From contig NZ_CP129672.1 in the NCBI RefSeq assembly GCF_030505195.1, forward strand, positions 3,010,501 to 3,074,500: DNA of 64,000 nucleotides, in the 5' to 3' direction. Made by a program: the position numbers and the translations under genes. How positions within the stretch are numbered: the stretch's first letter is position 1; each line of letters begins with the position of its first letter. Under the pieces are notes generated by a model. It was not told the origin of the DNA, did no database searches, and saw nothing but the letters and a program-made list of their open reading frames with translations. This DNA is from Comamonas testosteroni. GTDB taxonomy: Bacteria > Pseudomonadota > Gammaproteobacteria > Burkholderiales > Burkholderiaceae_C. This document shows, in pieces, positions 1-64,000 of the stretch.

Positions 1-1
1 C

Positions 2-598
<597 letters not shown>

Positions 599-622
599 CG
601 CCGGGCAAACGAAGCGAGATGA

Positions 623-654
623 ACAAGAGGTGCCAAGGCGCCTCTTGTGCTTTT
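623..654 (+). terminator. Rho-independent terminator after the DAHP synthase gene
   Basis: Arms ACAAGAGGTGCC and GGCGCCTCTTGT pair across a very short loop and are followed by GCTTTT. It lies 25 bases after the DAHP synthase stop and also sits between convergent genes, so it may serve both strands. Confidence 0.65.
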
Positions 655-698
655 CAAAGGGTAGTTCTTTTGGACATTGGGCGGGGCCGCCCCTGTCT

Positions 699-1214
699 TC
701 AAAGCTCCAGCGTCAGCTTGAGCATGTCCTTGTGCTGTACGCCGCGCTCCCACAGCGGGGTGGTGTAGTTCTGCAAAAAGAAGTCGCGCTCGATATCGGT
801 GACGCGAAACCCCAGGCGTTGATAGAACAGCAACTGGTCGCCAAAGCTGCCAGTTCCCACTTCCAGTTGTTGCACGCCGCGTTCGCGCATCTCGCGGATG
901 GCGCGCTGCAGCAGGGCAGAACCTATGCCCTTGCTCTGCCAGGCCGTGGACACGGCCACGTTCATCAGCTCCCACCGGTGAAGGCCGTCGCCCTCGGGGA
1001 TCAGCACGCATACGCCAATCAGGGCGCCGAGGCCGCTGGGCGTGAACTGTTCCGTCTGACGCGCTGCGAAGCAGGTGGAGCCGGGCAGATAGCGCTTGAC
1101 GCGCTCGCGTGAGGGGTCGGCCAGCAGCAGCAGATGCCAGGGGGCTTCTGCGGGGTTCATGGTGGTGATATGCCAGGAGTCGGTCGTGCCGGGGCCGGCC
1201 AGTGTGGAGCTCAT
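699..1214 (-). CDS. GNAT family N-acetyltransferase
   Basis: A 171-residue acetyltransferase that would move an acetyl group from acetyl-CoA to an unknown amine. The CoA-binding motif A is visible as STAWQSKGIGSALLQRAI, preceded by the beta-4 strand ELMNVAV, and followed by QLEVGTGSFGDQLLFYQRLGF, the motif B region found in small-molecule GNATs. I start at the ATG at 1214 (MSSTLAGPG); the frame is open further upstream but that part is low-complexity with no family similarity. The start could also be the Met at residue 18. The gene is convergent with the DAHP synthase and has no functional link to its neighbours. Substrate unknown. Confidence 0.85.
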   Translation of the reverse strand: MSSTLAGPGTTDSWHITTMNPAEAPWHLLLLADPSRERVKRYLPGSTCFAARQTEQFTPSGLGALIGVCVLIPEGDGLHRWELMNVAVSTAWQSKGIGSALLQRAIREMRERGVQQLEVGTGSFGDQLLFYQRLGFRVTDIERDFFLQNYTTPLWERGVQHKDMLKLTLEL

Positions 1215-1562
1215 GCGCGCACTCCCTTGCCGCGGAAGGCGGGCGCTGCATATCGGCCGGGCTGGATGTCGGCATTCACTCGATGGGACGAGAGCCCGTC
1301 CATCTGCTTCAAACCACAATCTCGCGCCATTTCCACTTTCCACCTGCGGGAGTTGTGATCCCGCCACAAATATTGTCAACAGGCCATAGCGTAGCAGTCG
1401 GAGGGCAAATTCGGTGACGTACTGGTGAAAAGTACAGCATTCTGCGGCAATTTTGATGCAGGAATCTCGCAAACATTGATCTGCACAGGCCTTGCAACTG
1501 CGTGAGCGAGCACTTCAGGGCAGTGCACTGACGAGCCTGACGTTCTTTGCGCAGGATGGGCT

Positions 1563-1591
1563 TTGCAAAAATGGAGCTAGTGGTTTATACT
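1563..1591 (+). promoter_or_regulatory. Sigma-70-type promoter of the small-ORF transcript
   Basis: TTGCAA (1563-1568), a 17-base spacer and TATACT (1586-1591) form a near-consensus housekeeping promoter. The predicted start site falls at about 1598-1600, on top of a perfect palindrome. It drives a short unit ending at the terminator at 1797-1822. The roughly 350 bases before it, back to the GNAT start, hold nothing I recognise. Confidence 0.7.
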
Positions 1592-1598
1592 TAGCGCC

Positions 1599-1612
1599 AA
1601 GGGTTAACCCTT
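1599..1612. promoter_or_regulatory. Palindrome at the predicted transcription start
   Basis: AAGGGTTAACCCTT is a perfect 14-base palindrome placed 7 bases after the -10 box, where a repressor would block transcription. The 13-mer CAAGGGTTAACCC recurs at 52339-52351. No binding protein can be named from the sequence. Confidence 0.45.
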
Positions 1613-1697
1613 AAGGTGAAACCCGCGAATGACAGTACATGAGATGCGTGCTGTCCATCGCTTGAAGTGCATCTCTTGATTTCATAGAAAGCTCATC

Positions 1698-1775
1698 ATG
1701 CGCCAAGCTATCAACTCCCTGATCGAATTCATCCAAGAAGCTCGCGAGTTCCATCTGGATCTGGCCAACCAGTAA
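1698..1775 (+). CDS. Small ORF, 25-residue peptide of unknown function
   Basis: ATG at 1698 to TAA at 1773-1775 encodes MRQAINSLIEFIQ followed by EAREFHLDLANQ. The peptide looks like one amphipathic helix, with I/L/F residues spaced 3-4 apart and acidic and basic residues between. It has no signal sequence. Upstream are a good promoter, a start-site palindrome and a leader that can fold (GAGATGC 1641-1647 with GCATCTC 1669-1675). Downstream is a strong terminator, so this is an independent gene of about 225 nt. The Shine-Dalgarno is weak (GAAAG, 6 bases away). It may be a small protein or a dual-function RNA; I recognise no family. A second short frame, 1629-1679 (MTVHEMRAVHRLKCIS), precedes it with AAGGTG 10 bases upstream. 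Confidence 0.55.
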   Translation: MRQAINSLIEFIQEAREFHLDLANQ

Positions 1776-1796
1776 TCACGCACTGGTTCGAGAAAC

Positions 1797-1822
1797 AGCC
1801 GCCGCTCAAGGCGGCTTTTTTT
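1797..1822 (+). terminator. Strong rho-independent terminator after the small ORF
   Basis: AGCCGCC, loop GCTCAA, GGCGGCT, then an uninterrupted T run to 1822. It ends the small transcript and lies 18 bases before the end of the convergent ureG. Confidence 0.9.
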
Positions 1823-1839
1823 CGTCCCGAAAGAGGTGA

Positions 1840-2499
1840 TCAGGCTGTCAGCAGGCCTTGCTTCTCGATGAAGGCCACTACCTCGTCCAGACCTTCCAGT
1901 GTCTTGAGGTTGGTCATCACAAAAGGCTTGAGCCCCTTGGGCGTGGTGCGCTGCTTGATGGTGTCGCTGCGCATGATGTCCAGATTGGCGCCCACATGGG
2001 GGGCCAGGTCGGTCTTGTTGATGACGAAGAGATCGCTCTTGGTGATGCCGGGGCCTCCCTTGCGCGGAATCTTCTCGCCTGCCGCCACGTCGATCACGTA
2101 GATGGTCAGATCCGACAGCTCGGGACTGAAGGTGGCAGCCAGGTTGTCGCCGCCCGATTCGATGAAGACGATGTCGGCATCGGGAAAGTCCTTGAGCATG
2201 CGGTCAATGGCCTCCAGGTTGATGGAGGCGTCTTCGCGAATCGCCGTGTGCGGGCAGCCGCCGGTTTCCACACCCATGATGCGCTCGGCGGGCAGCGCGC
2301 CGCTGATGGTCAGCAGGCGCTGGTCCTCCTTGGTGTAGATGTCGTTGGTGATGGCGACCAGGTCCCATTTGCCGCGCATGGCCTTGCAGAGCATCTCCAG
2401 AATCGTGGTCTTGCCCGAGCCCACGGGCCCGCCTATGCCCACGCGCAGCGGTGGCAGCTTCTTGGTGCGGTTGGGGATATGGTGCAGTGCGGTCGACAT
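1840..2499 (-). CDS. ureG: Urease accessory GTPase UreG
   Basis: UreG is the SIMIBI-class GTPase that delivers nickel and drives GTP-dependent activation of the urease apoenzyme together with UreD, UreF and UreE. The 219-residue product has the P-loop GPVGSGKTT (residues 24-32), the conserved ETGGCPH nickel/zinc site (CPH), [17 protein letters not shown], and [11 protein letters not shown] as the G4 NKxD motif. I start at [11 protein letters not shown] (2499), as the frame upstream is unlike UreG. It is the last gene of the minus-strand urease operon and is separated from ureF by a small monooxygenase-like gene, whereas ureF and ureG are usually adjacent. Confidence 0.97.
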
Positions 2500-2531
2500 G
2501 GTGAGTTCTTTCGGGAATGAGAGGGTTGCGA

Positions 2532-2864
2532 TCAGCGGGCCTTGCCGTAGACACGCTCCACCTTGGCAATGCGCAGCTCGAAATGCTGGTACCAGGTGGT
2601 GTGGCCTTTTTCCTGGGCGATCTGGTGCTCGGCGTTGTGCTTCCATTGACGGATGGCTTCCTCGCTTTCCCAGTAAGACACGGTGATGCCGAAGCCCTGG
2701 GCATCGCGGGTGCTTTCAGCGCCCAGATAGCCTGCTTGCTGGCCGGCCAGCTCCACCATGCGCTCGGCCATCTCGCCATAGCCCTGGTCCGCCTGGGTGC
2801 GCAGGGAGGTGAAGATGGCGGCGTAGTACGGTGGCTGGGGTGTGGCGGCAAACAATGCAGACAT
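2532..2864 (-). CDS. Antibiotic biosynthesis monooxygenase (ABM) domain protein
   Basis: A 110-residue single-domain protein of the dimeric alpha+beta barrel (ABM) fold. Core segments are [28 protein letters not shown] and [30 protein letters not shown], the standard ABM pattern of one strand, a helix and the [10 protein letters not shown] signature. Such proteins include cofactor-less quinol monooxygenases and heme-degrading enzymes, but many have no known reaction. I start at MSALFAATP (2864); a start at 2912 (MNTSILDF) is possible and would overlap ureF by 35 bases. It sits between ureF and ureG in the same direction, so it is co-transcribed with urease genes; its role there is unknown. 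Confidence 0.8.
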
Positions 2865-2877
2865 GGCGGATGAAGGT

Positions 2878-3594
2878 TCAGCTACGGAAAAGTCGAGAAT
2901 ACTGGTGTTCATGCTGGGCCGAGAGAATGGCCAGCATGGGCGAAAAAGCCTGTCTTGCGCTGTCCGGCAATGCCAGTGCGTATTCGACGGCGGCGGGAAT
3001 CTCGGAAGTCAGTCGAGCCAGAATGCGCTGGCCGGCGCTCTGGCCCAGGGGGACGGCCTTGATGGCGGCTTGAACCATGTTCTCTGCCCAGCCAAAGGCA
3101 TAGGCCAGCAGTGCATCGCGCGGCGTGGCGCCGGTGCATTGCGCCGCAAACGAGAAGGCGATGGGGTAGCTGGCATCCTGCGCGGCCAGCCAGCGGATGG
3201 GGGCGAGCAGGGTTGTGTCATCGGCGTAGCGGTTTTTCAGCCACTCGGTCAGCGAGCGGCCCATCTGCTCGGTCTGCAGGCGCAACTCGCTGGTTTCGCG
3301 CGTGACTCTTACCCACTGGTTGAGGCTGGCAATGCGCGCCAGATCCGCGCTTTTCCAGGCCTGCATGGCCTGCGCAATCACGGCCATGTCCCCGCGCGAC
3401 TGGGTCAGATGCAGCTGCTGCACCAGCCAGCCGGCGGCCTCTGTTTCCGTTGTCACCAGCGCTGCATTGATGGCCGCTTCTAGCCCTTCAGAATAGGAAA
3501 AACCGCCGATGGGCAGCGCCGGCGAGGCCAGCCACATCAGCTGCAGAAAGCTCTGCGCGCCAAGAGCCAGCAGTGGCTCAGTGGGCGTGGTCAT
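2878..3594 (-). CDS. ureF: Urease accessory protein UreF
   Basis: UreF is an all-helical protein that bridges UreD and UreG in the activation complex and acts as a GTPase gatekeeper. The 238-residue product carries the signature [21 protein letters not shown] and the C-terminal [22 protein letters not shown] region seen as [17 protein letters not shown] place the start at MTTPTEPLL (3594), overlapping the ureE stop by 17 bases, which suggests translational coupling; the in-frame Met at 3612 is an alternative. Confidence 0.95.
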
Positions 3595-4099
3595 GCGAGT
3601 GTCCATGGCCATGATGATGGTGGCTGTGGCCGTCATTGGTCACATGGCCGCCATAGGCGCCTCCTTCGGGTTCAAAGGGCAAATCGGTCTCGACGACCGT
3701 CATATGCATGCTGCGCAGCATATCGGCCAGCACATGGTCGGGTTCGATCTTCAAATGGTCGGGCTGCAGCTCGATCGGCACATGGCGGTTGCCCAGATGG
3801 TAGGCCGCGCGCATCAGGTCAAACGGCGTGCCATGCTCGGCGCAGGCAGTGATGTGCAGCACTTTTTGCGGTGCGGCCAGCACGCGGATCAGGCTGCCGT
3901 CTTCGGCCACCAGCACATCGCCGCCGCGCACGGCCTGGCCGCGCGGCAAAAAGACGGCCAGCTCGCGACCCTGGCTGTCGGTGGCGGCAAAGCGGCTTTT
4001 CTGACGCACATCCCAGTCCAGTTCCACGGACGCTGCGCGTTTGAGGATGACGGTGGAAAGGCCCTGGCCCTGGAGCAGCAGCTTGTTGGCAGTCAGCAT
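3578..4099 (-). CDS. ureE: Urease accessory nickel metallochaperone UreE
   Basis: UreE is a dimeric cytosolic chaperone that carries nickel to the UreG/UreF/UreD complex. The 173-residue protein shows the N-terminal peptide-binding domain ([18 protein letters not shown]) and the metal-binding domain ([12 protein letters not shown], then [13 protein letters not shown]). It ends in a histidine-rich tail of alternating H, G, D and S from about residue 152, as in Klebsiella UreE, which adds nickel storage capacity. The start at 4099 (MLTANKLLL) fits the family. A 92-base gap then the opposite-strand GGCT-like gene separate it from ureC. Confidence 0.96.
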
Positions 4100-4191
4100 G
4101 GTGAATTCACAATGAAATAAAAGGCCCGAACCCGGTTGGCGCGCATGTTGCATGTGCTGCGCATCTCAGTGATTTTGATGGTTCGAGCAAG

Positions 4192-4712
4192 ATGACCACT
4201 ATTTTGGAAACTTCGGCAGAAATGGCAGCCCCGACCTCTTTGCATGATGCGCCTGCTGACTGGCAGGGCTGTGGCGCAGCCTATGTGGCGGTGTATGGCA
4301 CTTTGCGTGCCGGTGGCATCAACGATATTGCCAGGCTCCAGCCGGGCATCGCCTGTGTTGGCAGGACCCTGCTGACCGGCACTTTGCATGACCTGGGCTG
4401 GTACCCGGGCCTGAGGCTGCAAGGCTCGCAGACCGTGCTGGCCGAGGTCTACCCCATGGACGCAGCGCTGGAGCGGGCCATGGATCGCATCGAAGGCCTT
4501 TGGCCCGAAGACCTGGGCGAATACGCCAAGCGCATTCTGACCCTGCCCGTGATGCTGATCCAGGGCGCTCAGCAGTCCATCACGGTGCTGGTGTACGAGG
4601 CCTTGCCCGCCACCGTGAGCGCTGCGCCGCAGCTTGCCGTCAGCGACTGGCTGGCCTGGTTTGAGGGCAAGGGCGTGCAGCATCCGGATACGGAGTTTCA
4701 GCTCAACACCGC

Positions 4713-4728
<16 letters not shown>
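4192..4728 (+). CDS. Gamma-glutamylcyclotransferase-like (AIG2/GGCT fold) protein
   Basis: A 178-residue member of the gamma-glutamylcyclotransferase/AIG2 fold, known for forming 5-oxoproline from gamma-glutamyl compounds. The substrate loop is visible as [14 protein letters not shown], and the core continues through [26 protein letters not shown] and [10 protein letters not shown]. It lies on the plus strand between ureE and ureC, both on the minus strand, and its last 16 bases overlap the ureC stop. Its transcription would run antisense to any ureC-ureE read-through RNA. No link to urea metabolism is known. The exact start is uncertain because no strong Shine-Dalgarno precedes 4192. Confidence 0.85.
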
Positions 4729-6455
<1,727 letters not shown>

Positions 6456-6478
6456 TGAGGAATCTCCGATTCAGGTAT

Positions 6479-7150
6479 TCAGCGCAGGGACTGCTGCTGG
6501 GCTGCCGGTGGCAGGGCTGCGGGGCTTGTGACGAGCAGGTCGCGCAAGGTGCCCAGCGCCAGGGCCAGCAACAGTGCGGCGCAGCAGCGGTAGGTAAAAC
6601 GGCTCCAGTGCGCAGCAGCGCGGCGGAAAAGCCGGTCCACCAAGGCTGCGCAGACAAAGCACCAGAGCAGGGATGAAGTCATGAATCCCGCGAAGAACAG
6701 CCCGTAATCGCCAGCGCTGGGCTGGGTCACTCCCACCGCCCCGAGGGCGCTGCCCATGGCGGCCCAGTAAGCAAGGTTCTGCGGGTTGCTCAGCGACAGG
6801 GCCATGCCGCGGCGCAGGGCCTGCTTCTGCGTGGCGGCGGCGGCGGTTGAGGCATCGAGCCGGTGTTCGGTGCGCGCTGCCTGCCAGCTGTCCCAGGACA
6901 GCCAGAGCAGGTAGGCGGCGCCCGCCAGGCCAACCGGCCAGCGCAAGGCGTCGATCTGCATGACCAGACCAATGCCGGCCAGGCCCAGCAAGGCCCAGCT
7001 CGCGTCGCCCACCAGGGAGCCCAGCTGTACCGCCAGCGCGGGGCGATAGCCGCCGCGCACACCTTGGCGCACGGTCTCTGCAAACACCGCGCCGGGCGCA
7101 GCATTGAACACCAGGCCCAGCACGAAAGCAGAAGCAAACAGCATCAGCAT
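6479..7150 (-). CDS. LysE/RhtB family transporter
   Basis: A 223-residue membrane protein with about six hydrophobic segments and the LysE-family N terminus (FASAFVLGLVFNAAPGAVFAETVRQGVRGGYRPALAVQLGS, with the PG-A-F-E--RQG-R-G pattern). The family exports basic or other amino acids and small amines. It is in line between ureB and ureC, 23 bases from ureC and 6 bases from ureB, so it is clearly co-transcribed. Export of an amino acid or amine made in excess when urea nitrogen is assimilated is a guess; a role in metal or urea handling has not been shown for this family. Confidence 0.9.
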   Translation of the reverse strand: MLMLFASAFVLGLVFNAAPGAVFAETVRQGVRGGYRPALAVQLGSLVGDASWALLGLAGIGLVMQIDALRWPVGLAGAAYLLWLSWDSWQAARTEHRLDASTAAAATQKQALRRGMALSLSNPQNLAYWAAMGSALGAVGVTQPSAGDYGLFFAGFMTSSLLWCFVCAALVDRLFRRAAAHWSRFTYRCCAALLLALALGTLRDLLVTSPAALPPAAQQQSLR

Positions 7151-7156
7151 GACCGG

Positions 7157-7480
7157 TCAGTCCCTGGCAACTGCGGGCAATGGACCCTGGAGCAGACCGC
7201 GAAAACCATAGATCTGGCGGTCGCCGCCGATCTCGACCAGCTCCACCGTACGCTGCTGGCCCGGCTCGAAGCGCACGGCCATGCCGCTGGCAATATTCAG
7301 GCGCATGCCGTGGGCGGCGGCGCGGTCGAAATCCAGGCCGGCATTGGTTTCGGCGAAGTGGTAGTGCGAGCCGACCTGAATCGGCCGGTCGCTGGCATTT
7401 TTCACCACCAGCGTGAGCGTGCGGCGGCCGGGGTTGAGTGCATGGCTGCCCTCGTCAAGAATCAGTTCACCGGGGATCAT
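7157..7480 (-). CDS. ureB: Urease subunit beta UreB
   Basis: UreB is the structural beta subunit that packs against UreC in the (UreABC)3 assembly. The 107-residue sequence matches the family over its whole length: [62 protein letters not shown] and [13 protein letters not shown]. The start at 7480 is standard. It lies between the hupE-like nickel permease and the LysE-like gene. Confidence 0.97.
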
Positions 7481-7534
7481 CTATCGTCTCCTTGCGCTAG
7501 AGCCCTGTGCTGGGCCGTGCCGGGGTGTTGCATA

Positions 7535-8152
7535 TCACGCCAGTTTCGTCAGCATGAAAGCGCCGAGCGCGGCGGTGGCAGCTCCGCCGAGCCTGGCAGT
7601 CCATTGGTGGCGCTGCATGACGGCATGACCGAGCACCATGCCGGCGATATGCAGTGAGGCCGAGCCCAGCGCAATGCCCACCAGCGCGCCGACGGCAGCC
7701 AGGCCGCTGTCTCCGGCCAGCTCAAAGCCGTGCGCTGCGCCGTGGAAGAAGGCAAACACCGCAGCCAGTGCGGCGGCAGCGGCCCAGGGCATTTTTTGCT
7801 GGACCAGCACCAGCAGGCCCAGCACCAGCACGGATGCGGCAATCATGGGCTCCACGCCCGGCACCCACAGGCCGGCAAAGCCGGCCACGGCGCCCGCCAC
7901 CAGCAGGGCCACAAAGGCCGCTGGTGCACGCCAGGCCGTGCGCAACTCGGGCAGGGTCAGCGCGCTCCAGGCGCCTACGGCCAGCATGGCGGCCAGATGG
8001 TCTGCTCCGGTAAACGGGTGGGCAAAGGCATGAACCAGGCTGTCGAGAAAGTGGTGATGGCCGCCTGCATCGGTGCCCATATGAGCGAGGGCGGACAGGG
8101 GCAGTGCAGTCGCTGCAGCGGTTGTGGTGGCAAGGAGCTTATTGAATTTCAT
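7535..8152 (-). CDS. HupE/UreJ family nickel permease
   Basis: A 205-residue inner-membrane protein of the HupE/UreJ family, secondary nickel transporters found in hydrogenase and urease operons. It starts with a cleavable-looking signal (LLATTTAAATALPLSALA, then HMGTDAGGHHHF) and has the family metal motif HPFTGADHLAAM. About six membrane segments follow, with histidines in FFHGAAHGFE, VLGHAVMQRHQ and the N-terminal HHHF. Position between ureA and ureB argues for supplying nickel to this urease. The start is the Met at 8152, which lies within a dispersed-repeat copy. Confidence 0.92.
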   Translation of the reverse strand: MKFNKLLATTTAAATALPLSALAHMGTDAGGHHHFLDSLVHAFAHPFTGADHLAAMLAVGAWSALTLPELRTAWRAPAAFVALLVAGAVAGFAGLWVPGVEPMIAASVLVLGLLVLVQQKMPWAAAAALAAVFAFFHGAAHGFELAGDSGLAAVGALVGIALGSASLHIAGMVLGHAVMQRHQWTARLGGAATAALGAFMLTKLA

Positions 8153-8200
8153 AGCTGTCTGCGCTTGATGGATAAGGGTTTGATGGCTGAAAGGCTTGAA
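8148..8200 (+). repeat. Dispersed intergenic repeat, family 2 (AGCTGCTTGCGCTT type)
   Basis: Contains ATAGCTGTCTGCGCTTGATG followed by GATAAGGGTTTGATGGC, matching copies near 21806, 25884, 37970 and 42096. It lies between ureA and hupE and covers the hupE start region. Confidence 0.6.
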
Positions 8201-8216
8201 GTCTCTGGATGCCGCT

Positions 8217-8519
8217 TCAGGCGATGGGCTCATGCACGGTGACCAGCTTGGTGCCATCGGGGAAGGTGGCCTCGATCTGGATGTCGGGAATCATCTCGGG
8301 GATGCCCTCCATCACATCGGCGCGGGTCAACACGCTACGGCCTTCGCTCATGAGCTGGGCCACGGTCCTGCCATCGCGCGCGCCCTCCATCACAAAGGCG
8401 CTGATCAACGCCACGGCCTCGGGGTAGTTGAGCTTGAGGCCGCGGGCCATGCGCCGCTCGGCCAGCAGGGCCGCGGTGAAGATCAGCAGCTTGTCTTTTT
8501 CGCGCGGTGTCAGTTCCAT
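8217..8519 (-). CDS. ureA: Urease subunit gamma UreA
   Basis: UreA is the small structural subunit of urease. The 100-residue protein matches the family throughout: [63 protein letters not shown] and [26 protein letters not shown]. The start at 8519 is the conserved [10 protein letters not shown]; the 10 residues upstream in frame are not family-like. It is the first gene of the minus-strand urease operon, and a sigma-54 promoter lies about 70 bases upstream. ureD, which usually comes just before ureA, is absent here. Confidence 0.97.
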
Positions 8520-8598
8520 CTTCTTCCATCCCTCAGTCGGCGCGCGCATCCGGCAGGGCTGAATGAACGCGATGAGTCAGTGTCATGCCCCTTTATGT

Positions 8599-8615
8599 AG
8601 CAAGTGCCATGCCAA
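8599..8615 (-). promoter_or_regulatory. Sigma-54 (-24/-12) promoter of the urease operon
   Basis: On the minus strand the sequence reads TTGGCATGGCACTTGCT, which fits YTGGCACG-N4-TTGCW with one mismatch and the exact 12-base GG-to-GC spacing. The predicted start site is about 8588, giving a 69-base leader to ureA. An NtrC-like site lies about 60 bases upstream. Confidence 0.75.
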
Positions 8616-8662
8616 AGGCAAGCCTTTGTTGCCAGCCAGCAGGCAAGCCGCTGCAGATGTTC

Positions 8663-8679
8663 TGCACCTTGTTGGTGCC
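8663..8679. promoter_or_regulatory. NtrC-like enhancer site between ureA and the TonB receptor
   Basis: TGCACCTTGTTGGTGCC matches TGCACY-N4-TGGTGCA at all but the last base. It lies 50-110 bases upstream of both divergent sigma-54 promoters, the range expected for an enhancer-binding protein, so one site could serve both. Confidence 0.75.
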
Positions 8680-8723
8680 TTCGGCATGCGGTTGTGCACC
8701 ACGGTGTATCGAAGAGGCAGCGA

Positions 8724-8740
8724 TGGTGCTTTGTGGTGCA
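8724..8740. promoter_or_regulatory. Second, weaker NtrC-like site
   Basis: TGGTGCTTTGTGGTGCA has a perfect right half (TGGTGCA) and a poor left half. It lies 61 bases from the better site and about 30 bases upstream of the -24 box of the TonB receptor promoter. It could assist cooperative binding. Confidence 0.45.
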
Positions 8741-8766
8741 TTGTCGAGCCGTAGCGGTGCATTGCA

Positions 8767-8782
8767 TGGCACGAACTTTGCT
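8767..8782 (+). promoter_or_regulatory. Sigma-54 (-24/-12) promoter of the TonB receptor gene
   Basis: TGGCACGAACTTTGCT is a full match to the TGGCACG-N4-TTGCW consensus with 12-base GG-to-GC spacing. The predicted start site is at or next to 8793, which coincides with the first in-frame ATG of the receptor gene. Confidence 0.85.
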
Positions 8783-8792
8783 GTTCTGGTGC

Positions 8793-10877
8793 ATGTACAA
8801 AAGACCATTCAATAGGGGAGGCGCTCAGTGCCTGGGTACCACGGCAAGGCTCGGAGTGCTGGCCTTGGGCGGTACGCTGTGGATGGCTTCAGCCGTGCAA
8901 GCGCAAACAGCCAAGGACGGCGACAAGGTATTGCCCGAGGTGAGGGTGAATGCCCAGGTCAAAGGCCAGGCGCTGGACGATGCGCAACGCGCGTTTTCCG
9001 TCACCGAGTTCAGGCGCGACGAGATTCGCGAGCAGCCCAGGCAGGAAGTGGAGTCGCTGTGGAATCTGGTGCCTGGAATGCATGTCAATCACTACCAGCT
9101 CAGCGGTGTGGCCAATGCGCTGGTGTTGCGCGGCTTTGGCGGCGGAGGCCATGGCGGCGATGTGGCAGCCACACTGGACGGCATCCCGCTCAACGAAGCC
9201 ATGTCGCATGCCGATGGCTATTTCGATCTCAATGTGGTGGTGCCGCTGGAGCTGGATCAGCTCAATGTCTATCGCGGTCCCGTGTCGGTGCTGCAGGGCA
9301 ATTACAACCGCGCCGGACTGCTGGAGCTGCGCACGCGGCGCAGCGGCAGCTATACGGAGCTGGATGTCAGCGCGGGGTCGCGCGGCATGTTCGATGCCCA
9401 GGCCGCTCTCGGGCGCGGGCTGGAGGGGGGCGATCAGCTCAATCTGGCGGCCCAGCATTCGCGCGGTGACGGGGCGCGGCCTGTCTCTCGTTATGAGCGC
9501 AGCGCCATCAGCGGCACCTGGAAGCACCAGGTGCACGAAAAACTCGATATCTCGCTGTCGGGCCGCTGGCACGAGGCGCGTGGCGACTCGCCCGGCTATC
9601 TGAGCGAAGCGCAATGGCGAGAGAACCCTCAGGGCAAGGACAGCCGTGTGGTGGGCGATGGTGCCGACAAGCACTTTGGCACGCTGCGTCTGGATGCGCA
9701 GTACGCACTGGATGCAGAGACCCGGCTGCTGGGCTTTGTCTACGGCACGCAGCAGGATTTTGTGCGCTGGTTCACCCGCCCGCGCAGCGCCACCTGGATG
9801 CAGCGCGAGGAGCGCTACGACCGCAGCGTGCTGGGAGCAGGGCTGAATCTCAGCGGCAAGTCCCTTCTTGCGGCGCGCGAGCTGAACTGGATGCTGGGTC
9901 TGGAGCAGGTGCGTGAGTCCACCGACTATGGCTACTGGGATGGATTGCTCGATCGCCGGCGCACCGGCCCTGCATTGAATGATCGCAATACGCGGCTCGA
10001 CAACACGGCGCTCTACGGCCAGGCTGGCTGGCAGCCAACGGCCTGGTTGCAGACCACGGCGGCCTTGCGCTGGGACCACTTTGACGGCCGCTGCCGCCTG
10101 CTGGGGGCAGAGGCCGGTGGCGATGAATGCAATCGCATGCAGGGCCGCAGCCATGCCAGCCCCAAGCTGGGGGCACTGGCGCAGCTCGATGCACTGACAG
10201 CCGTGCGGGCCAGCTGGTCGCAAGGCTTTGCGCTGCCCAGCGACTTTGCCAAATACGCGCTGCGCAACAGCGATCTGCATGCCAATATCTTTCGCCAGAG
10301 CGAGCTGGGCGTGGAGTGGAAGCCATCGGCCCAGTGGCTGATCGATGCCTCGCTCTACCGCATCGGCTCCAGCCATGAAATACGCAACACGGCCCCCGGC
10401 GAGTATGAAAACCTGGGAGCGACCGTGCGCAAGGGCGCCGAGCTGCAGCTGCACTGGCTGCCCAGCCGCCACTGGCATGTGGAATGGGCCTATGGCCGCA
10501 ATCGCTCCGAAGTCACGCAGAACGCGAACACCGCACTGCTTGGTAGGCGTGTGGTGGCCGTGCCCGAGTACACCAGCACCCTGCATGCGCGCTGGATGCC
10601 GCGCAGCGATGTCACCGTGCATGGATTGCTGCGCCATGTGGGGCGCGCGCCCATCAACAACGGCAATACCGAATGGGCAGGCAGCTATCGCTGGCTGGAC
10701 CTGGGCCTGCAGTACCGCCTGCCCGCCAACATTGCGCGCAACGCCCGCCTGAGCCTGTGGCTGCGCAATGCCGCCAACACCCGCTATGCCAGTACCACCA
10801 CCATGATTGCCGGCCAGCGTCTGGTCGCGCCCGGCGCGCCGCGCAGCGTGCAGCTGGGCCTGCAGTTTTCCTTATGA
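8793..10877 (+). CDS. TonB-dependent outer-membrane receptor, probably for a nickel complex
   Basis: A 694-residue TonB-dependent receptor. A signal-like segment (ARLGVLALGGTLWMASAVQA) precedes a plug domain (LPEVRVNAQ, then VESLWNLVPGMHVNHY, LVLRGFGGGGHGGDVAATLDG, LDQLNVYRGPVSVLQGN) and a beta barrel ending in LQFSL with terminal aromatic-hydrophobic residues. Receptors of this type import metal chelates using TonB energy. It is followed 15 bases later by a DUF4198 gene and is divergent from urease, so nickel is the likely cargo (inference). The start is unsettled: ATG 8793 sits on the predicted sigma-54 start site, while a strong AGGGGAGG at 8814-8821 points to a non-ATG start, the best in-frame candidate being CTG at 8832. 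Confidence 0.88.
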   Translation: MYKRPFNRGGAQCLGTTARLGVLALGGTLWMASAVQAQTAKDGDKVLPEVRVNAQVKGQALDDAQRAFSVTEFRRDEIREQPRQEVESLWNLVPGMHVNHYQLSGVANALVLRGFGGGGHGGDVAATLDGIPLNEAMSHADGYFDLNVVVPLELDQLNVYRGPVSVLQGNYNRAGLLELRTRRSGSYTELDVSAGSRGMFDAQAALGRGLEGGDQLNLAAQHSRGDGARPVSRYERSAISGTWKHQVHEKLDISLSGRWHEARGDSPGYLSEAQWRENPQGKDSRVVGDGADKHFGTLRLDAQYALDAETRLLGFVYGTQQDFVRWFTRPRSATWMQREERYDRSVLGAGLNLSGKSLLAARELNWMLGLEQVRESTDYGYWDGLLDRRRTGPALNDRNTRLDNTALYGQAGWQPTAWLQTTAALRWDHFDGRCRLLGAEAGGDECNRMQGRSHASPKLGALAQLDALTAVRASWSQGFALPSDFAKYALRNSDLHANIFRQSELGVEWKPSAQWLIDASLYRIGSSHEIRNTAPGEYENLGATVRKGAELQLHWLPSRHWHVEWAYGRNRSEVTQNANTALLGRRVVAVPEYTSTLHARWMPRSDVTVHGLLRHVGRAPINNGNTEWAGSYRWLDLGLQYRLPANIARNARLSLWLRNAANTRYASTTTMIAGQRLVAPGAPRSVQLGLQFSL

Positions 10878-10892
10878 TTTTTCGGAGCCTCC

Positions 10893-11624
10893 ATGTCTGT
10901 TTGCAGCACACGTCACAACATCATCGCGCGCATTCTGTGCACCACGGCCGCCGCCTGGCTGCTATGCGCCCAACCGGTCTCTGCCCATAACGTCTGGCTG
11001 GAGCCCGATGCCCAGGGCGGCTATGTCATGCAGTTTGGCGGTCATGAAGGCAGGACCGAAGTCTTTGACCCGGCCAAGCTGCAGCGCGTGCATGCCTATG
11101 ACCTGCGCGGCCGCGAGGTGTCCAGCGATGTAAAGAATGTGCAGGGCGGTATCCGTGTCAAGCCCGATGCCAAGGCTGCGCTGATAGCCGTGGAGCTGGA
11201 CAACGGCTATTTCAGCAGTGCCAGACCCGAGGGCGAGATGCTGCCTTTGCCCATGGACAAGAACCCCGGTGCGGTGCGCGGCGTGCATGCGCGCAAGTTC
11301 CACAAGACCGTGGTGCAGTGGGGCGCCGTCACGCAAAAGCCGCTGGGCCAGATGTTCGAGGTGGTGCCGCTGCAGGGGCAGTCTCCCCATGCCGGTCAGC
11401 CGCTCAAGCTGCTGGTGTTGCTGCATGGCAAGCCGCAGCCCGGCGTCAGGCTGTCCTGGGGAGAGAGAGGCTCTCCCACGATGACGGACGCTCAAGGGCA
11501 GGCGAGCATGACGCCTGCTGTCGGCAGCAATACGCTGCAGGCCATATTGCGTCAGCCGGTGCAGGGCGATCCCATGACAACAGAGAACAGCTACGAGTAT
11601 CTGCTGCGCTTTGCCGTGCATTGA
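10893..11624 (+). CDS. DUF4198 periplasmic protein (NikK-like, putative metal uptake)
   Basis: A 243-residue exported protein with a signal peptide (ILCTTAAAWLLCAQPVSA, cut before HNVWLEP). The mature protein begins with the DUF4198 hallmark AHNVWLEPD and has later blocks HGKPQPGVRLSWGERGSPTMTDAQGQ. Some DUF4198 members (NikK) accompany nickel or cobalt transporters. The N-terminal histidine exposed after cleavage is a feature of copper- and nickel-handling proteins. It follows the TonB receptor by 15 bases and likely works with it in the periplasm. The stop overlaps an ATG of the next frame, and the TetR gene follows closely. Confidence 0.8.
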   Translation: MSVCSTRHNIIARILCTTAAAWLLCAQPVSAHNVWLEPDAQGGYVMQFGGHEGRTEVFDPAKLQRVHAYDLRGREVSSDVKNVQGGIRVKPDAKAALIAVELDNGYFSSARPEGEMLPLPMDKNPGAVRGVHARKFHKTVVQWGAVTQKPLGQMFEVVPLQGQSPHAGQPLKLLVLLHGKPQPGVRLSWGERGSPTMTDAQGQASMTPAVGSNTLQAILRQPVQGDPMTTENSYEYLLRFAVH

Positions 11625-11671
11625 TGAAGCTGCATTCCGCCAGTTCAAGATCCGTTTCACAGCCTGCTGCC

Positions 11672-12301
11672 ATGACCGATTCCACGCCTGTTGTCCGCCG
11701 CACCCGAGAGCAGATTCTGCAAGCCATCCGCGAGGCGGCGATTGCGGAGTTCAGCAGCCATGGCTTCAAGGGGGCATCCACCCAGGCGATCGCGGAAAGA
11801 GCGGGTCTGACCAAGCCCCAGCTGCATTACTACATCGAGAGCAAACAGGCCTTGTATGACGAGCTGCTCTATGCCTTGCTGGAGGCCTGGTCGGCGGCAT
11901 TTGCGTTCGATCCGGCACTCGACGATCCGGCGCAGATCATCGGCAACTATGTGCGGCGCAAGCTGGACTATGCGCTGGACAATCCGGCCCTGTCACGCAT
12001 CTTCACCAACGAGGTGCTGGGTGGCGGCTTGCGTCTGAACCAATACTGGCCTGTCGCGCTGAGTTCCACGGCGCAGAAGGTGGATCTGATCAACGCCTGG
12101 ATCGCGCAGGGCCGCATACGCAGCCTCGATGCGCGCGTGCTGCTGATGCAGATCTGGGGCATGACCCAGCACTATGCGGACTATGCAGTGCAGGCCAGGG
12201 TCATGCTGGAGTGCGCCGACGACCAGCCGCTGGATCGCGAGCATATCGCCCGGGAGCTCACCACTTCCGTGCTGCTGAGCTGCGGTCTGGCACCAATTTG
12301 A
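11672..12301 (+). CDS. TetR family regulator, RutR-like
   Basis: A 209-residue regulator with an N-terminal HTH (ILQAIREAAIAEFSSHGFKG, ASTQAIAERAGLTKPQLHYY, IESKQALY) and a C-terminal domain resembling RutR: LDNPALSRIFTNEVLGGG and LLMQIWGMTQHYADYAVQ, where RutR has a closely similar IWASTQHYADFA segment. RutR senses uracil or thymine and controls the E. coli rut operon. The gene lies just upstream of an operon with deaminase, RidA and hydrolase genes, supporting a pyrimidine-like ligand. I start at MTDSTPVV (11672); an ATG at 11624 overlapping the DUF4198 stop is possible. The RutR similarity is from recalled motifs, not an alignment. Confidence 0.82.
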   Translation: MTDSTPVVRRTREQILQAIREAAIAEFSSHGFKGASTQAIAERAGLTKPQLHYYIESKQALYDELLYALLEAWSAAFAFDPALDDPAQIIGNYVRRKLDYALDNPALSRIFTNEVLGGGLRLNQYWPVALSSTAQKVDLINAWIAQGRIRSLDARVLLMQIWGMTQHYADYAVQARVMLECADDQPLDREHIARELTTSVLLSCGLAPI

Positions 12302-12309
12302 AGACGGTC

Positions 12310-12326
12310 TGCGCAAGCCTGGTGCA
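12310..12326. promoter_or_regulatory. NtrC-like site upstream of the ferredoxin operon
   Basis: TGCGCAAGCCTGGTGCA has a perfect right half and two mismatches in the left half against TGCACY-N4-TGGTGCA. It is 42 bases upstream of the -24 element. Confidence 0.6.
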
Positions 12327-12367
12327 GATGGCAGGGGCGGCAGGCCGGTAGCTCTCTCTGGCGTGTT

Positions 12368-12384
12368 TTGGCACACCGTTTGCT
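12368..12384 (+). promoter_or_regulatory. Sigma-54 (-24/-12) promoter of the ferredoxin-deaminase operon
   Basis: TTGGCACACCGTTTGCT matches YTGGCAC-N5-TTGCW with exact spacing. The predicted start is near 12395, 26 bases before the ferredoxin ATG. Downstream, GACCAGTCGATCAAATCGGATGGTC spans the predicted start: TTTGACCAGTCGATCAAA and GACCA with TGGTC form imperfect inverted repeats that could be the TetR operator. Confidence 0.75.
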
Positions 12385-12420
12385 TAGATTTGACCAGTCG
12401 ATCAAATCGGATGGTCAATC

Positions 12421-12723
12421 ATGCCAAACACTGCCCCGGATACTCTGGAAACGCCCGTAGAACAAGGCTTTGAGCTGGTATTGCTGCGTCAGGGATTGCG
12501 CTTGCCGGTGGAGCCTGCAGAGCGCATCACCGATGTGCTGCAACTGGCCGGTGTGGCCATAGAGACGGTGTGTGAGCAAGGCATTTGCGGCACTTGCGTC
12601 ACGCGCTGGACGGCTGGCGATCCAGAACACCATGACCGCTGCCTGACCGCCGAGGAGCGCAGCACGCATGTGGCTTTGTGCTGCGCACGCAATCGCGGCG
12701 CGACGCTGACCCTGGATCTTTGA
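12421..12723 (+). CDS. Stand-alone plant-type [2Fe-2S] ferredoxin
   Basis: A 100-residue ferredoxin that would carry single electrons to an oxygenase or oxidoreductase. Cluster ligands are the cysteines of CEQGICGTCVTRW (CX4CX2C) and the later CC in HVALCCARNRG. The sequence resembles the C-terminal domain of phthalate-dioxygenase/vanillate-demethylase reductases (GICGTCVTRWTAGDPEHHD, CLTAEERSTHVALCC), but here the FMN and NAD domains are absent. It is the first gene of a sigma-54 operon, followed 9 bases later by a flavodoxin-fold oxidoreductase that may be its reductase. No oxygenase component is encoded in the operon. Confidence 0.9.
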   Translation: MPNTAPDTLETPVEQGFELVLLRQGLRLPVEPAERITDVLQLAGVAIETVCEQGICGTCVTRWTAGDPEHHDRCLTAEERSTHVALCCARNRGATLTLDL

Positions 12724-12732
12724 AGGGCTGTC

Positions 12733-13320
12733 ATGCGAGTGCTTGTGATCTTCTCCCATCCTGTGGAAACCAGCTATCAGGCCGCATTGCATGCCGAGGT
12801 GGTGCAGCAGTTGCGCGGCGCCGGGCATGAGGTCGATGACTGCGACCTGTACGCGGAAGGATTCAATCCCGTGATGTCCCGCGAGGAACGCCTGGGCTAT
12901 CACGAGGTGCCGCACAACCGGCTACCGGTGCAGCGCTATGTGGACCGTCTGCTGTGGGCCGAGGCCGTGGTCTTTTGCTTCCCGACCTGGTGCTTTGGCC
13001 TGCCGGCCATGCTCAAGGGGTTCTTCGACCGCGTGCTGATGCCCGGGGTGGCCTTCGACATCAGCGATCCGCAGAACGTCAAACCGGCGCTGACCCATCT
13101 CAAGCGCATTGCGGCGGTGGTGACTTACGGGCGTCCGCGCTGGACCGCGCTTTTCATGGGCGACCCACCGCGCAAATGCATCACGCGCTATCTGCGCATC
13201 CTCACGGGCGGCAAGGCGCGTATCGACTATCACGCCTGCTACCACATGAACGTGGCCACGCCATCTCGGCTGCAGTCCTTCAAGGCCCATGTCGGCCGGG
13301 CCATGCGCCGCTTTGCCTAG
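12733..13320 (+). CDS. NAD(P)H dehydrogenase (quinone)-like flavodoxin-fold protein
   Basis: A 195-residue protein of the NQO1/MdaB/KefF flavodoxin-like family. The N terminus MRVLVIFSHPVETSYQAALH contains the FMN/FAD phosphate loop. AEAVVFCFPTWCFGLPAMLKGFFDRVLMPGVAF is the hallmark FP-WW-G-PA-LKG--DRV segment, here with WCFGL in place of the usual WWYSM. It would reduce a quinone, a flavin or the adjacent ferredoxin using NAD(P)H in the cytosol. It lies between the ferredoxin and the amidohydrolase in one operon. Confidence 0.88.
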   Translation: MRVLVIFSHPVETSYQAALHAEVVQQLRGAGHEVDDCDLYAEGFNPVMSREERLGYHEVPHNRLPVQRYVDRLLWAEAVVFCFPTWCFGLPAMLKGFFDRVLMPGVAFDISDPQNVKPALTHLKRIAAVVTYGRPRWTALFMGDPPRKCITRYLRILTGGKARIDYHACYHMNVATPSRLQSFKAHVGRAMRRFA

Positions 13321-13330
13321 GAGAGCCTCC

Positions 13331-14626
13331 ATGTCCTCACATCTGACACTCTGCAATGCACGGCTGCCGCGCTGGTTGCTCGCGGCCCTGGGACAGCGCA
13401 GCGAGATGCTGCTGTCGCGCCTGGAGATCGCCAACGGGCGCATTGCGGCCATCGGGGCAGAAACTCCAGGCCTGCCGCGCAGCTTCGGCTCCCAGGTCTG
13501 GGATCTGCAAGGAGCGCTGGTGCTGCCGACCATGGTGGATGCGCATCTGCATCTGGACAAGGCGTTCACACTGGAGCGCATGGGAGCGGTGAAGCCGGGC
13601 CTGCTGGCCGCGATAGAGGCCATGATGGTGGACAAGCAGAACTGGACGGCGGCCGATGTGCGCCGCCGTGCGGGCCAGGGCCTGCAATGGGCCTATGAAG
13701 CCGGTGTTTCGCATGCACGCAGTCATTGCGACTGGTGGGAGCCGGACTCGGTGCCCGTGGCCTGGGAAGTGCTGCGCGAGCTGGCGCAGGAATGGGCCGG
13801 GCGCGTGCTGCTCGAGCGCGTCAGCCTGATTCCCCTGCATCTGTATGAGGAACGCGGCATGGCGATGCGCCTGGCCAAGCAGGTGGCGCTCAGTGGCGCG
13901 GGAGCCTTGCTCGGCGGCTTTGTCCATTCCACCAACTGGAGTCCGCAGGCCTTGCGCAATCTGCTTGAGGCCGCGCAGCAGCACGGCCTGGACGTGGACC
14001 TGCATGTGGATGAGGAGCTCAACCCCGCAGCCCAGGGACTGGCCACCACGGCCGCGCTGCTCAAGGAGCTGCGCTTCGAAGCACGTGTGGTCTGCGGCCA
14101 TACCTGCGCGCTGGCGGCGCAACCGCTGGAGCAGGCGCTGCGCACGCTGGATGCCGTGGCCAGCACTCCCATCACCATGGTCAGCCTGCCGGTGACGAAC
14201 CTGCTGCTGCAGGACGCGCAAACCGGTATCACGCCGCGCCAGCGAGGCCTGACGCTGCTCAAGGAGGCCAGGGCGCGCGGCATACCGCTGATGATCTCCA
14301 GCGACAACGTGCAGGACCCTTTCTGTCCGCTGGGCAGTTTCGATCCGCTGGAGGCGCTGACCACCGGCGTGGCGGCAGCGCAGCTGACTTCGGCCTTTGA
14401 CGAGTGGAGCGACAGCGTCTGTCGCCGCGACTGGCTGGGTCATGGTGTCGGCCGCCTGCCGCTGCAGCCTGGCGCGACAGCCGATCTGGTGATCCTTCCT
14501 CAGTCCAGCGTCAGCGGCTTTCCATCCCGCAGCCAGCGCCGCGTGGTGATGCGCGAGGGGCGCGTCAGCAACGGCGAGCCGCTGGCTGCCTGGTTCAGCC
14601 CCTGCATTGAACGGAGCGTTGCATGA
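13331..14626 (+). CDS. Cytosine-deaminase-like amidohydrolase
   Basis: A 431-residue metal-dependent hydrolase of the cytosine deaminase/AtzC group. The metal and catalytic set is complete: HLHLDKAF (two metal His), HVDEEL (His and the proton-shuttling Glu), VCGHTCALA (His), and SSDNVQDPFCPLGSFDPLEA (Asp), in the CodA-like order. The enzyme should deaminate or hydrolyse an amino-substituted N-heterocycle in the cytosol. The start is MSSHLTLCNARL at 13331. It overlaps the next gene by 4 bases (ATGA). Similarity is to the class; cytosine itself is unlikely to be the only option because the operon adds redox proteins, a RidA protein and a creatininase. Confidence 0.88.
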   Translation: MSSHLTLCNARLPRWLLAALGQRSEMLLSRLEIANGRIAAIGAETPGLPRSFGSQVWDLQGALVLPTMVDAHLHLDKAFTLERMGAVKPGLLAAIEAMMVDKQNWTAADVRRRAGQGLQWAYEAGVSHARSHCDWWEPDSVPVAWEVLRELAQEWAGRVLLERVSLIPLHLYEERGMAMRLAKQVALSGAGALLGGFVHSTNWSPQALRNLLEAAQQHGLDVDLHVDEELNPAAQGLATTAALLKELRFEARVVCGHTCALAAQPLEQALRTLDAVASTPITMVSLPVTNLLLQDAQTGITPRQRGLTLLKEARARGIPLMISSDNVQDPFCPLGSFDPLEALTTGVAAAQLTSAFDEWSDSVCRRDWLGHGVGRLPLQPGATADLVILPQSSVSGFPSRSQRRVVMREGRVSNGEPLAAWFSPCIERSVA

Positions 14627-15084
14627 GCACAGATACCACAGGCATTGCCCAGCCCCTGGCTCGTTATGCGCCCTGGCGGCGGGCGGGCGATCTGGTGTTC
14701 CTGTCGGGCGTGATCGCCGTGGACCCGGGCGCCAATCGCATCGTGCGCGGCTATGCCGACATTCCTGCTGAAGCGGCAGCGCTGATCGGGCGTACCGGTG
14801 AGTTCAGCACCGACATCAAGGAGGGCCCCATCCTGGCGCAGAGCTGGTGGGTGCTGGACCGCATCCGCCAGACGGTGGAGGCCGCCGGCGGCCAGATGTC
14901 GGATGTCTTCAAGCTGGTGCAGTACTTCCGCAATCTGGACCAGTTCCCGCAGTACAGCCGTGTGCGCAAGCTGTTTTTTCCCGGCGAATCACCGGCTTCC
15001 ACGGTGGTCGAGGTGGCGGGCATGCTGCCCACGCCGGACATTCTGATCGAGGTGGAGGCCACGGCCTATCTGCCCTTGCGTTGA
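14623..15084 (+). CDS. RidA/YjgF/UK114 family protein
   Basis: A 153-residue RidA-superfamily protein, a trimeric fold known to hydrolyse reactive enamines or imines. In the rut pathway the family member RutC acts on 3-aminoacrylate. Family features are ARYAPWRRAGDLVFLSGVIAVDP, a central helix pair (WWVLDRIRQTVEAAGGQMSDVFKLVQYFRN) and PASTVVEVAGMLPTPDILIEVEATA. The last segment has Val where the catalytic RidA arginine of the R-P-RAVGVA-L motif usually sits (ASTVVEVAGM), so it may belong to a subgroup without classical imine deaminase activity. It overlaps the deaminase gene by ATGA. Confidence 0.9.
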   Translation: MSTDTTGIAQPLARYAPWRRAGDLVFLSGVIAVDPGANRIVRGYADIPAEAAALIGRTGEFSTDIKEGPILAQSWWVLDRIRQTVEAAGGQMSDVFKLVQYFRNLDQFPQYSRVRKLFFPGESPASTVVEVAGMLPTPDILIEVEATAYLPLR

Positions 15085-15112
15085 CCCATTCACCACTCAC
15101 CCCGGAGAACCC

Positions 15113-15970
15113 ATGCTGCACGGATACACCCCTGCCGAGCGCTTTCTGCCCTATCTGAGCTGGACCGAGGTTGCGGCCCTGCCGGACAAGGCCAATACCG
15201 TGATCGTGCTGCCTGTGGGCGCCATGGAGCAGCATGGTCCGCATCTGCCCTGCTCCGTGGACGCAACGATTGCGGCGGGCGTGGTCGGCGCCGCCATGGC
15301 GCAGCTGCCCGCCGCCGTGCCTGCATTCGCCATGGCCCCCATCGTCTATGGCAAGTCGGAGGAGCATCTGCACTTTCCCGGCACGGTGACCTTGAGCGGC
15401 GAAACCCTGCTGGCCACGATCAATGAAATCGGCGAGTCGGTGTATCGCGCAGGCTTTCGCAAGCTGCTGTTCGTCAACGGCCACGGCGGCCAGCCCCAGG
15501 TGCTGGAGATCGCGGCGCGCGAGCTGCGCCTGCGCCATGGCGACTTCATCGTGGTGCCGAGCTTTACCTGGCGCGTGCCGCATGTCGCGGGCCAATATCT
15601 GTCGAACCTGGAGAAAAAGCTGGCCATGCATGCAGGCCATGCCGAGACCGCGCTGATGCTGGCGCTGGCGCCGCAGACGGTGCACATGGAGCGGGCCGTC
15701 ATCAACTACCCGCCCGTGTTCCCCTCCAGCCTGCTGTCGCCCGATGGCCGTCCCGCCTGCGCCTGGACCGCACGGGACTTCGGACCCAGCGGCGTGATCG
15801 GTGATCCGACACCCGCCACCGCCGAACAGGGGCAGGAGATCCTGCAATCCCTGGCCCGGAGCTGGGCCGCCGCCATTGCCGAGCTGCACGAGCTGCAATG
15901 GGCCAGCCGCGACGAAGCCACCTGGGGTCGAGCCCAGCATCAGGGGCATGTGGAGCCTGCCCTGGCCTGA
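15113..15970 (+). CDS. Creatininase family amidohydrolase
   Basis: A 285-residue creatininase-family hydrolase. Metal ligands are visible in LPVGAMEQHGPHLPCSVDA (E, H and D), VNGHGGQPQ (H) and HAGHAETALML (E), so the binuclear site looks intact. The family opens cyclic or formyl amides such as creatinine and formamidopyrimidines (the archaeal ArfB group). It sits 28 bases after the RidA gene and just before an ABC transporter, so it probably acts on a ring-derived amide from the imported compound. Identity as a true creatininase is unlikely since no creatinase or sarcosine oxidase follows. Confidence 0.88.
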   Translation: MLHGYTPAERFLPYLSWTEVAALPDKANTVIVLPVGAMEQHGPHLPCSVDATIAAGVVGAAMAQLPAAVPAFAMAPIVYGKSEEHLHFPGTVTLSGETLLATINEIGESVYRAGFRKLLFVNGHGGQPQVLEIAARELRLRHGDFIVVPSFTWRVPHVAGQYLSNLEKKLAMHAGHAETALMLALAPQTVHMERAVINYPPVFPSSLLSPDGRPACAWTARDFGPSGVIGDPTPATAEQGQEILQSLARSWAAAIAELHELQWASRDEATWGRAQHQGHVEPALA

Positions 15971-16017
15971 TGCCCTCTCTCGCCTTGCCTGTTTCAAACC
16001 TTCGGAGATCCGCCACG

Positions 16018-17007
16018 ATGAAGACTGCCAAACTCCTCAAACCCCTGACCTGCGCGGCCATGCTGGCCTGTGGTCTGAGCGGCCTCGGCCACGCCGAGGA
16101 AAAATTCGTCTACATGACCAACTGGTATGCCCAGGCCGAGCATGGTGGCTTCTACCAGGCCGTGGCCACAGGGCTGTACAAAAAGCATGGTCTGGAAGTC
16201 AGCATCAAGATGGGCGGCCCCCAGGTCAATATCACGCAGATGATGGCTGCCGGTCAGGCCGACTGTGTCATGGGCTCCAGCGATCTGCAGATGGTGCAGA
16301 TGCGCGAGGGCGGCGTTCCCGTGACCACGGTGGCCGCGGTGTTCCAGAAGGATCCACAGGTGCTGATCGCCCATGAGGACGTGAAGCGGTTCGAGGACCT
16401 CAAGGGCAAGACCATTTTGATCGCCGCCTCCGCGCAGCGCGGCTACTGGCCCTGGCTCAAGGCCAAATATGGTTTCACCGACTCCCAGACCCGGCCCTAC
16501 ACCTTCAATATCCAGCCGTTTCTGGTGGACAAGAATTCGGCCCAGCAAGGCTATCTGACGTCCGAGCCCTTTGCGATTCAGAAGGCTGGCGTCAAGGCGA
16601 ACACGCTGATGTTCAGCGATCAGGGCTTCCCGGCCTATGCCACGACCATCTCCTGCATGGACAAGACGGTCAAGGAGCGCAGCAAGGCGGTGCAGGCCTT
16701 TGTCACCGCCTCCATGGAAGGCTGGAAGAGCTATCTGGCCGATCCCGCGCCGGCCAATGCCCTGATCAAGAAAGACAACCCCAACATGACCGACGAACAG
16801 CTGGCCTACAGCGTGGGCAAGCTCAAGGAAATGAATATGGTCGCCGGCGGCGATGCCGCCAGGCTGGGCATCGGCGTGATGACCGATGCGCGGGTCAAGG
16901 CCAGCTATGACTTCCTGGTCAGCGCCAAGCTGATCGATCCGGCCAAGGTCAGGCAGGCCGATGCCTACAACCTGAGCCTGATTCAAAACATCAAGGTCCT
17001 GCCCTGA
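16018..17007 (+). CDS. ABC transporter substrate-binding protein (NMT1/THI5/SsuA type)
   Basis: A 329-residue periplasmic binding protein. It has a signal peptide (LLKPLTCAAMLACGLSGLGHA) and the NMT1-like start YMTNWYAQAEHGGFYQAVATGLYKKHGLEV, with GGPQVNITQMMAAGQADCVMG. Members bind pyrimidine precursors of thiamine, riboflavin, sulfonates, nitrate or aromatic acids. Because the operon encodes a cytosine-deaminase-like enzyme and has a RutR-like regulator, a pyrimidine-like or other N-heterocyclic ligand is the leading guess. ATG at 16018 has CGGAG about 10 bases upstream. It is the first of three transporter genes. Confidence 0.88.
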   Translation: MKTAKLLKPLTCAAMLACGLSGLGHAEEKFVYMTNWYAQAEHGGFYQAVATGLYKKHGLEVSIKMGGPQVNITQMMAAGQADCVMGSSDLQMVQMREGGVPVTTVAAVFQKDPQVLIAHEDVKRFEDLKGKTILIAASAQRGYWPWLKAKYGFTDSQTRPYTFNIQPFLVDKNSAQQGYLTSEPFAIQKAGVKANTLMFSDQGFPAYATTISCMDKTVKERSKAVQAFVTASMEGWKSYLADPAPANALIKKDNPNMTDEQLAYSVGKLKEMNMVAGGDAARLGIGVMTDARVKASYDFLVSAKLIDPAKVRQADAYNLSLIQNIKVLP

Positions 17008-17041
17008 TGGCATGGGCTGGCAGCGACAGCGAAAGGTGACT

Positions 17042-17854
17042 ATGAGCGGCTCTGAAATTCCCGCAGCAGCAATTCCCGCAGTGGAGGTGTTGTCTGCAGA
17101 GAAAACCTATCCCGGCGGCACGCAGGCGTTGCTGCCCGTCAATCTACGCATCGAAGAGGGTGAGTTCGTGACCTTGCTCGGCCCTTCGGGCTGCGGCAAG
17201 AGCACCTTGCTCAAGATGGTGGCGGGTCTGCTGGAGCCCAGCGACGGCAGATTGCTGCTGTGGCGAAAGCCGGTGCCGCAGCTGCATGCCGGCGGCAAGA
17301 AGATGGCGTTTGTCTTTCAGCAGCCCACGCTCATGCCCTGGTCCAGCGTGCATGCCAATGTGCGGCTGCCGCTGGATCTGGCTGGCGTGCCGCGCGCCGA
17401 GGCCGATGCGCGCGTCGCGGAGGCACTGCAACTGGTGGGCCTGGCACGCTTTGCCAAAGCCCTGCCGCGCGAATTGTCCGGGGGCATGCAGATGCGGGTC
17501 TCGATTGCCCGCGGCCTGGTCACCGAGCCCGATCTGCTGCTGATGGACGAGCCCTTCGGCGCGCTCGACGAGATCACGCGTCACAAGCTGGACGCGGAGT
17601 TGCTGGAGCTTTGGAGCAAGAAGAAGCTGACGGTGATCTTTGTCACCCACTCCCTCCACGAGGCCGTCTTTCTGTCCAGCCGGGTGGTGATGATGGCGGC
17701 CAGGCCGGGGCGTGTGGTGGAGGAGTTTCGCATCGATGCCCCCTATCCGCGGCCTGCCGACTTCATGCTCGGCCCCGAGTTCGCCCGCCATGCCCAGCAG
17801 TTGCAATCGAGCCTGCTGCGCGCCAGTGCCATGGTGGAGGAGAGTCTGTCATGA
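17042..17854 (+). CDS. ABC transporter ATP-binding protein (SsuB/TauB type)
   Basis: A 270-residue nucleotide-binding subunit. Walker A is LLGPSGCGKSTLLKMVAG, the Q-loop is FVFQQPTLMPWSSV, the signature is LSGGMQMRVSIARGL, Walker B is LLLMDEPFGALDEITR, and the H-loop is FVTHSLHEAVFLS, the SsuB/TauB/NitD pattern. I start at MSGSEIPAA (17042). The stop overlaps the permease ATG (ATGA at 17851), so the two are translationally coupled. Confidence 0.95.
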   Translation: MSGSEIPAAAIPAVEVLSAEKTYPGGTQALLPVNLRIEEGEFVTLLGPSGCGKSTLLKMVAGLLEPSDGRLLLWRKPVPQLHAGGKKMAFVFQQPTLMPWSSVHANVRLPLDLAGVPRAEADARVAEALQLVGLARFAKALPRELSGGMQMRVSIARGLVTEPDLLLMDEPFGALDEITRHKLDAELLELWSKKKLTVIFVTHSLHEAVFLSSRVVMMAARPGRVVEEFRIDAPYPRPADFMLGPEFARHAQQLQSSLLRASAMVEESLS

Positions 17855-18756
17855 GCGCCTTGCCCGCTTCCATTCCCGATGATGCGGCCAGGGCCGCCGA
17901 CAACAGGTCGGCCGCGACCGGCGCGCGTGTAGTGGCTACCGTCAAGTCCGCCAAGGCGGCCACCCCCTGGCTGCTGCAGCCCAAGGTGCAGCGCGTACTT
18001 TTGCCGGCGCTGGTGGGCCTTGTGCTGCTGCTGCTCTGGCAGGCCCTGGTGAGCGGGCTGGAGTTGCCGCCTTATCTGGTGCCTTCGCCGCTGCTGATGC
18101 TGCAGACCTTAATGACGGACTGGGCTGCACTCGGCCTGTCCCTGTGGGTCACCGTCAAGATCACCTTGCTGGCCTTTGCGCTGGCCACCGTGGCTGGCGT
18201 GCTGATCAGCTTTGTATTCGTGCAGAGCAAGCTGATCGAGATGGCCTTGTTTCCCTATGCCGTGCTGCTGCAGGTGACGCCTATCGTGGCCGTGGCTCCG
18301 CTGATCATCATCTGGGTCAAGGACCCGGTGCTGTCCATGGTGATCTGTGCAGCGCTGGTGGCGCTGTTTCCCATCATCAGCAACACCACGCTGGGCCTGC
18401 GCAGTGTGGAGCCGGATCTGCTGGCCTACTTCAAGCTCAACCGGGCCACGCGGCTGCAGGTGCTGATGCGCTTGCGCATTCCCAGTGCCTTGCCCTATTT
18501 CTTCGGGGGGCTGCGCATCTCCAGCGGCCTGGCACTGATAGGTGCCGTGGTGGCCGAGTTCGTGGCCGGTACCGGCGGGCAGGGGGCGGGTCTTGCCTAC
18601 CAGATCCTGCAAGCGGGTTTTCAGCTCAACATCCCGCGCATGTTCGCTGCGCTGCTGCTGATTTCGCTGACCGGCGTGGCGCTGTTCGTGCTCATGGCCT
18701 GGTGTACACGCCGGGCGCTGGGCGGCTGGCATGCCAGCGAATCCGGTAGCGACTAG
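17851..18756 (+). CDS. ABC transporter permease (SsuC/TauC type)
   Basis: A 301-residue inner-membrane permease. After a soluble N-terminal stretch of about 50 residues come about six hydrophobic segments beginning at VLLPALVGLVLLLLWQALV. The coupling-helix EAA region is visible as AYFKLNRATRLQVLMRLRIPSALPYFFGGLRISSG, ending in the usual G-----A-V-AE-VAG segment (ALIGAVVAEFVAG). It forms an importer with the two genes upstream. The start at 17851 overlaps the ATPase stop. Confidence 0.94.
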   Translation: MSALPASIPDDAARAADNRSAATGARVVATVKSAKAATPWLLQPKVQRVLLPALVGLVLLLLWQALVSGLELPPYLVPSPLLMLQTLMTDWAALGLSLWVTVKITLLAFALATVAGVLISFVFVQSKLIEMALFPYAVLLQVTPIVAVAPLIIIWVKDPVLSMVICAALVALFPIISNTTLGLRSVEPDLLAYFKLNRATRLQVLMRLRIPSALPYFFGGLRISSGLALIGAVVAEFVAGTGGQGAGLAYQILQAGFQLNIPRMFAALLLISLTGVALFVLMAWCTRRALGGWHASESGSD

Positions 18757-18847
18757 CGCTTCACCCCTTTGCTCATTTCTGCTCCCGTCATGCCCGCACT
18801 GCGCGGCATATGGGCCGACTCATGCCTTGCATTTTTGCGCCACGACC

Positions 18848-20236
18848 ATGAACACCAATCCGATTGCCGAGAACAGCAGCCAGCTGGCCAGCGCCTTGCC
18901 TGCGCTGGACTGGATCACCGACTCCCTGAAAGTGTCGCGCCTGTCCCAGGATTTTTCCTGGTTCAGCCCGGTTCTGAAGCAGGCCCTGCAGGGCAAGCGC
19001 GGCGACATTGCGGTGCGTCCGCGCACCGAGGCCGAGATTGCCCAGATCGTGGCCCATTGCGCGCGCCGGGGCGTGCCCATCACGCTGCGCGGCAGCGGCA
19101 CCGGCAATTACGGCCAGAGCACGCCGCTTCATGGCGGCGTGATCCTGGATCTGAGCGGCTATAACAGCCTGTGCTGGGTACGCGGCAGCGTGGGCCGGGC
19201 ACAGGCCGGCATACGCCTGGCGGACTTCGACCAGCGCGCGCGCGAGCAGGGGCAGGAGTTGCGCTGGCTGCCGTCCACCTACCGCAGCGCCACCCTGGGC
19301 GGCCTGTTTGGCGGTGGTTTCGGCGGCGCGGGCTCCATCACCTACGGGCCGCTCGCCTCTGCGGGCAATGTGCTGGCTGCGCGCGTGATGACGGTGGAGG
19401 CCGAGCCGCGCATTCTGGAGCTGCGCGGTGCCGACGCCATGCGTCTGCACCATACCTATGGCACGACCGGCATCGTGCTCGAGCTCGAAGTGGCGCTGGC
19501 AGATGCCACGAACTGGACGGAATGCATTGCCACGTTCACGGGTTTTGACCAGGCGCTGGGCTTTGCGCAGCAACTGGGCAATGCACCGGGCATCCGTAAA
19601 AAGGAACTGAGCCTGATGGCGGCTCCGGTGCCGGCCTATTTCACCAGTCTGGCCGAGCATCTGCCCCCGGGCTGCCACGCGGTCATTGCGCTGGTGGCAC
19701 CCGAAGCCGAGGAGGCCATGCAGCTATTGCTGGAGCGCAGCGGCGGCACACTCAGCTACTGCGAGCGCGGGCGCTGGTCTGAGCAGCCGGCTGCGGGCTA
19801 CAAATCGCTGATCGAGTATTGCTGGAACCATACGACCCTGCATGCGCTGAAGCTGGACCGGGAGCTGACCTATCTGCAGACCGGCTACAACCCCGCCAGG
19901 TTTGGCGAGCAGCTCAAGGCCTTGCGCAGCGAGCTCGGTGACGAGGTCCTGTTCCATCTGGAGTTTCTGCGCACCAAGGAGGGACAGTTCAACTGCAGCG
20001 GGCTGGAGCTGGTGCGCTTCAGCTCGGCCGAGCGGCTCAACGCGATCATGGATATCTATCGCAAGCATGGCGTGCAGATCAACAATCCGCATGTCTATGT
20101 GGTGGAAGACGGCAAGGCCAACAACCAGCTCGATCCCGTGCTGTTGCAGACCAAGGCCGATCTCGATCCCCTGAATCTGCTCAATCCCGGAAAGCTTCGC
20201 AGCGCAGCGCTGCCGGCCTGCATTCAGGCCGACTGA
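18848..20236 (+). CDS. FAD-binding oxidoreductase (PCMH/VAO, GlcD-like)
   Basis: A 462-residue flavoprotein of the vanillyl-alcohol-oxidase superfamily. The PCMH FAD-binding domain spans roughly residues 55-230, with VRPRTEAEIAQIVAHCARRGVPITLRGSGTGNYG, GGVILDLSGYN and STYRSATLGGLFGGGFGGAGSITYG. The C-terminal part ends in LDPLNLLNPGKL, the family's usual terminal motif. It would oxidise a C-O or C-N bond of a small substrate. I start at MNTNPIAENS (18848), 91 bases after the permease stop; it is probably the last gene of the sigma-54 operon. Substrate unknown. Confidence 0.87.
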   Translation: MNTNPIAENSSQLASALPALDWITDSLKVSRLSQDFSWFSPVLKQALQGKRGDIAVRPRTEAEIAQIVAHCARRGVPITLRGSGTGNYGQSTPLHGGVILDLSGYNSLCWVRGSVGRAQAGIRLADFDQRAREQGQELRWLPSTYRSATLGGLFGGGFGGAGSITYGPLASAGNVLAARVMTVEAEPRILELRGADAMRLHHTYGTTGIVLELEVALADATNWTECIATFTGFDQALGFAQQLGNAPGIRKKELSLMAAPVPAYFTSLAEHLPPGCHAVIALVAPEAEEAMQLLLERSGGTLSYCERGRWSEQPAAGYKSLIEYCWNHTTLHALKLDRELTYLQTGYNPARFGEQLKALRSELGDEVLFHLEFLRTKEGQFNCSGLELVRFSSAERLNAIMDIYRKHGVQINNPHVYVVEDGKANNQLDPVLLQTKADLDPLNLLNPGKLRSAALPACIQAD

Positions 20237-20244
20237 GGCGGACA

Positions 20245-20261
20245 TGCACTTCAATAGTGCC
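20245..20261. promoter_or_regulatory. NtrC-like site 1 upstream of urtA
   Basis: TGCACTTCAATAGTGCC matches TGCACY-N4-TGGTGCA with two mismatches. It is exactly 50 bases from site 2. Confidence 0.65.
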
Positions 20262-20294
20262 TGCGGCCCGGTGCGGTCTGTATCTGGTGCATGC

Positions 20295-20311
20295 GGCACT
20301 GCAATGGTGCT
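20295..20311. promoter_or_regulatory. NtrC-like site 2 upstream of urtA
   Basis: GGCACTGCAATGGTGCT contains GCACT-N4-TGGTGC, differing from the consensus only at the two outermost bases. It lies about 120 bases upstream of the sigma-54 promoter. Confidence 0.72.
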
Positions 20312-20417
20312 CGCAGGCGGCCGGCGCTGAGCGCAGGAAGAGGCATTCGGGCCGCGCCTGGCCCAAAAGAGGCAGCGGCGCCGATGGCCGCAGTGCCCGG
20401 GCCAGGGGGGCGGGGTG

Positions 20418-20434
20418 CTGGCACGGTAATTGCA
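20418..20434 (+). promoter_or_regulatory. Sigma-54 (-24/-12) promoter of urtABCDE
   Basis: CTGGCACGGTAATTGCA is a full consensus match (YTGGCACG-N4-TTGCW) with 12-base GG-to-GC spacing. The predicted start is near 20445, giving a leader of about 42 bases before the urtA ATG. Confidence 0.87.
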
Positions 20435-20486
20435 CTTCAGGTTTTGCGGTCAATGTGACCGAACAAAACCTCCTGGGAGTGCTGAA

Positions 20487-21755
20487 ATGAATCGTCGCGG
20501 AACCCTCACAACACTGGCTGCATCCATGGCTCTGGGCCTGGGATTGACTTCTCAGGTGCTGGCTGCAGACACCATCAAGGTGGGAGTGTTGCACAGCCTC
20601 TCGGGCACCATGGCCATCTCAGAGACCGTGCTCAAGGACACGGTGCTGATGGCCATCGAGGACATCAATGCCAAGGGCGGCGTGATGGGCAAGAAGCTGG
20701 AGCCCGTGGTGGTGGATCCCGCCTCCAACTGGCCGCTGTTTGCCGAAAAGGCCAAGCAGCTGATCACCCAGGACAAGGTGGCCGTGGTCTTCGGCTGCTG
20801 GACCAGCGTGTCGCGCAAATCTGTGCTGCCGGTGTTCGAGCAGAACAACGGCCTGCTGTTCTACCCCGTGCAGTACGAGGGCGAGGAACTCTCCAAGAAC
20901 GTCTTCTACACCGGCGCCGCGCCCAACCAGCAGGCGATTCCCGCTGTCGAGTACCTGATGAGCAAGGAAGGCGGCGGTGCCAAGCGCTTTGTGCTGCTGG
21001 GCACGGACTATGTGTACCCGCGCACCACCAACAAGATTCTGCGTGCCTTCCTCAAGTCCAAGGGTGTCAAGGATTCCGACATCATGGAAACCTACACCCC
21101 CTTCGGCCACAGCGACTACCAGACCATCGTGGCCGATGTGAAGAAGTTCTCCACCGGTGGCAAGACGGCGGTGATCTCCACCATCAACGGCGACTCCAAC
21201 GTGCCCTTCTACAAGGAGCTGGGCAATGCCGGCCTCAAGGCCAAGGATGTACCGGTCGTGGCCTTCAGCGTGGGTGAGGAGGAGCTGCGTGGCGTGGACA
21301 CCAAGCCTCTGGTCGGCCACCTGGCGGCATGGAACTACTTCATGAGCGTGAAGAACCCGACCAACACGGCCTTCATCAAGCAGTGGGGCGACTACGCCAA
21401 GGCCAAGAACATCGCCGGCCACAAGGACAAGCCGCTGACCAACGACCCGATGGAGGCCACCTGGGTCGGCATCCACATGTGGAAGCAGGCCGTGGAGAAA
21501 GCCAAGAGCACGGATACAGACAAGGTGATTGCCGCCATGGCCGGCCAGACCTTTGCCGCACCCAGTGGCTTCACGCTGAAGATGGACGAGAAGAATCACC
21601 ATCTGCACAAGCCCGTGATGGTCGGCGAGATCAAGGCCGACGGCCAGTTCAGCGTGGTCTGGAAGACCAAGGGTCCGGTCAAGGCCCAGCCCTGGAGCCC
21701 GTATATCGAAGGTAACGACAAGAAGAAAGACGAGCCCAACGGCAAGAGCTCCTGA
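20487..21755 (+). CDS. urtA: Urea ABC transporter substrate-binding protein UrtA
   Basis: UrtA is the periplasmic urea receptor of the high-affinity UrtABCDE importer. The 422-residue product has a signal peptide (LTTLAASMALGLGLTSQVLA, cut before ADTIKVG) and the UrtA pattern VGVLHSLSGTMAISET, DPASNWPLFAEKAKQLI, VFGCWTSVSRKSVLPVFE and LLFYPVQYEGEE. It ends in a charged tail rich in K, D and E. ATG at 20487 has GGGAG upstream. It opens the urt operon behind a sigma-54 promoter and two NtrC-like sites. Confidence 0.97.
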   Translation: MNRRGTLTTLAASMALGLGLTSQVLAADTIKVGVLHSLSGTMAISETVLKDTVLMAIEDINAKGGVMGKKLEPVVVDPASNWPLFAEKAKQLITQDKVAVVFGCWTSVSRKSVLPVFEQNNGLLFYPVQYEGEELSKNVFYTGAAPNQQAIPAVEYLMSKEGGGAKRFVLLGTDYVYPRTTNKILRAFLKSKGVKDSDIMETYTPFGHSDYQTIVADVKKFSTGGKTAVISTINGDSNVPFYKELGNAGLKAKDVPVVAFSVGEEELRGVDTKPLVGHLAAWNYFMSVKNPTNTAFIKQWGDYAKAKNIAGHKDKPLTNDPMEATWVGIHMWKQAVEKAKSTDTDKVIAAMAGQTFAAPSGFTLKMDEKNHHLHKPVMVGEIKADGQFSVVWKTKGPVKAQPWSPYIEGNDKKKDEPNGKSS

Positions 21756-21803
21756 TTCGCTCCCTCGGACTGGAGAGGTCTGGTGGGCTCTCCAGTCCTG
21801 AAG

Positions 21804-21856
21804 AGATAGCTGCTTGCCCTTTATTGACAAGGGCTGCAGCGCTAGAAACCTGAAAT
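21804..21856 (+). repeat. Dispersed intergenic repeat, family 2
   Basis: GATAGCTGCTTGCCCTTTAT, then TGACAAGGGCTGCAGCGCTAGA, between urtA and urtB. Same layout as the copies at 8148, 25879, 37965 and 42093. Its end reaches the urtB start. Confidence 0.65.
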
Positions 21857-21860
21857 TCCT

Positions 21861-23474
21861 ATGAACATACTGCGCAAGTCATTGAGGCTGGCATTGGCCG
21901 CCGGGCTGGGCTCGTTGCTGAGCTTTGCCAGTCACGCACTGACGACCGAGCAGGCCTATGCCATGGCTGCGGCAGACGACTCCGAGCAGCGCGTGCTGGC
22001 GATCAATCAGGCCGTGCTGGCGCCGGATGCACAGACCGACGGCGGTCGCCTGTCGGCCTATCTGGGCGCGCTCGCCAACGATGAAGTGCGCGTTTCTCAG
22101 GGCAAGGTCTATGTGATGAGCGGCGACGCGGTCACCGACCCGGTGACCGGTCAGGCCGCCCAACTCCCGGCGGATGCCGAGGAGGTCGTCAGCAACAATT
22201 ACCTGCGCTCGGTCATCGACACGGCGCAGGCCGCGCTGGCGCTGGGCAGCAGCGATGTGCAGGCGCGCCGCAAGGCTGCCGAGCAGCTGGCCTCCGAGCC
22301 TGATGCTGGGCGGCTTCCCCTGATCGAAAAAGCGCTGGCCGCTGAACAGGACGGGCAGGTCAGAGCCCTGCTGGAGCGCAGCCTGGCTGCCAGCCTGCTG
22401 GGCAGCGACGACGTGCAGCAGCGTCTGAAGGCGGTGCAGCAACTGTCGCGCCAGCAGACGCCGGAGACGCAGTTGCTGTTGAACCAGCGCCTGTCCGAAG
22501 AGTCCGATCCCGGCGTGCAAAAAGCCATCAAGGCCGCGCTGGCCAGCATCGCCGAAGGCCTGGCCTGGGGGGACAGACTGGGTGCTGTTTTCAGCGGCAT
22601 CAGCCTGGGCTCGGTGCTGTTGCTGGCGGCGCTGGGTCTGGCCATCACCTACGGCCTGATGGGCGTCATCAACATGGCGCACGGCGAGCTGATCATGATC
22701 GGTGCCTATGCCACCTATCTGGTGCAGGTCGCATTCCAGCGCTGGTTGCCCGAGGCCGTGTTTGGCTGGTATCTGGTGGTGGCGGCTCCCGTGGCTTTTC
22801 TGGCCTCGGCGCTGGTGGGCGCGGTGCTGGAGCGCGGCGTGATCCGCTTCCTCTACGGCCGCCCGCTGGAGACCCTGCTGGCCACCTTCGGCATCAGCCT
22901 GGTGCTGCAGCAAACCGTGCGCAGCCTTTTCGGCGCGCAGAACGTGGGCGTGGAAAACCCCGTCTGGATGAGCGGCGGGATCGCGCTGCTGCCCAATCTC
23001 ACGCTGCCCTACAACCGCATCGCCATCATCGTCTTTGCGTTCGCCGTGCTGGCGGGCGTGGCCTTCATGATCGCCAGAACGCGGCTGGGCCTGTTCGTGC
23101 GCGGCGTGACGCAGAACCGCGCCATGGCTTCCTGTGTGGGCGTCAACACGGCACGCACCGACACCTATGCGTTTGCACTGGGCTCCGGTATCGCCGGTCT
23201 TGCCGGCTGCGCCCTGAGCCAGATCGGCAATGTGGGCCCGGATCTGGGGCAGAACTACATCGTGGACAGCTTCCTGGTGGTGGTGCTGGGCGGTGTGGGG
23301 CAACTGGCGGGCACCGTCTACGCGGCTCTGGGTCTGGGCGTGCTCAGCAAGCTGCTGGAAGGCTGGACCGGCGCCGTGCTGGCCAAGATCGCCGTGCTGC
23401 TGTTCATCGTGGTCTTTATTCAAAAGCGTCCGCAAGGCATCTTTGCCTTGAAGGGCCGCAGTGCGGAAACATGA
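21861..23474 (+). CDS. urtB: Urea ABC transporter permease UrtB
   Basis: UrtB is one of the two membrane subunits of the urea importer and belongs to the LivH branch. The 537-residue protein has a signal-like N terminus and a periplasmic extension of about 230 residues typical of proteobacterial UrtB, here with helical repeats (QARRKAAEQL, QQRLKAVQQLSRQQ). The membrane domain starts near LGAVFSGISLGSVLLLAALGLAITYGLMGVINMAHGELIMIGAYATYLVQ. FIQKRPQGIFALKGR closes the protein. It follows urtA by 105 bases, a gap occupied by a dispersed repeat. Confidence 0.96.
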   Translation: MNILRKSLRLALAAGLGSLLSFASHALTTEQAYAMAAADDSEQRVLAINQAVLAPDAQTDGGRLSAYLGALANDEVRVSQGKVYVMSGDAVTDPVTGQAAQLPADAEEVVSNNYLRSVIDTAQAALALGSSDVQARRKAAEQLASEPDAGRLPLIEKALAAEQDGQVRALLERSLAASLLGSDDVQQRLKAVQQLSRQQTPETQLLLNQRLSEESDPGVQKAIKAALASIAEGLAWGDRLGAVFSGISLGSVLLLAALGLAITYGLMGVINMAHGELIMIGAYATYLVQVAFQRWLPEAVFGWYLVVAAPVAFLASALVGAVLERGVIRFLYGRPLETLLATFGISLVLQQTVRSLFGAQNVGVENPVWMSGGIALLPNLTLPYNRIAIIVFAFAVLAGVAFMIARTRLGLFVRGVTQNRAMASCVGVNTARTDTYAFALGSGIAGLAGCALSQIGNVGPDLGQNYIVDSFLVVVLGGVGQLAGTVYAALGLGVLSKLLEGWTGAVLAKIAVLLFIVVFIQKRPQGIFALKGRSAET

Positions 23475-23600
23475 AACACCCCCTGGGTCGCTTCGCGACC
23501 TCCCCCGCTCTCGCATTGCTGCGCGCTGCGGGCAGGGGACGACACCCTCGCTGCGGGGCGGCCCTTGCTCGGTGTCTCGTACCTGGGCCGCGCCAGCTGC
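23475..23600 (+). repeat. Dispersed intergenic repeat, family 1 (GGGGACGACACCCTCGCTGC type)
   Basis: Contains CCCCCTGGGTCGCTTCGCGAC, GGGGACGACACCCTCGCTGC and GGGGCGGCCCTTGCTCGG. It fills the urtB-urtC gap. Close copies lie at 25721-25850 and 39828-39950, an inverted copy at about 33770-33899, and a diverged copy at 51730-51830. Confidence 0.75.
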
Positions 23601-23639
23601 GCAGGCCATGTGCCTTGCTCGACTTGAGGGAAAACTGAC

Positions 23640-24848
23640 ATGACAACCCAATTCATACCCATCGAACTGCCCAAGCCCGCGCCGCTGCTATCCGCCAAGG
23701 GCTGGACGGCGTTTCTGCTGGCCCTGACCATGGTCTGCGCCGTGGCTCCTGCACTCAATCTGTGGGTCCCCGAGGACAGTGCGCTGCACCTGTCCGACTA
23801 CATGCTGGGCCTGCTGGGCAAGTTCATGTGCTATGCGATCTGCGCGCTGGCGATTGACCTGATCTGGGGCTATACCGGCATCCTGAGCCTGGGCCACGGC
23901 CTGTTCTTCGCGCTGGGCGGCTATGTGATGGGCATGTACCTGATGCGCGAGGCCGCAGGCCCCGATGCCTTGCCCGCCTTCATGGGGTTTCTGGACTGGA
24001 AGGAGCTGCCCTGGCACTGGGCGCTGTCGGGCAGCTTTGCCGCCACCGTGTTGCTGGTGTTCCTGGTGCCGGGCCTGATCGGCGGGCTGTTCGGCTACTT
24101 TGCCTTTCGCTCGCGCATCAAGGGCGTGTATTTCTCCATCATCACCCAGGCCCTGACCTATGCCGCCATGCTGCTGTTCTTTCGCAACGAGACCGGCTTT
24201 GGCGGCAACAACGGCTTCACGGGCTTCAAGACCCTGCTGGGGTTTTCCGTCAACTCGCAAGCCATGCATGTGCTGCTGTTCGCGCTGTCGGGGCTGGCGC
24301 TGCTGGGCTGCTTTCTGTTCTCGCGCTGGCTGATACGAAGCAAGTATGGGCGCGTGCTGCAGGCCGTGCGCGATGCCGAATCGCGCACCATGTTCTGTGG
24401 CTACAACCCGCTGCCCTACAAGCTGTCGATCTGGGTCATCTCGGCCATGATGTGCGGCCTGGCGGGCGCGCTGTATGTGCCCCAGGTGGGCATCATCAAC
24501 CCCAGCGAGATGAGCGTGGGCAATTCCATCGAAATGGCGGTGTGGACGGCCGTGGGCGGACGTGCCTCGCTGGTCGGTCCCATCATCGGCGCGTTTGCCG
24601 TCAACGGCGGCAAGAGCTGGCTCACCGTGGCCGCGCCCGAGTACTGGCTGTATGTGCTGGGTGCGCTGTTCATCGTCGTGACGCTGTTCATGCCGGGCGG
24701 CCTGATTCGCCTGCCGCAGCAGCTTCGCCAGTGGCGTGAGAAGCGCAATGCGCAGACGCAATCCGAGCTGAACCAAGCCGCTGCTGCCCTGGCCCGCAAA
24801 GCCAGCGAACGCGCTGTCGCCGACCCGCTGAAAGGAGCCCGCGCATGA
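23640..24848 (+). CDS. urtC: Urea ABC transporter permease UrtC
   Basis: UrtC is the second membrane subunit of the urea importer (LivM branch). The 402-residue protein has about nine hydrophobic segments and the family motifs IWGYTGILSLGHGLFFALGGYVMGMYLM, GVYFSIITQALTYAAMLLFFRNETGFGGNNGFTGF and GRVLQAVRDAESRTMFCGYNP. A soluble C-terminal tail rich in Q, E and R follows. Its stop overlaps the urtD start (ATGA at 24845), so the two are coupled. Confidence 0.96.
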   Translation: MTTQFIPIELPKPAPLLSAKGWTAFLLALTMVCAVAPALNLWVPEDSALHLSDYMLGLLGKFMCYAICALAIDLIWGYTGILSLGHGLFFALGGYVMGMYLMREAAGPDALPAFMGFLDWKELPWHWALSGSFAATVLLVFLVPGLIGGLFGYFAFRSRIKGVYFSIITQALTYAAMLLFFRNETGFGGNNGFTGFKTLLGFSVNSQAMHVLLFALSGLALLGCFLFSRWLIRSKYGRVLQAVRDAESRTMFCGYNPLPYKLSIWVISAMMCGLAGALYVPQVGIINPSEMSVGNSIEMAVWTAVGGRASLVGPIIGAFAVNGGKSWLTVAAPEYWLYVLGALFIVVTLFMPGGLIRLPQQLRQWREKRNAQTQSELNQAAAALARKASERAVADPLKGARA

Positions 24849-25720
24849 CCCCCGATCTGATGCAGGAAGGCGAGCAGCGCCTGGCCTCCTACCAGCAGCG
24901 CGAAGCCGCGCTGCGCACCGAATCCGGCGGACGCAACGCCAGTCTGGCGCGCCCCGTGATTGCCGGCGAAGTGGATGTGACTCACGGCCGAATTCTCTAT
25001 CTCGAAGACGTGCATGTGAGCTTCGACGGCTTCAAGGCCATCAACGGTCTGAGTCTCGATATCGCGCCCGGCGAGCTGCGCTGCATCATCGGCCCCAACG
25101 GCGCGGGCAAGACCACGATGATGGACATCATCACCGGCAAGACCCGGCCCGACAGCGGCACGGTGTTCTTCGGCTCCACCATCGACCTGCTGCGCTACAA
25201 GGAGCCCGAGATCGCCGCCATGGGCATAGGCCGCAAGTTCCAGAAGCCCACGGTGTTCGAGCAGCTCAGCGTGTTCGAGAACCTGGAGCTGGCGCTCAAG
25301 ACCCACAAGGGCATTGCCTCCTCCATGCGGTTCAAGCTCAGCGGCGCGCACAAGGACCGCATTGCCGAGGTGCTGCACACCATTCATCTGGCGGCCAGCG
25401 TCACGCGCCAGGCCGGCCTGCTCAGTCACGGACAGAAGCAGTGGCTGGAGATTGGCATGCTGCTGGTGCAGGAGCCCAGGCTGCTGCTGCTCGACGAGCC
25501 CGTGGCCGGCATGACCGACGAGGAAACGGTGCGTACGGCCGAGCTGTTTCTGACGCTCAAGGGCAAGCATTCGCTGATGGTGGTGGAGCACGACATGAGC
25601 TTTATCGACACCATCAGCGAGAAGGTCACGGTGCTTTGCGATGGCTCGGTGCTGGCCGAGGGAACGCTGGCCCAGGTGCAGGCCGACGAGCGAGTGATCG
25701 AGGTGTACCTTGGGAGATGA
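24845..25720 (+). CDS. urtD: Urea ABC transporter ATP-binding protein UrtD
   Basis: UrtD is one of the two ATPases of the urea importer. The 291-residue product has Walker A IIGPNGAGKTTMMDIITGKT, Q-loop RKFQKPTVFEQLSV, an LSHGQKQWLEIGMLL signature, Walker B LLLLDEPVAGMTDEE and H-loop VVEHDMSFI. The signature LSHGQ instead of LSGGQ is typical of UrtD. An extension of about 55 residues precedes the ATPase domain. It overlaps urtC by 4 bases. Confidence 0.96.
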   Translation: MTPDLMQEGEQRLASYQQREAALRTESGGRNASLARPVIAGEVDVTHGRILYLEDVHVSFDGFKAINGLSLDIAPGELRCIIGPNGAGKTTMMDIITGKTRPDSGTVFFGSTIDLLRYKEPEIAAMGIGRKFQKPTVFEQLSVFENLELALKTHKGIASSMRFKLSGAHKDRIAEVLHTIHLAASVTRQAGLLSHGQKQWLEIGMLLVQEPRLLLLDEPVAGMTDEETVRTAELFLTLKGKHSLMVVEHDMSFIDTISEKVTVLCDGSVLAEGTLAQVQADERVIEVYLGR

Positions 25721-25850
25721 CCCCCTGAGGCGCTTTGCCTGGGCGGCCCCGCGCCTTCCCCCTCTCTCTCTCTCTTCGCAGGAGGGGGACGACACCGTCG
25801 CTGCGGGGCGGCCCTTGCTCGGCGTCCGCCGATGGGCCGCGCCAGTTTTG
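25721..25850 (+). repeat. Dispersed intergenic repeat, family 1
   Basis: CCCCCTGAGGCGCTTTGCCT, a CT dinucleotide run, GGGGGACGACACCGTCGCTG and GGGGCGGCCCTTGCTCGGCG lie between urtD and urtE. It is the second copy of this family inside the urt operon. Confidence 0.75.
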
Positions 25851-25878
25851 TGCGCCATGTTTATCGAAGCGGGCTATT

Positions 25879-25925
25879 GAAAAAAGATAGCTGCTTGCGC
25901 TTGCTGTGTAAGCGTTAGAGGTCAA
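25879..25925 (+). repeat. Dispersed intergenic repeat, family 2
   Basis: GATAGCTGCTTGCGCTTGCT followed by GTGTAAGCGTTAGAGGTC, ending just before the urtE ATG. Arms AAGCG and CGCTT can form a small hairpin directly upstream of urtE. Confidence 0.7.
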
Positions 25926-25927
25926 AA

Positions 25928-26620
25928 ATGCTTAAAGTTCAGAACCTGCATCAGTACTACGGCGGCTCGCACATCCTGCGTGACGTGAATTTCACGGCCG
26001 AGATCGGCAAGGTCACGGTGCTGCTGGGCCGCAACGGCGTGGGCAAGACCACCTTGCTCAAGAGCCTGATGGGGCTGGTGCCGATCAGAAGCGGCGGCAT
26101 TGAATGGCAGGGCCGCGATATCGCGCGCAAGACGCCCTACGAGCGCGCGCGCAGCGGCATCGGCTATGTGCCCCAGGGGCGCGAAATCTTCTCGCGCCTG
26201 TCTGTGGAAGACAATCTGCGCATGGGCCTGTCCTATTGCTCGGCAGGCACCCGGATTCCGGGCGAGCTGTACGAGCTGTTCCCCGTGCTGGGGCAGATGC
26301 TGCACCGCCGTGGCGGCGATCTCTCGGGTGGCCAGCAGCAGCAACTGGCCATTGCGCGAGCGCTGGCACCGCAGCCCAAGATCCTGATCCTGGATGAGCC
26401 CACCGAGGGCATACAGCCCAGCATCATCAAGGACATCGGCCGCGTGATCCGCATGCTGGCCAATCGCGGCGATATGGCCATCCTGCTGTGCGAGCAGTAC
26501 TACGACTTTGCCGAGGAGCTGGCCGACCACTATGTGGTGATGGAGCGCGGCGAGGTGATCGCATCGGGCCCGGGCAGCGAGATGCAGGAGAAGAATGTGC
26601 GCTCGCTGGTGGCGATTTGA
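25928..26620 (+). CDS. urtE: Urea ABC transporter ATP-binding protein UrtE
   Basis: UrtE is the second ATPase of the urea importer. The 230-residue product begins LKVQNLHQYYGGSHILRDVNF, has Walker A LLGRNGVGKTTLLKSLMG, GYVPQGREIFSRLSV, signature LSGGQQQQLAIARAL, Walker B ILILDEPTEGIQPSII and an H-loop variant ILLCEQYYDFAEELAD in which the usual His is replaced, as in other UrtE/LivF proteins. Start ATG at 25928. Two repeats separate it from urtD (207 bases), an unusually large gap within an operon. Confidence 0.96.
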   Translation: MLKVQNLHQYYGGSHILRDVNFTAEIGKVTVLLGRNGVGKTTLLKSLMGLVPIRSGGIEWQGRDIARKTPYERARSGIGYVPQGREIFSRLSVEDNLRMGLSYCSAGTRIPGELYELFPVLGQMLHRRGGDLSGGQQQQLAIARALAPQPKILILDEPTEGIQPSIIKDIGRVIRMLANRGDMAILLCEQYYDFAEELADHYVVMERGEVIASGPGSEMQEKNVRSLVAI

Positions 26621-26633
26621 ACAGCGGGCGAAG

Positions 26634-26659
26634 AAAAAAAGGTGCCGCAAGCGGCACCT
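26634..26659 (-). terminator. Rho-independent terminator for the minus-strand dioxygenase gene
   Basis: Read on the minus strand: AGGTGCCGC, loop TT, GCGGCACCT, then a run of seven T. It lies 39 bases after the dioxygenase stop and 14 bases after urtE, on the opposite strand. Confidence 0.85.
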
Positions 26660-26697
26660 CAAAGCCTCAGGCCATGCCTGCAGGACAACTCATTTCG

Positions 26698-27687
26698 TCA
26701 ATACGCTGCGCCGTGCGCGGCCAGCACCGGATGGCCCTGTATGGCAGTGCTGGCGCGGCCGTCGGCACCCCGGGGGACTTCGCCCACCAGCGTGGTGCGG
26801 TAGAGCTGGCGATCGAACTCCAGCGCAAAAATATCCTGTGGTGCCACATGGGCCGTGGAGCGGTTGTCCCAGAAGGCCAGCGAACCGGGCTCCCACTTGA
26901 AGCGCACGGTGAACTCGCTGCTCACGGCATGCTCCCAGAGCAGCTCCAGCAGCACGCGCGATTCGCGGGTGGAGAGTTCCACGATGGACTTGAGAAAGCC
27001 GGGGCTGATGTAGAGCACTTTCTCGCCGGTCTCGGGATGAATGGTGACCAGCGGGTGTTCGCTGATCAGGGTGTTGTCGCGCACCAGATCCAGATATTCC
27101 TGCGATGCCGTGGCTCCCTGCGGTGCGCTGAAGCGGTGCTCGCCGCGCAGGCCCTGCAAGAAGGCCTGCAGCGGTTTGGAGAGCGCTTCGTACGCGGCAG
27201 CCAGATTGGTCCATTGCGTGTCGCCGCCATAGGGCGGAATCGTCACGCCGCGCAGAATCGACGCGGCAGGCGGGTTGTGGGCGGCCGTCACATCGGCATG
27301 CCAGCCGGTCCAGGGGCGCTGTTCGGACTGGCCGCTGTGGCGGTTGGCCTTGCGGTGCTTGGCAATCGAATACAGCTCGGGAAAGCCTTCGACATGACCG
27401 AAGACGGGGTGGCCGGGCGTCAGCTCGCCAAACTGGCGCGAAAAGGCGATCTGCTGCGCGTGGCTGAGGTGCTGGTCGCGAAAGAAGATCACCTTCCAGC
27501 GCAGCAATGCCGAGCGAATGGTGTGCACTTCGGCGGCGCTCAAGGCCTGCTTCAGATTGACGCCGCTGATCAGCGCGCCGATATGCGCCGATTGCGGCGC
27601 GATGCTGATATGTGGAGTGATGTGGCTTGCGGAGCTCAGGCGTTCGTCCAGATGCTGCAGCGGAGCGTGGGGCAGGGGCATGTTCAT
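26698..27687 (-). CDS. TauD/TfdA family Fe(II)/2-oxoglutarate dioxygenase
   Basis: A 329-residue alpha-ketoglutarate-dependent dioxygenase. Iron ligands are seen in GWHADVTAAHNPP (HxD) and DNRSTAHVAP (distal His); the 2-oxoglutarate arginine follows in ALEFDRQLYRTTLVG. GALISGVNL and FFRDQHLSHAQQIAFSRQFGEL match TauD and alkylsulfatase AtsK. Likely substrates are sulfonates, sulfate esters or related acids. It is minus-strand, between urtE and ureD, and pairs with the Bug protein gene upstream. A terminator follows it. Confidence 0.92.
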   Translation of the reverse strand: MNMPLPHAPLQHLDERLSSASHITPHISIAPQSAHIGALISGVNLKQALSAAEVHTIRSALLRWKVIFFRDQHLSHAQQIAFSRQFGELTPGHPVFGHVEGFPELYSIAKHRKANRHSGQSEQRPWTGWHADVTAAHNPPAASILRGVTIPPYGGDTQWTNLAAAYEALSKPLQAFLQGLRGEHRFSAPQGATASQEYLDLVRDNTLISEHPLVTIHPETGEKVLYISPGFLKSIVELSTRESRVLLELLWEHAVSSEFTVRFKWEPGSLAFWDNRSTAHVAPQDIFALEFDRQLYRTTLVGEVPRGADGRASTAIQGHPVLAAHGAAY

Positions 27688-27714
27688 GGGATTTTTCCTG
27701 ATGGGCGCGGTGCT

Positions 27715-28782
27715 TCAGCGCGCCTGGGCAATACGGGAGGTGCTGGCCGGCAGCAGACCCAGCTCGGAGAGAAGCGCATGGTTGCGTTCGACCTGGGCAT
27801 GCAGTGCGCGAGCCGTGTCCTGCGGGCCGAGAAACACCGGCTCCCATTGGTTCAGCGCCACAAACTCCTTCCATTCCCGGGTTTCGGAAACCTTGCGCAG
27901 CGCGTTCACCCAGTAGGCCTGTTGAGCGGTGCTGGCACCGGGTGCCGTCATCACGCCCTGAAACGAGTCGCTGACATAGTCGATGCCCTGCTCCTTCCAG
28001 GTGGGCGACTGGGCGAACACGCCTTCAAGCCGCTTGTCGGCGGCAATCGCCAGCACGCGCACGCGGCCCGACTGCAGATAGGGCAGCAGGTTCGGCGTGG
28101 TGGCCGAGACCACATCGAGATGGCCGCCGGCCAGCGCCACCATGGATTCGGCGGAGGACTTGTAGGGCACGATGCGCAGCTTCTGGATGTTCACGCCGCC
28201 TTGCTGCAAGGGCTGGGCCACGCCCAGATGGATGTGATTGCCCAGCGTGGTAGCGATGCCGATGGAGTATTTCTCGGGGTCCTGGCGCAGCTGAGCGATC
28301 AGGTCCTGGGCATTGCGCAGCGGCGAATCCGCACGCACGACCACCGTGGTGAACTCGCGCAGCAAGGTCACCAGCGGTGTGCCTTTTTGCAGATGCGCGG
28401 GCAGGGCGTTCTGCGCCAGACTGTTGCCGTAGCTGGTGCTCAGCGTCATCAGCGTGTGGGCGTCGCCAGGGTGGCGGTGCAGGCTCTCCAGCGCGGAGAT
28501 CGCATGCGCGCCAGATTTGTTGCTGACCACGAACTGCGGTGCATGCCCATCGCGTGCCAGCAACTCGGTGAGCTTGCGGGCCGCCAGATCCAGCGCCGCG
28601 CCGGCACCGCTGGGGACAATGAATTCCGTGGACTTGCCGGGCTTCCAGGTCGGGGTCGCTGCACCGCCGGATTGCGCGGCAGCAGGGCCCGTTGCCAGCG
28701 TGCAGCACAGCACCGCCATCGATGTCAGCCATGGGGCCAGAGTGCGAGGCAGGCGGGAATGAGTTACGGTACTGGCCGACAT
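27715..28782 (-). CDS. Bug/TctC family periplasmic solute-binding protein
   Basis: A 355-residue tripartite-tricarboxylate-type binding protein. A signal sequence (TLAPWLTSMAVLCCTLATGPAAA) precedes the mature protein, which has the Bug pattern FIVPSGAGAALDLAARKL, NKSGAHAISALESL and a late VLAIAADKRLEGVFAQSPTWKEQG. These proteins bind organic acids, often orphaned from their TctAB membrane partners, none of which is here. I start at MSASTVTHS (28782), preceded by AGGAG 5 bases away; the frame is open further. It is upstream of the dioxygenase gene, so the pair may deliver and oxidise one compound. Confidence 0.88.
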   Translation of the reverse strand: MSASTVTHSRLPRTLAPWLTSMAVLCCTLATGPAAAQSGGAATPTWKPGKSTEFIVPSGAGAALDLAARKLTELLARDGHAPQFVVSNKSGAHAISALESLHRHPGDAHTLMTLSTSYGNSLAQNALPAHLQKGTPLVTLLREFTTVVVRADSPLRNAQDLIAQLRQDPEKYSIGIATTLGNHIHLGVAQPLQQGGVNIQKLRIVPYKSSAESMVALAGGHLDVVSATTPNLLPYLQSGRVRVLAIAADKRLEGVFAQSPTWKEQGIDYVSDSFQGVMTAPGASTAQQAYWVNALRKVSETREWKEFVALNQWEPVFLGPQDTARALHAQVERNHALLSELGLLPASTSRIAQAR

Positions 28783-28832
28783 GAAAGCTCCTGAAATCAA
28801 TCGCCATGCGCTTTGCGCGCTGGCGTGCTGAA

Positions 28833-28847
28833 GCACTGTAGAAGTGC
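28833..28847. promoter_or_regulatory. Palindrome between the Bug gene and ureD
   Basis: GCACTGTAGAAGTGC is a perfect inverted repeat (GCACT with AGTGC) in the divergent Bug-ureD interval. It resembles a weak NtrC site but lacks the TGG core, and no sigma-54 promoter follows. Confidence 0.3.
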
Positions 28848-28949
28848 GGCAGCCTTGCAACAACGAATGAATTTTCATGAGTTAGTAAGCAAAAGAGCTG
28901 AGCTACCCGGGCCTGAGCGGCAGGCCTGCTTGAAGAGGCAAGAACGACA

Positions 28950-29780
28950 ATGACCTGGCATGCGCAACTGGCGCTGAACTATTCCCTGCAGGCTGGCAAG
29001 ACCTCGGTGCATTTCACCCACGATGGTCCGCTGCGCATCCTCAAAAGTCTGTATCCCGAGGGGCCAGCCATCTGCCACAACGTGCTGGTGCACCCGCCGG
29101 GCGGTCTGGTGGGCGGCGATGTGCTGGACATTGATGTCCATGTCGCAGAAGGTGCACATGTGCTGGTCACCACGCCTGGTGCCACGCGCTTTTACAAAAG
29201 CAACGGCAAGCAGGCCATGCAGCGCACCCGGCTGCGCCTGGATCCCGGTGCGAGGCTGGAGTGGCTGCCGCTGGAGGCAATCGCGTACAACGCCTGCGAT
29301 GCGGTCAACCATCTGGAGTTCGAGCTTGCCGAAGACGCGCAGCTGCTGACCTGGGATGTGACGGCGCTGGGTCTGCCACTGGCCGCCCAGCCCTATGAGT
29401 CCGGCATCTTCGAGCAGCACATTGAGTGGCCGGGCCGTTTTCTGGAGCGCGGCGTGGTCAACGCGCAGGATGCGCTGCTGCTCGATGGCGATCTGGGGCT
29501 GGCCGGGCATCGCTGCCTGGGCAGTCTGATCTTTGCCAGTGGCTCAGCCATGACGCGCCATCAGCGCGAAGCCTTGCTGGAGGGCACGCAGGAGCTGCTT
29601 GCACAGGCCGCCCCGGCGGTGTTGAGCGGGGTCACTGCTCCCAATGAAAGCATGCTGGTTCTGCGCTGTGTATCACCTGTGGTTGAGCCTGTGATGATGT
29701 TGTGGAAAACCGTGTGGAGTTTCTGGAGAAAAGAACTTTGGGGCCTGCAGGGCAGCACTCCGAGAATCTGGTCCATGTGA
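28950..29780 (+). CDS. ureD: Urease accessory protein UreD
   Basis: UreD is the scaffold on which UreF and UreG assemble with apo-urease. The 276-residue protein matches the family over its length: YSLQAGKTSVHFTHDGPLRILKSLYPEG, CHNVLVHPPGGLVGGDVLDI, HVLVTTPGATRFYKS, LEWLPLEAIAYN and C-terminal LWKTVWSFWRKELWGL with PRIW. It looks intact. It lies about 20 kb from ureA on the other strand, behind urtE, where a urtABCDE-ureDABC order would place it but with two unrelated minus-strand genes between. No sigma-54 promoter was found in the 167 bases upstream. Confidence 0.96.
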   Translation: MTWHAQLALNYSLQAGKTSVHFTHDGPLRILKSLYPEGPAICHNVLVHPPGGLVGGDVLDIDVHVAEGAHVLVTTPGATRFYKSNGKQAMQRTRLRLDPGARLEWLPLEAIAYNACDAVNHLEFELAEDAQLLTWDVTALGLPLAAQPYESGIFEQHIEWPGRFLERGVVNAQDALLLDGDLGLAGHRCLGSLIFASGSAMTRHQREALLEGTQELLAQAAPAVLSGVTAPNESMLVLRCVSPVVEPVMMLWKTVWSFWRKELWGLQGSTPRIWSM

Positions 29781-29814
29781 GCCAGCGCCGGCCCGATCTG
29801 CGACTGCTGCATAC

Positions 29815-29838
29815 CGGCATCCCGGCATCCCGGCATCC
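29815..29838. repeat. Three tandem copies of CGGCATCC
   Basis: CGGCATCC occurs three times without interruption in the 90-base gap between ureD and the next convergent gene. Confidence 0.7.
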
Positions 29839-29870
29839 CCAAAGGCCTGGCGCTGCGGCAGGGCCGGGTT

Positions 29871-31178
29871 TCAAGGCGCCGATCGGCCGGTGCACCGGGC
29901 CAGCTCCGCCCGGCTCCAGTCCAGTCGCTCGCGCACGCGGGCACAGGCGGCATCGCCGGCTTGCGGGTCGCGTTCCATGCAGCGCTCCTCGACCATGGTC
30001 AGGCGGGCGCGTGTGTGGCGGTATTGCTCCTGCGAGCAACTGCGCGTGCCGGCCTCGGCGCGTGTTCCCCCTTGCGCGCGCGTGCCAGGCGGCACGGCCG
30101 TCCAGCCGCGGTTGTGCCAGGGCGAGAAGGAGCCTGAAGGCGTGATCTCTATGCCATTCACCCGTCCTTGCAGGCCGGGAAATGTGGACAGCATGGCGGC
30201 AGCCATCAGGGCCGGGTCGCTCATGCGTCCCAGGGCGGTATCGCAGTCCATGACATCGGGATTCAGGCCCGGCGGCAACAGCCTCAGCACGCCATAGATG
30301 CGGGTGGCATCGGTCTCCAGCTCCTTGACGCTGCGCCCGTTGCTGCCCGGCACCAGGCCCATGCCGACCAGTGGGTACTGCGTGTCGCGCAGGGCGGTAT
30401 CGGGGCCGGCATGGATCTGGACCTCGCCCGAGACCCGGCCCGCGAACATCAGCAGCCTGAAGGCATCTGTGGAGAACAGCGCCTGCACCTCCAGATGACA
30501 GCGGGCCGGGGCGGCGGGGCGCAGCAGGCTTGGCAAATCCTTGGCGGCGTCACCGTGGACCAGCATTGCCGTGCGCGGCAGCATCTCCACGGCTATCCGT
30601 GCCTTGCCCAGGCTCACGGTGGCCGCCACGCTGGCGTCGATGGTGGCGACCGTGGGAAATTGCGCCAGGGCCTTGAAGCCGGGCTGCATCACGGACAGTC
30701 TGTCGCTGCTGACGATGCCGCCTGTGGCGATCTCCAGGCGCCCGTTCTCGAAGCGGTAGTAGCTGGGCACTTCGTCGGTCTCGGTATGGCTGCCGTGGCG
30801 CGTGGAGATGCGGTAGCGGATCTCGCGCCCGCCGATCTCCATGAAGGGGCGCAGCGTCTGCACCAGGGCCTGGCGCGTGGCGGCATCGTCCTGGCGCAGC
30901 GTGATCTCCACACGTGTGGAGCCATAGCCCAGCAGCTTGTCAAACGCATGGCGCATGACGGCCTGGTTCGGAAAGGTGATGACGGCCCCCACCATGCCAG
31001 CCAGGGCCGCCACGCCGCCCAGCAGCAGCGGCCAGGTCGAGCGCTCGTCGGCTTGAACGCGAGTCACGGCGTTCCAGATGGCTTGCGCGCCATGGCCCAG
31101 CCAGCTGGTGAGCACGAAGGCGATGAGCGCTGCAGTCGGCGCCCACACAAGAATCAGCAGTATTTGCAACAGGCCCAT
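29871..31178 (-). CDS. Hypothetical membrane-anchored protein
   Basis: I do not recognise this family. The 435-residue product has two N-terminal hydrophobic segments (LLQILLILVWAPTAALIAFVLTSWLG and WPLLLGGVAALAGMVGAVITF), then a large soluble domain, probably periplasmic, with many beta-like stretches. The C terminus (from about residue 370) is rich in Arg, Glu and Cys: CSQEQYRH, ERCMERDP, ACARVRERL, ELARCTG, with paired cysteines that may form disulfides. The start could be 31199 or 31178 (MGLLQILLIL); I chose the latter because it begins right before the first membrane segment. It lies alone between ureD and the P450 gene. Confidence 0.65.
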   Translation of the reverse strand: MGLLQILLILVWAPTAALIAFVLTSWLGHGAQAIWNAVTRVQADERSTWPLLLGGVAALAGMVGAVITFPNQAVMRHAFDKLLGYGSTRVEITLRQDDAATRQALVQTLRPFMEIGGREIRYRISTRHGSHTETDEVPSYYRFENGRLEIATGGIVSSDRLSVMQPGFKALAQFPTVATIDASVAATVSLGKARIAVEMLPRTAMLVHGDAAKDLPSLLRPAAPARCHLEVQALFSTDAFRLLMFAGRVSGEVQIHAGPDTALRDTQYPLVGMGLVPGSNGRSVKELETDATRIYGVLRLLPPGLNPDVMDCDTALGRMSDPALMAAAMLSTFPGLQGRVNGIEITPSGSFSPWHNRGWTAVPPGTRAQGGTRAEAGTRSCSQEQYRHTRARLTMVEERCMERDPQAGDAACARVRERLDWSRAELARCTGRSAP

Positions 31179-31241
31179 ATGGGCAGTGATTCTAGGCACA
31201 AGCCATGCTTGGCCTGGCGGCAGCGGCCTGCCGGTGCCTGC

Positions 31242-31285
31242 CCGCCGGGGGCTACCCGCCGGGGGCTACCCGCCTGGGGCGCTAC
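31242..31285. repeat. 14-base tandem repeat near the P450 gene end
   Basis: CCGCCGGGGGCTAC is repeated twice exactly (31242-31255, 31256-31269) and a third, diverged unit follows, at the 3' edge of the P450 gene. Confidence 0.7.
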
Positions 31286-33633
31286 AGCGCCAGAACGATT
31301 CTGGACTCCTGCGTCCTGGCGCGCGAGCAGCAGCTCATCATCTTGTTACAGGCCGCGCGCTCGGCGCGGGTCAGCACCATGTCGCGATGATCGATATCGC
31401 CTTCGAGCACCGGCACCTCGCAGGAGCCGCACAGGCCTTCGCGGCAGTCGCACTCGATATCGATATTGGCGCTGCGCAGCGCATCGAGCAGGGTTTCATC
31501 GTTGCGCACCTGCAGCGTGATGCCGGATTCGCGCAGCTCGACTTCAAAGCCGTGCTCCTTGTCCGGGTCGAGGGCTCCCAAAGTGCTGGAGAAATGCTCC
31601 ACGCGCAGGCTGTCCTCGGGCCAGTGACGGCTGGCCTCAGCCAGCCCGTCGAGCATGCGCTGCGGACCGCAGGCATAGATCTGTGCGCCGGGCCTGACCT
31701 GGGCCAGCAGCGCCGGGTAGTCGGCTCGCCGGCCCTGCGCGCCCACATAGATCTGCAGACGCTCGCCATGCCGTGCCTGCAAGGCATTCAACAGCGCCAT
31801 GCGCTCGCGCTGGCTGCAGCTGTAGTGAATCTCATAGGGAATGCCCAAGGCCTGGGCGCGAGCCGCCATGGCCGCAATCGGCGTGATGCCGATGCCGCCG
31901 GCGACAAGAATCAGCTGCTGCGCGCCTTCGTCGAGCTTGAAGTGGTTGCGCGGGCCGCGCATCTGCACCTTCATGCCGGCCTGCAGCACGCCATGCACCC
32001 AGGCCGAGCCGCCACGGCTGTGCTCCTCGCGCAGCACGGCGATCTCGTAGGTATCCGCTTGCTGCGGATCGCCGCATAGCGAGTACTGGCGCGAGATGCC
32101 GGTGTCACCGCAGTGCAGATCGATATGCGAGCCCGGCGTCCAGCGCGGCAGATCGCGCCCGTCGGGTGCCTTGAGGCGCACGCGCAGCACGTCCTGCGCA
32201 ATCAGCTCGGTGCTCTCCACCAGCATGCTGCGGCTGACGCCGCCTTGGGAGGATTCGCCGATGCGCACGGGCTGCTGCTCGGCCAGCACGGCGGGGTTGG
32301 CGCGCTCGGGGTTGCGGCTTGCATCCCATTGCACCCACAGGTGTTCGGGGCCTCGGAACGAGGTGTTGGGCACATAGGTGAAGCGTTGCTCGGCCAGCTG
32401 CATATGGGGCAGGCGGCGTGTGAATTCCTCGAGGAAGATCTGCATTTCCATGCGCGCCAGATTCTTGCCCATGCACTGGTGGGAGCCATAGCCGAAGGTC
32501 AGGTGATCGCTGGCATTGTCGCGGTGTATGTCGAACAGGTCGGCATCGACAAAGTGCTGCTCGTCGTGGTTGGCCGAGGAGGTGACGATGAGCAGCTTGC
32601 TGCCGGCCGCAATGGCCTGGCCGCCGATCACCACGTCCTTGGTGGCCAGACGCCGCCAGGCGGCCACCGAGCCGTTGTGGCGCAGGCATTCCTCCACGGC
32701 GTTGGGGATCAGCGAGGGATCGGCGCAGATCTCCTGCCAGACCTTGGGGTGCTGCAGCAGCAGCTTGACGGCATTGGCCGTGGCGTTGGCCGTGGTCTCG
32801 TGCGCGGCGACCAGGCCGGCCATCATCATCGAGTGCAGATAGGAGTCGGTGACGACCTCGGGCAGCTCCTTTTGCTTGCGAATGCCGTATTGCATCCAGC
32901 CCTCGGCCTCGGGATCGGCACGCATCTTGTCGAGAATCCGGCCTGCGTGCTGCCAGAAATTGCCCACGGCATGGGCCACGGCCACCTGCTCTTCGGCCCG
33001 GGGGCGTCCCCAGGTGTTGACGGTGTGGGCAATGCTGTACTGGCGCAGCGTGTCCATATCGTCTGCAGGCACGCCCAGGAAATGCATGGCCACGGTGAGC
33101 GGCACTTCCCACAGCATCTGATCGACCAGATCGGCGCGGCCGTCGTCGATGAAGCGGTCCACATATTCGCGTGCCAACTGGCGCACCATGGGCTCATGGT
33201 GTTTGAGTGCCTCGGGCGTGAAGGGCTGCATCAGCGCGCGGCGGCGCGGCATGTGGGCGGGCTCGTCTTCGTTGACCAGAGTGCGGTTCAGCGCAAAGCC
33301 GTAGCTGGCGAGCACGGCGTTGGCTTCGTCGCCCGTGGGCGTGATCTTCTCCAGCGCAATCGAGGGGCTGAAGGTCAGGTTGTCGCGGAAGATGGCCTTG
33401 ATGTCGTCAAAGCGCGTGACCACCCAGTAGCCCAGCTGCGGGCTGTAGAACACCGGCTCCTGCTCGCGTGCCCAGCGCACATATTCGGGCGGGTCCTGCT
33501 GGTAGCCGTCGGCAAAGGGATCGAAGCTGGCGGCCCCGTGGCTGATGGGGCAGCCCGTGGGGCCGCTCTGGCCGGTGGGCTTGCCGAACTGGCTGTGATC
33601 GATGGGGCAACGGCTGGGGGTGGAAATGGTCAT
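31282..33633 (-). CDS. Self-sufficient cytochrome P450 (CYP116B-type, P450-reductase-ferredoxin fusion)
   Basis: A 783-residue three-part fusion that hydroxylates or dealkylates a substrate without separate redox partners. The heme domain covers about residues 35-440: I-helix GLVAAHETTANA (around 273-284), ExxR (EECLR, 314-318) and heme Cys387 in FGYGSHQCMGKN. A flavin reductase domain follows (SRQYSLCGDP, LVAGGIGITPIAAMA, YACGPQRMLDGL), then a plant-type [2Fe-2S] domain (CDCREGLCGSCEVPVLEGDIDHRD, CC near the end). The order P450-FMN reductase-ferredoxin is that of P450RhF and CYP116B enzymes. Start at MTISTPSRCP (33633). No obvious partner genes except a Bug protein upstream. Confidence 0.95.
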   Translation of the reverse strand: MTISTPSRCPIDHSQFGKPTGQSGPTGCPISHGAASFDPFADGYQQDPPEYVRWAREQEPVFYSPQLGYWVVTRFDDIKAIFRDNLTFSPSIALEKITPTGDEANAVLASYGFALNRTLVNEDEPAHMPRRRALMQPFTPEALKHHEPMVRQLAREYVDRFIDDGRADLVDQMLWEVPLTVAMHFLGVPADDMDTLRQYSIAHTVNTWGRPRAEEQVAVAHAVGNFWQHAGRILDKMRADPEAEGWMQYGIRKQKELPEVVTDSYLHSMMMAGLVAAHETTANATANAVKLLLQHPKVWQEICADPSLIPNAVEECLRHNGSVAAWRRLATKDVVIGGQAIAAGSKLLIVTSSANHDEQHFVDADLFDIHRDNASDHLTFGYGSHQCMGKNLARMEMQIFLEEFTRRLPHMQLAEQRFTYVPNTSFRGPEHLWVQWDASRNPERANPAVLAEQQPVRIGESSQGGVSRSMLVESTELIAQDVLRVRLKAPDGRDLPRWTPGSHIDLHCGDTGISRQYSLCGDPQQADTYEIAVLREEHSRGGSAWVHGVLQAGMKVQMRGPRNHFKLDEGAQQLILVAGGIGITPIAAMAARAQALGIPYEIHYSCSQRERMALLNALQARHGERLQIYVGAQGRRADYPALLAQVRPGAQIYACGPQRMLDGLAEASRHWPEDSLRVEHFSSTLGALDPDKEHGFEVELRESGITLQVRNDETLLDALRSANIDIECDCREGLCGSCEVPVLEGDIDHRDMVLTRAERAACNKMMSCCSRARTQESRIVLAL

Positions 33634-33769
33634 GGCTATCTCATGGAGTGGCAGGTGGACGGGGCAACCATCCATAGGGCATGCAAAGGCGGCCTGCCGC
33701 CAGCCTCTGCGCTTGCAAAGCTTGCGCTACGAACGTCGTTCCTGGTCTGCAAAACGGGCGCGCTCGCTA

Positions 33770-33899
33770 AAGAGAGGCAGCGAGCAAGAGCCGCTTCGCA
33801 GCATGGGCTGCCCCAGCGAGGGCTGCCCCAGCGAGGGCTGCCCCGGCAAGGCTGTCGTCCCCCATTGGGGGAAGGCGCGAAGCGACTCAGGGGAGGCAG
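33770..33899 (-). repeat. Dispersed repeat, family 1 (inverted copy), with 15-base tandem units
   Basis: Read on the minus strand it shows CCTGAGTCGCTTCGCGCCTT, CCCCCAATGGGGGACGACAG and CCTTGC, like the copies in the urt operon. Within it, GGGCTGCCCCAGCGA occurs three times in tandem (33805-33849, the third diverged). The rest of the 268-base gap before the P450 gene (33634-33770) holds no gene I can support. Confidence 0.7.
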
Positions 33900-33901
33900 T
33901 C

Positions 33902-34888
33902 TCAGTCCAGCGTGATGTTCAGATCCTTGATCAGCTTTTGCCAGCGTGCGCTTTCGCTGTGGATCAGTGCCTGGAACTGCTCGGGCGTGTTGCCCACGGG
34001 CTCCACGCCGAAGTCGATGAGCTTTTGCTTGACGGCAGGCTCGTTGATGGCGGCGGCCACCTGCTTGTTCAGCGCCGTGACGACATTGGCCGGTGTCTTG
34101 GCCGGGGCCACCATGCCGACCAGGGCCGCAGCCTGCACGCCGGGCAGGCCCAGCTCGCCGAAGGTGGGTACATCGGGCAGCTGGGGCAGACGCGTGGCAT
34201 TGGCCACGGCCAGGGGGCGCACCTTGCCGCCCTTGATGAAGCCGGCGCCGGCAGCCAGGTCCACCATCATCACGGGAATCTGACCGCCCGCCACATCTGC
34301 CAGCGCCGGAGCCGCACCGCGATAGGGCGCATGGGCGAGCTTGAGGCCGGCCTCGGACCTGAGCAGTTCCATAGCCAGATGATGGGGGCTGCCCGCACCG
34401 GCGGAGCCGTAGTTCACGCCCTCTGCACTGGCCTTGGCGGCGGCAATGAATTCCTTGGCGGTCTTGGCCTTCTCGGCGGGGCCGGCCACCAAAATCATGG
34501 GAAAGCGACCCATGAGCGTGACGGGCGTCAGATCCTTGCCGGGGTTGTAGCTCAGGCTCTTGTAGAGCACGGGATTGAAGATCAGCGTGCCGTTGTCGGC
34601 CGACAGCACGGTATAGCCGTCGGCCGGTGCGCGCGCGGTCTCCGAGGCGCCGATGGCCGTGTTGCCGCCCGGGCGGTTGTCCACGACGATGGGCTGATGG
34701 GCCTGTGCGCCCCAGGCCTGGCCTATGGTGCGGGCCAGGAAGTCCGAGCCGCCGCCTGCGGCGTAGGGCACGATCCAGCGCACGCTCTTGCTCGGGTACT
34801 TGTCCTGGGCCACGGCGGTGCCAGGGGCTGCGGCCAGCCAGAGCATGCTGGTGGCCAGAACCGAGGCGGTGAAGAGGCGTTTTTTCAT
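33902..34888 (-). CDS. Bug/TctC family periplasmic solute-binding protein
   Basis: A 328-residue Bug-type receptor. It has a signal sequence (FTASVLATSMLWLAAAPGTAVA, cut before QDKYPSKSV) and the family pattern VRWIVPYAAGGGSDFLARTIG, VVDNRPGGNTAIGAS, NYGSAGAGSPHHLAMELL and PYRGAAPALADVAGGQIP. It likely binds an aromatic or other carboxylic acid. It is minus-strand, upstream of the P450 gene and divergent from an IclR regulator, which probably controls it. ATG at 34888 is preceded by a purine-rich stretch. Confidence 0.92.
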   Translation of the reverse strand: MKKRLFTASVLATSMLWLAAAPGTAVAQDKYPSKSVRWIVPYAAGGGSDFLARTIGQAWGAQAHQPIVVDNRPGGNTAIGASETARAPADGYTVLSADNGTLIFNPVLYKSLSYNPGKDLTPVTLMGRFPMILVAGPAEKAKTAKEFIAAAKASAEGVNYGSAGAGSPHHLAMELLRSEAGLKLAHAPYRGAAPALADVAGGQIPVMMVDLAAGAGFIKGGKVRPLAVANATRLPQLPDVPTFGELGLPGVQAAALVGMVAPAKTPANVVTALNKQVAAAINEPAVKQKLIDFGVEPVGNTPEQFQALIHSESARWQKLIKDLNITLD

Positions 34889-34965
34889 TGAGGGTGTCTC
34901 CTGGGCTGTGGTGTTGTTTGTCTGCGGGTTAACCAAGCTTCACTCCGCCTGCGGTTCCGCTTTAA

Positions 34966-34997
34966 TACGGAAATTATTTTGCGTAATTTTTATACGC
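34966..34997. promoter_or_regulatory. Candidate IclR-type operators in the Bug-IclR divergent region
   Basis: Two adjacent inverted repeats occur in an AT-rich stretch: TACGGAAATTATTTTGCGTA (34966-34985) and GCGTAATTTTTATACGC (34981-34997), followed by another GCGTAAAT. TACGC/GCGTA arms recur three times, typical of a local regulator site. Confidence 0.5.
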
Positions 34998-35091
34998 ATA
35001 GCGTAAATATGCTTCAAGGGATTACCCGAAAGCCAGCATGAGACATGCGTGAAAATGTCTTCAACGGCTTACGAGACAGGCGCAACCAGCT

Positions 35092-35961
35092 ATGAAAATC
35101 GAGAAGAAGACCTTGGCTATGGCCAAGCGGCAAGCAGCCAGCCCAGCAGCAGCAGTGGCGTCGCACAATGCCCGGCAAGAGCCGGATCAGCGTCGCCAGC
35201 GTGTGCAGGCAGCAGAGACCTGTCTGGCCGTGCTCAAGGCTCTGGCCGGGCTGGGCGGGCGTGCCAGTCTCACGGCCATCGGAGCTGCCGTCGATGAAAG
35301 CCCGGCCAAGGTGCATCGCTATCTGGCCAGTCTCATGGCCGAAGGTCTGGTGGAGCAGGATCGTGGTGGCACCCAGTACGCGCTCGGACGCGAGGCCATC
35401 CATATCGGCCTGGCTGCGATGCGCCAGAACGATCCTGTGCGCATGTCCGAGCCCGCTTTGCAGCATCTGCGCGAGTCCTTGCAGGTCACGAGTTTTGTCG
35501 CGGTCATGGGCAATATGGGGCCCACCATCGTGCGTTTCGAGGAGCCCAGCCTGCCCATTACCGTCAATGTGCGTGTGGGCTCGGTCATGTCCATGCTGTG
35601 GTCGGCCACGGGGCGGGCATTCTTTGCCTTCATGGAGCCGCAGCCAGAGGTCCAGGCGCTGCTGGCGCGTGAGCTGGAGGCCGCCAGCCCCGAGCATCGC
35701 CGCCTGCTGCATGCCAGCAAGCCTCTGGAGCAGCTGCGCAGCGAGATTCGCGCAGCCGGCTGTGCGTCGATCCGGGACCTGAACCTGCCCGGCATCAGCG
35801 CCGTTGCTGCCCCATTGTTTGACTACCACGGCCACGTGGTGGCCGTGCTCTGCGCGCTGGGGGCCAGCGGCGGCTTCGACCCCGATCCGCAGGGCCGCAT
35901 TGCCCAGGCTGTATGCCAGGAGGCGCGCAGTATCAGCGCTTCGCTGGGTTACAGAACCTAG
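35092..35961 (+). CDS. IclR family transcriptional regulator
   Basis: A 289-residue IclR regulator. The winged HTH is at about 40-100 (AETCLAVLKALAGLGGRASLTAIGAAVDESPAKVHRYLASLMAEGLVEQ seen in parts), and the ligand-binding domain follows with SFVAVMGNMGPTIVRFEEP, MLWSATGRAFFAF and GISAVAAPLFDYHGHVVAVLCALG. It is divergent from the Bug-P450 pair and probably regulates it. It resembles the second IclR gene 9 bases downstream on the other strand, so the two may be duplicates. Confidence 0.93.
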   Translation: MKIEKKTLAMAKRQAASPAAAVASHNARQEPDQRRQRVQAAETCLAVLKALAGLGGRASLTAIGAAVDESPAKVHRYLASLMAEGLVEQDRGGTQYALGREAIHIGLAAMRQNDPVRMSEPALQHLRESLQVTSFVAVMGNMGPTIVRFEEPSLPITVNVRVGSVMSMLWSATGRAFFAFMEPQPEVQALLARELEAASPEHRRLLHASKPLEQLRSEIRAAGCASIRDLNLPGISAVAAPLFDYHGHVVAVLCALGASGGFDPDPQGRIAQAVCQEARSISASLGYRT

Positions 35962-35969
35962 GTCTGTGA

Positions 35970-36797
35970 TCAGGCCCCGGTCAGCGCAGCCGGGGCTCCG
36001 AGGCGCTGGGACAGCTGACGCGCCTGGGCCTGCAGCTTGCGGGCTGGCAGACCGGCGGGGTCCAGCGTCAGCGTGACCGAAGGGCCGATGGCGGCAATCG
36101 CCAGCACCAAGTGGCCGAAGCCGTCAAACACAGGCACCGCCAGCGCGCTTACGCCGGAGAGCAATTGGTTCTCGACCACGCTCAGGTGGTTGCTGCGAAT
36201 GGAGTCCAGCTCCTTGGCAAACGCCGGCTCGTCCAAGCTGTGGCCTTCGGCCTGCAGCAGCGGTGCGATACGGGCCGGGTCGCCGAAAGCCGCAAAAATC
36301 TTGCCCGTGGCGGTATGGCGCAAGGAGGCCGGCGTGCCGTGGCGCATGGCCACATAGACATGGGTCGGGCCTTCCTCGACACGGATGATGGTCGGCCCCT
36401 GGCCGCTCCACATGGACACCGACACGGTGTAGCCCACCTCTTGCGCCAGGGCGGGCAAATCAGCAATCGCCATGCGCACAGGGTCTGCCTGCTGCAGGCT
36501 GATGAGCCCCATCTGAATGGCCAGCGGCCCCAGGCCGTAATGGCCGCTGACGCGATCTTGCTCCATCAGGCCCAGCTTGCAAAAGCTCACCAGATAGGGG
36601 TGGGCCTTGGCCGCCGTCATCTCGGCCTCGCGTGCCAGATCCTTGAGCGCCATGCGCCGGCCCGTGCGCGCCAGCACCTTGAGCAGCTGGCCGCCGACCT
36701 CCACGCTCTGTATGCCGCGCGGTGCGCGCGTGGGCTCGTCGTCACTGGATTCAAGCATCAAACGGGCGTCGGTCGAAGAGGTGTTGGCGTGAGGCAT
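35970..36797 (-). CDS. IclR family transcriptional regulator
   Basis: A 275-residue IclR regulator with a winged HTH (LLKVLARTGRRMALKDLAREAEMTAAKAHPYLVSFCKLGLMEQ in parts) and an effector domain (YTVSVSMWSGQGPTIIRVEEG, RHTATGKIFAAFGDPA, LLSGVSALAVPVFDGFGHLVLAIAAIG). It converges with the other IclR gene and is divergent from the MBL-fold/monooxygenase genes, which it probably controls. I start at MPHANTSSTD (36797); the 17 residues upstream in frame are not conserved. Confidence 0.93.
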   Translation of the reverse strand: MPHANTSSTDARLMLESSDDEPTRAPRGIQSVEVGGQLLKVLARTGRRMALKDLAREAEMTAAKAHPYLVSFCKLGLMEQDRVSGHYGLGPLAIQMGLISLQQADPVRMAIADLPALAQEVGYTVSVSMWSGQGPTIIRVEEGPTHVYVAMRHGTPASLRHTATGKIFAAFGDPARIAPLLQAEGHSLDEPAFAKELDSIRSNHLSVVENQLLSGVSALAVPVFDGFGHLVLAIAAIGPSVTLTLDPAGLPARKLQAQARQLSQRLGAPAALTGA

Positions 36798-36916
36798 GAC
36801 GGCATTGTGACGGGGAACGGTGGCTGGAAACCCTCCAGGGTTTTTCACTATGACAAATCAATTGTGCAATGTTGAATTTATATCTAGCATTCAGAAATTC
36901 GATAAAGATGAATGCA

Positions 36917-36931
36917 TTTGTTTAAAACAAA
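36917..36931. promoter_or_regulatory. Palindrome upstream of the MBL-fold gene
   Basis: TTTGTTTAAAACAAA is a perfect inverted repeat about a central A, 13 bases before the ATG. Nearby, GCATTC (36886-36891 region) pairs with GAATGC at 36909-36914. Both lie in the AT-rich IclR/MBL divergent interval and are operator candidates. Confidence 0.45.
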
Positions 36932-36943
36932 GAGATTGCAACG

Positions 36944-37900
36944 ATGAACACCAAGACCTTTGCCTCCGCCGCCGACCTTGAAGTCAAGAAGGTGAGCTTC
37001 GACAAGCTCTCCGAACATGCCTATGCCTACACGGCCGAGGGCGACCCCAACACCGGCATCATCATTGGCGAGGATGCCGTGATGGTCATCGACACCCAGG
37101 CCACGCCCGTCATGGCCGAGGACGTGATCCGCCGCATTCGCGAGGTCACGGACAAGCCCATCAAATACGTCACGCTGTCGCATTACCACGCGGTGCGCGT
37201 GCTGGGTGCCTCGGCCTACGGCGCCGAGCACATCATTGCCAGCCAGGACACCTACGACCTCATCGTCGAGCGCGGCGAGCAGGACAAGGCCAGTGAGATC
37301 GGGCGCTTTCCGCGCCTGTTCCAGAACGTCGAGAGCGTGCCCGAGGGCATGACCTGGCCGACCATGACCTTCACCGGCAAGATGACGCTGTGGCTGGGCA
37401 AGCTCGAGGTGCAGATCCTGCAGCTGGGCCGTGGCCACACCAAGGGCGATACCGTGGTCTGGCTGCCGCAGGAGAAGGTGCTGTTCAGTGGCGATCTGGT
37501 CGAGTTCGATGCCACGCCCTATGCCGGCGACGCCTACTTCCAGGACTGGCCGCAGACGCTGGATGCCATCGCCGCGCTGAAGCCCGAAAAGCTGGTGCCC
37601 GGCCGCGGTGCGGCACTGCAGAACGCAGCCGAAGTGCAGGCCGGTCTGGCGGGCACGCGCAATTTCATCAGCGACCTGTGGGCCGAGGTCAAGGCCGGCG
37701 CCGATGCGCGCCAGGACCTGCGCAAGGTCTACGAGGCAGCCTTTGCCAAGCTGCAGCCCAAATACGGCCATTGGGTGATCTTCAACCACTGCATGCCGTT
37801 TGATGTGACGCGCGCCTATGACGAGGCATCGGGCCATGCCGACCCGCGCATCTGGACCGCCGAGCGCGACCGCGAGATGTGGCTGGCGCTGGAAGGCTAG
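36944..37900 (+). CDS. MBL-fold metallo-hydrolase with altered metal motif
   Basis: A 318-residue metallo-beta-lactamase-fold protein. The fold is clear from TGIIIGEDAVMVIDTQAT, the strand before VTLSHYHAVRVLGASAYG, LGRGHTKGDTVVWLPQEKVLFSGDLV and an NHCMPFD segment near the C terminus. The canonical HxHxDH is HYHAVR here: Asp and the third His are replaced by Val and Arg, so metal site 2 is probably lost or remodelled. The downstream H (GRGHTKGD) and D (SGDLV) are kept. It heads a plus-strand group with a flavoprotein monooxygenase, DUF2783 and a Bug protein. Reaction unknown. Confidence 0.85.
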   Translation: MNTKTFASAADLEVKKVSFDKLSEHAYAYTAEGDPNTGIIIGEDAVMVIDTQATPVMAEDVIRRIREVTDKPIKYVTLSHYHAVRVLGASAYGAEHIIASQDTYDLIVERGEQDKASEIGRFPRLFQNVESVPEGMTWPTMTFTGKMTLWLGKLEVQILQLGRGHTKGDTVVWLPQEKVLFSGDLVEFDATPYAGDAYFQDWPQTLDAIAALKPEKLVPGRGAALQNAAEVQAGLAGTRNFISDLWAEVKAGADARQDLRKVYEAAFAKLQPKYGHWVIFNHCMPFDVTRAYDEASGHADPRIWTAERDREMWLALEG

Positions 37901-37964
37901 TCGCCACCCGGGCCGCCCGGCTGACAGTTTCCTGCGCAGGTGCGGCGGTCTGCGGCAAAGCTTT

Positions 37965-38060
37965 CAAAAACAGGAGCTGCTTGCGCTTTTAGTACAAGGA
38001 ATTCAAGTGGAAAAGATATTGAATTCGTTGACTGACAAGCGGTAGTAGCTATCAAAAAAC
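37965..38060. repeat. Dispersed repeat, family 2, as an inverted pair
   Basis: A plus-strand copy (CAGGAGCTGCTTGCGCTTTT, 37970 on) faces a minus-strand copy (plus-strand ACAAGCGGTAGTAGCTATCA, to about 38053), with TTGAATTC-like arms between. The pair could fold into a long hairpin in the gap before the monooxygenase gene. Confidence 0.6.
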
Positions 38061-38144
38061 ACAGTCTAAATCCGGCCGCAAAGAGCCGGAGGGGTGGCTT
38101 TTGCCCCAAAGAACAGATCCACGCTTTTCAAGGTTTGCGCACCG

Positions 38145-39824
38145 ATGAACTCCATGTCCACCCCAGCCATTGCTCCTGAGGCCCTGCGCGGCAGCGCCGC
38201 CGACATTCAGTCCATCCAGATTCCCTATCGGCGGCATGCGGACCAGGATGCCGATGTGCCGGCTCGCCACCCCGTGGTCGTCGTCGGTGCCGGGCCCGTG
38301 GGCCTGTCTCTGGCCATCGATCTGGCGCAGCGCGGCCAGCCGGTGGTGGTGCTCGACAACGACTGCAAGCTGTCCACAGGCTCGCGCGCCATCTGCTTTT
38401 CCAAACGCACGCTGGAGATCTGGGACCGCCTGGGCGTGGGCCAGCCCATGGTGGACAAGGGTGTGTCCTGGAATCTGGGCAAGGTGTTTGCCAGGGATCA
38501 GTCGCTCTACCAGTTCGACCTGCTGCCCGAAGCCGGTCACGAGCGCCCGGCCTTCATCAATCTGCAGCAGTACTACGCCGAAGCCTATCTGGTCGAGCGC
38601 GCCCTGCAGCTGCCGCTGATCGATCTGCGCTGGCACAACAAAGTCACGGCGCTGGTGCCGCGCGACGACGGTGCCCTGGTGAGCGTGGAAACGCCCGAGG
38701 GCGAGTACCGGATCGATGCCCAGTGGGTGCTGGCCTGCGACGGCTCGCGCTCGCCCTTGCGCGGCTTGCTGGGCCAGGAAAGCCATGGCCGCATCTTCCG
38801 CGACCGGTTTCTGATTGCCGATGTGAAGATGCATGCGGATTTTCCGACCGAGCGCTGGTTCTGGTTCGATCCGCCGTTTCATCCGGGCCAGAGCGTGCTG
38901 CTGCACCGCCAGCCCGACGATGTCTGGCGCATCGACTTCCAGCTGGGCTGGGAGGCCGATCCCGAAGAGGAGAAAAAGCCCGAGAACATCCTGCCGCGCA
39001 TCCGCGCACTGCTGGGCAAGGACGCGCACTTCGAGCTCGAATGGGCCAGCGTCTACACCTTTGCCTGCCTGCGCATGGACCGCTTCGTTCACGGCCGCGT
39101 GGTCTTCGCGGGCGACAGCGCGCATGGCGTCTCGCCCTTCGGCGCGCGCGGTGCCAACAGCGGCGTGCAGGATGCCGAGAACCTGGCCTGGAAGCTCGAC
39201 CGCGTGCTGCGCGGCCAGGCCGATGCTGCGCTGATCGCGACCTACGGCGCCGAGCGCGAATACGCGGCCGACGAGAACATCCGCAACTCCACGCGCGCCA
39301 CCGACTTCATCACGCCCAAGAGCGAGATCAGTCGCCTGTTTCGCGATGCGGCGCTGGAGCTGGCGCGCGAGCATGAGTTTGCGCGTCGCATCGTCAACAG
39401 CGGGCGCCTGTCGGTGCCGGCCACGCTGCATCACTCGCCGCTCAACACCCCGGACAGTGAGGAGTTCGCGGGTTCGCAACTGCCTGGCGCTGTACTCAGC
39501 GACGCGCCTATGCGACGTCCCGGCGACGCTGCCACAACTTGGCTGCTGCGCGCACTTGGCAGCGATTTCACGTTGCTGCATTTCGGTGCCACGCCGACCT
39601 GGGCGCGAGAGCTTGGCGGCGTGCTCAATCTCTCGATAGCCGCCGAGGGCGATGTGCATGCCGACCAGGCCGATCTGCTGGATGCACAAGGCCTGGCGGC
39701 GCAGCGCCTGGATGCGCGACCGGGCACCAGCTATCTGCTGCGCCCCGACCAGCATGTCTGCGCGCGCTGGCGCCGTCCCGACGAAGCCGCCGTGCGTGCC
39801 GCGCTGCAGCGTGCCGGCGGCTGA
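38145..39824 (+). CDS. FAD-dependent aromatic monooxygenase (MhpA/PheA-like)
   Basis: A 559-residue class A flavoprotein hydroxylase. The Rossmann FAD motif is VVVVGAGPVGLSLAIDLAQRGQ near residue 43, the DG motif is VLACDGSRSPLRGLLG, and the second FAD motif is VVFAGDSAHGVSPFGARGANSG. The family hydroxylates phenolic acids using NAD(P)H and oxygen. I start at MNSMSTPAIA (38145). It follows the MBL-fold gene by about 240 bases and precedes DUF2783 and Bug genes, a grouping that suggests one aromatic catabolic unit. No ring-cleavage enzyme lies in the window, so the substrate is unknown. Confidence 0.92.
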   Translation: MNSMSTPAIAPEALRGSAADIQSIQIPYRRHADQDADVPARHPVVVVGAGPVGLSLAIDLAQRGQPVVVLDNDCKLSTGSRAICFSKRTLEIWDRLGVGQPMVDKGVSWNLGKVFARDQSLYQFDLLPEAGHERPAFINLQQYYAEAYLVERALQLPLIDLRWHNKVTALVPRDDGALVSVETPEGEYRIDAQWVLACDGSRSPLRGLLGQESHGRIFRDRFLIADVKMHADFPTERWFWFDPPFHPGQSVLLHRQPDDVWRIDFQLGWEADPEEEKKPENILPRIRALLGKDAHFELEWASVYTFACLRMDRFVHGRVVFAGDSAHGVSPFGARGANSGVQDAENLAWKLDRVLRGQADAALIATYGAEREYAADENIRNSTRATDFITPKSEISRLFRDAALELAREHEFARRIVNSGRLSVPATLHHSPLNTPDSEEFAGSQLPGAVLSDAPMRRPGDAATTWLLRALGSDFTLLHFGATPTWARELGGVLNLSIAAEGDVHADQADLLDAQGLAAQRLDARPGTSYLLRPDQHVCARWRRPDEAAVRAALQRAGG

Positions 39825-39827
39825 CAT

Positions 39828-39950
39828 GAAGGCACCACCTGAGGCGCTGCACGCCTTCCCCCTTGCGAGGGGGACGACAGCCTCGCTGCGGCGCGGCGCG
39901 GCCGGCCTGGGCTCTTGCTCGCTGTCCCTGGTGGAGTGCAACACCCTCAG
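39828..39950 (+). repeat. Dispersed intergenic repeat, family 1
   Basis: CACCTGAGGCGCTGCACGCC, CCCCTTGCGAGGGGGACGAC and AGCCTCGCTGCGGCGCGGCG fill the gap between the monooxygenase and DUF2783 genes. CCCCCTTGCGAGGGGG forms a tight hairpin. Confidence 0.75.
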
Positions 39951-39978
39951 AAGATTCCCCCTTTTTTAGGAGACTGCC

Positions 39979-40245
39979 ATGCTGCTGTCCACCCACCCGA
40001 ACCTGCAGGCCTGCGACGATTTCTATGAGGCCCTGATCGCCACGCATCAGGGCCTGGAAACCGCGCAAAGCCATGCCCTCAATGCCCGCCTGGTGCTGCT
40101 GCTGGCCAATCACATTGGCCATCAAGAGACCTTGCTGCATGCGCTCGAACTGGCCCGCGCCAGCGCAGGATTCGCTCCTGCCGGCGCAGACCCGGCCGAG
40201 CGCGGCGCCGTGACACCGGTTGCCCCGGTACACGCTGCCGTTTGA
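39979..40245 (+). CDS. DUF2783 domain protein
   Basis: An 88-residue protein matching the small DUF2783 family, with the core LSTHPNLQACDDFYEALIATHQGLE and ARLVLLLANHIGHQETLLHALELAR. Such proteins are commonly encoded beside flavoprotein monooxygenases and might be accessory or structural partners; no function is established. Position directly after the monooxygenase (with GGAG upstream of the ATG) fits co-transcription, although a repeat separates the two. Confidence 0.8.
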   Translation: MLLSTHPNLQACDDFYEALIATHQGLETAQSHALNARLVLLLANHIGHQETLLHALELARASAGFAPAGADPAERGAVTPVAPVHAAV

Positions 40246-40341
40246 GATGCAGCACGCCGCCAGCCTGGCGGCAGCTGCGCCATCCCCTAAAGGCCCCGTC
40301 ACCAAAATCTATTCAAGGGGCCATGAATCAAGGAGACAAGG

Positions 40342-41316
40342 ATGATGCAACGCAAACAATTTCTGGCCGCACTGGCCTGCTCGACGCTGGCCTGGGCGGC
40401 AGGGCCTGCCGCCATGGCGCAGGAAAAACCCCTGGAATGGGTCATCGGCTACGCCGCAGGCGGGGGCTCCGACGTGGTGGCCCGCGTGATTGCAGAGGCC
40501 ATGGGCCGCAATCTGGAGCGCCCCATCGTCATCAACAACAAGCCCGGCGCGGGAACCAATATCGCAGCCGAATACAGCGCGCGCTCGCATGACTTTGGCA
40601 ACCTGATGTTCACGGCCGACTTCGCCACGCTGGCGGCCAATCCTTTTCTGTTCCGCAAGCTCAACTACAACGCCGAGAAAGACTTCAAGCCCGTGGGCAT
40701 GCTGGTGCGCTTTCCCATGCTGCTGGTGGTCAACAACGATGTGCCGGTCAGCAATCTGACCGAGTTTGTCGCCTGGGCCAAGCAGCAGAAGACCGGCGTG
40801 AGCTGGGGCTCGGCCGGCCTGGGCAGCCCCCATCATCTGGTTGGCGAGCTGTTTCGCGAAGAAGCCGGTCTGGGCAATATGACCCATGTTCCTTATCGCG
40901 GGGCCGCGCCCGCAGTGCAGGATGTGATCGGCGGCCAGATTCCCGCCATGTGGGCCGACAGCGCCACCATCATTCCCTTCCTCGGCGAGAAAAAGCTCAA
41001 GGCCATAGGTGTGGCCAGCCCGGCCCGCATCGATGTGCTGCCCAAAGTCGCCACCTTGCAGGAGCAAGGCCTCAAGGGATTCGAGGGCTATGCCTGGCAG
41101 GGCATCGTCGTGCCCAAGGGCAGCTCGGCCGAGGTGGTCAGGAAGTTCAGCCAGTCGCTGCAGTTTGCGTTGGCCGACACGCGCACCAAGGCCCGTCTGG
41201 CGGCCATGGGGGTCGAGCCCATGCCCGGCAGCTCCGAGCAGATGGAGAAATTTGTCAGCACCGAGCGCAGCAAATGGGGTCGTGTGATCACGGCCAACAA
41301 CATCAAGCTCGATTGA
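40342..41316 (+). CDS. Bug/TctC family periplasmic solute-binding protein
   Basis: A 324-residue Bug receptor with a signal peptide (FLAALACSTLAWAAGPAAMA, cut before QEKPLEW) and the pattern WVIGYAAGGGSDVVARVIAEAM, INNKPGAGTNIAAE, SWGSAGLGSPHHLVGELF and PYRGAAPAVQDVIGGQIPAMW. It probably binds the acid oxidised by the upstream monooxygenase. It is the last gene of the MBL-monooxygenase-DUF2783 group. An adjacent ATG at 40345 is an equal start candidate. Confidence 0.92.
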   Translation: MMQRKQFLAALACSTLAWAAGPAAMAQEKPLEWVIGYAAGGGSDVVARVIAEAMGRNLERPIVINNKPGAGTNIAAEYSARSHDFGNLMFTADFATLAANPFLFRKLNYNAEKDFKPVGMLVRFPMLLVVNNDVPVSNLTEFVAWAKQQKTGVSWGSAGLGSPHHLVGELFREEAGLGNMTHVPYRGAAPAVQDVIGGQIPAMWADSATIIPFLGEKKLKAIGVASPARIDVLPKVATLQEQGLKGFEGYAWQGIVVPKGSSAEVVRKFSQSLQFALADTRTKARLAAMGVEPMPGSSEQMEKFVSTERSKWGRVITANNIKLD

Positions 41317-41423
41317 GAACCGGACTCGGTGGGCCGCAGCCTCGGTGACGGACAGGCCCGGGCACTGCGGGATATGCGTTTTTGCAGATGCGGCGCCGTG
41401 CCAGCCGTGGCAGACTCCGAGCC

Positions 41424-42062
41424 ATGTCCGAGTCCACTCTTCTCGTTGCCGACGATCACCCGCTGTTTCGCGCAGCGTTGATCCAGGTGCTGCACGACCG
41501 CTTTCCGCAATTCCGCATTGTGGAGGCGGCCAGCGCTCAGACCCTGGGCGCAGCGATGCAGGAGCATCCCGAGATCGAGCTGGTGCTGCTGGACCTGGCC
41601 ATGCCCGGCGCGCGCGGCTTCTCGTCCCTGCTGCATCTGCGCGGCGAATATGCGCAGGTGCCGGTGATCATCGTCTCGTCCAATGACGACCCTCGCATCA
41701 TCCGTCGCGCCCAGCAGTTCGGGGCGGCAGGCTTTATCTCCAAGTCTGCGGCTGCAGACGATATGAGTGCCGCGATTGACGATGTGCTGAGCGGGGATAT
41801 CAGCTTTCCCTCCATGGTGGCCGAGCGCTCGGAGGCCGATGCGGCCCTGGCCGCTCGTCTGGCCCAGCTCACGCCCCAGCAGTTTCGCGTGCTGCTGTGC
41901 ATTGCCGACGGACTGCTCAACAAGCAGATCGCGCACGAGCTGGGCCTGGCCGAAAACACCGTCAAGGTGCATGTGACGGCAATTCTCAAGAAGCTCGAAT
42001 GCTATTCACGCACCCAGGCCGCTGTGCTGGTCAAGAGCCTGGAAAACGATCACGAGGTTTGA
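41424..42062 (+). CDS. LuxR/NarL family response regulator
   Basis: A 212-residue response regulator. The receiver domain has the acidic pair VADDHP, phospho-acceptor D57 in LVLLDLAMPG, the Ser/Thr in IVSSNDD and Lys in FISKSAAADDM. The C-terminal LuxR HTH is LTPQQFRVLLCIADGLLNKQIAHELGLAENTVKVHVTAILKKL. Start at MSESTLLVAD (41424). A large hybrid kinase lies 1.7 kb downstream on the other strand and DctA beyond it, so the pair may control dicarboxylate uptake; this link is inferred. Confidence 0.93.
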   Translation: MSESTLLVADDHPLFRAALIQVLHDRFPQFRIVEAASAQTLGAAMQEHPEIELVLLDLAMPGARGFSSLLHLRGEYAQVPVIIVSSNDDPRIIRRAQQFGAAGFISKSAAADDMSAAIDDVLSGDISFPSMVAERSEADAALAARLAQLTPQQFRVLLCIADGLLNKQIAHELGLAENTVKVHVTAILKKLECYSRTQAAVLVKSLENDHEV

Positions 42063-42092
42063 TCGCCCTGGTGCCTCACGGGCTCTCCGTTT

Positions 42093-42125
42093 TGATAGCT
42101 TGCGTTGCAGTTCGATGGCTACAAG
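42093..42125 (+). repeat. Dispersed repeat, family 2 (diverged copy)
   Basis: TTTTGATAGCTTGCGTTGCAG followed by TTCGATGGCTACAAG, between the response regulator and the GFA gene; it overlaps the GFA stop by a few bases. Confidence 0.5.
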
Positions 42126-42520
42126 TGCGCAAAAAACTCCGGCGTCGCGTCCCAGCGATCGTGCATGCCATCGACATAGGTGACGGGAATTCGCGACAGC
42201 TCCTGCTCCGAGATCTCTTCCAGGCAACCGATATTGATGCCGTACATCTGGCCTGTCGGCGTGTTGTGGCCCACGCCAAAGACGCGGATGCCGCAGCGCT
42301 TGCAGAAGAAATGCTGGTTCTTCTGCGAGCCAAACACATAGAGGGTGAGCTCCTTCTCGCCCGTGATAAGGCGGAAATTTTCGGGGCTGGCGATGGCGGG
42401 CCAGAACCGGCTGCGTCTGCAGATGGAGCAGTTGCAGCGATAGCTGGGCTGGCTCAGGTCCAGGCTGACTTCAATCTGGACCCGGCTGCAATGGCAACTG
42501 GCGCGATAGGACTTCAGCAT
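42119..42520 (-). CDS. GFA/CENP-V family zinc protein
   Basis: A 133-residue GFA-family protein (glutathione-dependent formaldehyde-activating-like). Zinc ligands are CHCSRVQ, CNCSICRRS and HFFCKRCGIRVFG, the usual CxC-CxxC and CxxC arrangement. The family includes S-hydroxymethylglutathione synthase, but most members are uncharacterised. It stands in a minus-strand set of small genes between the response regulator and the kinase. Confidence 0.9.
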   Translation of the reverse strand: MLKSYRASCHCSRVQIEVSLDLSQPSYRCNCSICRRSRFWPAIASPENFRLITGEKELTLYVFGSQKNQHFFCKRCGIRVFGVGHNTPTGQMYGINIGCLEEISEQELSRIPVTYVDGMHDRWDATPEFFAHL

Positions 42521-42561
42521 CTGGCGATCCCCCTGTGTTGAGACGGGCTGCCATCGGCATG

Positions 42562-42975
42562 TCAGCCCTGGTCGAAGCTTAGATAGTTCAGATGCTCCTG
42601 GCTACGCCAGACGGCACACCATGCATTGATATCGCTTCCGTGGGAGAAAAAAATCTCCCAGCGATGATCGACTTCGTCCTGAAAATCCTGTCTTGCCGCA
42701 TTGATGAAGCGATGGCAATGGGCCTGGAGCGGGCCTTCTACATCTTGCGCATCGATCAGCCAGAGGAAATCCTCTTGCCAGCCGGCGTCGCACAATACGT
42801 CATGCACGGACTTCAGGCGCAGTCTGCCGACCACATCGGGCCAATGCGCGAGATCGATTCGGCAGCGCACAGCCAGGCGGTCGTCAATGCCGCTGCCTCC
42901 GGCATAAAAGCCCAGCGCATAGTGCAAGTCTTCCTCTGCAGGCACAAAGCCAATCAGATTGGCAATGAGTGACAT
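42562..42975 (-). CDS. Hypothetical protein
   Basis: I do not recognise this family. The product from MSLIANLIGF (42975) has 137 residues; an upstream start at 43050 would add 25 residues, including an H/C-rich stretch. The sequence is acidic and rich in Trp, His and Asp (YALGFYAGGSGIDD, FLWLIDAQDVEG, HRWEIFFSHGSD), with no membrane segment or signal. It sits between the GFA and DUF2867 genes on the same strand with no sign of coupling. Confidence 0.55.
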   Translation of the reverse strand: MSLIANLIGFVPAEEDLHYALGFYAGGSGIDDRLAVRCRIDLAHWPDVVGRLRLKSVHDVLCDAGWQEDFLWLIDAQDVEGPLQAHCHRFINAARQDFQDEVDHRWEIFFSHGSDINAWCAVWRSQEHLNYLSFDQG

Positions 42976-43087
42976 GGGCGGCTCCACGCACATGTCTTGG
43001 CTGCAGTGTCGATGAGCCAGGCTGTCGTAGTCGCGCATGTCTTTTGCCACTGTCTAAGCAAGAGCAGGCATGCAGAGGTGCGTTCCC

Positions 43088-43624
43088 TCATGCGGCATGG
43101 GTTCGTCCTCCCAGGGAGGACAGCACGGCGGGCGCGATCAGCCTGTGCATGGGTTTGACGGGCAGCATGTAGAGGCGGCCCAGTGCGTTCTTGACATGCA
43201 CGACGGTGGTGATAGTGATGACGGCGTCCGGGGAGCTGATGTCGCTCTTGCGGTGAATGCTGAGCACGACCTTCAGATGCTTGTCGTCGTCGCCGATCAG
43301 GGCTTCGTCAAAGGTGTTCTCGAACACCGTGAAGATGCCGACCCTGTCGCCAAGGCCGTAGCTGGCTGCTGGTTTTCCGGGCTGCAGGGCCGACAAGGTG
43401 CCCAGGTTCTTGAGCCCCGCCAGACCGCCGATCAGATTGCGCGCACGCATGCAGATTTCAATCCAGCGCGGTGTTTTGCGCGCTGCAAGAATGAAGTGGT
43501 CCAGTGCAGACAGGCCTGTGGCGTCCGAGACGATGCTCCAGGAGTCGTGAAAGCTGGAGCCGGCCAATTGTTGTGCGATGCGGCTGCCGGGTGGAACGGC
43601 GGATTCAACGGGATGATGGTGCAT
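43088..43624 (-). CDS. DUF2867 family protein
   Basis: A 178-residue protein of the DUF2867 family, with LDHFILAARKTPRWIEICMRARN, LGDRVGIFTVFENTFDEALIGDDDKHLKVVLSI and the C-terminal VVHVKNALGRLYMLPVKPMHRLIAPAVL typical of that domain. The function is unknown. I chose MHHHPVESAV (43624) as the start; the frame is open for 26 more residues. The three minus-strand genes here (GFA, hypothetical, DUF2867) are unrelated and lie between the response regulator and the kinase. Confidence 0.75.
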   Translation of the reverse strand: MHHHPVESAVPPGSRIAQQLAGSSFHDSWSIVSDATGLSALDHFILAARKTPRWIEICMRARNLIGGLAGLKNLGTLSALQPGKPAASYGLGDRVGIFTVFENTFDEALIGDDDKHLKVVLSIHRKSDISSPDAVITITTVVHVKNALGRLYMLPVKPMHRLIAPAVLSSLGGRTHAA

Positions 43625-43802
43625 GCTGTCTCTGTCAGGGTTGAGCGGCCCGCGTGCCTGAAAGCCGCAAAGGCTGTTGCAGCATAGCGAAGAATCCGCC
43701 ACTGGGCTTGCGCAGTCGTGGCGTGCAGATCGGCGCTGGTTCTGAATTCATGGCGAGAGTGCGATGCCCTGAAATCGCCGCAGCTGGAAATGACTTTGGT
43801 TT

Positions 43803-46466
43803 TCAGGCGCTGCCGCCTTCTCGTCCGCGCAGAAAAGTCTGGCTCATCAGTGCCCGCAGCGCCGGCGGTCTGACCGGCTTGGCGAGAAACCCCCAACCGC
43901 GTTCGGCCGCCTGACGGCGCAGTGTGCTGTCGCCTTCGCCGGTCAGCAGAATGACGGGAGGCTGTCGGCCCCAGCGCTCGCAGAGCTGGGCATAGACATC
44001 GGGGCCGTAGAGCTGGCCCAGATGCACATCGAGCAGCACCAGTTGCGGAGCATTGCCGGGCGCTGCATAGGCCAGGGCCTCGGGGGCATTGGCGGCCAGC
44101 GGCACATCGCAGCCCCAGCGCTCGAGCAAGGCGCAGGTGGCGTCGCGGGTGGCGGGATCGTCCTCCACATACCAGACGGTGCGGCCCTGCAGCGGGCTGT
44201 CCACACGGGCGCTGGGAGAAGGCTCCTTGGAGACCGGTGTCAATGCGGCGGCCTGGCCCAGTGGAACCTTGACCCAGAAGACGCTGCCCTTGCCCAGGGT
44301 GGAGCGCAGGCCGATCTCATGGTCCAGCAATCTGCCCAGGCGCTCCACAATGGCCAGGCCCAGGCCGGTGCCGCGGTCGTCGGCATGGCCTTCGTCGAGG
44401 CGGCGGAACTCTTCGAAGATTTCCTTTTGCAGGCTCAGAGGAATGCCCGGTCCCTGGTCATGCACCTCGATGCGCACCTGGTCGCCCTGGCGGCGACAGC
44501 CCACGACGATTCGGCCCTTGCGCGTGTAGCGAATGGCGTTGGAGACGAAGTTCTGCAGTATGCGACGCAGCAAGGCCTCGTCGCTGCGCACGATCAGCCG
44601 GCTGGGCATGCAGTGCAGGCTCAGGCCCTCGCTTTCGGCCTGCAGCGCAAAATTGTTGTGCACCACTTCCAGCAAAGAGCTGAGCGCGAAGTCACGCACG
44701 CGGACTTCGAGCTGGCCCGATTCCATGCGCGAGATATCGAGCAGGCTGGTGAGGATGGCGTCCTGAGAGGCCAGCGCCTTGTCCACCCGCTGGGCCAGTT
44801 GGCGGCCGGCCTCATCGTGCAGATAGGTGGGCAGCAGGCTGGTGAAAATGCGCGCCGCATTCAGCGGCTGCAGCAGGTCATGCACGGCCGAGGCGACAAA
44901 GCGGGTCTTGTAGCGGTTGGCGCGCTCGGCCTCCTGTTTGGCCTGGGCCAGGTCTCGGGTGCGATCGGCAATGCGCTTTTCCAGCGTATCGGCCAGATTG
45001 CGCAGCTCGCGTGCCGTGTTCTTGTAGCTGGTGATGTCGGCATAGCTGGTGACAAAGCCGCCGTCGGGCAGGGGGTTGCCGCGAATCTCCAGCACCGTGC
45101 CGTCGCCCTTGGCGCTCTCGTGCAGATGGGGGCTGCCGCTGCGCAGATGCTGGAGCCGGCGCTGGATCGCAGGCTCCACATCGCCCTTGCCCAGCAGGCC
45201 GCGCTTGGCGTTGTGGCGTATCAGGGCCTCAATGGGCTGGCCCACATGCATCAGCTCGGACGGATAGCGGAACAGCTCCACATAGCGCGAGTTCCAGGCC
45301 ACCAGCCGCAACTGCGGGTCCACCACCACCACGCCTTGCGGCAGGTGCTGCAGGCTGCGCGAAAGTCCGGTGTCTGCCTGCTTGGCGGCCTGGACAATGC
45401 CGTCCTGCGCGGTGCGCAGCTCCTGCGCATGCTGGTGCAAAACGGTCTCCAGCTCCTTGCGGCTGCGCTGGCGCAGGGCTGCCAGGCGCTGGCGCTGTCG
45501 GATATAGAGCACCAGCAGCGATGCGGCCAGCCACAGGCCGCCGGCGGCCACTGCCGCCCAGTGGCTGGCCGTCTGGCTATGGACGATGTCGTGCAGCAGG
45601 TGCAACTGCCATTGGCTTTCAGGGAGTTCCATGCGCAGCCAGAGCATGGGGTCGACCAGCGGAGGCTGACTGAAGTGAGCCAGCATGCCGATGCCGGCAG
45701 GCTGCCGGCTGGTGCGATAGCCCAGCGCGATCAGGGCCTGGCCCGCGTATTGATGGGTTTCGCGCACTACCTGCTGGTCGCTGCTGGACAGCGGCTCCAG
45801 CAGGCGGTAGCGCCATTCGTCGCGGTTGGAGAGAAAGACCACGCCATGCTCGTCCGTGGCGAAAACAATGTCGGGCGACTGGCTCCACTCGCCTTCCAGC
45901 TCCTGAAACAGGATCTTGATGGCGATGAGTCCAAGCACCGAGCCGTCTTCATCATGAATGGCCTGAGAGAGAAAGTAGCCGGGCAGTCCTGTGGTCAGGC
46001 CGATGCCATAGAAGCGGCCACTGCCCTGGCTCAGCGCCTGGGTCACATAGGGGCGAAAGCTGTAGTCCTCGCCCACATTGCTGTGCGAGTCGCGCCAGTT
46101 GCTGGCGGCCAGGGCCTTGCCGCTTTTGTCGATGAGAGTCAGCGTGGAGGCCTGGCTGGCGCCGTTGGCCTGCTCCAGCTTGTGGTTGAGCCTGTCCACC
46201 TCGGTGGCGCTGAGTGGATGGCTGAGCGCGCTCTTGAGTTCGGCATCGAGCGCCAGCACTTCGGGCAGGGTGCGGTAGCGATCCACGCGCTGCACCATGG
46301 CTTGGGCATAGAGCGTGAGCTGGCGCTGCACGCTCTCGCTTTCATCGTGCAAAGAGGTCTGCAGCGCGACGCGACTGGCGGCCCACATGCTCAGCAGCAT
46401 GCCGCTGAGCACGATGACAAGGGTCAGAAACAGTCGGTTTCGGGCAAGGTTTCGCGCAAGACGCAT
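43803..46466 (-). CDS. Hybrid sensor histidine kinase (Cache-PAS-HisKA-HATPase-REC)
   Basis: An 887-residue membrane kinase. TM1 is at residues 11-30 and TM2 at about 304-322; the roughly 270 residues between form a periplasmic sensor of Cache type (VGEDYSFRPYVTQALSQGSGRFYGIG, LPGYFLSQAI), like DctB. A coiled coil follows, then PAS (LQHLPQGVVVVDPQLRLVAWN), HisKA with H529 in SAVHDLLQPLNAARIF, HATPase (NFVSNAIRYTRKG, DQGPGIPL, GTGLGLAIVERLG) and a C-terminal receiver (VWYVEDDPATRD, LVLLDVHLG). It is divergent from dctA, so it likely senses C4-dicarboxylates or a related acid and signals through the LuxR-type regulator. Confidence 0.95.
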   Translation of the reverse strand: MRLARNLARNRLFLTLVIVLSGMLLSMWAASRVALQTSLHDESESVQRQLTLYAQAMVQRVDRYRTLPEVLALDAELKSALSHPLSATEVDRLNHKLEQANGASQASTLTLIDKSGKALAASNWRDSHSNVGEDYSFRPYVTQALSQGSGRFYGIGLTTGLPGYFLSQAIHDEDGSVLGLIAIKILFQELEGEWSQSPDIVFATDEHGVVFLSNRDEWRYRLLEPLSSSDQQVVRETHQYAGQALIALGYRTSRQPAGIGMLAHFSQPPLVDPMLWLRMELPESQWQLHLLHDIVHSQTASHWAAVAAGGLWLAASLLVLYIRQRQRLAALRQRSRKELETVLHQHAQELRTAQDGIVQAAKQADTGLSRSLQHLPQGVVVVDPQLRLVAWNSRYVELFRYPSELMHVGQPIEALIRHNAKRGLLGKGDVEPAIQRRLQHLRSGSPHLHESAKGDGTVLEIRGNPLPDGGFVTSYADITSYKNTARELRNLADTLEKRIADRTRDLAQAKQEAERANRYKTRFVASAVHDLLQPLNAARIFTSLLPTYLHDEAGRQLAQRVDKALASQDAILTSLLDISRMESGQLEVRVRDFALSSLLEVVHNNFALQAESEGLSLHCMPSRLIVRSDEALLRRILQNFVSNAIRYTRKGRIVVGCRRQGDQVRIEVHDQGPGIPLSLQKEIFEEFRRLDEGHADDRGTGLGLAIVERLGRLLDHEIGLRSTLGKGSVFWVKVPLGQAAALTPVSKEPSPSARVDSPLQGRTVWYVEDDPATRDATCALLERWGCDVPLAANAPEALAYAAPGNAPQLVLLDVHLGQLYGPDVYAQLCERWGRQPPVILLTGEGDSTLRRQAAERGWGFLAKPVRPPALRALMSQTFLRGREGGSA

Positions 46467-46641
46467 GACGAGGTGGGGTGATCAAGGAGCCCAGTGTGGC
46501 TCTGGAGCAGGTTCAGTGCGGATTGTGACGCCTAGGGATTTCCCTGAGTTGGTGCATGCTCTCCCTAGGAGCGCATCCCGACCTAATACCAATGGGTTAT
46601 CGGCACAAAAAGGGCGCGGGAGTACAAACGGCAGCAATTCG

Positions 46642-46660
46642 GCGCACCACGGTGGTGCGC
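46642..46660. promoter_or_regulatory. Perfect palindrome in the dctA leader
   Basis: GCGCACCAC, central G, GTGGTGCGC: a 19-base perfect inverted repeat ending 9 bases before the GGAG of dctA. It may be an operator or an RNA hairpin affecting dctA translation. CCTAGGGATTTCCC near 46532 and CCTAATACCAATGGGTTATC near 46580 are further dyad-like elements in the same interval. Confidence 0.55.
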
Positions 46661-46681
46661 CTGCAATCTTGGAGATGCAGC

Positions 46682-47998
46682 GTGCACACTCTGCCCACCG
46701 AATCTGCTCCGCGCGAGCACTTGCCGTTCTACCGTCAGCTCTACTTCCAGGTGGTGTTCGCCATCATCGTGGGCGTGCTGCTGGGGCATTTCGAGCCCGC
46801 CTATGGCGAGGCCATGAAGCCCTTTGGCGATGCCTTCATCAAGCTCATCAAGATGATCATCGCGCCGGTGATCTTCCTGACCATCGTCACCGGCATCGCC
46901 AGCATGACGCACCTGAGCGCCGTGGGTCGTGTGTTCGGCAAGGCCATGGCGTATTTCCTGACCTTCTCCACGCTGGCGCTGGTTGTGGGCCTGATCGTGG
47001 CCAATGTGATGCAGCCCGGTGCCGGCATGCATATCAACCCCGCCGATCTGGACCAGACGGCCGTCAAGGGCTATGTGGCCAAGTCGCACGAGATGACGCT
47101 GACCGGCTTTGTGATGGACATCATCCCCAAGACGCTGATCAGTCCGTTCGTGGGCGACAACATCCTGCAGGTGCTGCTGGTGGCCGTGCTGTTCGGCGTG
47201 TCCCTGGCCATGGTCGGCGAGGCTGGCAAGCCCGTACTGAGCTTCTTTGAAGCCCTGACCAAGCCCGTGTTCAAGCTGGTCAACATCGTGATGAAGTTCG
47301 CTCCCATCGGCGCGTTTGGCGCCATGGCCTTCACCATCGGCAAGTTCGGTCTGGGCTCGCTGGTCAACCTGGCCGAGCTGGTGCTGACCTTCTACATCAC
47401 CTCGGCCCTGTTCGTGCTGGTGATCCTGGGTGCGGTGGCGCGCTTGTGCGGCTTCTCCGTGTTCAAGCTGATCAAGTACCTCAAGGACGAATTGCTGCTG
47501 GTGCTGGGCACATCGTCTTCCGAATCGGCTCTGCCTTCGCTGATGCACAAGATGGAAAAAGCCGGCTGCAGCAAGTCCGTCGTCGGTCTGGTCGTGCCTA
47601 CCGGTTACTCCTTCAACCTGGACGGCACCAATATCTACATGACGCTGGCTGCGCTGTTCATTGCCCAGGCGACCGATACCCATCTGACCCTGGGCCACCA
47701 GATCGCTTTGCTGCTGGTTGCCATGCTGTCGTCCAAGGGCGCGGCGGGTGTGACGGGGGCTGGTTTCATCACCCTGGCCGCGACCCTGGCCGTGGTGCCC
47801 GAGGTGCCCGTGGCCGGCATGGCTCTGATTCTGGGTGTGGACCGCTTCATGTCCGAATGCCGTTCGCTGACCAACTTCATCGGTAACGCCGTCGCTACCG
47901 TGGTGGTTTCCAAGTGGGAAGACGCGCTGGACCACGACAAGCTGGATGCGGCTCTGGCAGGCCAGGAAGAAAACGAGGCGGTGTCCGCTCACTCCTGA
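46682..47998 (+). CDS. dctA: C4-dicarboxylate:cation symporter DctA
   Basis: A 438-residue member of the dicarboxylate/amino acid:cation symporter family, importing succinate, fumarate, malate and similar acids. DctA features are [42 protein letters not shown], the reentrant serine-rich loop [41 protein letters not shown] and [20 protein letters not shown] use the GTG at 46682 (reads VHTLPTES): it is preceded by GGAG 8 bases away and yields the usual length, whereas the open frame upstream to 46556 is not DctA-like. A strong terminator follows. Confidence 0.96.
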
Positions 47999-48021
47999 GC
48001 GCACCCACGCCTGAATCAAGA

Positions 48022-48050
48022 AGCCCCGACCTGACGGTCGGGGCTTTTTT
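48022..48050 (+). terminator. Rho-independent terminator after dctA
   Basis: AGCCCCGACC, loop TGAC, GGTCGGGGCT and six T. A perfect 10-base stem 23 bases after the dctA stop. Confidence 0.95.
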
Positions 48051-48112
48051 CATGGCGTTCAGGCTTCCAGTCCAGTCGAGGACAGTACTGGCGTCTCTTG
48101 TTTTTAGGGCAT

Positions 48113-48964
48113 TCAGGCGGAGAGCGGGGGAGGCGCCAGCAAGTCATGGGCTGCGAGCACCCGCAGGGTGTCGCGCCCCAGGCTCTTGCTGCGGGGCAGA
48201 AAGCGCACCCAGCTCAGTTTGTTGACGGTGCGCTCCAGTACCTGCCGGGCCTCGGCGGGCAGCTGCTGCACAAACTGCTGCCAGGCCTGTCGGGCCTGCT
48301 CCAGCGCACCTGCCTGCTGCAGGAACAGCGCTGTGGACTGGGCGTAGTTGAGCGCATCGCGCGCCATGCAGACGGCTTGCGGCAAATGGGCCGCAGGGTC
48401 GTCTTCAAAGTCGATGAAGCCTATGACCCCGTCGGCGCAGACCACCATATTGCGCGCCACGGCCTGACTCAGCACCTCGCCGCGGGCATGCGCCTGCTCG
48501 ATGGCCTCCAGGCCTTTTTGCCAGAGCTGCAGCGTAGGCTGCGCGCCCCGGGCAATCGCATCTTCGATGGCATTGCTCAGGGACGGCGCCTCTTCGCCCG
48601 GGCGGCCCAGATGGCGCATCACAAAGGCCTGCTCGTGCGTGGCCAGCACTTGCGGCACGCGCAGGCCCTTGGCCATGAAGCTGCGCAGGCGGCGCACTTC
48701 GGTTTGCAGGGATTCGGGACCGCCGGGGTTGGGCACGGGCTGCAGCACGGCGGCCCGGAACAGCTTGGCCAGCGTGCTCAGCAGCCAGTAGTTGAGGGCC
48801 GGGTTGCCCTTGTTGGCGCGCTTGACCCACAGGGTTTCATGCGCGAGTTCATAGCGCATGATGCTATGAGGCTGGTCCAGATGCTCGCGCAGGAATGCCT
48901 GGTAATCGATGGCGGTCTGCGCAGATGGCATCTGCTCTGGGGCGGAAATATCCTGAGATGGCAC
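48113..48964 (-). CDS. Kinase-fold protein (LPS-kinase/RIO-like)
   Basis: A 283-residue protein with a protein-kinase-like fold. ALHETLWVKRA supplies a candidate beta-3 lysine; EQAHARGEVLSQAVARNMVVCADGVIGFIDFEDDP resembles the catalytic loop and metal-binding segment of WaaP/BUD32/RIO-type kinases (H-RG-----NM and DFED in place of DFG). The substrate is unknown; a lipid A, heptose or protein substrate is possible. The start may be 48964 or the Met at residue 12 (48931). It ends 38 bases before the FMN-oxidoreductase gene on the same strand and lies downstream of it. Confidence 0.7.
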   Translation of the reverse strand: MPSQDISAPEQMPSAQTAIDYQAFLREHLDQPHSIMRYELAHETLWVKRANKGNPALNYWLLSTLAKLFRAAVLQPVPNPGGPESLQTEVRRLRSFMAKGLRVPQVLATHEQAFVMRHLGRPGEEAPSLSNAIEDAIARGAQPTLQLWQKGLEAIEQAHARGEVLSQAVARNMVVCADGVIGFIDFEDDPAAHLPQAVCMARDALNYAQSTALFLQQAGALEQARQAWQQFVQQLPAEARQVLERTVNKLSWVRFLPRSKSLGRDTLRVLAAHDLLAPPPLSA

Positions 48965-49001
48965 GGCGTGGGGTCTGTCAGGCGCGCGAGGCTCTGGCTT
49001 C

Positions 49002-50750
49002 TCAGGTCCAGATGCCGTTGCGCTGGGGAAAAGCCTGCGATTGTGCCGCGTTGTCGGAACTGCCCGCAGCAGAGGGGCGCAACACGGGCTCGTGCAGCGG
49101 CTGAAAGCTCTGTGCCGTGGCCAGCGGCCAGTAGTTCTGGAAGACCTTGTGCTGGCGCTCCAGGCTCTTGAGCAGGCAGCCCGGCTCCACGCGCAGCATC
49201 AGGTTGGACAGCAGGCTGACCTGGGTGTCGTCCAGCCGGCGCACGATATGGTGGGCCGTGATCTCGTTGGGATGCCTGAGGCCGGCGGCCTGAACCAGCT
49301 CCTGCAGCGCATGCAAGGTGTTCTTGTGGAAGTTGGCCACGCGCGTGGCCTTGTCGGGCACGACCAGCGCCTGCTGGCGCACGGCGTCTTGCGTGGTGAC
49401 GCCCGTGGGGCAGGTGCCAGTGTGGCAGCTCTGGGCCTGGATGCAGCCCAGCGCCATCATGAAGCCGCGCCCCGAATTGCACCAGTCGGCACCCAGGGCC
49501 ATCATGCGGGCAATGTCGAAGGCCGTGATGACCTTGCCGGCCGCGCCGATCTTGATGCGCTGGCGCAGGTTCACTCCCAGCAGCGTGTTGTGCACCAGCA
49601 GCAGGCCCTCCTGCAGCGGTACGCCCACATGGTCGACAAACTCCACCGGCGCAGCGCCCGTGCCGCCTTCGGCACCATCGACGACGATGAAGTCGGGCGT
49701 GATATTGGTTTCCAGCATGGCCTTGACCATGGCAAACCATTCCCAGGGATGACCGACACAGAACTTGAAGCCCGTGGGCTTGCCGCCTGAAAGACGGCGC
49801 AGCCTGGCGATGAACTGCATCAGCTCCACAGGGGTGGAGAATGCGCTGTGGCTGGACGGCGAAATGCAGTCCACGCCAATGGGTATAACGCGTGCTGCTG
49901 CAATTTCGGGAGTGACCTTGGCACCGGGAAGCATGCCGCCATGGCCGGGTTTGGCGCCCTGGCTGAGCTTGATCTCTATCATCTTGACCTGCGGATCAGT
50001 GGCGTTGGCGATGAATTTCTCTTCGCTGAACGTGCCGTCCGCATTGCGGCAGCCGAAGTAGCCCGAAGCCACCTCCCAGATCAGATCGCCGCCATGCATG
50101 CGGTGGTACTGGCTGATCGAGCCTTCGCCCGTGTCGTGGATGAAGCCGCCCATCTTCGCGCCCTGGTTCAGCGCCTGGATGGCGTTGCCCGACAACGCGC
50201 CAAAGCTCATGGCCGAGATATTGAAGACGCTGGCGTGATAGGGGCGGGTGCAGGGATCCACTCCTTCAGCGGGTTGTTCCTGCGTGCCTCCAATCCACAG
50301 GCGGAAGTCGTGCGAGCTGAGCTTGGTGGGTTGCAGAGAGTGGTTGACCCACTCATAGCCCTGCTGACTCACGTCAAGCTGGGTGCCGAACGGCCGGTTG
50401 TCGACCTGGCCCTTGGCACGCTGATAGACCAGCGAGCGCTGGGCGCGCGAGAAAGGCTGGGCCTCGGTGTCGCCTTCGATGAAGTACTGGCGAATCTCGG
50501 GACGGATGAATTCGAAGATGAAGCGCAAATGTCCCATGACGGGATAGTTGCGCAGAATGGCATGCTGCTTTTGCAGCAGATCCCAGATGCCCAGCAGCAC
50601 CAGCAGGGTCGACGCAATCAACCATCCAAGCCCCCTGTCTGCTGTCGTCAGCGTGTAGAGCGAGATGCCCAGTACGACCACCGAAATGATTAGCGCGCTA
50701 TAGCGCAGAGGCAGACTGTTGAAGAAGCGATGCACTGCAGATACTCCCAT
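49002..50750 (-). CDS. FMN-binding glutamate-synthase-domain protein
   Basis: A 582-residue protein with two N-terminal membrane segments (YSALIISVVVLGISLYTL and LGWLIASTLLVLLGIWDLL) followed by a GltB-type FMN domain. Signatures are FNISAMSFGALSGNAIQALNQGA, HDTGEGSISQYH, IKLSQGAKPGHGGMLPGAKV, VVDGAEGGTGAAP and the 3Fe-4S cysteine cluster CIQAQSCHTGTCPTG. These proteins lack the glutaminase and GltD parts and their reaction is not established; they are often annotated as FMN-binding glutamate synthase family. I start at MGVSAVHRFF (50750). Confidence 0.9.
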   Translation of the reverse strand: MGVSAVHRFFNSLPLRYSALIISVVVLGISLYTLTTADRGLGWLIASTLLVLLGIWDLLQKQHAILRNYPVMGHLRFIFEFIRPEIRQYFIEGDTEAQPFSRAQRSLVYQRAKGQVDNRPFGTQLDVSQQGYEWVNHSLQPTKLSSHDFRLWIGGTQEQPAEGVDPCTRPYHASVFNISAMSFGALSGNAIQALNQGAKMGGFIHDTGEGSISQYHRMHGGDLIWEVASGYFGCRNADGTFSEEKFIANATDPQVKMIEIKLSQGAKPGHGGMLPGAKVTPEIAAARVIPIGVDCISPSSHSAFSTPVELMQFIARLRRLSGGKPTGFKFCVGHPWEWFAMVKAMLETNITPDFIVVDGAEGGTGAAPVEFVDHVGVPLQEGLLLVHNTLLGVNLRQRIKIGAAGKVITAFDIARMMALGADWCNSGRGFMMALGCIQAQSCHTGTCPTGVTTQDAVRQQALVVPDKATRVANFHKNTLHALQELVQAAGLRHPNEITAHHIVRRLDDTQVSLLSNLMLRVEPGCLLKSLERQHKVFQNYWPLATAQSFQPLHEPVLRPSAAGSSDNAAQSQAFPQRNGIWT

Positions 50751-50879
50751 GGCAGGGTGTGTTGATGGTGGCCCGCTAAAATCCAGCCTGTACGGGAGCA
50801 TCCTGCCCCCAGCTCCATCTTCCGGCCCTGCACTTCGATAGTGATGAAACGGTCCGGGCCATCATAAAAGCCTTTCCCT

Positions 50880-51728
50880 ATGCAAGAACAAGCACCTAAC
50901 TCCGCAGCAGAAGACTCGGTCCTCGTCGACATGCCCGAGGGCGCACTGAGCAACGATCAGCTCGAAGAGCTGGATGCGCTGCTCGATGAGTTGCGCACTC
51001 GCGGCGAAGAAATTCCCCAGTGGGAATTCTGTGACGGTTTCCTGACCGCTCTGGTCTGCACGCGCCGCCCCATCGCCGCAGCCGAATACATGCCCATGTT
51101 GCTGGGCGATGGCGAAGCCCTGCAAGTGGCCGAAGGCCAGCCCCTGCCCAAGCTGGAAGTCTTCAAGGACGAGGCCCAGCAGGCACGTTTCATGGAGCTG
51201 TTCGAGCTGCGCCTGGCCGAAGTGCGCGAGCAGCTCGATGCCGACATCAAGTCCCTGGCAGATGACGCCGCCTTCCAGCCCGAAGCTCTGGACACGCGTG
51301 GCGCCATCGCCATCCTGCCCGAAGCCGAGCAGGCTGAGTTGGCTGACGAAGAAGTGCCCTCGTTCTCGCAAGTGTGGGCGCTGGGCTTCATGTTCGTGGT
51401 GGAGAACTGGGCCGACGAATGGGCGGCGCCCCGCGACAAGGAAGCGGCCCAGTTGCTGGATGCGGCCATGGAGTTCATCGTCAACCTGACCGAAGACGAC
51501 ACCGACGAGCCGGCTCTGAATCTGTACGACGAAGCCGGCCCCGCCTCGACCAGCCAGGAACGTGTGGATGCCTTTGGCGAAGCCATCTGGGCCGTGTATG
51601 ACCTGTACCGCCTGTGGAAGAGCATGGGCCCCCGCCAGGAAACCATCGTCAAGGGCGAGCAGCCCGGCCGCAATGACCCCTGCCCCTGCGGTAGCGGCAA
51701 GAAGTTCAAGAAGTGCCACGGGGCCTGA
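50880..51728 (+). CDS. UPF0149 family protein with C-terminal SEC-C zinc motif
   Basis: A 282-residue protein of the UPF0149/YecA type. The N-terminal helical domain contains [19 protein letters not shown] and the marker [13 protein letters not shown]; the middle holds [20 protein letters not shown]. The C terminus is a SEC-C motif ([19 protein letters not shown]), the zinc-binding element that in SecA contacts SecB and ribosomes. Function is unproven; ribosome or nascent-chain contact is the common suggestion. It is divergent from the FMN-domain gene. Confidence 0.9.
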
Positions 51729-51729
51729 C

Positions 51730-51830
51730 CAGGGCCACCGCCTGAGGCGCTTTGAGCGCTTTCCCGCCAAGGGGCGGGAGCACCGCCGCAGGGCGGTCTT
51801 TGCGTGCTGCCTCCGAGTCAGGGGGCGCTG
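51730..51830 (+). repeat. Dispersed intergenic repeat, family 1 (diverged)
   Basis: CCACCGCCTGAGGCGCTTTG, CCCGCCAAGGGGCGGG and CACCGCCGCAGGGCGG follow the UPF0149 gene; the order CCTGAGGCGCTTT then a palindromic CCCCGCC core is shared with the other copies. Confidence 0.55.
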
Positions 51831-51940
51831 CGTTGCCAAGCCCTGTGCCAAGGCGTCTCGGTCGTCGGGAGGCTCAAACTCAATAAAGGCCGCGTAGCAT
51901 TTGCGCAGGCATTGCCGTGTCGTGTGAGTGGGTGGGATAG

Positions 51941-52255
51941 ATGACGCATTTAGGTGAGCGCATACGCGCCCGGCGACAGGCGCTGGGTTTGAGCCAGGGA
52001 CGCTTGGCGCAGATGGCGGATGTCACTGCATCCGCCATCTCGCAGATCGAGTCGGGAGCCATTCGCACTCTCAAAAATGACACGCTGGCAAGACTGGCCG
52101 TCGCCCTGCAGACCACGGCGCTGGAATTGATGGCCGGTCTGCATTCCGAGACCGCATCGCTACCCTGCGATGAGCAGCGCTTGCTCGACTGCTATAGAAA
52201 ACTGCAGCCACCGCTGCAGGACATTGCTCTCAAACTGATTAAAGCTCTGCAATGA
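51941..52255 (+). CDS. XRE family helix-turn-helix regulator
   Basis: A 104-residue regulator with a canonical N-terminal HTH_3 domain (IRARRQALGLSQGRLAQMADVTASAISQIESG, LARLAVALQTTALEL) and a short C-terminal helix that may dimerise (QRLLDCYRKLQPPLQDIALKLIKAL). No toxin or phage genes are nearby. It is followed by a terminator and an AT-rich interval before the pilus locus. Confidence 0.9.
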   Translation: MTHLGERIRARRQALGLSQGRLAQMADVTASAISQIESGAIRTLKNDTLARLAVALQTTALELMAGLHSETASLPCDEQRLLDCYRKLQPPLQDIALKLIKALQ

Positions 52256-52292
52256 TTTCCGAGTCGCTGTATTGAGCGATCTCTTTTGTTTC

Positions 52293-52321
52293 AAAAAGGC
52301 CTGTTAACGACAGGCCTTTTT
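52293..52321. terminator. Rho-independent terminator after the XRE gene (bidirectional)
   Basis: AAAAAGGCCTG, loop TTAACGA, CAGGCCTTTTT, with A and T runs on either side so it can act on both strands. Confidence 0.92.
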
Positions 52322-52673
52322 GTTTTTTCATTCAAGAACAAGGGTTAACCCGATTGCTGAATGTAGGATGAAATCCAATAGCTTGTAGGAAATGAATGAA
52401 GATTGCGTAGATTGAACCGGAAGCTACACGTGAGGGATTCGTCGGGAAAATTGCAGATGATCTCTTTCAGTTTGTGAAGTGATTGTTTTTATTGGGGTTT
52501 TTTGTGCGGCAGTGCCTGCTTGCCCGAGGGGTGAAATTGTTGAGGGCTATGCTGCATATTTGTTGATAGCTATTTCAAATATTTCAAGATGTTTCTTGCT
52601 TCGTAAGATAGGTTCCGCGGTGGTCGAAAACAGCCACAGCGATCTACAAACCTGATTGTTGAAGGAGCTAGTC
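52322..52673. other. AT-rich interval before the pilin gene, no gene seen
   Basis: About 350 bases noticeably richer in A+T than the surroundings. It contains CAAGGGTTAACCC at 52339-52351 (shared with the start-site palindrome near 1600), several AT-rich tracts (TTTTTATTGGGGTTTTTTGT) and TTGATAGCTATTTCAAATAT at 52563. It must carry the pilus promoter, but I could not fix a convincing -35/-10 pair. Confidence 0.5.
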
Positions 52674-52880
52674 ATGAAAGACCAAATCATCAAATTCTGG
52701 CGTGATGAAGAAGGTGCAACAGCGATTGAGTACGGCCTGATCGCAGGGCTGATTGCAGTCGGTTTGATCGTCTCCTTGGAGGGAGTTCGTAATGCAATTG
52801 GTAATCTTTTTACGCGAATCACCGATGTTTTAGGAACTGTTGCTGTCACCAATGGGGGGGCTGGCTCTGGAGGCAACTAA
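52674..52880 (+). CDS. flp: Flp family type IVb pilin
   Basis: A 68-residue prepilin that would be polymerised into Flp pili for surface attachment. The leader MKDQIIKFWRDEEG is followed by the processing site G/ATAIEYGLIAGLIAVGLIV, the Flp motif with Glu at +5 and Tyr at +6. The hydrophobic helix and a Gly-rich C terminus (NGGAGSGGN) follow. ATG at 52674 has AAGGAG 8 bases upstream. It is the first gene of the Tad locus and is directly followed by its prepilin peptidase. Confidence 0.95.
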   Translation: MKDQIIKFWRDEEGATAIEYGLIAGLIAVGLIVSLEGVRNAIGNLFTRITDVLGTVAVTNGGAGSGGN

Positions 52881-52881
52881 C

Positions 52882-53358
52882 GTGTTAGTTGGCATGACAT
52901 TTCTGCTGTGGCTTTGCATAGCCGCAGCAGGTGATGTTGTCTATAGAAAGTGTTTTAACTGGATTGTGCTTGCTGGTTTTTTATTAATAATAATTATATT
53001 GTTGACTAATTTTGAATACGATTTCATAAATATATCTGTAAAAGATAGATTGATAGGGGCAGGTTCGGCATTTGTTATTCTTTTGATTTTTTATTCAATA
53101 GGAATGATGGGTGCTGGCGATGTTAAATTTGCAACTGTTCTCGGAGTTTGGGTAGGCTGGAGTTTATTATTGTCTATATGGGCATTGAGTTGCGTATTTG
53201 CGGTGGTTCATGGCCTAGTGGCGCGAAGTGATTTGAAGTATTTTCATGTTCCGGTAGTAAATTGGAGTGATAGTCACCAGGAGAATAGGAGAAGATTCAT
53301 TCCTTATGTTACCTATCTATCGTTGGCGACGGTAGTTGTTCTGATGCTTAATAAATAG
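52882..53358 (+). CDS. tadV: Prepilin peptidase TadV/CpaA
   Basis: A 158-residue membrane aspartyl peptidase that cleaves the Flp prepilin. Catalytic Asp residues are in the N-terminal AAAGDVVYRKCFNW and in GMMGAGDVKFATVLGVW (GxGD). About five hydrophobic segments are present. GTG at 52882 is preferred because GGAGG precedes it by 8 bases; the frame also opens at 52840 inside flp. The gene is strikingly AT-rich compared with the rest of the locus (TTATTAATAATAATTATATT near 52981), suggesting a different origin or relaxed codon use. Confidence 0.92.
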   Translation: MLVGMTFLLWLCIAAAGDVVYRKCFNWIVLAGFLLIIIILLTNFEYDFINISVKDRLIGAGSAFVILLIFYSIGMMGAGDVKFATVLGVWVGWSLLLSIWALSCVFAVVHGLVARSDLKYFHVPVVNWSDSHQENRRRFIPYVTYLSLATVVVLMLNK

Positions 53359-53376
53359 CAAGAAGAAAGGAGGGGC

Positions 53377-53913
53377 ATGCAATTAAAGCAACAGCAAGGT
53401 GCGGCAGCCATTGAATTTGCCATTGTCTTTCCCATCTTCTTTCTGATTTTCTACGCCATCATCACTTACGGCCTAATCTTTGCTGCACAGCAGACCTTGA
53501 CCTTGGCTGCCGCCGAAGGAGCAAGAGCCGCAGTGCGATATCCCTCGGCTCCCTCCGGCAGCGCGATGACCAAGCCAGCGCAGTTGCAGGCCCGCTTGGC
53601 TGCAGCCTGCGCCACGGCGGCCTTGTCGACGGATTGGCTCTCCAGAATGGGCACCGGCTTGGGCTCTGCAGGCTGCAGCGCAGGAGTCAGCAATGCTGCG
53701 GGTCTGCATGCCACGCCTGGTCTGTGTGGCACGGGCTCAGCATCTTTCACTGCCTCCAACGATGCCAGCCTGGTGAACTGCGTGACCATGCAGGTGAATT
53801 ACAACTATGCCTCTGCACCGCTGATTCCAAGGTTGCTGGGGTCTGTGTTGAGTCTGCCCACTCCCAGTCTTTTGCGGGGACAAGCGGTCGCTCAAATTAG
53901 CTTGCTTGACTGA
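53377..53913 (+). CDS. TadE-like pseudopilin
   Basis: A 178-residue protein with the TadE signature near its N terminus: QQGAAAIEFAIVFPIFFLIFYAIITYG, a short leader with GAAAIEF as the probable TadV cleavage site and a hydrophobic helix. The rest is a Ser/Ala/Gly-rich domain with cysteines (ARLAAACATA, SAGCSAGV, GLCGTG, VNCVTM). These minor pseudopilins help assemble the pilus. GC content is back to the typical high level here. Confidence 0.9.
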   Translation: MQLKQQQGAAAIEFAIVFPIFFLIFYAIITYGLIFAAQQTLTLAAAEGARAAVRYPSAPSGSAMTKPAQLQARLAAACATAALSTDWLSRMGTGLGSAGCSAGVSNAAGLHATPGLCGTGSASFTASNDASLVNCVTMQVNYNYASAPLIPRLLGSVLSLPTPSLLRGQAVAQISLLD

Positions 53914-53961
53914 GAACGATAAAGCCTTGCTCCTTGAGGCCCAGTAAGAAGAGGGAACGTT

Positions 53962-54954
53962 ATGGTGAATGTCGCAAAGATCGCGGTCGGGGTTTTGCTG
54001 GCGGTGGCCTTGGCCCTGGGCGTTTATGGATGGATGCTCGCCAGGGCACCTCAGGCGCCGGCCCCGCAGGATCAAGCTTTCGCCAGCGACAACAAATCCA
54101 ATGCGAGCATGAGCGTGGTGGTGGCTGCGCAGGCCATTCCCGCAGGCCAGGCACTCAAGGCCGAGGATCTGCAGCTCACGCAGTTGCCTGCCAAACCCGA
54201 TGGTGCCTATGGCGAGATTCAGGCAGCCATTGGCGCCGTTCCTGCGGTGGACATTCCCAAGGGCGCGCCCGTATTCCAAGGGCAAATGGTGACTGGCCTG
54301 GCGCTCAAGTTGTCTGAAGGGGAGCGTGCAGTCGCGGTCAAGGTCGATGAAAGCATTGGCGCCGGCAATCGCATCAGACCTGGTGACTTTGTCGATGTGT
54401 TCTTTGCGCTGCGCCGCGATGGCAATGAAATCGACCAGAGCCAGGCGCGTTTGCTGCTTTCGCGCAAGCGCGTGCTGGCCTATGGTGCGGCATCGGTGGA
54501 TGCTCTGAGCTCGGCGGAGAAAACAGAGGGCAAGCAGCCGGCCAAGGCTCCCGACAACGCCAGAACTGCGGTACTTGCGGTGCCGGTGGCCGAGGTCAAT
54601 CAGTTGCTGCTGGGCGGCTCCAATGGCAGCTTGCTGCTGGCACTGCGCAATCCCACGGACATGACCGAGCCGGATAGCGAGAAGTTTGCTCCGCTGCCTG
54701 GCGTATTGACCGTCGCCATGACCAAGGGCTCTGCTGCCGCTGCGCTGGAAGGTGCCGACGCAGCGCAGGCCGGTGTGGCCATGAGCAGCCTGGCTGGTTC
54801 TGCAGGCACTTCGGCAGCCCGCACGACTGCGGCCAGGCCCATGACCGCTGGTGTCGCCAAGCCTGCCGTGCCGCGCACACGTACAGCATCCGCAGATCCT
54901 TCCCTGCCCGTTGAATTCGTGCGTGGCGCCAATTCCCAAACCGTGCGGTACTGA
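53962..54954 (+). CDS. cpaB: Flp pilus assembly protein CpaB/RcpC
   Basis: A 330-residue periplasmic, membrane-anchored protein. The N-terminal anchor is AVGVLLAVALALGVYGWMLA. A SAF-like domain follows (VVVAAQAIPAGQALKAEDLQLTQLPAKPDGAY) and the RcpC/CpaB beta region contains GERAVAVKVDESIGAGNRIRPGDFVDVFFALRRDG. RcpC modifies or stabilises the secretin. The C terminus is Ala/Thr-rich and probably disordered. Its stop lies 3 bases before the secretin ATG. Confidence 0.93.
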   Translation: MVNVAKIAVGVLLAVALALGVYGWMLARAPQAPAPQDQAFASDNKSNASMSVVVAAQAIPAGQALKAEDLQLTQLPAKPDGAYGEIQAAIGAVPAVDIPKGAPVFQGQMVTGLALKLSEGERAVAVKVDESIGAGNRIRPGDFVDVFFALRRDGNEIDQSQARLLLSRKRVLAYGAASVDALSSAEKTEGKQPAKAPDNARTAVLAVPVAEVNQLLLGGSNGSLLLALRNPTDMTEPDSEKFAPLPGVLTVAMTKGSAAAALEGADAAQAGVAMSSLAGSAGTSAARTTAARPMTAGVAKPAVPRTRTASADPSLPVEFVRGANSQTVRY

Positions 54955-54957
54955 GCT

Positions 54958-56322
54958 ATGAATAACAAGACGTCTATGATCTCGCCCCGCACCCTGTCAA
55001 TGAAGCCGCTGTATCTGCTCTGCGGTCTGTCATTGAGCGCCGTCACAGGCTTGGCCCTTGCGCAGCAGGCGCCCAATGCAGGCGAAAGCCGAGCGCAGCA
55101 AGCAACAGCAGCCAGGGAAATCAAGCTGGTCATGGGCGCTCAGCATGAGCTGAACCTGCCCGGCGGTGTGGAACGCATTGCCATCGGCGACGACACGATC
55201 GCCGCTGTGCATATCAAACGTGCGGGCAAGGGGGCTGCCGCCAAGATCCTGCTGAGCCCGCTCAAGCCTGGCAGTACATCGTTCATGGTCTGGCCGCGCG
55301 GTGAAGCCCAGGCGCAGACCTATATGCTCAATGTGCAGCAGCGCGTGGAACTGCGCACGGCCAAGGCTTCCAGCCTGATAGAGCAGCAGTTTGCCGGCGA
55401 GCTGGCGAACGCGCAGTCCGCCGACAAGGCAAAGACAGTGGACCTCTCCAGCGTCCAGCTCAAGAGCAATGTGGTGCAGGTCGATGTCAAGGTAGTCGAG
55501 TTCAACAAGACCCAGATGAAGAAGGTGGGGCTCAACCTCTTCAGCACGTCTCCCAACAGCTCGGGCTTCAGCTTTGGTATTTTTGGACGCGGCTCCTATG
55601 GCTCAAGCGGTGGGAGTTCCACGACGGGGGCCACAGCGAATCCTTTGACCCAGGCCTTCAACCTGCTGATGCAATTCGACAAGGCCGGCATCGGGGTCAA
55701 TATCGGCATGCTCGAAGGCAACAACCTGGCGCGGGTGCTGGCGGCTCCGACCCTGGTGGCCTTGTCCGGCCAAAGCGCCAACTTTCTGTCGGGCGGCGAA
55801 GTGCCGGTTCCCGTGCCTGCGGGCACGGGCATGGTGGCCATTCAGTACAAGCCTTACGGCATTGGTTTGACGGTCTCTCCCACGGTGCTGTCCAACGATC
55901 GCATCGTGCTCAAGGTAGCGCCCGAGGCCAGCGAACTGGACTATGCCAACACCATTGTCCTGAACAGCGCGACCGTCCCTTCGATCACCACTCGCCGTGC
56001 CGATACCACGGTGGAGCTGGGCGACGGCGAAAGCTTTGTGATTGGCGGCCTGGTCAGCCGCAACACCACATCGGGCACCGACAAGGTTCCATTGCTGGGC
56101 GATATCCCGATTCTGGGTGTGCTGTTCAAGCGTCAGGAGTTCCAGCAAAAGGAAAGCGAGCTGGCGATTGTGGTGACGCCGCGCCTGGTCAAGCCGCTGG
56201 CCCGCGATGTGAATGTGGAGCCGCTGCTGCCCGGGCGCACCGAGCAGCGTGATCCTGCGGTGTGGGGCCCATGGGTGGCGGGTGGTCTGTCGTCCAGCGT
56301 GGCGCCGGGCTTCTCGCGCTGA
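54958..56322 (+). CDS. cpaC: Tad pilus secretin CpaC/RcpA
   Basis: A 454-residue outer-membrane secretin forming the Tad pilus pore. Signal peptide (LYLLCGLSLSAVTGLALA), BON/N-domain (IKLVMGAQHELNLPGGVERIAIGD), a pilus-associated segment (NVVQVDVKVVEFNKTQMKKVGLNLF) and the secretin domain with VLAAPTLVALSGQSANFLSGGEVPVPVP, TVSPTVLSNDRIVLKVAPEASELD and the C-terminal LGDIPILGVLFKRQEFQQKESELAIVVTPRLVKP. The Gly/Ser-rich stretch near 200-220 is a flexible loop. Confidence 0.96.
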   Translation: MNNKTSMISPRTLSMKPLYLLCGLSLSAVTGLALAQQAPNAGESRAQQATAAREIKLVMGAQHELNLPGGVERIAIGDDTIAAVHIKRAGKGAAAKILLSPLKPGSTSFMVWPRGEAQAQTYMLNVQQRVELRTAKASSLIEQQFAGELANAQSADKAKTVDLSSVQLKSNVVQVDVKVVEFNKTQMKKVGLNLFSTSPNSSGFSFGIFGRGSYGSSGGSSTTGATANPLTQAFNLLMQFDKAGIGVNIGMLEGNNLARVLAAPTLVALSGQSANFLSGGEVPVPVPAGTGMVAIQYKPYGIGLTVSPTVLSNDRIVLKVAPEASELDYANTIVLNSATVPSITTRRADTTVELGDGESFVIGGLVSRNTTSGTDKVPLLGDIPILGVLFKRQEFQQKESELAIVVTPRLVKPLARDVNVEPLLPGRTEQRDPAVWGPWVAGGLSSSVAPGFSR

Positions 56323-56338
56323 GCGCCAGAGTAGAGAC

Positions 56339-57684
56339 ATGAATATGCGCATGGACTCCTCCCAGCTCAATACGGCGCAGCCAGGGTCTGTGCACGTCAA
56401 TGCACGCGTGGTGTTGGTAACGCAGTCGTCATCGCACGCTTTCTGGCTGGCGAGTGCCCTGGGTAGCGATGCGGAAGTGATACCGGTGGCGGGCGATCTG
56501 GCAGCGCTTCACGCTGCGATTTCGGTGCCAGGGCTTGGCGTGGTGGTGGTGGATTTCTCTGCTCCCATGACGGGGGCTGCCATCGCCCTGGTCGGCGAAC
56601 TGCGTGCCGCATTCCCCAGTGTGGTGATCATGGGCGCTGGATCTGCTGCCGAGCCCGCTTCCATGCGTGCAGCCCTGCGCTGCGGTGTGGCCGAATTCAT
56701 TGACTGGGATGCGTCCGAAGGCGAGGCCAATGCAGCCGTCAGGCATCAGATGCATGCACGCAGTCAACTGCCTGCGGCTGTAGCACTGGAGCCGGAAACC
56801 AAAGGTTTCTCCCTGCCTTTGCTGGGTGCACGTGTCGGGATGGGTGTCACTACGCTGGCAACGCATCTGGCCGTGATGTTCCAGGAAATGCATGCCTATG
56901 ACGTGCGAGGCAGCAAGAACAGAAAGCAGGTTGCCAGGCCGTTTGGCGCAAGTCAGTTGCCGCAGGATGAATCCGCACATGCGGCATTGCTGGATCTGGG
57001 TTTGCCTGCACGCGATGGCTTGCTGTATCTGGGCATCGCGGGTGACTTCAGCTTTGTGGATGCGGTTCAGAATACGCGCCGCCTGGACGCGACATTGATC
57101 GAATCGGCCTTTGCAAAGCACTCCACCGGCGCTGTGACTCTGGCCTGGCCTTCCGATCTGGGCATGTTGCGCGAAGTCAGCCCTGCGGCTGCAGCGGGCG
57201 TAGTCAACACGCTCAAGAGCTTGCTTGGGGTGCAGGTGATCGATCTGGGCGGTATGGTACAGGCTGATTTTCTGGCACCTTTGCTGCGCGAGAGCGGACA
57301 GGGCTGGGTGGTTTGTGACCAGTCGCTGGGAGGCATCGTGTCTACGGCTCAGATGCTCAAGGAGCTTGATGCCAAGGGCGTGAATCGCAGCACGCTCAAG
57401 CTGGTGCTCAACCGCTTCAATGCACAAGCCGGCCTGCCCGCCAAAGAGGTTGCGCAGCGCCTTGGTCTGGAGCTGCTGCACGTGGTTCCGGACCGATCCA
57501 CGGTTTTGCTGAATGCGGCCAGCTGCGGTCAGCTGTTGTCGCAGTCGCTGCGCGGTGATCCCTATGTGACCTGTGTCAGAAGCATGGCCAGAGCATTGCT
57601 GAGCGGAGCGGTTGCAGCCGACAAGGTCGCGGTGCCAGCGCCGGGCGTTCTGGGGCAATGGGCCAAGCGATTGAGGAGAGGCGA

Positions 57685-57688
<4 letters not shown>
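56339..57688 (+). CDS. tadZ: TadZ/CpaE pilus localisation ATPase-like protein
   Basis: A 449-residue TadZ/CpaE protein that places the pilus apparatus at the pole. It has an N-terminal receiver-like domain (NARVVLVTQSSSHAFWLA, VVVVDFSAPM) and a ParA/MinD-like domain. The Walker A position is GARVGMGVTT (163-172), without the two lysines of KGGxGKT, so ATP hydrolysis is doubtful. Downstream ALLDLGLPARDGLLYLGIAG and VCDQSLGGIVSTAQML match the family. Start at MNMRMDSSQL (56339); its stop overlaps the tadA ATG. Confidence 0.92.
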
Positions 57689-59011
<1,323 letters not shown>

Positions 59012-59019
<8 letters not shown>

Positions 59020-59980
59020 CCATGCGTTTTTACTCCTGAGTCTGGCGCTGCTGATGGCTGCAGCTGCCATGGTGCTGTGGATGGTTGTCAGCCGGCAGCA
59101 AAAGACGCGCCGTATGACCCGGCATCTGGAGCAGAGTCTGGAGAAAAGTGCTGCAGCTGCCGCCGGGTTTGTCGCCAAGGATGCAGCGGCATCGGCTTTT
59201 GACGGCTCCGTGGCGGATGCCTTGCTGGGCAATGAAAAGAGAACGGGCTGGCCGGTTCCCGCGATTTTGTTGGGGACGGTCGGTGCCAGGCTTTTCTATG
59301 GCGGGCTGGTCTTGATTGCTGCGACTTTTCTGGCCGTTGGCCTTGCGGTCGGCTGGCTGGCCGGTAGTGCCGCGCTGGTGCTGCTGGGGATTGGCTTCTT
59401 CTTTTTGCTTTACACGCGGGCACAGAAGTACCGCGCCAGGCTCACGCAGCAGTTGCCCGGCTTTCTCGACAACACGGTGCGCTTGGTGACCATTGGCAAC
59501 TCCGTTCAGGCAGCGTTCCAGATGGCAGCAGCCAGCACCAAAGACCCGTTGCAGTCGGTCATGGAAAAAGCCGCCAGTCTGGCCCGCGCGGGCATGGATC
59601 TGGAAAATGCGGTGGCCCATGTAGCGAGGCAGACCAGGCTGGACGAGCTGCACCTGCTGGCAGCTATTCTGCGCATCAGCGTGCGTTATGGCGGCCGGGT
59701 GGACTTGTTGTTGGAGCGTGTGGCCCACTTCATGCGTGACCGCGAGCAGGCCGAGCAGGATCTCTCGGCCATGACGGCCGAAACGCGCATGTCCGCCTGG
59801 GTGTTGAGCCTGCTGCCGGTGGCTGTGTGCTGTCTGATCATTTCCTTCAACGCGAGCTATTTTCTGAATATGTGGAATGACGCCAGTGGCCGCAACATCA
59901 TCTGGGCAGCGGCGGCACTGCAGGTCTTTGGTGTTGTGTTGCTCTACCGCATGGCCAAGCTCGATGAGGGGGCTGACTGA
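59012..59980 (+). CDS. tadB: Tad pilus inner-membrane platform protein TadB
   Basis: A 322-residue membrane protein of the GspF-like platform. It has an N-terminal hydrophobic helix, two central membrane segments (FYGGLVLIAATFLAVGLAVGWLAG and LVLLGIGFFFLLY), the conserved QQLPGFLDNTVRLVTIGNSVQAAFQ region of T2SF domains and two C-terminal membrane segments (LSLLPVAVCCLIISFNASYF and IWAAAALQVFGVVLLYRMAK). The ATG at 59012 overlaps the tadA end by 8 bases; tadC begins at its stop. Confidence 0.95.
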
Positions 59981-60933
59981 TGGAGACATCCCGTCTTTTG
60001 CTGATGTTGAGTGTTGCATTTTTGGCCTTGGCGGCGCTGGTCGGCGCGGCTTTGATTGCCTATGCGCATCAGCGTCGTGAACGTAGCAGTCGGGTCGTGC
60101 AGGATGCGCTGAGCCGCAGCGGTGCGGCTGCGGCGAAAGAGACGACGTTGCCTGCCAGGCCCGCAGATCTGCTGCGCTCGCTCAATGGCGACGGCGAGCT
60201 GCCAGCGCACTGGCTCAATACATCATTGGGCAAGGCGCTGGTTGCACAGGAAGACCGCATTTTGCTGAGCAAATGCGGCTGGGGATCGACTCGCGCGCAG
60301 CTGCAATACCTGATAGCGCGCTGCGTTGTTTCGGTCTTGCTTTCGCTGCTTGCTGCCTTTGTTTTTTCGGGCAGCAAGCAATTTTTGCTGTATCTGTTTG
60401 CCGCTTTCACCATCGGTTTTTTGCTTCCCAAATGGGTGTTGCGCAGCGTGGCGCGCCGCCGCAGGGCCAGCGTGGCCCGCGAGCTGCCTTTGCTCGTCGA
60501 CTTGCTGGGCTTGCTGCAAGGCACGGGCATGAGTCTGGACCAGACCCTGCAGGTGATCGGCTCTGACTTTGGCAATGTCATGCCCGTGCTCTCGCGAGAG
60601 ATACAACTGGCCAACCAGCAGTACAGCCGGGGCGGAACGCGCGAGCGTTCCTTTGCTCGCATGAGCGAGGTCTATCAGAGCGACAACCTGGCCAACCTGA
60701 CATCGCTGATGACCCAGATCGACAGATACGGCGGAGCCGTGCAGGAGCCGCTGCGCGTGTTTGGCGAACGTCTGCGCGAGCAGCGCAAGGCCAAGATGAA
60801 AGAGATGATTGGAAAGATCTCGGTCAAGATGACTGGCGTTATGGTGGTGACGCTGCTTCCGGCCCTGATCATCATTACCGCCGGACCGGGGTTCCTGGCC
60901 GTGATTCGGGCATTGGGAGGGATGACAAAATGA
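59980..60933 (+). CDS. tadC: Tad pilus inner-membrane platform protein TadC
   Basis: A 317-residue partner of TadB in the platform complex. Membrane segments are LLMLSVAFLALAALVGAALIAYA, SVLLSLLAAFVFSGSKQFLLYLFAAFTIGFLLP and a C-terminal VMVVTLLPALIIITAGPGFLAV. The T2SF core contains ELPLLVDLLGLLQGTGMSLDQTLQVIG and FGERLREQRKAKMKEMIGKISVKM. Start ATG at 59980 touches the tadB stop, and the stop overlaps the tadD ATG. Confidence 0.95.
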   Translation: METSRLLLMLSVAFLALAALVGAALIAYAHQRRERSSRVVQDALSRSGAAAAKETTLPARPADLLRSLNGDGELPAHWLNTSLGKALVAQEDRILLSKCGWGSTRAQLQYLIARCVVSVLLSLLAAFVFSGSKQFLLYLFAAFTIGFLLPKWVLRSVARRRRASVARELPLLVDLLGLLQGTGMSLDQTLQVIGSDFGNVMPVLSREIQLANQQYSRGGTRERSFARMSEVYQSDNLANLTSLMTQIDRYGGAVQEPLRVFGERLREQRKAKMKEMIGKISVKMTGVMVVTLLPALIIITAGPGFLAVIRALGGMTK

Positions 60934-62606
60934 AAAAAGAAAGCCGATATCTGATGCTGCCATTGGCGGCTGCAAGCATAGCCCTTCTGTCGGGTTGCTC
61001 CAGCATGGGCAATCTGCTGGGGCAGAGTCAGCCCGTGCTCTCGCCTGCGGCCAAGGCTGCGGCAGACAGGCCGCTGGAGAAGGAGGCGGTGGTCGACACG
61101 CAGGACACCTACCTTTCTCTGGTCAAGCAGATGCAGTCCAAGTCGCTCTGGTATGCCTCCATCGCTCACCTTGACGCACTGGACAAGCAATGGGGCGCTT
61201 CCAGCGACTCGCGGCTGTTGCGCGCCGATGCATTGCGTCAGGTGGGCCAGCTCAGTGCGGCCATCCCCATCTACCAGAGCCTGCTGGGCAGTGCCAAGGA
61301 TGGTGCCGCGCGCTACGGCCTGGGCCGTGTGGCCGCCGAGCAGGGCGACTTTCGCAGTGCTGCTCAGCAGATGGAGCAGGCGCGCATGAGCAATCCCGTG
61401 GACTCGCGCCTGCTGACCGATCTGGGCTATGCCTATCTGCGTGCGCATGATCTGAACGCAGCGCGCATTCCCTTGATGCAGGCGGCGCAGCTCAACCCCG
61501 AGGACGCACAGGCCAACGTCAACCTGAGCCTGTTCATGATGGTCAGCGGCCAGAGCGCGCAGGCTGAGGAATTCATGCGCCAGCGCAAGCTGGACGCACA
61601 GACCCAGCAACTGGTCAAGGAGCAGGCCGGGCAGTGGCTGAGGGCTGCCAGTCTGGCCGCCGCAAAGCCTGCTGAGGCTGCGACCGGAAAGGTCGTCAAC
61701 CTCTCTCGTCCGGAAGTGAAGACCGCCCCCGAGGCCGTGGCCAGCTCCGGGAAATCCGCCGAAGCGCCAGAGCCTGCTGCAGTGCAGGAGGTGCCCGCCG
61801 CAAAAAAGCCCGCACCGGAGCCTGAAGCCGCACAGGCTCCGGTAGTGGTAGTCAAGGCACCGGGGTCGGTGTCGTCTCGCTCCCATGTGCCCCAGACTCT
61901 GTTGCCGCTGCCCCAGGCTCAACCTATGGTGGCGCAGAGTGTGGAGCGGGCGTCCGGCGGTGGTCAGTGGATGGTCTCTGGAGGCAGCTTCGATGCAGGG
62001 CGGCCGCGTCACCCCGGCCAGGGCGCGAGCCCATTGATGCCGGCGGCTGCGCAAACCTATGCCTACGCGCCGCCTGTGCCTGTGCAGGCAATGGATGCTC
62101 CTGTCAATGTAGCAGTTACCGCTTCATTGGAAAGGATTTCAGATATAAAACAGTCTGAAATCACTGTAGATAAAGCGCAAAAAGCTCCTGTATCAATAGC
62201 AAAAACGGCACCGCCGCCGGAGGCGGCCATGGCGACGGCTTCTCGGTCCGCGAAGCAGGAGACGCCCAAGCCTGCACAGCCTCTGCTTACCGAGGCGATG
62301 CCCGCCAAAGTGCAGCAGACGCGGCCAGCAACGGCTTTGCAAGCCGAGCCTGCACCGCAGCCCGTGATCTCGCGCCAGCCCGTGCGCCCGACAAGATCGG
62401 TGCCAGACGCTGCCGTGGTGATGGCTGCGGCAAACCCTGTCGCAGTGCGTCAGAGCGGTGAATCCGGTGGCAAGCAGGCCGTGCAAGCCATGCTGCCCCA
62501 GCGCGCGGCGGCGGGCGGCTTGTTTTTCGAGACGCCCGATGAAGATGCCGGCAGCAAGCCGGCAGCTTCTGCCAAGAAGGGTGCGCCCGAGCGTGCCTGG
62601 CCCTGA
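60930..62606 (+). CDS. tadD: TadD-like TPR lipoprotein with long Ala/Pro-rich tail
   Basis: A 558-residue lipoprotein. The lipobox LLSGC (in AASIALLSGCSSMG) predicts lipidation near residue 23. Residues about 45-240 are TPR-like helices (YASIAHLDALDKQWG, LRQVGQLSAAIPIYQSLLG, ARYGLGRVAAEQGDFRSAAQQ, MQAAQLNPEDAQANVNLSL), as in TadD. From about 245 onwards the sequence is low-complexity, rich in Ala, Pro, Val and Gln, roughly doubling the usual length. A less GC-rich patch at residues about 399-426 coincides with a family 2 dispersed repeat read in frame. The gene overlaps tadC by ATGA. Confidence 0.9.
   Translation: MKKESRYLMLPLAAASIALLSGCSSMGNLLGQSQPVLSPAAKAAADRPLEKEAVVDTQDTYLSLVKQMQSKSLWYASIAHLDALDKQWGASSDSRLLRADALRQVGQLSAAIPIYQSLLGSAKDGAARYGLGRVAAEQGDFRSAAQQMEQARMSNPVDSRLLTDLGYAYLRAHDLNAARIPLMQAAQLNPEDAQANVNLSLFMMVSGQSAQAEEFMRQRKLDAQTQQLVKEQAGQWLRAASLAAAKPAEAATGKVVNLSRPEVKTAPEAVASSGKSAEAPEPAAVQEVPAAKKPAPEPEAAQAPVVVVKAPGSVSSRSHVPQTLLPLPQAQPMVAQSVERASGGGQWMVSGGSFDAGRPRHPGQGASPLMPAAAQTYAYAPPVPVQAMDAPVNVAVTASLERISDIKQSEITVDKAQKAPVSIAKTAPPPEAAMATASRSAKQETPKPAQPLLTEAMPAKVQQTRPATALQAEPAPQPVISRQPVRPTRSVPDAAVVMAAANPVAVRQSGESGGKQAVQAMLPQRAAAGGLFFETPDEDAGSKPAASAKKGAPERAWP
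62126..62205 (-). repeat. Dispersed repeat, family 2, inside the tadD coding region
   Basis: On the minus strand: GCTATTGATACAGGAGCTTT then TTGCGCTTTATCTACAGTGA, matching the AGGAGCTGCTTGCGCTTT core of intergenic copies. Next to it GATTTCAGA (62135-62143) pairs exactly with TCTGAAATC (62154-62162). Confidence 0.6.
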
Positions 62607-62623
62607 ACCTTCAAGGAGTTCTC

Positions 62624-63049
62624 ATGAATACGCAGACAGCATTCATCCAGCGGGCCCGAACATTCACCTTGGCGTTGATGGCACTGGGCATGGCCTCGGT
62701 CGCCTTGGCGCAGGCCGGCAGCAATACCGGCTCCGGCACGGGCGTGAGCAATATGAGTGCACCCCGAAGTGCGGCAGCGATGCCTGCAGCAACTGCGCAG
62801 GCCGCGGTGACACAGACACCGGCCCCCGGCAATGCGTCCCTGACACCGCCGGCAAGCAATCGTGTGGGCGAGGCCACCAGCTATCTGCTGGCGCTGCAGG
62901 CCAGCGGTCAGTACGCATCGCGCAATGCCTATCCCGTGACAAGCGATGTGGCCCAGCGCACCTATCAGCGCTATCTGGAGAGTTTTACCCACAAAATCCC
63001 GGAGAGCTCTGAAACACAGGTGGGCAGTTCAACGGGCGGTAGTCGCTAA
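62624..63049 (+). CDS. DUF3613 family exported protein
   Basis: A 141-residue exported protein found in betaproteobacterial Tad loci. It has a signal peptide (TFTLALMALGMASVALA, cut before QAGSN), an Ala/Thr/Ser/Pro-rich middle and the DUF3613 core RVGEATSYLLALQASGQYASRN, YPVTSDVAQRTYQRYLESFTHKIP. Function unknown; probably periplasmic. ATG at 62624 has AAGGAG upstream. It lies between tadD and tadG. Confidence 0.85.
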   Translation: MNTQTAFIQRARTFTLALMALGMASVALAQAGSNTGSGTGVSNMSAPRSAAAMPAATAQAAVTQTPAPGNASLTPPASNRVGEATSYLLALQASGQYASRNAYPVTSDVAQRTYQRYLESFTHKIPESSETQVGSSTGGSR

Positions 63050-63070
63050 TCGCTCACAGCGGCTCTGTGC

Positions 63071-64000
63071 ATGCAGTCTTTTGCCAAAGGCCTGTGCCGT
63101 GATCGCATTCGTCGCCAATCGGGTTCCGTGGCGATGCTGGGTGCGATTTGGCTGATGATTGCCGTGATCTGCCTGGCAACCATCGATATCGGCAATGTGT
63201 TCTGGCAGAAGCGCGAGTTGCAGAAGATTGCGGATCTGGCAGCTCTGGCGGGGGCCAGTGGTGCTCTGGATCAGAACTCTTGTCGCACCAATGCAGAGAG
63301 AAATCTGACGCTCAACGGTAGTGTGGTCTCCGAGCTTGTGACTGCACAGGCCGGGCATTGGGACAAAAGCGCCAGCCCCTTCTTTGGCAGCGCCAGCAAG
63401 GCCAGCGAAATCAATGCATGCAGGGTGTCTTTTCAGAGGACAGTTCCGTTCCTGTTTGTCTTTGCCGCCGGAGCCGAAAGAGGGCGCCAGATATCGGCCC
63501 AGGCCACAGCAATGCAGTCGGCCAGGATCGCCAGACTATCCGTGCGTTCGACCCTGTTGACACTGGATACGGAAAAGTCAGCCCTTCTGGATGCGGTCGT
63601 CGGCGGGATGCTCGGAGGCAAGATCAATCTGGGCGTTGCCGGATGGCAGGGCATCGCCAATGCGAACATCAGCTTGTTGAGTTTTTTCGATGCCCTGGCC
63701 GTCAGGGCCGGTCTGAATGTCGGTGATTACGATCAGGTCGTAAAGACCAAGGTCACGCTGGACAAGGTCATGCTGGCAATGCTGGATGCCTTGCCGCAGC
63801 AAGGCAGTCTGGCGGCTGTCAATGCGCTCAATGCATTGGCGCTGGGGGTCGGCAATATTCAGATCGCGCTGCAGGATATTCTCAAGCTGGGCACGGGCCT
63901 CGGGTCGGCGGCTCTGAGAACGGACGTGAATGTTCTGGACCTGGTGAGCACGGTTGCGCAACTGGCCAACAGCCAGAATGCGGCCAAGGTGGGCGTCAAT
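63071..64000 (+). CDS. tadG: TadG-like pilus assembly protein, 5' part
   Basis: The frame opens at ATG 63071 and runs without a stop to the right edge (310 codons). It starts with a basic stretch and the TadG/TadE hydrophobic segment (RRQSGSVAMLGAIWLMIAVI, then CLATIDIGNVFWQKRELQKI), followed by ADLAALAGASGALD, the A-D-AALAGA block of the Flp pilus putative DUF2134/TadG_N group. A long soluble region follows (LLTLDTEKSALLDAVVGGML, ANINLLSFFDALAV-like text read as ANISLLSFFDALAV). TadG is an outer-facing assembly factor. The 3' end is outside the window. Confidence 0.88.
   Translation, partial: MQSFAKGLCRDRIRRQSGSVAMLGAIWLMIAVICLATIDIGNVFWQKRELQKIADLAALAGASGALDQNSCRTNAERNLTLNGSVVSELVTAQAGHWDKSASPFFGSASKASEINACRVSFQRTVPFLFVFAAGAERGRQISAQATAMQSARIARLSVRSTLLTLDTEKSALLDAVVGGMLGGKINLGVAGWQGIANANISLLSFFDALAVRAGLNVGDYDQVVKTKVTLDKVMLAMLDALPQQGSLAAVNALNALALGVGNIQIALQDILKLGTGLGSAALRTDVNVLDLVSTVAQLANSQNAAKVGVN

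Follow-up and report, generated by a model that had tools for sequence, protein, structure and literature searches.

A conserved sigma-54 operon of Comamonas testosteroni as a candidate nitrogen-scavenging module for pteridine rings

Within the window (the whole stretch of DNA analysed, 64,000 nucleotides of Comamonas testosteroni), ten open reading frames lie between positions 11672 and 20236, all on the + strand in the program-made ORF list, and Pfam bears out the protein class of each. A TetR-family regulator (11672..12301; TetR_N and TetR_C_3) precedes a nine-gene set, as the initial annotation had described: a stand-alone 2Fe-2S ferredoxin (12421..12723; Fer2) resembling the C-terminal domain of PDR/VanB reductases, a flavodoxin-fold NAD(P)H oxidoreductase (12733..13320; Flavodoxin_2), a cytosine-deaminase-like amidohydrolase (13331..14626; Amidohydro_3), a RidA-fold protein (14623..15084; Ribonuc_L-PSP), a creatininase-family amidohydrolase with E-H-D and NGHGG motifs (15113..15970; Creatininase), an NMT1/THI5-type periplasmic binding protein (16018..17007; NMT1), the ATPase (17042..17854; ABC_tran) and permease (17851..18756; BPD_transp_1) of an ABC transporter, and an FAD_binding_4 flavoprotein (18848..20236). 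Stop and start codons overlap at two junctions (14623/14626 and 17851/17854). The operon is flanked on the left by urease genes (UreG, UreF, UreE, UreC, UreB and UreA; 1840..8549, - strand) and on the right by the urea ABC transporter genes urtABCDE (20487..26620, + strand; sigma-54 site at 20419-20433) and the urease accessory gene UreD (28950..29780, + strand). The window's proteins are 97-100% identical to those of C. testosteroni ATCC 11996 (L002). RutA, RutB and RutG, which had been claimed to be missing, are indeed not found by Pfam among the ten proteins of the operon.

Exact sigma-54 sites number three in the window (8767, 12369 and 20419), each preceding a + strand gene. The second, TGGCACACCGTTTGC (12369-12383, + strand; an exact TGGCAC-N5-TTGC), is followed after six bases by a putative RutR-type operator found by pattern search, TTGACCA-N15-TGGTCAA (12390-12418, + strand), and two bases further by the ferredoxin ATG at 12421. 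Lying just downstream of the promoter, the operator covers the expected transcription start, and since the TetR gene precedes the promoter it is not among the nine promoter-driven genes. The sigma-54 promoter proposed for this operon is thereby located exactly, and its pattern recurs among relatives: of 78 loci, 77 carry TGGCA[CT]-N5-TTGC ahead of the operon, 67 carry [TC]TGACC-N16-[TCA]GGTCA there and 66 have the two in this order, as against chance means per 78-locus set of 0.1, 0.02 and 0.0 (200 single-base shuffles; 250 or 900 bp upstream scanned, the 78 loci being related and so not independent cases). The upstream patterns exceed chance, and the deaminase identities among the loci (55-97%) make mere carry-over of upstream sequence unlikely. 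Of 80 loci, 52 have a TetR-type gene no more than 3 kb upstream of the deaminase gene. The window's regulator, whose C-terminal region is TetR_C_3, YcdC-like in Pfam, reaches 127.8 bits against the RutR cut-off of 368 (TIGR03613) and is not called RutR; it is RutR-like at a score below that cut-off. The half-sites TTGACCA and TGGTCAA are both present, spaced 15 bp apart; PMC10891134 gives the RutR box as a 16-bp palindrome.

A scan of genome contigs from the family retained the best 80 of 247 deaminase relatives (deaminase identities 55-97%), with presence scored at an identity of at least 35%. In 70 of these 80 the sequence extends 6.5 kb or more past the deaminase; none of the 70 lacks the creatininase, binding protein, ATPase, permease or FAD gene, and 40 have the RidA gene. 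Flavodoxin_2 is found in 73 and the ferredoxin in 28 of the 80. Phylum-wide, an FAD profile at E 1e-70 matches 32 of 398 genomes, counting that of the window itself; the 36 matches besides the window's own fall into 35 regions, two matches sharing one. In the 32 regions outside the window's family, deaminase and FAD genes are present in 26, creatininase in 25, RidA and Flavodoxin_2 in 24 each and the binding protein in 27, and all eight core genes in 19. Fewer than six core genes are seen in eight of the 35 phylum regions, three of these holding only FAD and creatininase. Core-gene counts may be low, because the codon model for Comamonadaceae is weak on L105 and L193; L105, a class-wide match, was left out of them. 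Gene order and regulators vary in Pantoea, Klebsiella, Palleronia and Rhizobium plasmids. The distribution is patchy, a class-wide FAD profile at E 1e-90 matching two of 321 genomes and an order-wide deaminase profile at E 1e-100 two of 300, in both cases with the window's own included. The co-travel on which the initial annotation had staked its reading is thus what is observed, the set being linked in family loci and across phylum regions. The operon is a real, conserved and regulated unit, and its sequence supports a conserved nitrogen-heterocycle-type scavenging set with a sigma-54 promoter and a RutR-type operator, devoid of RutA, RutB and RutG. A literature search, with subscription journals mostly outside its reach, returned no publication on this gene set.

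The amidohydrolase carries an SDNVQD motif and a complete HxH...H..E...H...D set (H72, H74, H225, E228, H257 and D325, in 33 of 33 aligned sequences), the roles of which are presumably those of their CodA counterparts. Its cytosine-deaminase-like label holds for family membership and not at the curated level: PRK07583 is below cut-off, the score being 315.3 bits against 403 for cytosine deaminase, and no call is made. The second Asp of the CodA DD pair acts at the substrate; in the window protein the pair reads DN and is not of CodA type, and that second position is Asn in 31 of the 33 aligned sequences and Cys in two outgroup-type ones. In the tree, the protein groups (support 0.93) with a Variovorax gene that fits the pterin deaminase PDA, to which it is about 39% identical; that gene is matched to PDA by length, position and family rather than by the F1 sequence. 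We know of no assayed enzyme from the amidohydrolase's own clade. The motif and the tree placement make a pterin-type deaminase probable.

Variovorax sp. F1, which belongs to the same bacterial family as the window's host, degrades folic acid with carboxypeptidase G and a pterin deaminase, according to the part of PMC9513972 available, in which the breakdown of pteroic acid and of its deaminated form by bacteria is itself raised as a question, both whether it occurs and by what means. There the deaminase is described as near to the cytosine deaminases and is followed downstream by a RidA ('endoribonuclease') gene, and the account, as far as that part extends, ends at deaminated pteroic acid without naming ring-opening genes. 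The window deaminase, at about 39% identity to the PDA-fitting gene, lies in a separate clade and locus.

The FAD_binding_4 protein is a full-length relative of PDB 6v42/6v43, a flavin oxygenase involved in folate catabolism if its function is taken, as here, from the title of the entries. It resembles 6v42 in length and fold (by an alignment-based model; the single-sequence model reaches only pLDDT 37) and is 40% identical to it, but 6v42 sits in a rhizobial-type clade of the tree; a paper describing 6v42 was not found in the same literature search. Given this title, and a Variovorax pterin deaminase that fits a sister cluster, the statement that no characterised pathway has this gene set is not borne out in full. 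The flavodoxin-fold protein is probably a flavin or pteridine reductase. No Rieske-type oxygenase partner for the ferredoxin is encoded in the window operon, and full PDR/VanB reductases are annotated at the ferredoxin's place in the Pantoea and Klebsiella clusters. The catalytic arginine of RidA imine deaminases is Arg105 of E. coli RidA; all 69 aligned cluster proteins have Ser at this position, where PH0854 has Arg, and the proposed parallel to RutC is not supported. The creatininase-family protein reaches the Pfam family but scores 106.3 against the TIGR04448 creatininase cut-off of 235 and reads NGHGG where creatininase has NGHYEN, so that, as with the RidA-fold protein and its Ser, the standard activity cannot be assumed; it probably hydrolyses an N-acyl or ring amide. 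A creatininase-like formamidase, BrbF, acts on the amide of a 5-aminopyrimidine (PMC9478397); the likeness, drawn from that description only, concerns an enzyme of riboflavin synthesis and not of catabolism. For the binding protein, the leading small-molecule indication is a weak one: 3ix1, at E 2e-6, an entry that names an aminopyrimidine. An outer-membrane receptor was considered as a further member and rejected, the Pantoea 'TonB-dependent receptor' matching porins weakly (OprD 25.5, cut-off 25; Opr 27.6 against 100), and the window's TonB gene is accordingly not counted as part of the operon.

Urea genes adjoin the set in more than one form. A UreD-type gene is present downstream in 18 of 90 stretches, one of which (L026) is confirmed by Pfam, and the R. 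etli version adjoins genes for urea carboxylase, which scores 1062 bits on a cut fragment against a cut-off of 1304, and for allophanate hydrolase, at 765 against 511, the latter matched in only two of the 35 phylum regions, once at 30%. That two different urea routes accompany one and the same gene set speaks for urea as a product. A general linkage of nitrogen genes could also explain such neighbours. Threonate-type genes lie directly before a pterin-deaminase-like gene in nine of nine stretches from six of six genomes, five being Variovorax, and in L156 the two overlap by 4 bases. They reach NCBIfam cut-offs for L-threonate dehydrogenase (454 against 350), 3-oxo-tetronate kinase (628 against 350) and the isomerase (381 against 325), the decarboxylase falling just below (228 against 250). 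Upstream of window-type loci they are found in eight of 81, all Acidovorax, and in the window's genome at 665 kb, unlinked to the operon.

Further deaminases and oxygenases accompany some relatives. L025 encodes near the cluster an amidohydrolase that scores 617 bits with PRK12393 (cut-off 543) and matches 2paj, which we take to be isoxanthopterin deaminase (Hall 2010, as cited in PMC5270733); relatives of this L025 protein are found in five loci. In L066, the FAD gene is followed in line by RidA, a second binding protein, two VanA-type Rieske oxygenases and a PRK12393-type deaminase (the last assigned by clustering). In a phylum region, L164, a Rieske protein and a PRK12393-type deaminase are joined to the transporter, and in Klebsiella a 2OG-Fe(II) oxygenase and a PRK12393 deaminase (822 bits) face the operon. 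Rieske, 2OG and isoxanthopterin-type enzymes are all absent among the ten proteins of the window operon. Elsewhere in the window's genome there are Rieske relatives at no more than 33% identity, a 2OG-oxygenase/CDA-type deaminase module with its own ABC genes about 183 kb from the operon, and, next to ABC genes and a permease of xanthine/uracil type, a protein 49% identical to the L025 enzyme; given their positions, such accessory genes may belong to routes that are related yet distinct.

Nearly every cell makes pterins and folates, yet to our knowledge natural opening of the pteridine ring has for the most part no genes assigned to it. The reading we favour, with moderate confidence and on sequence evidence, is that the operon serves to scavenge nitrogen from pteridine rings, either pterins or lumazines, such as folate or bacterial pterin cofactors would supply. 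Under nitrogen limitation, sigma-54 would drive the operon, with TetR blocking it until a ring compound binds, and the ABC system would import the pteridine. The amidohydrolase would free the 2-amino group as ammonia, turning a pterin into a compound of lumazine type; the flavodoxin-fold reductase and ferredoxin would feed electrons to the flavoprotein, which would oxidise the pyrazine half; the creatininase-family enzyme would hydrolyse the amide formed by this oxidation, and the RidA-like protein would deal with a reactive intermediate. Ammonia and urea would be the end products of the pyrimidine half, and the adjacent urease would consume the urea. The order of steps after deamination is a proposal. 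A version with full ring cleavage is speculative and on balance doubtful: the flavin oxygenase would split the pyrazine with C6 kept with the side chain as an N5 amide, the creatininase-family enzyme would free the carboxylic acid, and the pyrimidine half would yield urea. If true, the side chain of monapterin or neopterin would become L-threonate or D-erythronate, an acid that would explain the threonate/3-oxo-tetronate genes before the pterin-deaminase-like gene and, in Acidovorax, upstream of the window-type cluster. Gene set, promoter and urea link make a concrete candidate pathway for pteridine-ring opening, with possible new functions for a RidA that lacks the arginine, a creatininase-family enzyme with NGHGG and an FAD_binding_4 flavin oxygenase. 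The deaminase and FAD relatives that have been tested or solved are only about 40% identical, a point against the pteridine.

The main rival is a monocyclic pyrimidine (cytosine, 5-methylcytosine or the thiamin pyrimidine), which the amidohydrolase would deaminate, the redox proteins modify and the creatininase-family enzyme open. The RutR-like regulator with its RutR-type operator, the cytosine-deaminase family of the amidohydrolase and the binding protein's weak resemblance to one that binds an aminomethyl-pyrimidine agree with such a substrate; we nevertheless judge it unlikely, given the Asn or Cys in place of CodA's second Asp, the folate-catabolism title of the flavoprotein's nearest solved relative and the pterin-deaminase-like neighbours of some relatives. 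The earlier suggestion of a pyrimidine-like vitamin fragment comes close, the evidence pointing to pterin, the ring of folate. Were the substrates instead oxidised or substituted purines (8-oxoguanine or guanine-like), neighbourhood deaminases and oxygenases would act on the bicyclic purine, ending in urea. Such a reading is possible because Rieske, 2OG and isoxanthopterin-type relatives occur outside the operon; the PRK12393 relative also scores with an 8-oxoguanine deaminase model, below cut-off, the urease linkage would suit it, and 36 of 90 stretches have a gene for a CDA-type deaminase (PF00383). That deaminase, however, lies outside the window operon, xanthine dehydrogenase, urate and allantoin enzymes are absent among the ten window proteins, and 6v42 is titled for folate catabolism, which leaves purines quite improbable.

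A xenobiotic or creatinine-type route (triazines, creatinine) is very unlikely: a 52%-identical deaminase homologue does adjoin cyanuric acid genes on pADP-1, and the operon has a creatininase-family gene, but in the 29 kb covered the pADP-1 copy is without the rest of the set, creatinase is absent among the ten proteins, and the creatininase score and NGHGG motif depart from the true enzyme. Least probable is sulfonate scavenging, which many NMT1/SsuA-type transporters serve; the ABC genes score weakly with SsuA and SaoX models, but the binding protein is far below the cut-offs (25.4 against 163.5 and 35.7 against 300), and a desulfonating monooxygenase is absent among the ten proteins.

The E. 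coli Rut pathway is under sigma-54-type nitrogen control, with RutR and a RidA-family protein. The operon has in common with it this type of control, a RutR-like regulator with operator half-sites and a RidA-fold protein, and differs in lacking RutA, RutB and RutG, in a regulator below the RutR cut-off and in a RidA without the usual arginine. Rut-like chemistry was rejected on the absent Rut proteins together with the missing arginine. Isoxanthopterin deaminase (2paj) has relatives in some loci (L025, tested; L066, by clustering), all outside the window operon. In V. paradoxus NBRC 15149, the PDA-fitting gene lies with a full copy of the window gene set; as Variovorax carries both cluster types, their substrates should differ.

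In the window, the operon is flanked on both sides by urea-related genes, with urease genes on the left (1840-8549) and a urea transporter together with UreD on the right (20487-29780). Exact sigma-54 sites also lie at 8767-8781, ahead of a TonB-receptor gene (8856-10877 as called) that is followed by a DUF4198 gene, and at 20419-20433, ahead of urtA.

The same genome carries a separate module (L201, G000:C1:3206000-3225000; 7483-13253), consisting of a 2OG-oxygenase, two NMT1-type binding proteins, a CDA-type deaminase, an ATPase and a permease, and genes like these are found directly upstream of the operon in some Acidovorax loci. Another 2OG-oxygenase/ABC/deaminase set (L202, G000:C1:1206000-1225000; 7163-15784) is followed by genes assigned by Pfam to xanthine-dehydrogenase-type molybdenum and 2Fe-2S subunits, and possibly represents a further N-heterocycle route.

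In other genomes, a third, divergent deaminase-binding protein-FAD flavoprotein trio is present on a Xenophilus contig (L075, 182-4088, minus strand), back to back with a window-type cluster. The pterin-deaminase-like gene has 3-oxo-tetronate utilisation genes directly upstream in L156, L159, L160 and L183, overlapping it in L156. Finally, a relative of the deaminase (52%) on the atrazine plasmid pADP-1 (L135, 13947-15278) closes a BMP-type ABC operon that faces the plasmid's cyanuric acid genes.
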